Assembly (NCBI GenBank): GCA_947478005.1
Contig: CANJVG010000028.1
Coordinates: 1-32,220, forward strand
Length of the DNA stretch: 32,220 nt
Source: Bacteroidota bacterium
Lineage (GTDB): Bacteria; Bacteroidota; Bacteroidia; Chitinophagales; LD1
Reading direction: 5' to 3'
Under the pieces are notes generated by a model that ran no database searches, was not told the origin of the DNA, and was given only the letters and a program-made list of their open reading frames with translations. Shown piece after piece: positions 1-32,220 of the stretch. The translations under genes were made by a program, and so were the position numbers. Each line of letters opens with the position of its first letter. The first letter of the stretch is position 1.

Positions 1-60
1 AAAGTTGGTTTCCCAGGTGTCTAATTTGCTGTCTTCATGAGGAATGTAGTCTTTTTTCAT
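1..60 (-). CDS. N-terminal fragment of an uncharacterised protein
   Basis: A minus-strand reading frame begins with ATG at 60-58 and runs off the left edge of the window. The visible 20 residues begin MKKDYIPHEDSKLDTW. From memory this resembles the N-terminus of a widespread family of uncharacterised Bacteroidota proteins that start MKKD(Y/F)IP and continue with a conserved Trp; their function is unknown to me. The gene lies downstream of the LytTR regulator on the same strand. The 346-bp gap between them holds two arrays of 21-bp-period repeats that would sit in its promoter region. Only 60 bases are visible, so the assignment rests on the start codon and this short resemblance. Confidence 0.55.
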   Translation of the reverse strand, partial: MKKDYIPHEDSKLDTWETNF

Positions 61-129
61 TGTTTTTGTTTGTTTTTTATGGTTAATAATGGTTTTACAT
101 CGTTTAGGGCGGTTTACAGAACATTTTTA

Positions 130-234
130 GTCGTTCACCAAAGTTCTGTGAACACCCACAGCCTTTCTGTGGTCGTCCACAGGAATATTTTAGTCGTTCA
201 CAGGCTTTCTGTAGTCGCCCACAGCTTCTCTGTG
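130..234. repeat. Five-unit 21-bp tandem repeat array
   Basis: Five units begin at 130, 151, 172, 193 and 214 with an exact 21-bp period. CAC at unit positions 7-9, C at 3, T at 18 and T at 20 are the same in all five. The typical unit reads GTCGTYCACAG, then a T-rich stretch, then CTGTG, so each unit also holds inverted CACAG/CTGTG halves. A sixth, out-of-phase copy may lie at 108-128. The array ends 70 bp upstream of the minus-strand start at 60. A 21-bp period is two helical turns and matches the spacing of direct repeats bound by LytTR regulators; a LytTR gene lies at 407-754. A regulatory role is inferred. Confidence 0.8.
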
Positions 235-333
235 AACCAGCTTTTTTTCTTCATCCAATCTTCAAAAGAACATCGGCTCGTTTCCGAAACCGAAAGCGAT
301 GCTAATGCAGATGGGTAATGGCAAAAAGATAGA

Positions 334-396
334 GGAAACGAAACCACCGTTTTTTGTAACGAATGAGCGGTTTCGTGTAACGAAGAGTTTTTGGGG
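334..396. repeat. Three-unit 21-bp repeat array with AACGAA core
   Basis: Units begin at 334, 355 and 376, again exactly 21 bp apart. AACGAA at unit positions 4-9 is shared by all three, and two units read TGTAACGAA. On the minus strand this is TTCGTTACA. The CGTT centre recurs in the first array on the other strand as TCGTTCAC. The array lies just after the stop codon of the LytTR gene and upstream of the gene starting at 60. Binding by that LytTR protein is a hypothesis. Confidence 0.6.
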
Positions 397-406
397 TGGG
401 AAAAAA

Positions 407-754
407 TTACTGAATGCGGTTAAACCGTTTCAGGAATTGCTGGCGGTAAGTTTTACCTATAAGAATAGGCTCTTCCACATCGGTATGCAACTGCACAGCG
501 CCATCGCGAATAGATTTAACACTATCCATGTTAACCACCACACTGCGGCTTACGCGGCAAAACTTGCTGGCGGGCAGTTTTTTGGCAAAGCCACCCACGT
601 TTACCGTGGCGGTGTGTTTAATAAATGGTTTGCCTGATGCTTCGGTATTTTTTATAAATACTTTGGTGTATAGCGCATCGGCTTTTACACAAATAAGATT
701 TTGGGGGTCTACAGATACATACTCCCCTTCTCCGAAGAAAAGAATTGGTTTCAT
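407..754 (-). CDS. Stand-alone LytTR-family DNA-binding protein
   Basis: The protein is about 115 residues and consists of little more than a LytTR domain, without the receiver domain of LytR/AgrA response regulators. Supporting features are an N-terminal strand ending near ICVKADALYTKVFI, the GKPFIKHTATVNVGGFAKKL segment, then FCRVSRSVVVNMDSVKSI, which matches the LytTR core (F-R-(I/V)-(H/S)-RS-(Y/V)-(I/V)-(V/N)-N). I chose the ATG at 754-752 (MKPILFF); the frame stays open to 829, which would add 25 residues outside the domain. Such proteins bind direct repeats on one face of the helix, which makes the 21-bp arrays on its downstream side notable. Its signal input cannot be told from sequence. 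Confidence 0.85.
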   Translation of the reverse strand: MKPILFFGEGEYVSVDPQNLICVKADALYTKVFIKNTEASGKPFIKHTATVNVGGFAKKLPASKFCRVSRSVVVNMDSVKSIRDGAVQLHTDVEEPILIGKTYRQQFLKRFNRIQ

Positions 755-904
755 ATAAAATAGAATTTTTAGTGTGTCCCTTTCAATGCGAAAGGACCTT
801 AAAAATAAAACCGATTTTTTTATTGGCAAAATATTTTTGGGGGAAGAGAAAACAGATGCCGAAGCAATATTTTTAGAAGAATGATTTACTTTAACTCTTG
901 AATA

Positions 905-2110
905 ATGAAACGCATTTTAAAATACACCGCGCTTTTTCTGCTCACTGCTTTTGCATTGCTAAACATTGTTTTAGGATACTACGGGGTAAGCAGTATTTTT
1001 TTAACTATTACGATTTATGCGCTGGTTTGGTGTGCGGGTGTTTTAGTTATTCAGCAGATTTTGAAAAATGCAGCGACTGCTAAAAACTTCAAACTCGCTT
1101 TCACTACTCTCCTGCTCAGTTTATTTATAGGCGAACTTTGTTTGAAATACATTTTCAAAACCAACCTTTCTAAACAAGAAATCAACGGCAGTTTTTACAG
1201 CTTTCCTTACGGCAAACCGCAACCCGAAAATTTTATTAGAAAATATGTGTTGAAGCAACACGATACTCGATTGATAAATTACGCTGCGCATACCCACGAG
1301 ATAAGAGGAAGAGATGAGTTCCAATATCTACATCACTACAACGCGCTCGGCTTGCGCGGTGCCGAACCTTCGCTTGATTCGAACAAAATAAATTGGGTCA
1401 TCCTTGGCGATTCATTTACCGAAGGCAGCGGTGCACCCGAAGATTCTACCTGGACTGTGCTATTACAAAATGAACTCAACAAAAATGCAACCGACACGCT
1501 TCATCCATTTCAATGCATCAGCGGTGGTATAAGCGGCTCTGAACTTTTTTCAGAACACCTTATTTTAAAAGAACTGTTGCTGCACTATAAACCGCAACGC
1601 GTAATTGTAGCAATTAACCAAACCGATATTGATGATGTGGTAAAAGGCGGTGGCTAGGAACGATTTACCAATGTAAAGCAACCGCCCTGGTGGGCTTATG
1701 TGTATCAGTTTTCATTTATAGCCCGTGCCATTATTCAGGTGGTGCATCCGGTAAACTGGTTGCTTTTAACTGATACAGAAATGAAAGCAGAAGAAACTAA
1801 AGCACTCGAAAAAATAGAACAATGCATCACGCATGAATATGCCGCGCTTGCCGCACAGCAACATTTTAAACTAACTGTAGTGTTACATCTGGTGCTTAAG
1901 GAATTAGAGCAAAACACTTTCTCATTAACGCCCCTCTACAAAAAATTGCAACAACAACCTTCTATTCAAACCATCAATTTGTTTGAAGAATTTAAAATAC
2001 AAAAACAGCAGCAGGGTTTCGAATACAAAACTTTGTATTGGCCAATAGATGGTCACAACAACTCAACGGGATACAAATTATGGGCAAGCATAGCGGCAAA
2101 TAAAATTTAA
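905..2110 (+). pseudogene. Membrane-anchored SGNH/GDSL hydrolase interrupted by an in-frame TAG
   Basis: One reading frame of 402 codons is broken only by TAG at 1655-1657 (codon 251). Residues 1-85 contain about three membrane helices, followed by an extracytoplasmic domain. The SGNH nucleophile block is GDSFTEGSG with Ser170; INQTDIDDV near 237-245 fits the Asn block. After the stop the frame continues ERFTNVKQPPWW and ends with the catalytic block PIDGHNNSTGYK (Asp about 382, His about 384). Related proteins continue through this point with an R/K-GG-x-ERF-like stretch, so the TAG most simply replaces a sense codon such as TGG. The product ending at 250 lacks the catalytic Asp/His and should be inactive unless TAG is read through. 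Family role: esterase or acyltransferase-like, substrate unknown. Confidence 0.8.
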
Positions 2111-2114
2111 ACAA

Positions 2115-2146
2115 AGAACCCCGAAGTTTTAAAACTCCGGGGTTCT
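2115..2146. terminator. Bidirectional hairpin terminator between convergent genes
   Basis: Two 16-base arms, 2115-2130 and 2131-2146, pair with a single mismatch around a GC-rich CCCCG/CGGGG core, with T-rich inner bases. The hairpin lies directly between the plus-strand SGNH gene and the minus-strand T9SS gene ending at 2169, so it can serve both. Confidence 0.7.
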
Positions 2147-2167
2147 GCTATTTACAAATTTCAAATG

Positions 2168-2296
2168 CCTACATCCTCACCCATCGTTTCATAATCGTAG
2201 CATCCTTGGTTTTAATTTCGGCTATGTAAACACCGTTAGCAAGAGACGCAGTTGACAGTTGGCAGTTGACAGTTGACGGTAAAACAGCCATTACCA
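2168..2296 (-). repeat. 129-bp near-duplicate encoding a T9SS sorting domain end (copy 1)
   Basis: This segment aligns without gaps to 3910-4038; it covers the stop codon and the last ~42 codons of the two adjacent surface-protein genes. It includes a heptamer stretch, on the coding strand TCAACTG CCAACTG TCAACTG, at about 2250-2277. The conservation is higher than in the rest of the shared modules, suggesting recent duplication or gene conversion. Confidence 0.75.
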
Positions 2297-3758
2297 ACTC
2301 ACCTGTAGTGTTGTAAATATTTACCTGTTTTACTTCTTCTGCGCTTTGAATAAAGAGTTGGTCATTAGCAGGATTAGGATAAAGTTTGAAATAAGGACTC
2401 GCATCATAATTTTGTATTCCCACCGATTGTATGCTGATGATGTTGGAAAGAAGAGCACCAGCACTGCGCGCGGGTGTGCAGCTAAAAGGCACATTAGCTG
2501 CTAGACGGTAAAGAGCGGCAGGATGGTTGGCTTGGTTTACATCGGTAGCGGTGGTTTGTGTAGAAGGAACGCTAATCATTAATAACCAGTTGCCGTTGGC
2601 GGCAGCATCTATATATACATCGTAGGTGGTAACGGGAGAAACTCCGTTAATGAGATATTCCGTCCACTGCAAATTGCCGCCACCGAGCGATTGAAGATGG
2701 ATGGTGTTGTGGTAAACACTCACAGCGCCTTCGGTTCCCGCGGTATCAAGCACCGATATTTTGTAGCGGTAAGCAGTAGCATTTGGATTGGCGGTGTAAT
2801 CATAAAACTCGCTGAGTGAATCGCCATCAACCGCACCTACAATGGCATACACGCCTGCCGATACTTCGCGGTAGATATGGAAGCTGTCGGTAGCTTCGCG
2901 GTTTGTTTTTTCCCATTGCACTACGGGGTAGGAAGAAGTAGAATCAACGGTAACCCCACAAACAGTTTGGAGGGTAGGCGGAGGCAAACCGGCACAAGGG
3001 TTGAAAGGAAGCGAGTCGCATACCGAAGCGGAAGTGATATTCGGAAGCCCATTGACATAAGACTGAGGGAAATTGGGCACACAGGTAACACCGCTGCTGT
3101 TGAAATTAAGCGTTCTTATTTTGTTGAGATACGGAAGGCAATGCAATTGGGAACAATAAGAACAATCTAAAAGATACAGCGAATCGGGCAGCGCAGGAAG
3201 GTCGGTCAATAGACTATTATAACTGCAATTAAGATTGGTTAATGTGTTTGGCAAAGCAGGTAAAGCGGTGAGCGCATTGTGATGACACCACAAATAGGTT
3301 AATGAACTGCTCAAAACCGGCAGGGTATGTATTTGAGTATTGTAACACGAAAGCGTAGTTACATTAGGAATAGGCGGAATGGAGCGGTAAACATTGAACC
3401 CTGCATATAAATCAATGAGCGTGGATGATAATGGCGGCAAACTGTCAATACCCTGATTGCGGCAGCTTAAATGTTTCAGGTTATCGAAATACTGAATGCC
3501 CTCAATGGTATCTACATGGTCACCGCTAAAAGGAGTGGCATCAAAAACAATAGAGGTATCGTTGGCAATATAAGTAGAGGTAGTATCCATCAGCCAATTG
3601 CTTCCGCTTTGCATAAACACACTGGCGGGAACACCATGACTACTGCGCAACCAACTTTTAAATACTGAAGATACAGGTGCCCATTGCGCATTAGAGACAA
3701 TAAAGGTTACACAGAAGACACAAGACAAGACAAGTGCGCGGAGTAGAGTTTTAGTCAT
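2169..3758 (-). CDS. Secreted leucine-rich-repeat protein with T9SS sorting domain
   Basis: 529 residues. A signal peptide spans residues 1 to about 25 (ends VSNAQ). Residues about 85-235 form short leucine-rich repeats of the LxxLxCxxNxLxxLPxLPxxL type, followed by a module (about 262-445) with a fibronectin III-like part containing DSFHIYREVS and YRYKISVLD. Residues about 455-529 form a type A T9SS sorting domain (LYPNPANDQLFI, VNIYNTTGEL, GVYIAEIKTKD). The protein should cross the outer membrane by T9SS and be anchored or released at the surface. The LRR region suggests binding of proteins or glycans; the ligand is unknown. The C-terminal ~265 residues are closely paralogous to the next gene upstream. 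Stop codon is TAG. Confidence 0.88.
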   Translation of the reverse strand: MTKTLLRALVLSCVFCVTFIVSNAQWAPVSSVFKSWLRSSHGVPASVFMQSGSNWLMDTTSTYIANDTSIVFDATPFSGDHVDTIEGIQYFDNLKHLSCRNQGIDSLPPLSSTLIDLYAGFNVYRSIPPIPNVTTLSCYNTQIHTLPVLSSSLTYLWCHHNALTALPALPNTLTNLNCSYNSLLTDLPALPDSLYLLDCSYCSQLHCLPYLNKIRTLNFNSSGVTCVPNFPQSYVNGLPNITSASVCDSLPFNPCAGLPPPTLQTVCGVTVDSTSSYPVVQWEKTNREATDSFHIYREVSAGVYAIVGAVDGDSLSEFYDYTANPNATAYRYKISVLDTAGTEGAVSVYHNTIHLQSLGGGNLQWTEYLINGVSPVTTYDVYIDAAANGNWLLMISVPSTQTTATDVNQANHPAALYRLAANVPFSCTPARSAGALLSNIISIQSVGIQNYDASPYFKLYPNPANDQLFIQSAEEVKQVNIYNTTGELVMAVLPSTVNCQLSTASLANGVYIAEIKTKDATIMKRWVRM

Positions 3759-3764
3759 GGCATT

Positions 3765-3880
3765 TTATTTTTTGATGATGAGTTCTTTCATAGTAGACCC
3801 ATAGTTTTTAGTAATGGGTTTTGTGCAAACGCGAAGGAACTTGTAATAAAAAAGATAGCCGAAAGTAGAGTTTTTTTCAT
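3765..3880 (-). pseudogene. Collapsed T9SS gene: orphan signal peptide plus C-terminal tail
   Basis: From ATG at 3880 the frame encodes a good signal peptide, MKKTLLSAIFFITSSFAFAQ, followed by only ten residues and a stop (TGA, 3790-3788). Overlapping in another frame, 3791-3765 reads MKELIIKK then TAA, a sequence typical of the very end of T9SS sorting domains. The simplest reading is a T9SS protein gene whose middle was deleted, leaving its first 25 or so codons joined out of frame to its last 9 or more. It lies between two intact T9SS genes on the same strand. The C-terminal assignment rests on only eight residues. Confidence 0.5.
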
Positions 3881-3909
3881 CATTTCTGATTAGCAACCCA
3901 AAATATAAA

Positions 3910-4038
3910 CCTACATCTTCACCCATCTTCTTTTCACCATAGCATCTTTCGTTTTTATTTCGGCTATGTAAACTCCGTTGGCAAGAGATGCAGTTGACAG
4001 TTGGCAGTTGACAGTTGACGGTAAAACAGCCATTACCA
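3910..4038 (-). repeat. 129-bp near-duplicate encoding a T9SS sorting domain end (copy 2)
   Basis: Partner of 2168-2296, same orientation, 1742 bp away. The same TCAACTG/CCAACTG heptamers lie at about 3992-4019. It encodes the shared tail running from MAVLPSTVNCQLSTASLANG to the stop. Confidence 0.75.
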
Positions 4039-6448
4039 AACTGCCAGTAGTGTTATAAATATTTACCCGCTCAATAGCTGCGCCATTAGTTTGAATAAAC
4101 AGTTTATCGGTAGCCGGGTTTGGATACAAACTAATACTGCTTGTCGCCTCTACATTTGCTACACCCGTTGCTGTAATACTGATAATATTCGAAAGCACTT
4201 GCGTGCCGCCACTGCGGGCAGCTGTGCAGGTATACGACCAGTTGGCCGCTATGCGGTAAAGCGCATTCGGGTGCGTGCTAAAGTTAATGTCGGTAGCCGT
4301 ATATTGATTACCCGGCACATTCACTAATAAGGTCCAGGTACCATTAGCCAAAGCGTCTATCATTACATCAAACGAACTAACCGGTGTAGTATCATTTTCA
4401 ATTTCATATACATTCCAAATCAAATTACCTGTGCCCAAATATTGCAGGTGAATGGTATTGTGATAAGCACTCAATACCCCTTCATTTACACAGGTATCTT
4501 TGGCAGAAATTTTATAGCGGTAAGCCGTTACATTAGGGTTAGCCGCATAATCATGAAACTCGCTCAGACTGTCGCCATGCACAGCCCCTATTTTCTGATA
4601 GTTGTTCGTGCTTATTTCGCGATAGATGTAAAAACTGTCAGTCGCATCGCGGTCAACTTTTTCCCACACCACCACATTATGTGTAGAAGCTGAATCAACC
4701 GTTACAAAACAAATAGGCTGAAGAGGAGCCTGCGCCAGATTCACCTGAGTATTTCCCGTTGCGTGGCAAGTAGTTACCGTATCGGTCAAAGCCACATGGT
4801 AAGTAGTGCTCGCTACCGGGCTTACCGATGGATTCACCACCGAAGTATTCAATCCTCCACCGGTCCATAAATAACTGCCGTTGGTCAATGGCGTTCCGCC
4901 AAGCGTAACGCTGCCATTCGGACAAATACTAAACACCGAATCGGTAATTTGCAACGAAGGCAAAAGCGAAAAATTAACCACCGTAGAATCCGAAGCACTG
5001 CAACCGGTAGCATTGTACACATCCGTTACATAAATAGTAGTGGTAGAAGTAGGGGTAATGGAAAGCACAGCCGTAGTATCTGAAATACCTGCGGGATTAC
5101 TGCTCCAAATATGCGATTCAGACCCTGCACCCGCCCTATATAAAAGCACCGCACTGCCATCGCAATGCCAGTAAGACGAAGCAAAAGGAAGTTCAGTTAC
5201 AGGACCACGTTTCACCAAAACTTTGGTACCTAAATAAGAAGTTTGAGTAGCGGGGTTGGTAGAGTAAATTGCTAACTCATCGAGCGAAGTGCTACCCGAA
5301 GTCATGGCTTGCGGCACCTTAAATGTATAAGTGCCCGCTGTAGTACCGGCTATCGAATCTGTTGTTCCACTGTTCGCAAAATAGTTGGCTCCGTTTAATC
5401 TCAATTTAAAATGATTGCCAGCATTAAAAGTAAGCGAAGAAGAAAAAGTAACACTAATCAAATCGCGCTCACAAAGTGTATCAGGTGTAAATGCCGAAAT
5501 TGCAAAACTGCTGGCGGGGTCATACTCCCAAAAACTTATACCGGTGCAACTATTTGAATTGCCCATAAAGCCACGGCTGCCTATGGTCATTCCGCAAATA
5601 GCCGAATGAAATTGATCGCAGGGGGTACCCGAAGGATACGGATAACCGCTGATAGACGACCAGGAATTACCCGCAGGATTATACACTGCCACCGTACCGT
5701 GGTAACCGGTCATATTATTAGGGTCGGCTACATAAATCAGGTTATTCAACACAAATGAATACACCGAGCTGTAAGTTGCAGTAGTTAAATGATGTGGTGC
5801 TTTAGTCTGCCAGCTATCGGCTAGAGGATTATACTCATACACCGAATCAAGATGAGAAGTTCCCCAATTTGCCGTAGCCAAGCCACAGTACGCCTTGCCA
5901 TTTGCTACAGCCGAAAAGCCACTGTATATAGCCGAAGGCAAACTATCTTTTTGACTCCATGAATTAGTAGCAGAGTTATACGCAAAACATTTCGGGCTGG
6001 AGCCCCCATTTGCACCTCTGTCACCACCCGCAAAATAACCGGTATTACTAATGCAAAAAGCAAACACTCCCGATAAGGTATCGGGGTAATTTGCTTTAGC
6101 CGCCCAGCTATCGGTTACAGGATTATATTGATAAAAATCACTCAACCTGTTGGAAGCACTAACAGAACCGGTACCTATATACCCAAAACTATCGGTAGCA
6201 AAACCTGCGGCATCAAACCGTGCCCCACCGGGAAAGTTGGCTTTGGCAGTCCATGTGTTTGCGGCAGGGTCGTATGTATAAAAATTGTTGGTAGCTTCTC
6301 CCGTGTACATATAGCCCACAGCATTAATGCTGAAAGAAACACTGCCTTTATTGTTTGAAGGGCAGTTAACTTTTTGTTGCCAAAGCCCTTGAGCACTTGC
6401 GGCAAAACCCAAAAACAGAATGGATAGAAGTGTAAAATATTTTTTCAT
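3911..6448 (-). CDS. Secreted Kelch-type beta-propeller protein with T9SS sorting domain
   Basis: 845 residues from ATG at 6448 (MKKYFTLLSILFLGFAASAQ, a clear signal peptide); the open frame upstream to 6523 lacks a signal and is probably untranslated. Residues about 20-320 contain Kelch-like repeats with recurring YNPxTxSWxxKAxxP motifs, predicting a beta-propeller. About 420-615 are two Ig/PKD-like repeats (SPVASTTYHVALTDT). About 615-770 is the fibronectin III-like module shared with the downstream LRR protein, and about 770-845 is the T9SS sorting domain. Likely a surface-exposed binding protein; no enzymatic motif seen. The gene ends in TAG. Confidence 0.88.
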   Translation of the reverse strand: MKKYFTLLSILFLGFAASAQGLWQQKVNCPSNNKGSVSFSINAVGYMYTGEATNNFYTYDPAANTWTAKANFPGGARFDAAGFATDSFGYIGTGSVSASNRLSDFYQYNPVTDSWAAKANYPDTLSGVFAFCISNTGYFAGGDRGANGGSSPKCFAYNSATNSWSQKDSLPSAIYSGFSAVANGKAYCGLATANWGTSHLDSVYEYNPLADSWQTKAPHHLTTATYSSVYSFVLNNLIYVADPNNMTGYHGTVAVYNPAGNSWSSISGYPYPSGTPCDQFHSAICGMTIGSRGFMGNSNSCTGISFWEYDPASSFAISAFTPDTLCERDLISVTFSSSLTFNAGNHFKLRLNGANYFANSGTTDSIAGTTAGTYTFKVPQAMTSGSTSLDELAIYSTNPATQTSYLGTKVLVKRGPVTELPFASSYWHCDGSAVLLYRAGAGSESHIWSSNPAGISDTTAVLSITPTSTTTIYVTDVYNATGCSASDSTVVNFSLLPSLQITDSVFSICPNGSVTLGGTPLTNGSYLWTGGGLNTSVVNPSVSPVASTTYHVALTDTVTTCHATGNTQVNLAQAPLQPICFVTVDSASTHNVVVWEKVDRDATDSFYIYREISTNNYQKIGAVHGDSLSEFHDYAANPNVTAYRYKISAKDTCVNEGVLSAYHNTIHLQYLGTGNLIWNVYEIENDTTPVSSFDVMIDALANGTWTLLVNVPGNQYTATDINFSTHPNALYRIAANWSYTCTAARSGGTQVLSNIISITATGVANVEATSSISLYPNPATDKLFIQTNGAAIERVNIYNTTGSLVMAVLPSTVNCQLSTASLANGVYIAEIKTKDAMVKRRWVKM

Positions 6449-6585
6449 GGTAGGGTGTTTAAGAATGGGAAAGTAGATTAAGTATTTCGAAGGGCGAAAT
6501 TTATTTGCGGGCACCAAAATCATGCTGTAAAACTGCTGTGTTCAAATGGCTTTACATTTTAAGCTAAAGCATTACTTTCGTCATC

Positions 6586-7092
6586 ATGAAAAAATACATA
6601 CTGCTTCTTTCGCTTCCCTTTATGCTGCAGGCAGCATTCGGGCAAAAACTAAACAAAGATTTAGTTTATGGACACTGGACAGCTTACTATGCCTCTAATC
6701 CTTCATTTGCTATGCACACTGACAGCACTGCAGAATACGTAGGGCGAATGGTAAAAACTCCTATTGCACAGGCACCTTCGCATCTCCTAAGCGCTGAAGA
6801 TTCTATCAAACTTGTAAAACAAAACGAATTGCTCAGCAAATGGGTTGATTCCAGTTTTATTGAGTTAGATAAAACAGGAAAATTTAAAGGAGAAATTTAC
6901 TTTACCGATGAAGGCGACAGACCCCATCGCGAAAACGGCAACTTTGCCTGGTCGGGTAGCCAGCTCCTTTTAAATGGAAAAGATCAAACTGTGTTGTCAG
7001 TAAAATCTTTAACGGCTAAAGACCTGGTGGTTATCATTAACGAAGGCGGCAAACCCGAAGAAGTAACAACGCTTAAATTCAAAAGGAAGTAA
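6586..7092 (+). CDS. Small secreted protein of unknown function
   Basis: 168 residues. Signal peptide MKKYILLLSLPFMLQAAFGQ, then a compact domain with alternating polar/hydrophobic strands (YGHWTAYYASNP, GKFKGEIYFTDEGD, GNFAWSGSQLLLNG, DLVVIINEGGKPEEVTTLKFKRK). The strand pattern resembles lipocalin-like or copper-resistance-type small beta-barrels, but I see no diagnostic motif. It is a single-gene unit, followed by a strong terminator. The -7-like sequence TACTTTCG at 6573-6580 precedes it. Confidence 0.75.
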   Translation: MKKYILLLSLPFMLQAAFGQKLNKDLVYGHWTAYYASNPSFAMHTDSTAEYVGRMVKTPIAQAPSHLLSAEDSIKLVKQNELLSKWVDSSFIELDKTGKFKGEIYFTDEGDRPHRENGNFAWSGSQLLLNGKDQTVLSVKSLTAKDLVVIINEGGKPEEVTTLKFKRK

Positions 7093-7123
7093 CCAACATT
7101 TTTGCTCCACCAAAAAGTTTGTC

Positions 7124-7158
7124 AAAGCAGGGTATCCGTTTCGGGACCCTGCTTTTTT
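7124..7158 (+). terminator. Rho-independent terminator
   Basis: Perfect 10-bp stem AAAGCAGGGT (7124-7133) with ACCCTGCTTT (7146-7155), a 12-base loop, then further Ts. It ends the 6586-7092 transcript and separates it from the oxygenase cluster. Confidence 0.85.
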
Positions 7159-7204
7159 GTTTTCAACTCTTCCTTTCTTACTCCTAAACTTCTTTCCTAA
7201 AAAT

Positions 7205-7212
7205 TAAATTTG
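7205..7212 (+). promoter_or_regulatory. Bacteroidota-type -7 element at the start of the oxygenase cluster
   Basis: TAAATTTG matches the TAnnTTTG consensus exactly and ends four bases before the ATG at 7217. If used, the transcript would be leaderless or nearly so. No convincing -33 TTTG is seen. Confidence 0.4.
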
Positions 7213-7216
7213 CTGA

Positions 7217-8035
7217 ATGAAGGTTCCGCAGAACAATACCGGTGATTTTTTAAAGCAAATAAAAGAGCAGGGCTTTTGTGTGGTAGAAAATGTATTGGAT
7301 AGCACCATGGTTACCAAACTTCGTGAACAGTCGCAAATAGCTATTGATAAAGAAGCCGCCTACCACGGCAACAAAACCTATGGTTTATATGGAGGTGTGC
7401 AGGCTTGCCCTATGTATGGCGGGGCTTTTCTCGAAGCGCTGGAGAACAGAAGCCTGATGGAACCCATGACCGAAGTAATGGGCGAGGGAAATATCATTTG
7501 GACCTACATTACCACCTCCATGCCGCCCGATGATAAAAATTTTTCTACCCGCATGCATGTTGACCGGCCCCGTTTGTTTCCTAACTATTGCGAAAGCATA
7601 GGTGCCCTCATTCTGCTCGATGATTTTACCGAACAAAACGGAGGCACCTGGTACCTGCCCGGCTCGCATAACCGCATAGATGTTCCTACCGAAGAAGAAT
7701 TTTATGCCAAAGCCATTCGCCTACAGGCAAAAGCCGGAAGCGTGTTTTACTTTAACCTGCGCCTTTGGCATGCGGGCGGTTACAACGCCACAAAACAATG
7801 GCGGCACGCCCTCATCATTGCCGTTATGCGCCCTTACATAAAGCCCAAATTTGATTTTGTAAAAATGCTTTCCCTTCATGGCATCAATGCCGATGAACTA
7901 AGCAATTATGTAAAACAGAAATTGGGTTTCTTTGCCATACCGCCCGCCACCTTAGATGAATTTTGGAAAGAAGATAAAAAAACCTACCTCGAAATAAGCG
8001 AGTGGGAAATTGCAAAAAGAGAATTGGAAAACTAA
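7217..8035 (+). CDS. Phytanoyl-CoA dioxygenase (PhyH) family Fe(II)/2OG oxygenase
   Basis: 272 residues, the usual PhyH length. Iron ligands are visible as H114-V-D116 (TRMHVDRPR) and distal His185 (LRLWHAGGYN); Arg196 (QWRHALIIAV) is placed to bind the 2OG carboxylate. LPGSHNR (148-153) is the conserved turn of the family. PhyH enzymes hydroxylate, and in some lineages halogenate or epimerise, lipids, sugars and natural products using Fe(II), O2 and 2OG; the substrate here is unknown. It is the first gene of a five-gene plus-strand set; the next gene starts 9 bp downstream. The full ligand set predicts an active oxygenase. Confidence 0.87.
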   Translation: MKVPQNNTGDFLKQIKEQGFCVVENVLDSTMVTKLREQSQIAIDKEAAYHGNKTYGLYGGVQACPMYGGAFLEALENRSLMEPMTEVMGEGNIIWTYITTSMPPDDKNFSTRMHVDRPRLFPNYCESIGALILLDDFTEQNGGTWYLPGSHNRIDVPTEEEFYAKAIRLQAKAGSVFYFNLRLWHAGGYNATKQWRHALIIAVMRPYIKPKFDFVKMLSLHGINADELSNYVKQKLGFFAIPPATLDEFWKEDKKTYLEISEWEIAKRELEN

Positions 8036-8044
8036 AACCCGGAA

Positions 8045-8863
8045 GTGAAATATTCTCTCAACAAAACCGAAATTGATTTAGCACTTCACCAGCCGACAAT
8101 GAGTGATGCAGCTGTTGAATTTGGGCATACCGATTTGATGAGTGAAAACCTAAAGTGGTATGGCAGAGGTTACACGCCTATACGTATGTCTTCTGCGTTT
8201 GTAAAAAACATTCAAACCAAAACAGCAGCGTATATTGAGCAATGCACACAAGATGTTTTAGGTATTGATTTAAAATCGCTTACTGCTTATCACCAACAGG
8301 TATTGACCGATGAAGAGCACCTAAAAGTAGTTAAACGCATGGGCAAATTGATTGCCCCCGGGCAATTGGGTATTGATGTAAAAGCACTGGCGCAAAAAGT
8401 AAAACAGCATTGCAAACTTGACTATGAACTTGGCTGCCGTAATGTATGCGACATTCGCATTTTTCGTCCATGGCGGGGACGAGCGATGGACAACAATCCT
8501 CTGCACCGTGATACCTGGTTGCCTATTCTCAACAACTGCATCAATGTTTACATTCCTGTCGCAGGTAATACACGCTTGAGTTCGCTTAGTGTAATACCCG
8601 GCAGCCATTTATGGAAACGCGAAGAAGTAGAGCGCACAGCCACCAACGCACTCATCAATGGTGTGCAATACGGTTTGCCATCCGTTACCGGAATAAAAAG
8701 AAAGTTCAAAGTCATTCGCCCTGCACTTGCCCAAAACGAAGTCTTACTTTTTTCATCGAACATGATTCATGGCGGTGCCGTTAATTTGAATAAAGATACT
8801 ACAAGAGTGAGTATTGAAATACGATTTTGGGATGTAAAGACAATAGCAAAAACGGCCTTCTGA
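8045..8863 (+). CDS. PhyH-like Fe(II)/2OG oxygenase
   Basis: 272 residues from a GTG at 8045, nine bases after the previous stop; ATG at 8099 is an alternative. Ligands: H154-R-D156 (NPLHRDTWLP), distal His242 (NMIHGGAVN), and Arg254 (TTRVSIEIRFW) for 2OG. VIPGSH at 183-188 is the PhyH turn. The long N-terminal region (1-135) is not similar to the preceding protein. The complete triad predicts an active oxygenase of unknown substrate, probably cotranscribed with the upstream PhyH gene. Confidence 0.8.
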   Translation: MKYSLNKTEIDLALHQPTMSDAAVEFGHTDLMSENLKWYGRGYTPIRMSSAFVKNIQTKTAAYIEQCTQDVLGIDLKSLTAYHQQVLTDEEHLKVVKRMGKLIAPGQLGIDVKALAQKVKQHCKLDYELGCRNVCDIRIFRPWRGRAMDNNPLHRDTWLPILNNCINVYIPVAGNTRLSSLSVIPGSHLWKREEVERTATNALINGVQYGLPSVTGIKRKFKVIRPALAQNEVLLFSSNMIHGGAVNLNKDTTRVSIEIRFWDVKTIAKTAF

Positions 8864-8921
8864 TTTTCCAACATTCTTTTGTCTCAACGTCCTTTTTATA
8901 AATTCGTGTAAAAGAAAAGAT

Positions 8922-9944
8922 ATGAAACCCGCAGGCATTACTCAAAAGCAGTGGCTCCAATACAACTTCTATTTCATTCTCGAACATTTTATCGGTTTAA
9001 AACTTTCCGAAAAATATTTGAAGCCACGCAAACTCAAATTGTTTCACGAAGCACTTAATAACAATCCAGGTATTCGCGAAAGAGCGCAGAACATCAATAT
9101 AAAAGATATAGAGCGCACCAGCTTTGAGCAAATAAAAGACCAGCGCGAAATATTATTGCAAACTCCGCTCGTGTTTCGCGGGGCAGCCAAAGAATGGGAG
9201 GCGGTGAAACTCTGGAGCAAAGAATTTTTCAGAGACCAGCATGGCGACACACCGGTAACTATTATTGATAACCCGGGCTTGGTGGATAAAGACAAAGAGA
9301 ATGTGTTCAAGCACACCAACTTTGCCGAGTATTTTAAAGAAGTAGAAAAAGACAAATCGAAATACCTGCGCTTTTCACGCGTGCTTGATAACAACCCCCA
9401 ACTGCTCAAATACTTAAATATGGATTGGCTGCGGCAATTTAAAGCCAACCTAAGTGTAGGTGACCAAACCTTTTTATTCATAGGCGAAGGCGATACCAAA
9501 ACACCTATGCACGCAGCACTATCGCATACCATCTTCGTTCAGATAAAAGGAAAAAAACGCTGGATAATCTGCGCACCCAACGAGCGTTTCTTCACCGACC
9601 CTGTTGCCGGTCGTCTGCTGTATTACTATACTAATGGCGACATTACCAATAACAACGACCCTAACTATACGTTAATGCCTTACGTTAGAAAATACGATGT
9701 AATTTTAGATGAAGGCGATGTGCTTTGGCTGCCTTCTTACTTTTGGCACCACGTAGAAAATGTAACGCCAACTATTGGAGTGGCATTCAAATATCAAAAC
9801 TTAGCAGAGAGCTGGAAGATAACCAAGACCATGTTTATTTTAAATTTTCTGGCTACTAAACCTACTATCCTGCGCTCCTACATTTACAACCTGCTCAACA
9901 AACAGGATTATATTTATAACACCAAGAGCGCCAAGTTTCATTGA
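8922..9944 (+). CDS. Cupin_8/JmjC-fold protein with HxA in place of HxD
   Basis: 340 residues. The C-terminal half has the layout of factor-inhibiting-HIF (FIH)-like cupin_8/JmjC oxygenases: TPMHAALSHTIFVQIKGKKRW, then ILDEGDVLWLPSYFWHHVEN. Against FIH (T196, H199, D201, K214, H279) this gives Thr194, His197, Ala199, Lys212 and His276. Thus the 2OG-contacting Thr and Lys and both iron His are kept, while the carboxylate ligand is Ala (codon 9516-9518). That HxA pattern is known from Fe/2OG halogenases such as SyrB2, where chloride fills the open site; loss of Asp can also mark an inactive protein. Paralogous to the next gene; both start MKPA. Sits 58 bp after the PhyH gene. Confidence 0.82.
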   Translation: MKPAGITQKQWLQYNFYFILEHFIGLKLSEKYLKPRKLKLFHEALNNNPGIRERAQNINIKDIERTSFEQIKDQREILLQTPLVFRGAAKEWEAVKLWSKEFFRDQHGDTPVTIIDNPGLVDKDKENVFKHTNFAEYFKEVEKDKSKYLRFSRVLDNNPQLLKYLNMDWLRQFKANLSVGDQTFLFIGEGDTKTPMHAALSHTIFVQIKGKKRWIICAPNERFFTDPVAGRLLYYYTNGDITNNNDPNYTLMPYVRKYDVILDEGDVLWLPSYFWHHVENVTPTIGVAFKYQNLAESWKITKTMFILNFLATKPTILRSYIYNLLNKQDYIYNTKSAKFH

Positions 9945-9986
9945 GGAAGAAAAGGAGTTTAAGATTTATGCTCCCGAAAAATAATC

Positions 9987-9994
9987 TAGATTTG
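9987..9994 (+). promoter_or_regulatory. Candidate -7 promoter element upstream of the second cupin gene
   Basis: TAGATTTG matches TAnnTTTG exactly and lies 25 bp before the ATG at 10020, a normal distance. A T-rich TTTA about 20 bp upstream is a weak -33 candidate. It suggests that the second cupin gene can be transcribed on its own. Confidence 0.45.
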
Positions 9995-10019
9995 TTGTGG
10001 ACATTAAAACGAAGAAAGT

Positions 10020-11087
10020 ATGAAACCTGCTAACGTAAAAACCATAGATTGGTATCAATACAATGCGCTCTTTTTTATGGAGCATATTTTGGGTTATCCA
10101 AGGTTCAAAAAATATTTTGGCGAGCGTCAAAAGAAGCTTTACGAAAAAATTGACAAGTATTTAGCCGGCACAGAAACTACTAAAACATTCGAAGTAGATA
10201 TAGTAGATAACAACCTTACCGAAGAAGAATTTATCAAGCAGTGCTATAACCCTGTACTGCCTAAAGTATTTAAGGGTGCGGCTAAAGATTGGGAAGCAGT
10301 AAAAAAATGGAACCTCGATTACTTTGAAAAGGAACACGGACACTACCAAATATTAATGATAGACAACGTAGGTCTTGCCGATGACCAGCAATTTGAAAGC
10401 ACTACCTTTGGCAAGTACATTCAGGAGTTGCGTCAGGGTTCGCGCAAATATTTGAAGTTTTCAAACGTGGTGAACGAACACGAAAACCTCAAAACCCATT
10501 TCGATTTAAAGTGGCTGCGCAAACTCAATAAACTACCCTTTGGCTGGGGCGAAGACTTAAAAATGTTTATGGGTATTGGCGGCACAGTTACACCGTTGCA
10601 TGTTGGGTTTAGTCCGGTTTTGTTTGTACAAGTTATGGGGCAAAAGAAATGGACGTTCTATCCATCTACCGATCGTATGTTTTTAGATGCCCGCACCGAG
10701 CGCACTTCGTACATGTTCAGCAATGCAGATCCATACAACAGAAACAATCCTGATTATCCATTGCAAAAGTATGCACAACAATATCAGGTAACGCTTGACC
10801 CGGGCGATGTGCTTTGGTTTCCATCTTTTACCTGGCACCATGTAGAGAATCTTTCTACGACCATTGGTATTCGTTATGGAAGAAGCACCCTTGGTTGTGC
10901 ATGGAAATCATCGAAGATGATGACTATACTTATTTTCCTGGCTACAAAGCCATCTGCATTAGAGCACTTCATTACTTCCTATCGGGAGAAGAAAAATATT
11001 CTCACCTTTATGAAAAGCCAGGAGCAATTGAACAATTCTCCGATAGAAAAAATAAATCCGCTGAAGAGCGCAGCTAATGCAGGATAA
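10020..11087 (+). CDS. Cupin_8/JmjC-fold protein with HxG in place of HxD
   Basis: 355 residues, paralogous along its whole length to the preceding protein (shared VF(R/K)GAAK-WEAVK-W, TPxH, QxxGxKxW, GDVLW-PS-xWHHVEN). Key positions: Thr191, His194, Gly196 (codon 10605-10607), Lys209 and His273. The FIH-type iron ligand Asp is Gly; everything else expected for iron and 2OG binding is present. HxG is the ligand pair of WelO5- and BesD-type halogenases, which have different fold subfamilies. The C-terminus is a longer charged tail (about 310-355). Either halogenase-like chemistry or a degenerate pseudo-enzyme is possible; retention of 2OG residues in both paralogs favours function. Confidence 0.82.
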   Translation: MKPANVKTIDWYQYNALFFMEHILGYPRFKKYFGERQKKLYEKIDKYLAGTETTKTFEVDIVDNNLTEEEFIKQCYNPVLPKVFKGAAKDWEAVKKWNLDYFEKEHGHYQILMIDNVGLADDQQFESTTFGKYIQELRQGSRKYLKFSNVVNEHENLKTHFDLKWLRKLNKLPFGWGEDLKMFMGIGGTVTPLHVGFSPVLFVQVMGQKKWTFYPSTDRMFLDARTERTSYMFSNADPYNRNNPDYPLQKYAQQYQVTLDPGDVLWFPSFTWHHVENLSTTIGIRYGRSTLGCAWKSSKMMTILIFLATKPSALEHFITSYREKKNILTFMKSQEQLNNSPIEKINPLKSAANAG

Positions 11088-11146
11088 GTAAATCTGCAAC
11101 TTAATAGCGTTACGGTAAAAAAATACCGGTGCGGTTTCGGTAAGAC

Positions 11147-12277
11147 ATGGCAAAACATAAACAAAACAAAAGTGCAAGTACAGTAACTCTATCAAAAGGT
11201 CTACCCTTTTGGCAACACAGGCACTTTTTTAAGGGGCTTGTGCTGTTGTTTGCCTTTCTTCTGTTTGTCAATTCCATTCCTAATGATTCCAACTTGGATG
11301 ATGAGTTGGTAACGATTAACCACCGGCTTACATCAAAGGGAATTGATGCCATACCCGAAATTTTTACTTCCCCTTATTATCAAGATGCTCAGGGGTACTC
11401 CTATGAATACCGTCCGGTAGTGCTGGCTTCGTTTGCTATAGAACATCAGTTCTTTGGCGACAACCCGCATGTAGGTCATTTCTTCAATGTTGTTTTATAT
11501 GCACTTTGCTGTTTGGTGCTTTATCTTGTATTGCTTCGGTTATTTAAAAACCAATCGCACATTATTCCCTTAGCTATTACCTTGCTATTTATAGCGCATC
11601 CTGCGCATACTGAAGTAGTATGCAGCATCAAAAACCGCGATGAAATACTCGGGCTGTTGTTTTGTTTTCTCTCACTACTCAGTGCTTTAATAGCTATTCA
11701 GAACTCCAAAAGATGGCTTCTGATTTTAGTACCAGTGTTCTTTGCATTGGCACTCATGAGTAAGGTTACGGTTATCTCATTTGTCATTCTCACTCCATTG
11801 GCAATTATTTTGTTTACCGATGCTGGATTTAGAACTATCCTGTTGACTACGCTTCTGCTTCAAATTCCGAGTTATTTTCTGCTCAACCTAAGCAGTGGAT
11901 TTGAAAGAGCAATGGCGCAGCTGGGTATAACAACAGTCGTAATAATATTTTACGGGTTAACACATTTAAGGGCTGTTCTCAGTTCTTTAAAAAACCTATT
12001 CGTTTATATAGTTGAAGCATTATTTACGAAGAAAGCATCTGTCATTTCTGAAGACAACTCAACTAACAGCGAATATGGATTCAAAGATATATTCAAAGGG
12101 ATAATACCTACCAAAGATTTATTTGGGTTTCGTCCGCTTCTGCTTACCAGAGCTTTGGCCAGCCTTTATTTGTTTTTAATGCATCAGCGTTATTCGTTGT
12201 ACGCTTCGTTATCTTTAGCCCTATTGCTTCTTTTAGCCTGGAAAGGAGACAAAAAATCTCTTGGCGGGCTGGCGTAA
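11147..12277 (+). pseudogene. GT-C-like multi-pass membrane protein, 3'-truncated
   Basis: 376 residues with about eight or nine hydrophobic segments. After the first helix comes a DDE motif (NLDDELVTINHRLTSKGI, Asp51-Asp52), as in GT-C glycosyltransferases of the PMT/TMTC type; SYEYRPVVLASFAIEH and AHPAHTEVVCSIKNRDE also fit that group. Relatives continue with further helices and often TPR repeats. Here the frame stops at 12277, yet a neighbouring frame continues AGVMMSLSLALNLYNFSIG to about 12355, where an oppositely oriented truncated PhyH gene abuts. I infer a frameshift plus loss of the 3' end. Role if active: transfer of sugars from a polyprenyl carrier at the membrane. The family call is moderate. 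Confidence 0.65.
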
Positions 12278-12297
12278 TGATGAGTCTTTCACTTGCT

Positions 12298-12753
12298 CTA
12301 AATCTGTACAATTTCTCTATAGGCGTTGAGCATTTGGGAATAAATAGTAATGGGTCCATTCTCCAACGTAATATTGGTCAACGGCACCCAACAATTTAGG
12401 GCTACGTGTTTTGTTTCATCCACAATAGTCCAGTCTTGATGCGCGGCAAGTTCGCTATTGGCGCCCGGAACTTTGTATAAAAATGCGGCACCAAAAGGAG
12501 TGTAGTTAGTAAAAATTTCTTGGTAAGCGCGGTCAAAATTTTTTACAATGTCATTACTCGCTTTCTTTTTGTAATCAATATCGCTACTATAACTGCCGCT
12601 GAAAAAACCACCATCCTTAATGTTTGGGTGCAATTCATCAAAAAGCAAATTGAGTTGCGCTACTTCATCTTTAGAAATAAACGGCAATACGATAAATCCT
12701 TGTTTATCGAAGAGCAATTGGTGTTCATCGTTCAAAAAAATTCTTTTGCTCAT
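12298..12753 (-). pseudogene. PhyH-family oxygenase truncated after its HxD motif
   Basis: 151 residues, about half the family length. The N-terminal half is normal (DKQGFIVLPF, H105-Q-D107 in AAHQDWTIVDE, CWVPLTNITLENG). After ENG (residue 133, about 12355) the expected LPGSH turn, distal His and 2OG-binding Arg are absent and 18 unrelated residues lead to a TAG. The foreign end overlaps the antisense continuation of the plus-strand GT-C gene, so both genes appear to have lost their 3' ends in one event. It cannot bind iron and 2OG as it stands. Its ATG overlaps the preceding gene's stop by four bases, marking it as the last gene of the minus-strand operon. Confidence 0.8.
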
Positions 12754-13721
12754 TCTTGGAGAAAAGATTTTAACCGCTGCAAAATGTTTTTCTTTTCAGG
12801 TGTAGTCGAAACGGTTTTTGGTTCTTCTGCTTTCTGCAAAACAGGTTTTGCTTTTTCAATTAAAGCTCGCGCGTTCGATTTTTCAAAATGAGCTTCAAAA
12901 TAATTTTTATCCGCAAGCGGAAAATTATAATCTACCACACCTAACGATTTTCCCACCTTTGGTCGGTCTTTAATGTTCTCGCCAAACTGCTCAAAGTTGG
13001 TCATGAAATTATCGTCCTGCGCAAACGCTTCTACTTGGTTCGCATTGTTTTTATCCCAATAATAAGTTCTGAACTCTGAGCTTTGATGGGTGAAATAAGT
13101 GTTGGTTACAATTCTGATTCCATTCGAAAAATTAGGTGGCGAATAATGAATAATGCTTTGGTCGAAGAAAACCGCTTCGCCCGCTTTAATGATAACCGGT
13201 TGCATATAATCAATCATGTCATCCATCACTGGGCTGAAAAATTCGGGAATACTACTGCCACGATACGTTGGGAAAATTCGATGGCTACCTGGCAACACAA
13301 ACAATGTTCCGTTTTCAATAGTCAAATCAATCAACGGCACCCAAATATTTATACCTGTAAAACGGCTTTCATCCACCAAACTTATATCTTGGTGCACACA
13401 CATGCCACTTTCGGGTCCAGGGCTTTTGACGATGAAAGAACCGCACACCACTTTTATATCACAACAATATTTTTCGATACTGCGATTGCCAATGCGTTTT
13501 ATTTCTGAATCGGCTTCGTTTCTATAATTTTTGTCGTTCGAAAATGTGCTGGGGAAAAACCCTTTTTCGTCTTTGGGGTGCAAGCGATGATACAAAGCAT
13601 CTAACTCATTTATTTCTTGGATATCATAAAAAGGCAAAATGATAAAACCATTTTTCTCAAAGTCGCGCTGATGATTTTCATCGCGAAATACTTTCAACAT
13701 TTTATCGGGAAACTGAAACAT
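12750..13721 (-). CDS. PhyH-family Fe(II)/2OG oxygenase
   Basis: 323 residues. Complete motif set: H110-Q-D112 (CVHQDISLVDE), LPGSHR at 143-148, distal His192 (SIIHYSPPN) and Arg203 (GIRIVTNTYF). An N-terminal FEKNGFIILPF strand opens the fold. The C-terminal ~70 residues extend beyond the catalytic core, rich in Lys/Glu, ending ILQRLKSFLQE; a similar tail (HKLKSFLGF) ends the first PhyH of the operon. Met8 is an alternative start. It lies 33 bp after the tandem-PhyH gene and overlaps the truncated PhyH gene by four bases. Predicted active; substrate unknown. Confidence 0.87.
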   Translation of the reverse strand: MFQFPDKMLKVFRDENHQRDFEKNGFIILPFYDIQEINELDALYHRLHPKDEKGFFPSTFSNDKNYRNEADSEIKRIGNRSIEKYCCDIKVVCGSFIVKSPGPESGMCVHQDISLVDESRFTGINIWVPLIDLTIENGTLFVLPGSHRIFPTYRGSSIPEFFSPVMDDMIDYMQPVIIKAGEAVFFDQSIIHYSPPNFSNGIRIVTNTYFTHQSSEFRTYYWDKNNANQVEAFAQDDNFMTNFEQFGENIKDRPKVGKSLGVVDYNFPLADKNYFEAHFEKSNARALIEKAKPVLQKAEEPKTVSTTPEKKNILQRLKSFLQE

Positions 13722-13754
13722 GAGATTCGGTCAAAATTGAAGCTATTTTTTGTT

Positions 13755-15694
13755 CTAAGCAGTCGTTAATTTCTTTTTGATTTCGCGGGCAATATTCAAT
13801 GGCGTATATTTTTGAAAAAAACTTCGCTGATCATTCCACACCAAAGGTGTTGGCTTTTCTTCTTCGCGCTTTACTTCTTCCACTACGTCTTCTTGTTTTT
13901 GCTCAACGGTTTGTCGCGCATTGATATAACCAAAAAGCTTTGCCAACTTTTCCGTCATCGGAATATTGTATTCGTTACCTGCCGCTTTTATCATCTCAAT
14001 CAATTCATCGACCGTGTAATCGGGAAAACTATACCACTCTTCCACAGGCTCACCATACCCTTCAATCAACTTACCTTCGCTAAACATGCGCGAGAGCGTG
14101 GCGTTTTCATACTTCAAATAAAAATCCTCATCCACGTTGTAGCGCAACATCGTTTTGAATGTGCCATCGGGCTTCGTGTGATAATGCACAAATTGCGCAT
14201 CTTTTTGTGTAACGCCCACGCCCACTGCCAATCGCAATCCATCGGAAGTATTCGGAGGCGAAGCGTGAAAAGTTCTATTATCAAACATCAAAACTTCACC
14301 CGCTTTCATTTCAATGGTATGCAGATATGGAAAAATGCTGAACATGTGACTGCTCAACGGCACTGGTGTTTGTGTTGATGGCGATGGACGTTTGTTCTGC
14401 ATGAACTGATGACTCCCTCGAATAACACCCATGCAACCGTTATCTAAATTCGTATCTACGAGTGTAATCCAACAAGTGATAGACGCGAAACCTTCTTCCT
14501 CTCTGTCCACAAAACTCCAATCCTGATGCGCAGGCACCACACCTTTCGGGTTTATTTCTTTCACTACATAGCTTGCTACAAATGGTTTAAAGTCTTTTAA
14601 GTGCTCACTCAGTTTTGGCAAAGCCACACCCCAAATTTTCGCTCTGATATTGCGACACATCTCTTTATCTTTTTGATCCATGCTTACGTGAAAACCTAAG
14701 CCATTTTCATCTTTCAAATTCAGTGCTTCGTAATAATTTTTTAAGTCAAGCACTTCACTTTCGTTGAGCAATGGATAAACCACATAGCCTTCGCGTTCGA
14801 AAAACTTTTGTTTTTCTTCTTCTTGAAAAATGGGAGGCATTTTAAAATTGCTCATGGTTTTCCTGTGTTGAAATTGTTGTTGCATCGCTTTGTATTCTGA
14901 CGCGGCAACATATTTTTGTTTATAAATAAATTTCTCTTGCAGCATTCCGCTCTGTGGTCGTTGCCCAATTTGGGTGTTGTAGTTTTGAAAAAAGTTTTCG
15001 TCCACTAAATATTTTTCTGTTTCTCCGTTTTCGTTTTGATGATAGAACTGCAATTGTGCTTTTGCATCTATCAAACCAAACGTTGCGGCAAGTCTTGGTG
15101 TAGCAGAATTATTTGCAGGCGAAGCGTGTAGCAATGCGTGCGAAAAAATAAATGCATATCCCGCTTTCATCGGTAGCAATTGCAAATCGTTTCGCATTTC
15201 TGCTCCCACATTTTTAAACGGACTTTGCATAGAAGGCGAGCGCAATGCAGAACTAAAGTTATGACTGCCTGGTATCACTTGTATCGCCCCATTTTTTGCA
15301 TCCACATCTTGCAACGGCACCCAAATAGTAATCGAATCAAATTGCGTTTCATCAACCACCGTCCAATCTTGATTAATGGGCATTTCGCTTTGCGCGCCCG
15401 GTTGTTTGGTCAAAAAGCAAGCACCGAGAGATTTTATTGGATTGAAAACAGATTCAACCTTTGGCGCAAAAACAGTTGCAATGGTATCGCTAAACTGTTT
15501 TCGTTTTTTTCATCGGCATTAAAACTGGTGGAGTAAAAGCCGTTGCCACTATTTTCATTTGAAGAGGAATAAAAATCATTCAACTCCTTGACTTTTTCCT
15601 CTGACAAAAACGGCACGACAACAAAACCATTTAGGTCAAATTGTTTTTGCAGTTCGGCATTTTCAAAAATCGCAGTTCTCATGTTTTTCTTCAT
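13755..15694 (-). pseudogene. Tandem PhyH-PhyH protein, one frameshift
   Basis: Two frames join into one protein of about 646 residues if a single base is restored in the A-run near 15492-15497 (coding-strand T-run). The first frame (15694 down) reads NENS and should continue FSDTIATVFAPKVESVFNPI into LTKQPGAQSEMPINQDW. Domain 1 has N108-Q-D110 instead of HxD (codon 15374-15372, AAT where CAT is expected) but keeps a distal His (LLHASPANN) and Arg. Domain 2 has the full set: VPAHQDWSFVD, TFHASPPN and LRLAVGV. A tail ending IAREIKKKLTTA follows. As sequenced, translation would stop at about 15435, so it is marked broken. Its ATG overlaps the Wzm stop (TAATG). Confidence 0.8.
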
Positions 15695-16509
15695 TAGGCA
15701 TAATCAACCATACTGTCTTCCACGCGGCTAAAATACCAAGTGCCCGCTAGCATAACGAGCAATAGGATTGAAATTGAAATCCAGTAAAATGGTTCAGGAA
15801 ACGGTTCGCCTAACAAAGCAAAACGATAACCACGAATAATTCCGGCCATAGGATTGGCATAGACAAAGGCTTCGTAGCCTGCAGGAATAATAGTGGTTGG
15901 AAAAAAAACAGGCGTAACCCAAACGCCAATGCCAATGATGGTGGGCAAAATTTGATTCAAGTCGCGGAAGCGAATGCTCAGCGCGTTCATCCAAATAGCT
16001 ACCGTATAACCGCAAATAATATTCAGCAAAATAAAAAGTGGTAGCGTGAATAGATTGGTAGCAAAACCTACGCGTTCATACGCCATAAGCAAGAACAAAA
16101 TCACGAAAGAAATTCCTGCTTCCACACAAGCAATAATAATTTTGGAGAGCGGTAAAATGAGTTTTGGGAAATACATTTTGCGAATCAAGTTTTGTTTTTG
16201 CACAATAGCACTTGAGGCATTGTTGGTGATGTTGGAAAACAAATTCCACGCAATCATTCCGGTGAAAGCAAATAAATAATAAGGCGTTTGTGTAGCAACG
16301 TGCAAAAAGAATTTGAAGATAACGGTGAATATGGTGAGCATTACGAGGGGACGTATAACCGTCCATAAAATTCCAAAGTAGGTTTGCGCATACAAGGTTT
16401 TTAATTCCTGTTGCGCAAAAACCCAAATCAAACTTCTATACTTGATTAGCTCTTTGGCGTACTCGCTTATCGTTAAAGGTTCAGCCGTAATAATTTTTAC
16501 TTGCGCCAT
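15694..16509 (-). CDS. ABC-2 type polysaccharide export permease (Wzm/TagG/KpsM family)
   Basis: 271 residues with about six membrane helices. The N-terminal cytoplasmic segment and first helix carry the family signature (LIWVFAQQELKTLYAQTYFG then ILWTVIRPLVMLTIFTVIFK); IRFRDLNQILP and YANPMAGIIRGYR are further conserved stretches. This permease normally works with a Wzt/TagH ATPase to export O-antigen or other undecaprenyl-linked glycans across the inner membrane. No ATPase gene lies in the window. It is embedded in an operon of PhyH oxygenases: 3 bp after one and overlapping the next by one base. This suggests that the oxygenases modify an exported glycan or its precursor. Confidence 0.92.
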   Translation of the reverse strand: MAQVKIITAEPLTISEYAKELIKYRSLIWVFAQQELKTLYAQTYFGILWTVIRPLVMLTIFTVIFKFFLHVATQTPYYLFAFTGMIAWNLFSNITNNASSAIVQKQNLIRKMYFPKLILPLSKIIIACVEAGISFVILFLLMAYERVGFATNLFTLPLFILLNIICGYTVAIWMNALSIRFRDLNQILPTIIGIGVWVTPVFFPTTIIPAGYEAFVYANPMAGIIRGYRFALLGEPFPEPFYWISISILLLVMLAGTWYFSRVEDSMVDYA

Positions 16510-16512
16510 AAA

Positions 16513-17442
16513 TTAGTTTGCGGCATTAGTAAAACCTAAAAATGATTTGAGTTTATGGGAGAATGAAGCAGGAGCGGCTTCATCAAATCGTGGCGCGAAA
16601 ATATTTTCACCAAACTCATTTTTGTTTATAGCAAACGGCTGATAGCTGAATGACCTCAACACTTTTACATTCTCGGGTTTTTTCCAAGGATTGAATTGCA
16701 TGTAAAAATTGGTATCCACTTCCAACACTTGCACCTTATCGGGATTGGTAGCTGAATACATGTGATAGTGAATTGATTTTTCTTCGGAAGGCACTAAAAT
16801 CAATTGAATAGCCAAACGTAAATTATTGGTTTTGTTCAACGCAGAATAATGAATAATGCTATCTTCTAACACCACCGATTCCCCTGCTTTAATATTCATC
16901 GGTTTCAAATGATGGTTAATGATATCATGCTTAATACCTTCGTGTTCCCAAGGAATCATGGGCCCGCGAATTTCTCCAAAAAGCGTATGGATTCCCCGCA
17001 CCACCTGCAATGTTCCGTTAGTTTCGTTGCTATTCACCAACGGAAACCAAATAGAAACCGAAATGCATGTGCGCTCATCTACGAACGCGCAGTTTTGATG
17101 CAGGGGCACTTCACCAGTATCTGTGTTTTTGAGAATATCGTTGGCGATGCAGGGGCGATAATCTGCCAGCCATTTTTTAACATGCGGCTGAAAATATTTT
17201 GTGATTATATCGTAAACGGCTTGTTTAAATTCAGGGTTTTTGTCAATGAACGTGAAGTCGTAGGTAATAGGAATGCCAATGCCTATTTCATCGGCAGTAA
17301 TGTTTCCACTGCTCTTGAGTAGCAAATCGAAAAATCCTTTTTTCAAATCGGCTACTTCTTGCGCATTCAAAAAAGGAATAGTTACGTATCCATCTTTTTG
17401 AAATTGTTGCTCCAAATCTTCATCGTTCATTACCGCTCTCAT
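16513..17442 (-). CDS. PhyH-family protein with HxN iron motif
   Basis: 309 residues from the ATG at 17442 (the frame opens with TTG at 17448). The HxD motif is H115-Q-N117 (PLHQNCAFVDE, Asn codon 17094-17092), so the carboxylate ligand is an amide. The distal His198 (SIIHYSALN) and Arg209 (NNLRLAIQL) are kept; the LPGSH turn is VRGIH. Asn is a poor iron ligand, so activity may be altered or lost. It is the first gene of the minus-strand operon, 3 bp ahead of the Wzm gene. Its C-terminal HKLKSFLGF tail resembles that of the PhyH at 12750. Confidence 0.85.
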   Translation of the reverse strand: MRAVMNDEDLEQQFQKDGYVTIPFLNAQEVADLKKGFFDLLLKSSGNITADEIGIGIPITYDFTFIDKNPEFKQAVYDIITKYFQPHVKKWLADYRPCIANDILKNTDTGEVPLHQNCAFVDERTCISVSIWFPLVNSNETNGTLQVVRGIHTLFGEIRGPMIPWEHEGIKHDIINHHLKPMNIKAGESVVLEDSIIHYSALNKTNNLRLAIQLILVPSEEKSIHYHMYSATNPDKVQVLEVDTNFYMQFNPWKKPENVKVLRSFSYQPFAINKNEFGENIFAPRFDEAAPASFSHKLKSFLGFTNAAN

Positions 17443-17459
17443 GCGCAAACTATTTTCGT

Positions 17460-17467
17460 CAAATTTA
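17460..17467 (-). promoter_or_regulatory. Candidate -7 element of the minus-strand oxygenase operon
   Basis: On the minus strand the sequence is TAAATTTG, an exact TAnnTTTG, 17 bp before the ATG at 17442. It is the only such element in the 100 bp ahead of the operon. No clear -33 TTTG is visible. Confidence 0.45.
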
Positions 17468-17536
17468 ATTGGATTGAATGAAATATAGAGATGAAGTTTG
17501 TCAACGTGAAATTAGTTGTTTCTATAAAACAAATAT

Positions 17537-17570
17537 CCCTCTCTTTCAAATTTTGAAGAGAGGGTTTTGT
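17537..17570. terminator. Hairpin terminator
   Basis: CCCTCTCTTTCAAA (17537-17550) pairs with TTTTGAAGAGAGGG (17551-17564) with one bulge, followed on the plus strand by TTTTGTTTTTG. On the minus strand it follows the decayed gene at 17627-17936 and precedes the PhyH operon promoter, so it isolates the operon from upstream transcription. Confidence 0.65.
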
Positions 17571-17626
17571 TTTTGTGTTTTGGGACGGAATTCCTGCCTG
17601 ACTGCATCAAGGTCGGCATCGTAATA

Positions 17627-17936
17627 CTAACTCAAACACAAAGGATAGAATTCTTCATAAGTTGAACGGCTATTTCGATCGGTGTAGGCTACCAGCTTTT
17701 CATTATCGCTTAGTTGGTTTAGGAGCACCAGGCGGCTTTCATTCATGGTAATGGTCTTACCTTCATGCACCGCCAGATTTAAAGCTTCGCTGCTAAAGCC
17801 GCCATAATAATTATTTTAGGCGGTGGTAATGGGCCGTCAGGCTCAGAATATGCGCCTCGGTAAAATCTTTCAACTGCTCGCGACTTAACCGAACACTTAA
17901 AAATCGAACTCTAAAGTACTTCATTAATTCAATCAT
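17627..17936 (-). pseudogene. Small unknown gene broken by a frameshift
   Basis: From ATG at 17936 (or 17924) the frame encodes MIELMKYFRVRFLSVRLSRE and on to HYHRLK, then hits TAA near 17811. In the next frame it continues NNYYGGFSSEALNLAVHEGK, then MNESRLVLLNQLSDNEKLVA and ends EEFYPLCLS, TAG at 17629-17627. One extra base at the AAATAATTATT stretch explains the break; the restored product would be about 103 residues. I do not recognise the family. It lies downstream of the LytTR pseudogene on the same strand, an order like LytTR then small gene at the left end of the window. Confidence 0.5.
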
Positions 17937-18202
17937 GGCTTTTGTTTTATGGTTTATGAATAATAGGATACAGACTACTAATTGTATTTTTCTGTAAAGC
18001 TTTTTCTACCTGTGTTTTTTCAAATAACGATGAGCAATACTAATGCGCAGTGATTACATTGAAAAGGTATAAATAACGAAGAGCCCATTTGGTGTCATGA
18101 GTACTCGGCAGCTTGTAACGAACAGGCCTTTTACTGTCATGAACTGATGAAACACGGTAAAGAAACTGTGTTTCGGCAGCTAAAAAGAAGAGGTAAAGGT
18201 GG
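17937..18202. other. Intergenic region with recurring TAACGA motifs
   Basis: No gene is seen. On the minus strand TCGTTA-type motifs occur with centres at 18026, 18075 and 18117; the last two are 42 bp apart (twice 21). The copy at 18117 reads TTCGTTACA on the minus strand, identical to the core of the 355-396 array beside the intact LytTR gene. An imperfect hairpin GAAACAC/GTGTTTC lies at 18149-18174. Confidence 0.4.
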
Positions 18203-18550
18203 TTAAGTACAATTCTTGAGTTTGTCCATCAAGACCTTGTGCCTGCCAGCGCTTACTTTCAGGTTTACTTCGCAGTTGTATTTGAGCAAAATCCAACCTT
18301 TATTGCTAACAGCACCTACAAAGTCGATGGCAACGATCGTAGAGCGGTTGATGCGATGAAAATCGACTCCGTCCAACTCCACTTCAAATTATTTAAGCAA
18401 TTTGCTAGCAAATTTTACAATAAGCTTTTCCGGATTTTTCAAATCATACAAATGCAGATAGGTATATCGCTCTTTGGCGACTAAGTAAATAATGTCTTCG
18501 CGATTGGGTTTAAGGGTGTTCCCTTTTTCTTTGATAATAATTTTTGCCAT
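18203..18550 (-). pseudogene. Stand-alone LytTR regulator broken by an in-frame TAA
   Basis: A 116-codon frame from ATG at 18550 is interrupted only by TAA at 18391-18389 (codon 54). Before the stop: EDIIYLVAKERYTYLHLYDL and LIVKFASKLLK; after it: FHRINRSTIVAIDFVGAVSN and LKVSAGRHKVLMDKLK. FHRINRSTIV is the LytTR core. The size and layout match the intact regulator at 407-754. The stop removes the DNA-binding half, so the gene is probably dead. Its downstream side holds the same TTCGTTACA motif as that of the intact copy. Confidence 0.8.
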
Positions 18551-18752
18551 CACAAATGTTGTTTGTTTAAAAATCGCAGGCTAAAAGTAGTACATGTGTT
18601 TGGGGTTTTAAAATGGGTTAAAAATGACCGTTCGGGCAGGAGGTCTTTACCCATAAAAAAAGAATCCTGATTTTTGTTGCGCGTTTGGAGCCTGGTATCT
18701 TAGGTGTCGTTTGAATTCCTATTTTAGTCTTGCTTCTAGTTTCTAAAAAGAG

Positions 18753-20225
18753 ATGGAGTTTATGAAAACAGCGGTATTGTCGATTGCTATTCTATTTTTT
18801 TGCGCCAGCCTTTTTGCGCAGGATGTTCCCTTAGTGGTCTTCGTGTCACGCCCGGTTTCAACTGTGCTTCAGTTTCCGATGGAGAGCGACCAATGGTCCA
18901 ACTCGCCCTTGATGAAAAACAAACCCATGGACCCTATGTCTACTGTGGTGCTGCCACCCGCTGTCCCCCCTAAGCGAGAGCCATTACCACCATCTATACT
19001 CGCTGTTGACACGGTATGGCTTGAAAACAATACGCCAATTACTGCCACCGGAGTTTTTGATTATGACAGTTCTAAAACGGATAATGGATTAACCCTGCTC
19101 GATCAGGCTACAAGAAGTTGTTTAGTGGATATGAATGGAAAAATATTAAAAAAACTTCCCTTCGGCTTTCCCACTGTTTTCCCCGATGGCAGCATGGTTG
19201 GTCAAATGGGGGCTTACTTGGTGAAATATGATGCGGATATGAATCTTCTTTGGAAAATAATGGCCGGTGCTCATCATGAAATTACAACCGATGCAAATGG
19301 GGCTATCTATCTATTGTCAAGCGATTCCCATGAATATATGGGTTTGAATATACGGTTTGATGAACTAAAGATTTTCTCTGCAGATGGTGATTTAATATAC
19401 ACATGGACTGTCTACGACCACCTCAAGGAATTTTTCGCTATCATTTCAAAGTCTACATTCGTCAGTGGACTATATAACCAATATGATTCTACAAAAGGAA
19501 TAGAAGAGTATATTGCCCAAGACCCCAGCCTTTTTTTTAACCACGAGACTGGCGATACGACATGTAATTTTGAATTAACTCATTTTAATTCCATTCAGGT
19601 ACTTCCCGACAACGATGTTGCGAGAAAGATACCGGCCTTTAAAAAGGGTAATCTTCTTTTGAGTTTTAATCCTTACGCATGCTATGGCATTTTAGATACG
19701 TCAACCCACAAAATTGAGTGGGTGGGTTACTTGCCGGAAAGAACAACTTTGCATACGCCTATTTTAACAGCTACCGGCACCATTCTGATTTTCCAAAACA
19801 GTACACCGAGCAGAAAATCTCAATCGCAAGATGACCAGCCGTGTATGAAATACTTGAATAAACATATTTCTTCCAAAAGAATGAGTCGGAATCCGCCCTC
19901 CCGAAATTGGGTGAGTGTTAGCGAGTATAACCCTTTGACAGGCTCCAAAGTGTGGGAATATACAGCCGATCCAAAAGAATCTTTGCATGCAGACGGCCTG
20001 GGTAGTGCCCAACGCTTATGGAATGGCAATACGTTAGTTTGTGTAGCGACCGAACTGCATGGAAAAGGTGGCCGTATTTTCGAGGTAACTCCTGAAAAGA
20101 AAATAGTCTGGTCGTATATATCTCCCGAAATTGATCACGAGCACAAATTTCCTTGTTGCTTCTATAGAGCTAAGCGCGTTAGTTACGATATAGCCGAGAA
20201 GGTCGTTCCGGGTTTTAAGCATTAA
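18753..20225 (+). CDS. Secreted arylsulfotransferase (ASST)-like beta-propeller protein
   Basis: 490 residues; signal peptide ends SLFAQ near residue 23. Met4 (18762), preceded by GGAG, may be the true start. After a Pro-rich linker (60-85) the body has propeller-like repeats: AGAHHEITTDANGAIYLLSS (~171-190), HFNSIQVLPDND, GNLLLSFNPYACYGILDTS, LHTPILTATGTILIFQNS, SEYNPLTGSKVWEYTADP and GRIFEVTPEKKIVWSYISPE. His-containing turns followed by DANG and the closing KIVW strand fit the ASST/arylsulfotransferase_2 group, which transfers sulfate between phenolic esters in the periplasm. I cannot place the catalytic His firmly. It heads a plus-strand group with an outer-membrane barrel and a phosphodiesterase-type enzyme. 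Confidence 0.68.
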   Translation: MEFMKTAVLSIAILFFCASLFAQDVPLVVFVSRPVSTVLQFPMESDQWSNSPLMKNKPMDPMSTVVLPPAVPPKREPLPPSILAVDTVWLENNTPITATGVFDYDSSKTDNGLTLLDQATRSCLVDMNGKILKKLPFGFPTVFPDGSMVGQMGAYLVKYDADMNLLWKIMAGAHHEITTDANGAIYLLSSDSHEYMGLNIRFDELKIFSADGDLIYTWTVYDHLKEFFAIISKSTFVSGLYNQYDSTKGIEEYIAQDPSLFFNHETGDTTCNFELTHFNSIQVLPDNDVARKIPAFKKGNLLLSFNPYACYGILDTSTHKIEWVGYLPERTTLHTPILTATGTILIFQNSTPSRKSQSQDDQPCMKYLNKHISSKRMSRNPPSRNWVSVSEYNPLTGSKVWEYTADPKESLHADGLGSAQRLWNGNTLVCVATELHGKGGRIFEVTPEKKIVWSYISPEIDHEHKFPCCFYRAKRVSYDIAEKVVPGFKH

Positions 20226-20350
20226 AGTTGGCTTTGTAAAAAAGCATATACGTAGTAGGTCATCTTTTTCCCCATTTGTATTACTATTAAGTTTACATTT
20301 GGCGGAAAGATTTTTTTGAATAATAGTTACTTAACGCAACCCAACTGCCT

Positions 20351-21619
20351 ATGCAATTCAAACTTTACACTGTTAAAGCAAGCTGTCTTCTCTCTTTTCA
20401 AAAAATTCTTTTAGGGCTGCTGTTTATTATCATTTCCCAGTTTACTTACGCCACTGCCGATTCAATAGTGGTTGAACCTGTAAGACCTTATGTAAAGTAT
20501 TTCAACCCCTCAAAGATGGATGTCCTCACTACTTTTAAAGAAAAATACAGCAACTCCAATTTCTTTTTCTGGAGCAAAAGTCTGAAGATGGGTTTTGGCT
20601 TTGTGTTCAAAGATGTGGCCTTTTCGCACTATGGGGGCGCCTGGTTTCGTCCGCTTTCGTTTACCAAATACAAAGGCGATTTAATTATTGGTGCCAACTA
20701 TTCCATGCCTAATGCCGAGATTAAACAGTATGATATTCAAATAGAGCATCGCCATGAATTTGGTTTAAGTTATGGTGGCGGGGTTTATAATTCTGCACAA
20801 GTTCCTACGCTTAAAACGATTAACTACTGGGGCAAGGTTTCGTTCCGCAAAACCATTAAGAAGTTCTCGTTTATAGTTACCGCGCAGGTTACTCCGCTTA
20901 CCAATGGTAGCAAAAACATGGCTGACCATATTCGTCCGGGTTTTTATGCCGCAGTATACCATCCCATTTTTATGGCTGCTGGTGGTTACTCATATGCCCA
21001 GTTTAGAAGTTGTATTGCTGTAATGTCGCCCAAAGAGGGCGCTAAATACCGCCCCGTTTTCGAAGCTCTTTATATAGATAACAATGCCGGAAGTTATACT
21101 GGTCTGCAATATGTTCTTGTCGATTTCACGTTGGGTTATGATGGAGGGTTTTTGAGTCATGCCGCGCGTTTGGGACGGGCCATGAGCCCCACCGGTTTAG
21201 AATTCGGCAATCCACTTGGCTTTCTTAGTAATCCGGTAACCGTAGCTAATTGGAACCGCAAACTAAACAGTTGGGAAATGGGCCGCATGCTCAACTTTCG
21301 TTTAGAAAACTACCGAACGCCAGTTAAAGATAAGATAACAGGAAGTGTTATCGGCCACGATTTTAACGGTTATGCCCAATTTGTTATAAACCCTTTCCAG
21401 TTTGATAAAAAACATAACGCCCTCGACCCGTTCTTTATAGGAGCCGAATACCTTTACATATATAAATACCTTCCTACTAAAAATTTAACCAGCCAGGGTG
21501 GTATACTCGCTGGCTATTTCTATAATATTAAAGCCTTCACTTTGTCTGCCGGTTTGGAGTATGTGATTAAAACCAATCAACCTATCATAAACTTGGGCAT
21601 GATTTATCTTCCACAATAA
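20351..21619 (+). CDS. Predicted outer-membrane beta-barrel protein
   Basis: 422 residues. A long N-terminal signal (charged start, hydrophobic 18-34, ending TYATA) is followed by many amphipathic strands with aromatic girdles (KMGFGFVFKDVAF, DLIIGANYSMPNAEIKQYDI, GGILAGYFYNIKAFTLSAGL) and a final strand PIINLGMIYLPQ. No known family motif recognised. It lies 29 bp before the phosphodiesterase-type gene and likely shares its operon; a role as substrate channel or surface receptor for that pathway is inferred. Confidence 0.65.
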   Translation: MQFKLYTVKASCLLSFQKILLGLLFIIISQFTYATADSIVVEPVRPYVKYFNPSKMDVLTTFKEKYSNSNFFFWSKSLKMGFGFVFKDVAFSHYGGAWFRPLSFTKYKGDLIIGANYSMPNAEIKQYDIQIEHRHEFGLSYGGGVYNSAQVPTLKTINYWGKVSFRKTIKKFSFIVTAQVTPLTNGSKNMADHIRPGFYAAVYHPIFMAAGGYSYAQFRSCIAVMSPKEGAKYRPVFEALYIDNNAGSYTGLQYVLVDFTLGYDGGFLSHAARLGRAMSPTGLEFGNPLGFLSNPVTVANWNRKLNSWEMGRMLNFRLENYRTPVKDKITGSVIGHDFNGYAQFVINPFQFDKKHNALDPFFIGAEYLYIYKYLPTKNLTSQGGILAGYFYNIKAFTLSAGLEYVIKTNQPIINLGMIYLPQ

Positions 21620-21648
21620 TCGTTCAGCTATTTCTAAAAAAATAAGCC

Positions 21649-23616
21649 ATGAAAAAATCAATCATCTGCATCTTCGCGCTTTTGCTGTTCTCTGTCAGCA
21701 GTTCTTTTAGTCAGGAAAAACCGACTAAACTATATTGGTTTATACCCGATGGTTTGCGTGCCGAACCCGATTTGTTTAAGTTGTTCGACTGGGCGGAAAA
21801 AGGCTACCTGCCCAACATAAAATATATGATGGACCATGGTGCTCATGGTTATTCTACACCTGTATTCCCCACCCACACTCCGGTAAACTTTGCAGCCCTG
21901 CTTACAGGGGCTACACCTAAAGTAAATGGAGTAGCTGACGGACCGATGCACACCGAAGGTTTTCCGCTTTCGAAAGTATCGGTAGGTGGTTTTCGTTCCA
22001 GCGCGCGCAGAGTGCCAGCGGTTTGGTCTATTATGGAAAAAGCAGATAAAAACACGGTGGTGCTTTCGGTGCCGGGCTCTACTCCCCCCGAAATAACCAG
22101 AGGAATGGTGGTGCGCGGAAGATGGGGCGGCTGGGGTGCCGAAACCTATTCCTTGGTTTTTGAAAAGCAAACCAATAATAAAAGACAGTTTGAACAGGGA
22201 AGAAGCGTTCGTCTTTTCTTCAACGGTCCTAAGCTGGCTCAATACGTAGGCACCTCAGAGCCAAAAGATTGGAATTTGGATGTGAAGACCTATAGCCCCG
22301 CTACTGAAATTTCCCTTACTGCCTATGGAAGCACCCTGTTTGGATATGTCTATGATAGCACCAATGACAGCCTTGTAAATTATGACCATATTGTTTTCTC
22401 GATTAATAAATCACAAATAATAGCTGACCTGAAACAAGGAGAATGGGGTAATTGGATTCCATGGGGCGTAAATTTTGATAATGTTCCCGTTCCAACAGCT
22501 CTCATGCCGGGGCTTATTAAGCTTGATGCCGATGGTTATTTCCGCATCCGGATTCTTTACAATAATCTTAACCGATCGCTCACCATGCCCGAAGAGGCAT
22601 CGAAAGAATTGAGCGACAGTGTGGGTCCGCTGGTTGATTACCCGGATAACTATCCACCACAACTCATTTTCTACAAAGAAGACAAGCCGATTTTTCAAGA
22701 TGAAATGAAAATGTCTTTCGACTGGCACAAAAAGGCGATTGGATTTGTGATGAACAGATATCATCCCGATGTAGTAATTCATGATATTTATACCCCTAAT
22801 CAAATGCTTACCAGCCGTTGGTGGTTAGGGTATGTTGACCCTGCCAGCGAGCGGTATAAGAATGTAGATGCCAAGGAGCATGATAAACTTTGGAATGAGG
22901 TAAAAGGTATGTATCTGCAAGTAGATAGTATGGTGGGGCAAATATTGGCCAATGTAGATTCCAACACCTTGGTTGTTTTTAGTTCCGACCATGGTGCCTG
23001 TCCGTTGAACACATCTATAATGGTGAATAATCTGTTTGCCAAAAACGGTTATCTCAAATTCAATCTCGATACAGTGACCGGTGAACCGATTATTGACTAT
23101 GCTCATTCCAAAGCTATTTACTTAAAAATGGACGGGGTATTTCTTAACCCGGCAGGCTTAGACGGAAACTGGAAACGAGGTTCAGGTCCTGAATATGAAA
23201 AGTTAAGAGATGACATTAAAAAGCTCCTTACTGATTTGAAGACTGAAAAAGGAGAACATCCGATTACCTCAGTTACCAAATGGGAAGATGCCGAGCAGTT
23301 TCTTGACCTACCCAAGGATAGAGTGGGGGACCTTATCATATCAAATAAACCCGGCTTCGGTTTCTATGAAGAGTTTACTGAAAAGATGGAATTATTCAGC
23401 ACCCCACTTATCACCGGCTACAAACAGGCTATCTTAGGCAAGGATGTGAAGGCCATGTGGACGCCATTTGTAATTATGGGTAAAGGAGTAAAGCAAGGCG
23501 TAACGCTCGATAAGAACATCAGCCATATAGATCAGTTGCCGACCATTCTTAAGTTAATGGACATGGAAATTCCATCGTATGTAGAAGGGAAGGCAATAGA
23601 CCAGGTTTTTAAATGA
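21649..23616 (+). CDS. Type I phosphodiesterase/nucleotide pyrophosphatase (alkaline phosphatase superfamily)
   Basis: 655 residues with signal peptide (ends SFSQ, about 21). Metal-site Asp34 (FIPDGLRAEPD) and the nucleophile region PTHTPVNFAALLTGATP (Thr77 probable) match the PF01663-type signature; later metal ligands are D and H in VVIHDIYTPNQM, SSDHGA and SHIDQLPT. The family hydrolyses phosphodiesters or pyrophosphates with two zinc ions, here in the periplasm. A large insert (about 200-350) separates the nucleophile from the second metal site. The link with an ASST-like gene and a barrel suggests handling of an ester-modified extracellular substrate. Confidence 0.87.
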   Translation: MKKSIICIFALLLFSVSSSFSQEKPTKLYWFIPDGLRAEPDLFKLFDWAEKGYLPNIKYMMDHGAHGYSTPVFPTHTPVNFAALLTGATPKVNGVADGPMHTEGFPLSKVSVGGFRSSARRVPAVWSIMEKADKNTVVLSVPGSTPPEITRGMVVRGRWGGWGAETYSLVFEKQTNNKRQFEQGRSVRLFFNGPKLAQYVGTSEPKDWNLDVKTYSPATEISLTAYGSTLFGYVYDSTNDSLVNYDHIVFSINKSQIIADLKQGEWGNWIPWGVNFDNVPVPTALMPGLIKLDADGYFRIRILYNNLNRSLTMPEEASKELSDSVGPLVDYPDNYPPQLIFYKEDKPIFQDEMKMSFDWHKKAIGFVMNRYHPDVVIHDIYTPNQMLTSRWWLGYVDPASERYKNVDAKEHDKLWNEVKGMYLQVDSMVGQILANVDSNTLVVFSSDHGACPLNTSIMVNNLFAKNGYLKFNLDTVTGEPIIDYAHSKAIYLKMDGVFLNPAGLDGNWKRGSGPEYEKLRDDIKKLLTDLKTEKGEHPITSVTKWEDAEQFLDLPKDRVGDLIISNKPGFGFYEEFTEKMELFSTPLITGYKQAILGKDVKAMWTPFVIMGKGVKQGVTLDKNISHIDQLPTILKLMDMEIPSYVEGKAIDQVFK

Positions 23617-23683
23617 GAAATGTTGCGGGGGGTGGCATATCTTCCAGCCTATTTCGCGCTTAAATTAGAGATAGAATTAAACG

Positions 23684-24253
23684 ATGGGTCACAAATCACG
23701 CAGTCTATTTTTCCTTGGTTTGCTTTTATGTATTTCTAGCTTGGCATCAGCTCAAAAGGATAGCGCTGCCTTGCCTTTTGCTATTAATTATTCCGGCTCC
23801 TTAAAACTAGTGAGCAGTACACAAATGGTAAAGTATGATTATTCCGAATTCAGTTCGGGGGAAGATATTTGGCAGGTGAAGCAGTATCGAAACTGCGCAA
23901 AAGAAAAGGCTCATAAAATCGTTGATGACCGGAAGTTTTTCCTGTTAGCTATGTTCAAAGATCAGCCTTCTCCCTATCCGGGTGTGCTTTCTAATAGCAT
24001 CGGTTGTCCAAAGGAATTTCAGCCCATTGTAAAGGAAGACACTGTGGCGGTGCAATTAAGTTTTAAATTATTGGCCACCAGCAATCTGATTTACGGCAAT
24101 TGTAACCCGCCAGATAATTATTATTACAGCACCTACCTGCTGTTTTTCTGCCCCGCAAAAAACGATTTTTTTGAAGTCAAGTTTTATACGCCTATTAAAA
24201 ATCCTTCAAAAAATTACGAAGGTTTAGCCGCTTCGCTAAAATGTAAAGACTGA
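23684..24253 (+). CDS. Small secreted protein of unknown function
   Basis: 189 residues; signal peptide ends SLASAQ (about 24). The mature part has several Cys (NCAKEK, IGCPKEF, YGNCNPP, FFCPAK, LKCKD), which suggests disulfides, and mixed strands. No family recognised. It follows the phosphodiesterase-type gene by 67 bp on the same strand and may be part of that unit. Confidence 0.65.
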   Translation: MGHKSRSLFFLGLLLCISSLASAQKDSAALPFAINYSGSLKLVSSTQMVKYDYSEFSSGEDIWQVKQYRNCAKEKAHKIVDDRKFFLLAMFKDQPSPYPGVLSNSIGCPKEFQPIVKEDTVAVQLSFKLLATSNLIYGNCNPPDNYYYSTYLLFFCPAKNDFFEVKFYTPIKNPSKNYEGLAASLKCKD

Positions 24254-24346
24254 GTAGCTTTACGTTTGTTAGTGTAAGTATGAAAACCGTTCAATAGCAA
24301 CCGAATAATTAATATTTCAGTATTGCTCTTTATCATTTAAGCCCCC

Positions 24347-25157
24347 ATGAAACCAACCGACAGACGGTTATTTTTCTTTCGAAACATAATGGTTTTAATC
24401 GTGGTGATAATCCTGGAAGCTGCGAGCTACACCGCCATGTGCTTCAATAGCCGCTCGTTCGATTGGCTTAGCAACAAAAATTATTTCAGGGTTCGCGCTA
24501 TGCTCATGGGCAATAAGGAGGGCGACCAACTGCCGCGCTACCTTACTCTTCCCTATTTGGGCTATTTACCTGACCTGAAGGTGAAAAAATAGTTTACCTG
24601 CGACCACCACATGAAGCTTATTATGGTAAACTAGATCCGTTTTATGTGGGAAAGCATTTCCGGAATTGGCACCGATTACGAGAAACTGGGAAGGCATACG
24701 CGATGAAATTCTGGCGTTTGAAAAGGAACATGGTCATCTCAACATCATGAACTCTCTGTCACCTGCTCAAGTTGAAGGCGCAGGCAAATGGAACCTGATC
24801 TACCTCATGAGTTTTCGCTGGAAATTTCACCAAAACATTAGACGCTTTCCGTTTACCTAGAGTGTGATAGAGCAGATACCCAATTGTGTGTTTGCAGGGA
24901 TAAGCATTCTGCCTCCGCATACTGAAATCAAACCGCACTTTGGCGATACCAATCACCTCGGGCTGGTAATTCCGGCTTCTTACCCGGAAATTGCGATTCA
25001 TTTGGGAGAGGAAGAACGAGGTTGGAAAGAGGGGGAGCTTTTATGTTTTATCAATGTAACCAAACACTGGGTTTGGAACCGTACTTCACACAGACGCTAT
25101 GTACTCATGTTCGATTTTATACCAATGGTTTTGGAACATCGCACCTCAGAAATATGA
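24347..25157 (+). pseudogene. Aspartyl/asparaginyl beta-hydroxylase with two frameshifts and a stop
   Basis: Three frame pieces read through as one membrane-anchored protein of about 269 residues. An N-terminal helix (12-30) is followed by LPYLGYLPDLKVKK; loss of one A in the A6 run at 24584-24589 shifts the frame to KIVYLRPPHEAYYGKLDPFY; a second one-base loss near 24648-24655 shifts to AFPELAPITRNWEGIRDEIL; then TAG at 24858-24860 precedes IEQIPNCVFAGISILPPHTE. The end has the family's two iron His (PHTEIKPHFGDTN, KHWVWNRTSHRRYV). The family uses a two-His site without a carboxylate ligand. Three lesions indicate a dead gene, though both indels lie at short A-runs where sequencing can err. 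Confidence 0.75.
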
Positions 25158-25431
25158 AGCAATGCCTTGGGTAGCCAGAGTTTGATTTTCTTTTACAAGC
25201 GATTTGCGTTTGTTCGTGCTTTGCCCGATTTCGTTCATTCGTTTTTGTGCAAAGCATTTGCCTTGGTATGGAAAATCTATCTGCCAATTCAGCGCAGGCT
25301 TAAATTTTTATAGCTAAAATCCTTTTCGGTCAAGTAGCGTTCCCGCAAATTCTCCGGGAGTAGCAAAATCAAATTTTCTTTCTGCAAACTTGCACCTCTT
25401 TTTTTAATACAATCAATTCTGTTTCCGCAAT

Positions 25432-26115
25432 ATGGGCAAGGACAAAACTTTCAAAATAAATTCCATCAGCACTTTCCTCAACGTGTTTCAAAACCCTCAT
25501 TTCACCAATCCGAAATTGGTGAATCATTTAAAAGAGGAAATTGAACTGAAAGGCTTGTGGAGAAAAGAAGTTTTTAAAAATGAGAAACCACTCATTCTCG
25601 AGCTGGCCTGCGGCAAAGGTGATTATACGATTGCACTCGCACAAAAATATCCCGACATCAATTTTATAGGTATAGATGCCAAAGGAGCTCGGATTTTTAC
25701 GGGAGCAAAGCAGGCTTTGGAAAAGAACCTTGGCAATGTAGCTTTCGTTCGTCTTCGCATTGAAAACATTCTGAACTTTTTTGAAGCAGGAGAGGTGGAT
25801 GAAATCTGGATTACGTTCCCCGATCCTTTTCCGAAGAAGGGGGATGCGAAAAGAAGATTGAGTGCTAAACGTTTTTTAGAACGCTATCAAACCATTTGCA
25901 AGAAAGGAGCTGTCGTTCATTTCAAAACTGATGATTTGCCTTTGTTCCATTCCACCAAAGAAAGCGTGGATGAGTTTGGCCTGAAGACCCTTTATTACAA
26001 AGAAGATATTTATGCTTCGCCATTAGATTTTGAAGAACTGAACATTCAAACCTACTACGAAAAAAGCCACCTGGCAGACGGACGAACAATTAACTACCTT
26101 AAATTTCAGTTATGA
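25432..26115 (+). CDS. trmB: tRNA (guanine-N7-)-methyltransferase
   Basis: 227 residues. SAM-binding motif LELACGKGDYTIALAQKYPD (about 55-74) with FIGIDAKGAR following, and the diagnostic FPDPFPKKGDAKRRL (about 129-143) of TrmB. It makes m7G46 in tRNA variable loops. The C-terminal THAxG-like region is replaced by EKSHLADGRTINYLKF, normal for Bacteroidota. It overlaps the next gene by four bases. The 274 bp upstream show no gene. Confidence 0.95.
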   Translation: MGKDKTFKINSISTFLNVFQNPHFTNPKLVNHLKEEIELKGLWRKEVFKNEKPLILELACGKGDYTIALAQKYPDINFIGIDAKGARIFTGAKQALEKNLGNVAFVRLRIENILNFFEAGEVDEIWITFPDPFPKKGDAKRRLSAKRFLERYQTICKKGAVVHFKTDDLPLFHSTKESVDEFGLKTLYYKEDIYASPLDFEELNIQTYYEKSHLADGRTINYLKFQL

Positions 26116-26534
26116 AAAAGAAGGTAGCTGCTAAACTGAAACCCATCACAGTAAAGAAAAAAGAAAAAAGCAAATCCAAGCCTCCTGTTCAGGAGCGTAA
26201 AGCAAGCTACTCATTCTTCGAAAATGTTTACGAAGTGGCGCGACTGATTCCCAAAGGAAGAGTAACGAGCTATGGAGCCATTGCCAATTATCTCGGTTCA
26301 GGTAAATCGGCCCGCATGGTAGGTTATGCTATGAACTTGGCCCACGCACAGGTGCTGGCAGTGCCCGCGCAACGCGTGGTAAACCGAAACGGCATGCTGA
26401 CCGGCAAGCACCATTTCGGAACACCTGATTTAATGCAACAGCTATTGGAAAAAGAAGGTGTGAAAGTGCAGGATGATACCGTGGTAGATTTCGAAAAGAT
26501 TTTCTGGAATCCGGCTACGGAATTATCGATGTAA
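26112..26534 (+). CDS. Alkyltransferase-like (MGMT-related) DNA-binding protein without active Cys
   Basis: 140 residues. After a Lys-rich N-terminal tail (1-28) comes the MGMT DNA-binding domain: VYEVARLIPKGRVTSYGAIA, GSGKSARMVGYAMN, then VPAQRVVNRNGMLTGKHHFG. The PCHR active site of O6-methylguanine methyltransferases is PAQR, so the acceptor Cys is Ala. This is the hallmark of ATL proteins, which bind O6-alkylguanine and recruit nucleotide excision repair. Start codon overlaps the trmB stop (ATGA), so the two genes are translated from one message. Confidence 0.87.
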   Translation: MKKKVAAKLKPITVKKKEKSKSKPPVQERKASYSFFENVYEVARLIPKGRVTSYGAIANYLGSGKSARMVGYAMNLAHAQVLAVPAQRVVNRNGMLTGKHHFGTPDLMQQLLEKEGVKVQDDTVVDFEKIFWNPATELSM

Positions 26535-26569
26535 TCAACTTGCAGAACTGCTTTTTCAGCTCCCGCTAT

Positions 26570-28984
26570 TTATTTCTTTATCAGCATCAGCCGCTTCGAA
26601 ACAAGCTTTCCATTCAGATTAATCTGGAACATGTAGATGCCGCTTTCGCGCGAAGTTAAATCCAGGGTTGTGTGATTGGTTAGTGCTTCGTTTTGATTGC
26701 TGAAAATAACACGACCCAATTCATCATACACTTTCACCGAAGCTCCAAACAAAGATTTGCCTTCTAAATAAACTTCAAACACACCGGTTGACGGATTGGG
26801 AATTACCTGCAGGCTTTCGGGCAGGATATCGGACAGCGCGCTGATTAAAGTATCTTCCTGATGTTGTGCAATATGCACACAGCCATTGGTAATCAGGCCG
26901 GGTACTTCTTCATAATCGGCATTTACTACAGCTACAATATTCGAAATGCAAATCTGTGTATCGGTCAGTGAATTGAAATACACCCGTAGAAAATTCAAAG
27001 GAGCCAACTGTTTGAAAAGAGAATTTTCATCCGGTGAAATACCCACCACATGGCCTGTGGAGGACCAGCGAACATCAGGCGTATAATTACCCAGCGCGAG
27101 GTTCTTTGCCGAATCTACTATCAAACCGTGCAGTTTAAATTCATAAGCCAATAGCTGGCAATGAGGATTGAGCACACTCAAATCAATATAGTGGTGTACT
27201 AAATCCGTATCGGCAATGCTGAAGGTAACCTCATCAAACGGGTTATAGATATTGAAAGGGAAATCGCAGTGCTTGTGTGTGGTTTGGGTGTTACCCGGAT
27301 GGTGATGACTGTTCGCATTAAATCGCAGGCAGCCGTTTAATCGGGCCGCATCAGTCACTGTCATCAGGCTGTCGCCATTTAAGTCGTTGCAGGTAGAAAA
27401 AGCGAGCGTGTCTTCTTTCAGTCCGTTAAGGTAAAGGTTCATGTCTACACTATCTGCCAACGCATTTGCATTGATATCTCCACGCTTGGCCGAACCGTTG
27501 CAAACCAGATTGCAATCGCGCGAAGCATTGCCGAAAGTATCGCCTACACAATCGGTGTAGGGAACACAATCGGGCAGAATGGTGAACGTCTTGAAACCTC
27601 CGTTGTCGTAATGTAAATTGAAGCAAACCTGTGACCAGTTGTTGGCGTATGTCTTTTCATAATGTCCGAGTTTGTCGGGCGACTGGTCCCAATTAACGCG
27701 CACCACCAGGGTATAGTTGCCGGTGTCAATATCCGTTACATCTATCCACTGGCAATCTAATCCGGCATTGTAAATATCTCCGCAGCCTACCGAAATACCC
27801 ATGTTGCCGCAACCGAATTTGGCCACACCACCACCACTGCATTCTAAATCGAGCACACAAAATCCATTCTTAAAGCCCTGTTGCAGCGGCTGATTGTTTT
27901 GGTCATAAACCAGATATTCGGCATAGCCCGAATAATGCCAGTGACCATGACAGGCATCGTACACAAATTGTCCGCCCGAAGTATCAGGCGCTCCGATAAA
28001 ATAATCCTGATTGCCTACATTGCGGATATGTGTGCTGAAACGAATCAACCTTCTAACTCCATATCCCTGCAAACATCCTTCACTGATGTAACAATTGGTT
28101 TGCGCCACGCTCAGGTTATCGACAAACATGGAAGTTTCCAATTCATTGCCATCCACCGCCAAATCGGGTGCAGCACAAAGCGGGCTTGGCGGATATATAC
28201 AACTGCTGTCGCCAATAGTGGCTAATGGATTATAGTTACACGAAAGCGGGTCGGTGCAGCCTGTTATGGGGCCATGAAATTTTATCTGCCAGGTGATAGT
28301 ACGATTGCGGCAACTGGTATCAAAATCACCAATGCGGATGTAATAAGTACTGCCCGCCACCATAGCCGCAGTAATGCGCGATTGAAGATTTAAGGAGCAT
28401 CCGTCATCATCATAAAAAGTAGTTCCTGCATTTCCTTCCTGCACGTTGATGCCGGTGCAATGGTCATAAACATAAATCTTGGTGTCGCAATTATTGCTGA
28501 AAGCACAGGTGCTTATTTCATAGGTGCCGCTCGAATCAACCGTAAACTGATACCAGGTTTCGGGTGCGGGAGCCGTCATGGTATCCACCGTGGCAATAAA
28601 AGGATTGGCACAGTTCTGACCCTGCGGGCAATTGAAATAAGAAGTTTCGGAGTAAGCAAATGATCCGCCAGCGGCCACTGCCGCACCATTTAATTTAACC
28701 GAGTAAGAACCATTGCCATAACCACAGCAAATGCCATCGCCATAAGTATCGAAGATGGTAAATTTCAGGCAGTGATTGTTGGGCACACAAACCGTATCGC
28801 TGTTAGCCCTGCCGGTATCTATCAGCGCATTGGTGATCCCATCGCGCAGGCTCCAGCTTGTTTCTGAAGGTACATTGTCGGCCAAAATAGTGATGATTAC
28901 TTCCGATTGTCCGCTGCCACAGGAGGCGTAGGAAATTAGACAGCTTGGTAAAATAAAAAGGAAAAGAAGTAAAGCTTTGGTCAT
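26570..28984 (-). CDS. T9SS-secreted protein with lysyl-oxidase-like copper amine oxidase domain
   Basis: 804 residues; signal peptide about 1-20. Residues 22-115 are a Cys-rich domain with DTYGDGICCGYGNG; about 125-235 is a beta-sandwich; GCTDPLSCNYNP (242-253) is a short Cys repeat common in Bacteroidota surface proteins. About 275-460 match lysyl oxidase: copper-talon CHGHWH (His346, 348, 350), Lys372 (GFKNGFC) and Tyr405 (GDIYNAGLDCQWIDVTD) at the places of the two residues that form the lysine tyrosylquinone cofactor. A dockerin-like calcium repeat follows (501-553), and about 725-804 is the T9SS sorting domain. Predicted to oxidise primary amines such as peptidyl lysine outside the cell. 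Confidence 0.87.
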   Translation of the reverse strand: MTKALLLFLFILPSCLISYASCGSGQSEVIITILADNVPSETSWSLRDGITNALIDTGRANSDTVCVPNNHCLKFTIFDTYGDGICCGYGNGSYSVKLNGAAVAAGGSFAYSETSYFNCPQGQNCANPFIATVDTMTAPAPETWYQFTVDSSGTYEISTCAFSNNCDTKIYVYDHCTGINVQEGNAGTTFYDDDGCSLNLQSRITAAMVAGSTYYIRIGDFDTSCRNRTITWQIKFHGPITGCTDPLSCNYNPLATIGDSSCIYPPSPLCAAPDLAVDGNELETSMFVDNLSVAQTNCYISEGCLQGYGVRRLIRFSTHIRNVGNQDYFIGAPDTSGGQFVYDACHGHWHYSGYAEYLVYDQNNQPLQQGFKNGFCVLDLECSGGGVAKFGCGNMGISVGCGDIYNAGLDCQWIDVTDIDTGNYTLVVRVNWDQSPDKLGHYEKTYANNWSQVCFNLHYDNGGFKTFTILPDCVPYTDCVGDTFGNASRDCNLVCNGSAKRGDINANALADSVDMNLYLNGLKEDTLAFSTCNDLNGDSLMTVTDAARLNGCLRFNANSHHHPGNTQTTHKHCDFPFNIYNPFDEVTFSIADTDLVHHYIDLSVLNPHCQLLAYEFKLHGLIVDSAKNLALGNYTPDVRWSSTGHVVGISPDENSLFKQLAPLNFLRVYFNSLTDTQICISNIVAVVNADYEEVPGLITNGCVHIAQHQEDTLISALSDILPESLQVIPNPSTGVFEVYLEGKSLFGASVKVYDELGRVIFSNQNEALTNHTTLDLTSRESGIYMFQINLNGKLVSKRLMLIKK

Positions 28985-29486
28985 GCTGTTGGGTTAGATG
29001 CAGGGAAGTAAAAGTAATAGCAAAAAGCAAACGGAAAAGAGGGAGAGGAGCAAGGCTCTTTTTTCAGGGCGCTGTGGCGGGCTTAAAACCGAATTTGTTT
29101 CTCGAAAATGGAAATAAGCGATGCATGCGGCTTTGTTTTTTAGGGCATAGGGTGCCTGAAATGAATAATTTCTTTCCCAGGAATTGCGCGAATTGTCACG
29201 AATTAGTGCTGCATTGTTCGTCTTTAATTCGTGCAATTCGTGGCATGACATCTCTCTATTTCTTTTTATAAAGAAATGGTTTTTTGTTGATTCAATAGTT
29301 GTATGGGTAGAAGCAAAACGGGTTTAGGAGAACAACAATTTTTTGTAGAAAAATATAAACCCGGCTTTCGAAGATTCAAAACCCGGGTTCGAGAGAATGA
29401 ATTGTTAGCAGGATAAACCAAATGCAGGTTCCGAAGGAGCAAAAGTATCTTAGGATGACGCAATTTTTCCCTTGTAAGCGTCAAAT
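28985..29486. other. Long intergenic region, left part
   Basis: No gene is supported. Besides the inverted repeat at 29186-29243 there is an 8-bp stem CGGGTTTA (29319-29326) / TAAACCCG (29356-29363), and a direct repeat of AAACCCGG at 29357 and 29378, again 21 bp apart, the second inside the palindrome AACCCGGGTT. Nothing else stands out. Confidence 0.4.
29186..29243. repeat. Imperfect inverted repeat of AATTCGTG type
   Basis: The left arm (29186-29205, ending GTCACGAATTA) pairs with the right arm (29225-29243, TAATTCGTGCAATTCGTGG) with a one-base bulge; the loop is about 19 bases. Each arm itself holds two AATTCGTG-like pieces. Similar palindromes are, from memory, common between genes in Bacteroidota and may act as a REP-like element or terminator. 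Confidence 0.65.
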
Positions 29487-29654
29487 GAAATTAAGGATGT
29501 GTCATACTATGTTAATAATGTGTTATTATATGTTACTAATGAGTCTTATTAGGTTAATAGTAATTCAATAAACATTAAAAACACGTTTAATTATGTTAGC
29601 TTTGTGTCTAAATAAATTAAAATTGCGTCAAAAAGTATTACTTTTGTGCCTACC
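29487..29654. repeat. Degenerate eight-unit 21-bp phased repeat upstream of an HTH regulator
   Basis: Reading the sequence in 21-bp rows from 29487 gives eight rows (29487, 29508, 29529, 29550, 29571, 29592, 29613, 29634). TTA at row positions 5-7 is present in all eight; A at 2 in seven; T at 12, G at 15 and T at 16 in seven; C at 17 in six. The consensus is TATGTTA, four or five variable bases, TGTGTC. A ninth partial row upstream (29466) keeps only GCGTCAAA. The last rows overlap two -7-like promoter elements, and the array ends 73 bp before the HTH gene at 29728. Autoregulatory binding is an inference. Confidence 0.65.
29597..29646 (+). promoter_or_regulatory. Two candidate -7 promoter elements inside the phased repeat
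   Basis: TAGCTTTG (29597-29604) and TACTTTTG (29639-29646) both match TAnnTTTG. They fall 42 bp apart in the same row position of the 21-bp array, so the repeat and the promoter consensus partly coincide. Either could drive the HTH gene. No clear -33 TTTG. Confidence 0.4.
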
Positions 29655-29727
29655 TAGAATCAGTCGGGGGCTTTTGACAGGGCTTTTATAGGTTTTTGAA
29701 GAAAAATAACTGCTAAAAACAAAATTT

Positions 29728-30159
29728 ATGGCACCAAGAAACAAAAACACAAGCAATCAATCTAAAACATGGGAGCCGCCCATGCCCAGCCTTGCTTCGA
29801 AACCGTATAAAATTGGATCGGTAATAAAACAGGTATCGGAGGAAAAACACATCAGCCCGATGGAATTGGAGAGGCGTTTGGGTTTAACCCACCGCAATAT
29901 CTATCGCATTTTCAAAAGCAAGCAAATGGCTGTGCCCATGTTGATGCGAATGAGCGAGGCGCTGGGGGTCAATCTGTTTTTAGAATATTGCCCGAATGTG
30001 CCACCCGTGGCCGAGCCGCTGCAAATAGAAAACGAACGACTGAAACAGGAAAATGAGCAACTGAAAAAGCAACTGCGGGAGCTAAGCCCGCTGGTGGATG
30101 AAAACAAAGTGCTGAAAGGACAACTGGATATTTTGCGCGAGGTGTTGAAGGCGAAGTAA
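29728..30159 (+). CDS. HTH transcriptional regulator with C-terminal coiled coil
   Basis: 143 residues. About 28-82 form a Cro/C1-like helix-turn-helix (IGSVIKQVSEEKHISPMELE, RRLGLTHRNIYRIFKSKQM, then MLMRMSEALGVNLF). About 96-142 form a coiled coil (LQIENERLKQENEQLKKQL) that should make it oligomeric. The head (1-27) is polar and Pro-rich. A DNA-binding oligomer fits the phased 21-bp repeat directly upstream, so it may regulate itself. It converges with the M43 protease gene, with only five bases between stops. Confidence 0.8.
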   Translation: MAPRNKNTSNQSKTWEPPMPSLASKPYKIGSVIKQVSEEKHISPMELERRLGLTHRNIYRIFKSKQMAVPMLMRMSEALGVNLFLEYCPNVPPVAEPLQIENERLKQENEQLKKQLRELSPLVDENKVLKGQLDILREVLKAK

Positions 30160-30164
30160 ACGAA

Positions 30165-31385
30165 CTATTCCTTCACCAATTTCAACGAATAGCTCGATTG
30201 GTCGGCTGCCAGAAGGCGCAAAACATAAACCCCCTTGGCGGTAACCGAATTTAAATCAAGATTCAGCGAATTGTTGGAAGACAAAACATGGTTGAAGCCC
30301 ATTACTTCTCTACCCGCTATATCGAAAACCGAAACAGAATAGATGCCCTCTGGCATTCCGCTAATATTAATGGAGGAGTTGAAAGGATTGGGGAAGATGG
30401 AGATGGATTTGGCAGAACTTAGGTTGGTGCCGATGCCGGTGTTAAGGCAACCGGTTACCGAACCTGCACCTATCCATAAACTATCGCGGTGTGCCACAGA
30501 ACTATTGAGGCAGGCAAGCATTATGGCTTTTTGCCCTTCGGTAAACATGTTTGAGCAATAAGAGAACTCCATAAAGTTCTGATAATTTTCAACCACATGC
30601 GGAGTGCAGATGATTGCTTTTCTATAAACGGAATCAATTACAAATAATGGGTTGGCAGCATACAAAGAATCAATTTGCGAGTACAAAATAGTTCGTGATT
30701 GGCCTGATGAATCTTTATACGTTAATGTTGCAGAAGGGCAATGATCCCATCCTTTTGTAAGGGGTGTGTCGTTTACTCCATCATCGCCACAAGCTACCCC
30801 GGGGTTATTGCCACCCCATGGATGAAGAAGATTTAAGTAATGACCTGCTTCGTGCGTCAATGTTCGTGATGTGATTGATGAAGAAGTTCCTATATGACCT
30901 ACATAATTATTGAGAATAACTATTCCGTCTTTTTCAGGAAAACTATCTGCTGTTGCGAGGGAAGGGCCAATGTGTAAGGAAGTGTCAGAGTATCCTGCCA
31001 TAGTGTGAGCTCCCATTTGCCTTACCGTCCAAATGTTTAGGTAGCGAGATGGATTCCATTGGTTTATCTTTTGACTATCTACATTTTGAGAGTTAGTAAG
31101 TGGTGTAAAGATGCGGTCTATACAAATCAGTCGAAACTCTATACCCACATTAGCCGCAATACTTCTAAAAGGCGCGATAATGTTTGCAGTGTCGGCATTG
31201 CGTTTATTGTAATCGTCATTTAAAATGCGCAAACCGTCCTGTATCTGTGCATCCGAAATGTTTTCTGCACCGCCCAGATGCAGCACATGAACTACTACCG
31301 GTATAACATACGGCTGAGCCTGGATAAAGAGAGTACTGCATAAAACAACAGCTACTAAAAACGAGCGGGTCAAAAATGATTTCAT
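30165..31385 (-). CDS. Secreted M43-family zinc metalloprotease with T9SS sorting domain
   Basis: 406 residues; signal peptide ends FIQAQ (about 24). The zinc motif HEAGHYLNLLH (His178, Glu179, His182, His188) is followed by PWG and, at about 268-275, the Met-turn region NFMEFSYC, as in pappalysin-like (MEROPS M43) peptidases. IPVVVHVLH at the start and NIWTVRQM are also typical. The last ~75 residues are a T9SS sorting domain (SIFPNPFNSSINIS, GVYVLRLLAAD). Predicted extracellular endopeptidase. Confidence 0.92.
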   Translation of the reverse strand: MKSFLTRSFLVAVVLCSTLFIQAQPYVIPVVVHVLHLGGAENISDAQIQDGLRILNDDYNKRNADTANIIAPFRSIAANVGIEFRLICIDRIFTPLTNSQNVDSQKINQWNPSRYLNIWTVRQMGAHTMAGYSDTSLHIGPSLATADSFPEKDGIVILNNYVGHIGTSSSITSRTLTHEAGHYLNLLHPWGGNNPGVACGDDGVNDTPLTKGWDHCPSATLTYKDSSGQSRTILYSQIDSLYAANPLFVIDSVYRKAIICTPHVVENYQNFMEFSYCSNMFTEGQKAIMLACLNSSVAHRDSLWIGAGSVTGCLNTGIGTNLSSAKSISIFPNPFNSSINISGMPEGIYSVSVFDIAGREVMGFNHVLSSNNSLNLDLNSVTAKGVYVLRLLAADQSSYSLKLVKE

Positions 31386-31458
31386 AGGCTTTAATTTCTT
31401 GTTGGTGAAATTAAAGAAAAATAAAACAGGAATAATGAAAATGTTTCCGGAGGAAAAA

Positions 31459-31947
31459 TTAATCCTCCATCATTCGGTTGGCCTGGTGCTTATAGAGCTG
31501 CCAATAAGAAATAATCAGCCGCACCTGAAAGGCGAGAATCAAAATCAAACTGGCCGAGCCGAATAAAACCACCTCGGTAGTCATGTACTTAAACAATTCG
31601 TTCTTCAAATCTTCAAACAAAATCACCTTCGGAAAACCGAGGTCTTCGGTAAAAAAATTATCGAGCTTCAGCATTATTTTTTGAAGCGAATACAGTAGGT
31701 AAAAAAACAAGGGAATGTTGAGTGTAAACAGCGCAAACCGCAAAGCTGAGCTATGCAAAAAAGGCAATGACCGCAACGTTACGCTCCACCGGAAATAAGT
31801 AAGCGATACAAAGATGAAAGTGGCATTTATCTTCCAGTAAAAATAGTCGAGCTTAGAAGTTACAGGATATAGAATGGCAAAAGTAACCAGTGCGGTAATG
31901 CTTATCCAAAGCAGTTCCTTAACAAAGTGAAGAATTTTTTCGGTCAT
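31459..31947 (-). CDS. Four-helix membrane protein of unknown function
   Basis: 162 residues with hydrophobic stretches at about 13-30, 40-52, 71-90 and 125-148, and a polar loop (93-122) between helices three and four. No motif recognised. It follows the partial TPR-like gene by 19 bp on the same strand and probably shares its transcript. Confidence 0.65.
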   Translation of the reverse strand: MTEKILHFVKELLWISITALVTFAILYPVTSKLDYFYWKINATFIFVSLTYFRWSVTLRSLPFLHSSALRFALFTLNIPLFFYLLYSLQKIMLKLDNFFTEDLGFPKVILFEDLKNELFKYMTTEVVLFGSASLILILAFQVRLIISYWQLYKHQANRMMED

Positions 31948-31966
31948 AAGGCCTTAGCGGGCAAGA

Positions 31967-32220
31967 TTAATTGTGGCGGTAATAATCCTCAATTTTTATG
32001 GCTCCGCTCAATACTTTATTAAACAAAGCCGTATCCTTCAGTCCCAAATGAACTGCCCGCTGATACATTTCAAGGCTCTTTTTCTCTTCATTTTGCTTAT
32101 GATAAATGAAAGAAAGACCTTCGCATATTGCCGTCAAAGAATCTCCGTGTGCAAAACTTGAATCGGCATAGGCAAAACTTTTTGCCGACTCATTCTTTTT
32201 CATGTAAAGCATCGATAGAT
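31967..32220 (-). CDS. C-terminal part of a TPR-like protein (partial)
   Basis: The frame is open to the right edge, so the start lies outside the window; the in-window ATG codons are internal. The visible ~83 residues contain helix pairs of tetratricopeptide type (ESAKSFAYADSSFAHG, EEKKSLEMYQRAVHLGLKDT). Likely a protein-protein interaction repeat; complete function unknown. Upstream of the membrane protein gene. Confidence 0.6.
   Translation of the reverse strand, partial: LSMLYMKKNESAKSFAYADSSFAHGDSLTAICEGLSFIYHKQNEEKKSLEMYQRAVHLGLKDTALFNKVLSGAIKIEDYYRHN

Follow-up and report, generated by a model that had tools for sequence, protein, structure and literature searches.

The window, by which we mean the whole analysed stretch of 32,220 nucleotides of Bacteroidota DNA, carries one set of genes for putative Fe(II)/2-oxoglutarate oxygenases on each strand, together with the permease gene of a glycan exporter. 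The question is whether these enzymes share out the work in one pathway or are redundant copies. An earlier note on this DNA took the two convergent sets as equal partners in tailoring one exported product. Judged by sequence comparison, the minus-strand set represents a copy of a recurrent operon of many uncultured Bacteroidota, and the plus-strand genes look like accessories of it (Table 1).

All the genes noticed before are present at their places, although the second plus-strand PhyH gene stays below the Pfam cut-off for PhyH (PF05721, 22 bits), which is exceeded by the class A, B-C and D proteins, the class E fragment and the protein encoded at 7217. The iron motifs had likewise been read correctly (HVD, HRD, HAA, HVG, HQN, NQD and three times HQD), although several belong to a decaying copy. 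The minus-strand set spans 17448-12298. The overlapping stops and starts described for it exist at D/E (4 nt) and Wzm/B-C (1 nt), whereas A/Wzm and B-C/D are separated by 3 and 33 nt.

Table 1. Features of the window on either side of the convergent junction
Feature	Position	Strand	Score or remark
PhyH protein, HVD, apparent accessory	7217..8035	+	83.1 bits
PhyH-like protein, HRD, apparent accessory	8045..8863	+	20.1 bits, below cut-off 22
Cupin_8/JmjC-type protein, HAA at iron site, apparent accessory	8922..9944	+	PF13621 88.8 bits
Cupin_8/JmjC-type protein, HVG at iron site, apparent accessory	10020..11087	+	PF13621 96.3 bits
TMTC-like GT-C membrane protein, 5' fragment, 376 aa	11147..12277	+	PMT_2/PF13231 31.4 bits
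Junction of truncated E and truncated TMTC-like genes	12253..12343	.	where both homologies stop
PhyH class E, 3'-truncated fragment	12298..12753	-	25.7 bits
PhyH class D, intact, HQD	12750..13721	-	72.5 bits
Tandem PhyH gene B-C, remainder in other frame	13755..15509	-	PF05721 147 bits, two stretches
Tandem PhyH gene B-C, frameshift-severed N-terminal part	15434..15694	-	residues 1-62 of intact C64 copy
Wzm-type permease of O-polysaccharide-type ABC exporter	15694..16509	-	PF01061 (ABC2_membrane) 49.4 bits
PhyH class A	16513..17448	-	PF05721 54.0 bits; iron site HQN

The operon was followed through 57 loci, which were retrieved with a pair of peptide patterns. The first includes the HxN motif of class A; the second is also present in 52 of 56 class-A open reading frames. 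Seed and test sets overlap, since many of the 57 contigs match the genome contigs that seeded the profiles, and two loci (L096 and L113) come from the same metagenome genome. The earlier note had proposed a search for the same neighbourhood in other genomes, and for the minus-strand set the neighbourhood does recur: in 39 of the 57 loci Wzm lies directly before a PhyH array on the same strand. The usual order is Wzm, PhyH classes A, B-C (tandem), D, E and F, often a methyltransferase, and then the ATPase Wzt. In Flavobacteriales the order is C, A, D, E, F, and many copies have C before A and lack B. Twelve of the 57 loci have a complete run that begins with Wzm, ends with Wzt and contains 4-8 PhyH domains (five in nine runs). 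When every gene is taken to begin at its first start codon, the genes of the runs that follow Wzm are separated by a median of 2 nt, and 157 of 200 gaps are no longer than 20 nt. A generic methyltransferase profile finds a match in 30 loci, on the opposite strand in eight of these as judged by eye, and 11 of the 12 complete runs have a methyltransferase that follows the array and precedes Wzt. Composition varies (B in 33, E in 42 and F in 39 of the 57 loci), and Wzm is missing from the available stretch in 16 loci, 13 of which have more than 7 kb upstream. Three genomes of the same genus (G007, G012 and G016) have no PhyH match at E 0.001. The recurrence of the array in relatives, together with 23 PhyH matches spread over four contigs of the source genome, exceeds what chance would produce. 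Class A was absent from 394 further genomes sampled within the phylum (E 1e-40), and the system thus appears to be rare overall. Among the matches listed from open-access PMC text, none describes a PhyH array with Wzm/Wzt or with a linked halogenase.

Such an array might reflect a lineage-specific gene amplification without specialised roles. The PhyH copy number of family genomes ranges from 0 to 23, and the copies that belong to none of the classes A-F do not unite in a single clade, as amplification would have it. However, when a tree was built with 185 domains, taken from 25 of the 57 loci and from own-genome copies, labels that had been assigned beforehand from profiles were recovered as clades for A (27/27), C (28/28), D (26/26), E (27/27), F (27/27) and, nearly so, B (21/22 domains). 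Classes A and C-F are separate clades common to Chitinophagales- and Flavobacteriales-labelled genomes, which supports a division of labour and argues against redundancy; as class A is also set apart by its fixed HxN, we regard plain amplification as very improbable. The division of labour proposed earlier thus holds for the minus-strand set, but not for two equal partner sets.

The iron site of class A reads HxN instead of HxD in all 56 class-A domains from the 57 loci, and the second His and the Arg are kept in 54, the other two sequences being cut short. The same holds for HxN in 20 of 20 aligned sequences, the window's included, from a set that was collected by PhyH Pfam matches with HxN playing no part in the selection (20 of 21 sequences, L027 being left out and two distant L021 matches dropped as not class A). 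Among the 277 sequences that the class-A profile matches less strongly, a few of them pieces of class-A genes, 271 carry the canonical HDHR. An AlphaFold model based on 35 of the 40 listed sequences and the window's (pLDDT 87.2) has among its nearest folds SnoK, SnoN, the CurA halogenase domain, AviO1, HygX and EvdMO1, with Z of 15.7-18.0 for SnoK, SnoN and AviO1. Profile matches to SnoN, SnoK and EvdO2 are weak (E 2e-4 only for EvdO2). Class A would be an enzyme whose iron site is altered, or else a partner protein.

The copy in the window seems to be decaying, as its B-C gene has a frameshift and a lost iron ligand and its E and TMTC-like genes are truncated. An intact A-BC-D-E copy, beyond the reach of the earlier note, lies on another contig of the same genome (C64). 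The tandem PhyH protein does have two domains as described, although its start is ATG 15694 and not TTG 15413, the frame changing near an A-run at 15510-15504; the larger part aligns to residues 64-646 of the C64 copy (76.7%). Class D is 80% identical to its C64 counterpart. The iron motif of domain B is NQD in the window, whereas 21 of 21 intact orthologues (C64 and 20 from relatives, at least 44% identical to C64) have HQD at the same place, a count that leaves out six more distant or one-domain sequences, one of them with RQE. NQD is confined to the frameshifted copy and therefore looks like decay, and its reading as a specialised motif was rejected. The truncated PhyH protein of 151 aa is confirmed as a 5' fragment of a gene of about 310 aa, corresponding to residues 1-137 of the 313-aa C64 copy (78.8%). 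The GT-C-like gene reported earlier exists too, but as a 5' fragment: its full-length homologues on contig C17 of the same genome and in relatives have 932-984 aa (the name TMTC-like was coined in this analysis). Homology ends at 12253 for the TMTC-like gene and at 12343 for E, and a deletion between these points probably truncated both convergent genes. A local assembly error there is possible, and the whole contig could come from a close relative, the genome being listed with 1.94% contamination. A chimeric assembly as the origin of the convergent layout was rejected, since another genome (G009, locus L022) carries the same convergent TMTC/E pair intact. Further gene remnants occur in the window at 24347-25331.

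The window copy may be no more than a dead remnant, part of a graveyard of surface-glycan genes without present function in the source organism. The frameshift, the lost ligand, the truncations, the remnants further along and the intact C64 copy speak for it. On the other hand, the reading frames of A, D and Wzm are uninterrupted, and between the window and C64 copies dN is 0.13-0.20 with dS saturated, so selection must have persisted over a long period; the saturation precludes dating of the duplicates. As the genome is a draft, the lone A-run frameshift may also be an artefact of sequencing. Moreover, the C64 copy is without Wzm, so that the window Wzm has no orthologue there and may still be needed. 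A dead copy is thus quite possible, if short of an even chance. The window in turn is without Wzt. Contig C17, also outside the earlier note's reach, carries a Wzt, a WelO5-type protein and the full-length TMTC-like homologue, and the C17 Wzt would pair with the window Wzm.

The identification of the Wzm-type permease was correct: besides its Pfam match, a profile of 20 of the 38 listed sequences plus the window's matched a transport permease structure (6m96_B) with 124.7 bits. A Wzt profile of 17 proteins (16 of the 17 listed and the C17 copy) matched 8dku_A with 318.7 bits over positions 11-379, a match that does not stop with the ATPase part (about 235 positions) but reaches into the C-terminal domain. 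We take both entries to be Aquifex WzmWzt. The Wzt proteins of C17 and of relatives appear to be of the cap-reading O-antigen type, with a predicted C-terminal carbohydrate-binding domain. According to PMC9445017, the lipid-linked polymer of the ABC-dependent O-antigen route is finished in the cytosol, and in one branch the C-terminal carbohydrate-binding domain of Wzt passes only chains with a chemically changed end.

We consider it probable that the operon makes and exports an oxidised surface polysaccharide, the polymer or its cap being tailored by the PhyH array and, where a WelO5-type protein is present, possibly chlorinated. Cytosolic Fe(II)/2-oxoglutarate PhyH proteins and the methyltransferase would act successively on the polymer or its non-reducing end, by hydroxylation, stereo-inversion or ring closure on the part of PhyH. 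In genomes having one, the WelO5-type halogenase of the same blocks would chlorinate the polymer, and Wzm/Wzt would export it after tailoring. The gene order and its recurrence, the orthology and motifs of the proteins, the type of exporter and the decay of the window copy are observed; in this scheme we infer the substrate, the step order, the halogenation and the role of the cap. No polymerase or full glycosyltransferase set was traced, which counts against this reading.

The substrates of many PhyH proteins are acyl chains. The array might accordingly act on a lipid part, be it lipid A, the carrier lipid or some other lipid of the membrane, and have the exporter merely as a genomic neighbour, the more so as some copies have a gene for KAS III (L081) or UbiA (L079) close by. 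This appears quite improbable, since in the 12 complete runs wzm and wzt enclose the PhyH genes, and in the 39 loci these directly follow wzm, at the short gaps given above.

The plus-strand genes lack the association that equal partnership would imply, and that part of the earlier note was rejected. In a search of 30 family genomes at E 1e-20, the protein encoded at 7217 was confined to its own genome (1/30), and the 29 others gave no relative. The 8045 protein has relatives in 8 of these 29 and one on C17; in seven of the eight genomes they lie on a different contig from the A or B-C gene, and in one about 84 kb away. The cupin_8 profile matched in only one of the 57 array loci. Both window cupins score above the cut-off of their profile (PF13621). 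They lack the Asp of the H-x-D iron motif, as do 11 of the 12 close homologues read, these two included and a second G026 copy left out; close homologues of the 10020 cupin mostly have HxG. A structure of this cupin predicted from two sequences (pLDDT 33.8) was left unused.

The C17 halogenase-family protein covers the full WelO5 profile and exceeds its cut-off (PF22814, 204 bits, E 4e-60), and its own profile matches the WelO5 entries 5j4r and 5iqs with 113 bits. In alignments with their relatives 8aut and 6gem, its HCG stands opposite HVG, and the halide motif HxG is HCG in this protein and its four close orthologues (5/5). A search of the own genome gave this single match, on C17, and none on the window contig; the gene lies on the strand opposite to its PhyH neighbours. 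Of 30 loci with a WelO5-family gene, 22 also have a PhyH gene within the 1.5 kb on its flanks, and the motifs read in 29 of the 30 are 18 HCG, 5 HCE, 4 HxD and 2 HIH. Among 30 family genomes, 12 lack WelO5, although several of these are incomplete. It occurs in only seven of the 57 array loci; six of these seven further loci were read (one protein each), all with HCG. A one-contig genome of another family (G176) has WelO5 (HCG), Wzm, F, methyltransferase and Wzt in a single-strand run, preceded upstream by one opposite-strand PhyH gene and then by B.C, D.E and a 393-aa gene; class A was not found in the 20 kb examined. A halogenated and multiply oxidised surface polysaccharide, whose polymer or cap is modified by the WelO5-type protein, the Gly/Ala-site cupin_8, HxN class A and 4-5 ordinary PhyH domains and then read by Wzt before export, is a tentative idea that we hold to be rather unlikely as a whole.

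Alternatively, the operon product may be a small secreted natural product, such as an orthosomycin-like oligosaccharide or a halogenated metabolite. Most proteins close to class A in fold are oxygenases of natural-product pathways, L081 has KAS III, GT2 and GNAT genes upstream, and WelO5 is known from alkaloid pathways (PMC8407142, in part). The exporter pair, however, matches Wzm/Wzt with a C-terminal domain that reads polymer ends, and no NRPS or PKS assembly line came to attention in passing; a small product is accordingly unlikely in our view, a surface polysaccharide remaining the preferred reading.

To our knowledge, little is known of the chemistry of surface polysaccharides of uncultured aquatic Bacteroidota, and we know of no earlier route to a halogenated exported bacterial polysaccharide. 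If the full proposal were true, it would be the first such route known to us, and two more oxygenase folds would have unusual iron sites that lack the carboxylate. A halogenase-family protein tied to glycan export would widen the known uses of carbon-halogen chemistry. An oxygenase array between the halves of a putative cap-reading exporter predicts new, testable cap or polymer chemistry, and it provides PhyH proteins of five or six different classes, in one of which a non-canonical iron site is conserved. The orthosomycin enzymes EvdO2, HygX and AviO1 and the nogalamycin enzymes SnoN and SnoK, which are said to act on sugars, have a fold in common with the array proteins, but these differ from them in sequence (about 15-19% identity), in the HxN of class A and in the linkage to an exporter. 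WelO5/AmbO5 (PF22814) act on free substrates (PMC8407142, in part); the C17 protein, encoded outside the window, shares their profile and HxG, but its gene is linked to PhyH and Wzm/Wzt genes and not to an alkaloid pathway. In Xanthomonas citri, the PhyH gene XAC3597 lies inside an LPS locus with wzm and wzt; the part of the report available to us names one PhyH gene and mentions no halogenase (PMC3130047), whereas five or six classes are found here and some array blocks have a WelO5-type gene. The system is like WzmWzt of Aquifex aeolicus (PMC9445017, in part) in the Wzm permease, the Wzt with a C-terminal domain and the methyltransferase of most complete runs, and differs from it in the 4-8 PhyH domains between wzm and wzt and, in some genomes, in a WelO5-type protein encoded within the operon or next to it.

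For the minus-strand genes, recurrence in relatives and the clades formed by the domain classes support the idea of the earlier note that two convergent oxygenase gene sets around a glycan exporter (7217-17442) divide the labour of tailoring one product. This support goes beyond what could be known from the window, although the window copy itself is a poor example of the system. PF05721 matches are present in 42 of the 60 genomes searched, the source genome included. Six or more are found in 25 of the family's 30 genomes; two others have just one or three, and the remaining three, from the same genus, lack any match. Scanning a single genome from each species with a class A alignment gave 57 loci; most belong to metagenome genomes that bear the label Bacteroidetes, Chitinophagales or Flavobacteriales, and two are labelled Lysobacterales and Verrucomicrobia. 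Profiles detected PhyH classes A, B, C, D, E and F at 56, 33, 50, 45, 42 and 39 of these loci, respectively, the permease Wzm at 41, the ATPase Wzt at 21, WelO5 at seven and cupin_8 at one. The order in relatives is Wzm, A, B-C (a tandem gene), D, E and F, sometimes with a TMTC-like gene in front; many Flavobacteriales copies read Wzm, C, A, D, E, F, methyltransferase and Wzt, without B. PhyH directly follows Wzm at 39 loci, and single-strand runs from Wzm to Wzt are found at 12, with four to eight PhyH domains each and with a methyltransferase in 11. A tree built from 185 domains places each of the classes A, C, D, E and F in a clade of its own, and B likewise save for one member. No other result speaks as strongly for a division of labour.

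All genes named in the earlier note were found by ORF reading and profile search, some with corrected boundaries or identity. The window is an entire contig (C28) of a 3.99-Mb draft genome (230 contigs, 96.9% complete) whose named relatives mostly bear the label Bacteroidota. In this genome a profile search gave 23 PhyH matches spread over this contig and three others (C17, C46 and C64), and thus the window is not their sole site. C64 carries the minus-strand PhyH genes of the window in identical order (see the table); class F is a single gene on C46. Compared with C64, the window has the permease between A and B-C. Its B-C gene shifts frame near an A-run at 15510-15504, the iron motif of domain B is NQD instead of the HQD of C64 and of orthologues from 20 relatives, and homology to the C64 E protein ends after 137 residues. 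Comparison of the copies gives dN values of 0.20 for A, 0.17 for B-C, 0.13 for D and 0.14 for the E part, with dS at least 2.2 or beyond calculation, which argues that both copies have long been under selection. The decay of the window copy would be recent, or in part sequencing error. With 376 aa, the GT-C-like gene corresponds to the 5' portion of a TMTC-like gene (932-984 aa at full length); it loses homology at 12253, and E does so at 12343. Since these two genes are intact and convergent with a 4-nt overlap in a relative (G009), the convergent layout is probably inherited, and a deletion where they converge would account for both missing 3' parts.

Features of the window, of contigs C17 and C64 of the same genome, and of the relative G009
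Feature	Position	Strand	Length (aa)	Remark
C64 PhyH genes	L015:10690-15530	minus		all frames open
C64 class A		minus	307	open
C64 tandem B-C		minus	646	open
C64 class D		minus	324	open
C64 class E		minus	313	open
C17 PhyH block	L014:3703-11099			five PhyH genes, one tandem, and Wzt
C17 WelO5-type protein	L014:4513-5430	opposite to PhyH neighbours	305	Pfam WelO5, 204 bits
C17 Wzt	L014:9798-11099			ends the block
G009 TMTC-like gene	L022:4171-6987	plus		intact
G009 class E	L022:6984-7904	minus		intact
Window, GDSL/SGNH-like	905-2110			two ORFs
Window, secreted-looking pair	2169-6523			similar C-terminal end
Window, arylsulfotransferase-like	18753-20225			PF14269, 30.0 bits
Window, type I phosphodiesterase/sulfatase-like	21649-23616			PF01663, 88.2 bits
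Window, remnants of two further C17 families	24347-25331			

Class A has a His-x-Asn motif in all 56 domains, and all 54 sequences reaching that far retain the second His and the Arg; among 277 weaker matches to the class A profile, 271 show His-x-Asp together with His and Arg. The predicted structure of the window class A protein has the PhyH fold (pLDDT 87.2) and is nearest to SnoK (Z 18.0; 220 residues superposed with an rmsd of 3.5), followed by SnoN, the CurA halogenase domain, PHYHD1 and AviO1; SyrB2, HygX and EvdMO1 are in the Foldseek list. On the plus strand, the two cupin_8 proteins have HAA and HVG at the iron site. Twelve close homologues (three from the source genome, these two among them, and nine from relatives) have HxG in nine cases, HxA in two and HxD in one, and at least eight of the nine relatives having one carry it on a contig with PhyH genes. 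A search of the family genomes at E 1e-20 gave no relative of the PhyH gene at 7217. The PhyH-like protein at 8045 has relatives in eight of the 29 other family genomes, none beside an A or B-C gene in those eight, and one on C17. We regard these plus-strand genes as accessory to a larger surface-glycan region.

A second PhyH block, ending with Wzt, is located on C17 and recurs in five relatives (L017, L028, L031, L037 and L040); five of the six genomes have a WelO5-type protein in it. When this Wzt is aligned with 16 others, the match to 8dku, which we take to be the Aquifex WzmWzt, extends through the C-terminal domain. This domain of the Aquifex transporter recognises a methylated end sugar and is required for export of capped chains, according to PMC9445017. 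On the ABC route the polymer is completed in the cytosol, where 2OG enzymes can act; we infer that this would explain the tie of the PhyH array to Wzm and Wzt. The WelO5-type protein of C17 matches WelO5 structures at 113 bits, and its HCG aligns with HVG of two WelO5 relatives. In such enzymes, Gly or Ala replacing the acid makes space for halide, as PMC8407142 describes. Of 396 genomes of the order, 27 have a WelO5-type protein; 18 of these 27 belong to the source's family, which is represented by 30 genomes. A PhyH gene lies within 1.5-kb flanks at 22 of 30 loci. In a genome of another family (G176, one contig of 7.5 Mb), an HCG member, Wzm, F, a methyltransferase and Wzt form one strand run. 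Upstream of it come a plus-strand PhyH gene, followed by B.C, D.E and a gene of 393 aa, and no class A domain showed up in the 20 kb examined. Some members carry HxD, HxE or other residues instead of HxG, and thus a halogenase role need not hold for all. Five proteins of the WelO5 family (L128, L134, L135, L136 and L143) have His-Cys-Glu at the iron site in place of HxG or HxD.

Elsewhere in the window, the GDSL/SGNH-like protein is split identically in a relative (G001, L043), so the split may be real and not decay. The C-terminal end common to the two secreted-looking proteins is, by eye, presumably a type IX secretion sorting domain. A homologue (63%) of the arylsulfotransferase-like protein lies about 5 kb from an A-F operon in G017 (L029). 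The remnants comprise a stretch that is SGNH-like (75 aa at 58.7% identity) and an Asp/Asn beta-hydroxylase reduced to a 97-aa ORF (63.5%). At L020-L021, L036, L049, L191 and L192, PhyH arrays sit inside long surface-glycan-like regions, in which there are also the cupin_8 and GT-C-like genes, homologues of Asp/Asn hydroxylase and several proteins that look radical-SAM-like by eye.

Among the open-access literature matches listed, there is no report of a PhyH array with Wzm/Wzt or of a linked halogenase. A single PhyH gene, XAC3597, is located inside an LPS locus of Xanthomonas citri with wzm and wzt, according to PMC3130047. The minus-strand operon resembles a Wzm/Wzt locus for capped O-polysaccharide, and what is unusual here is its tailoring set.
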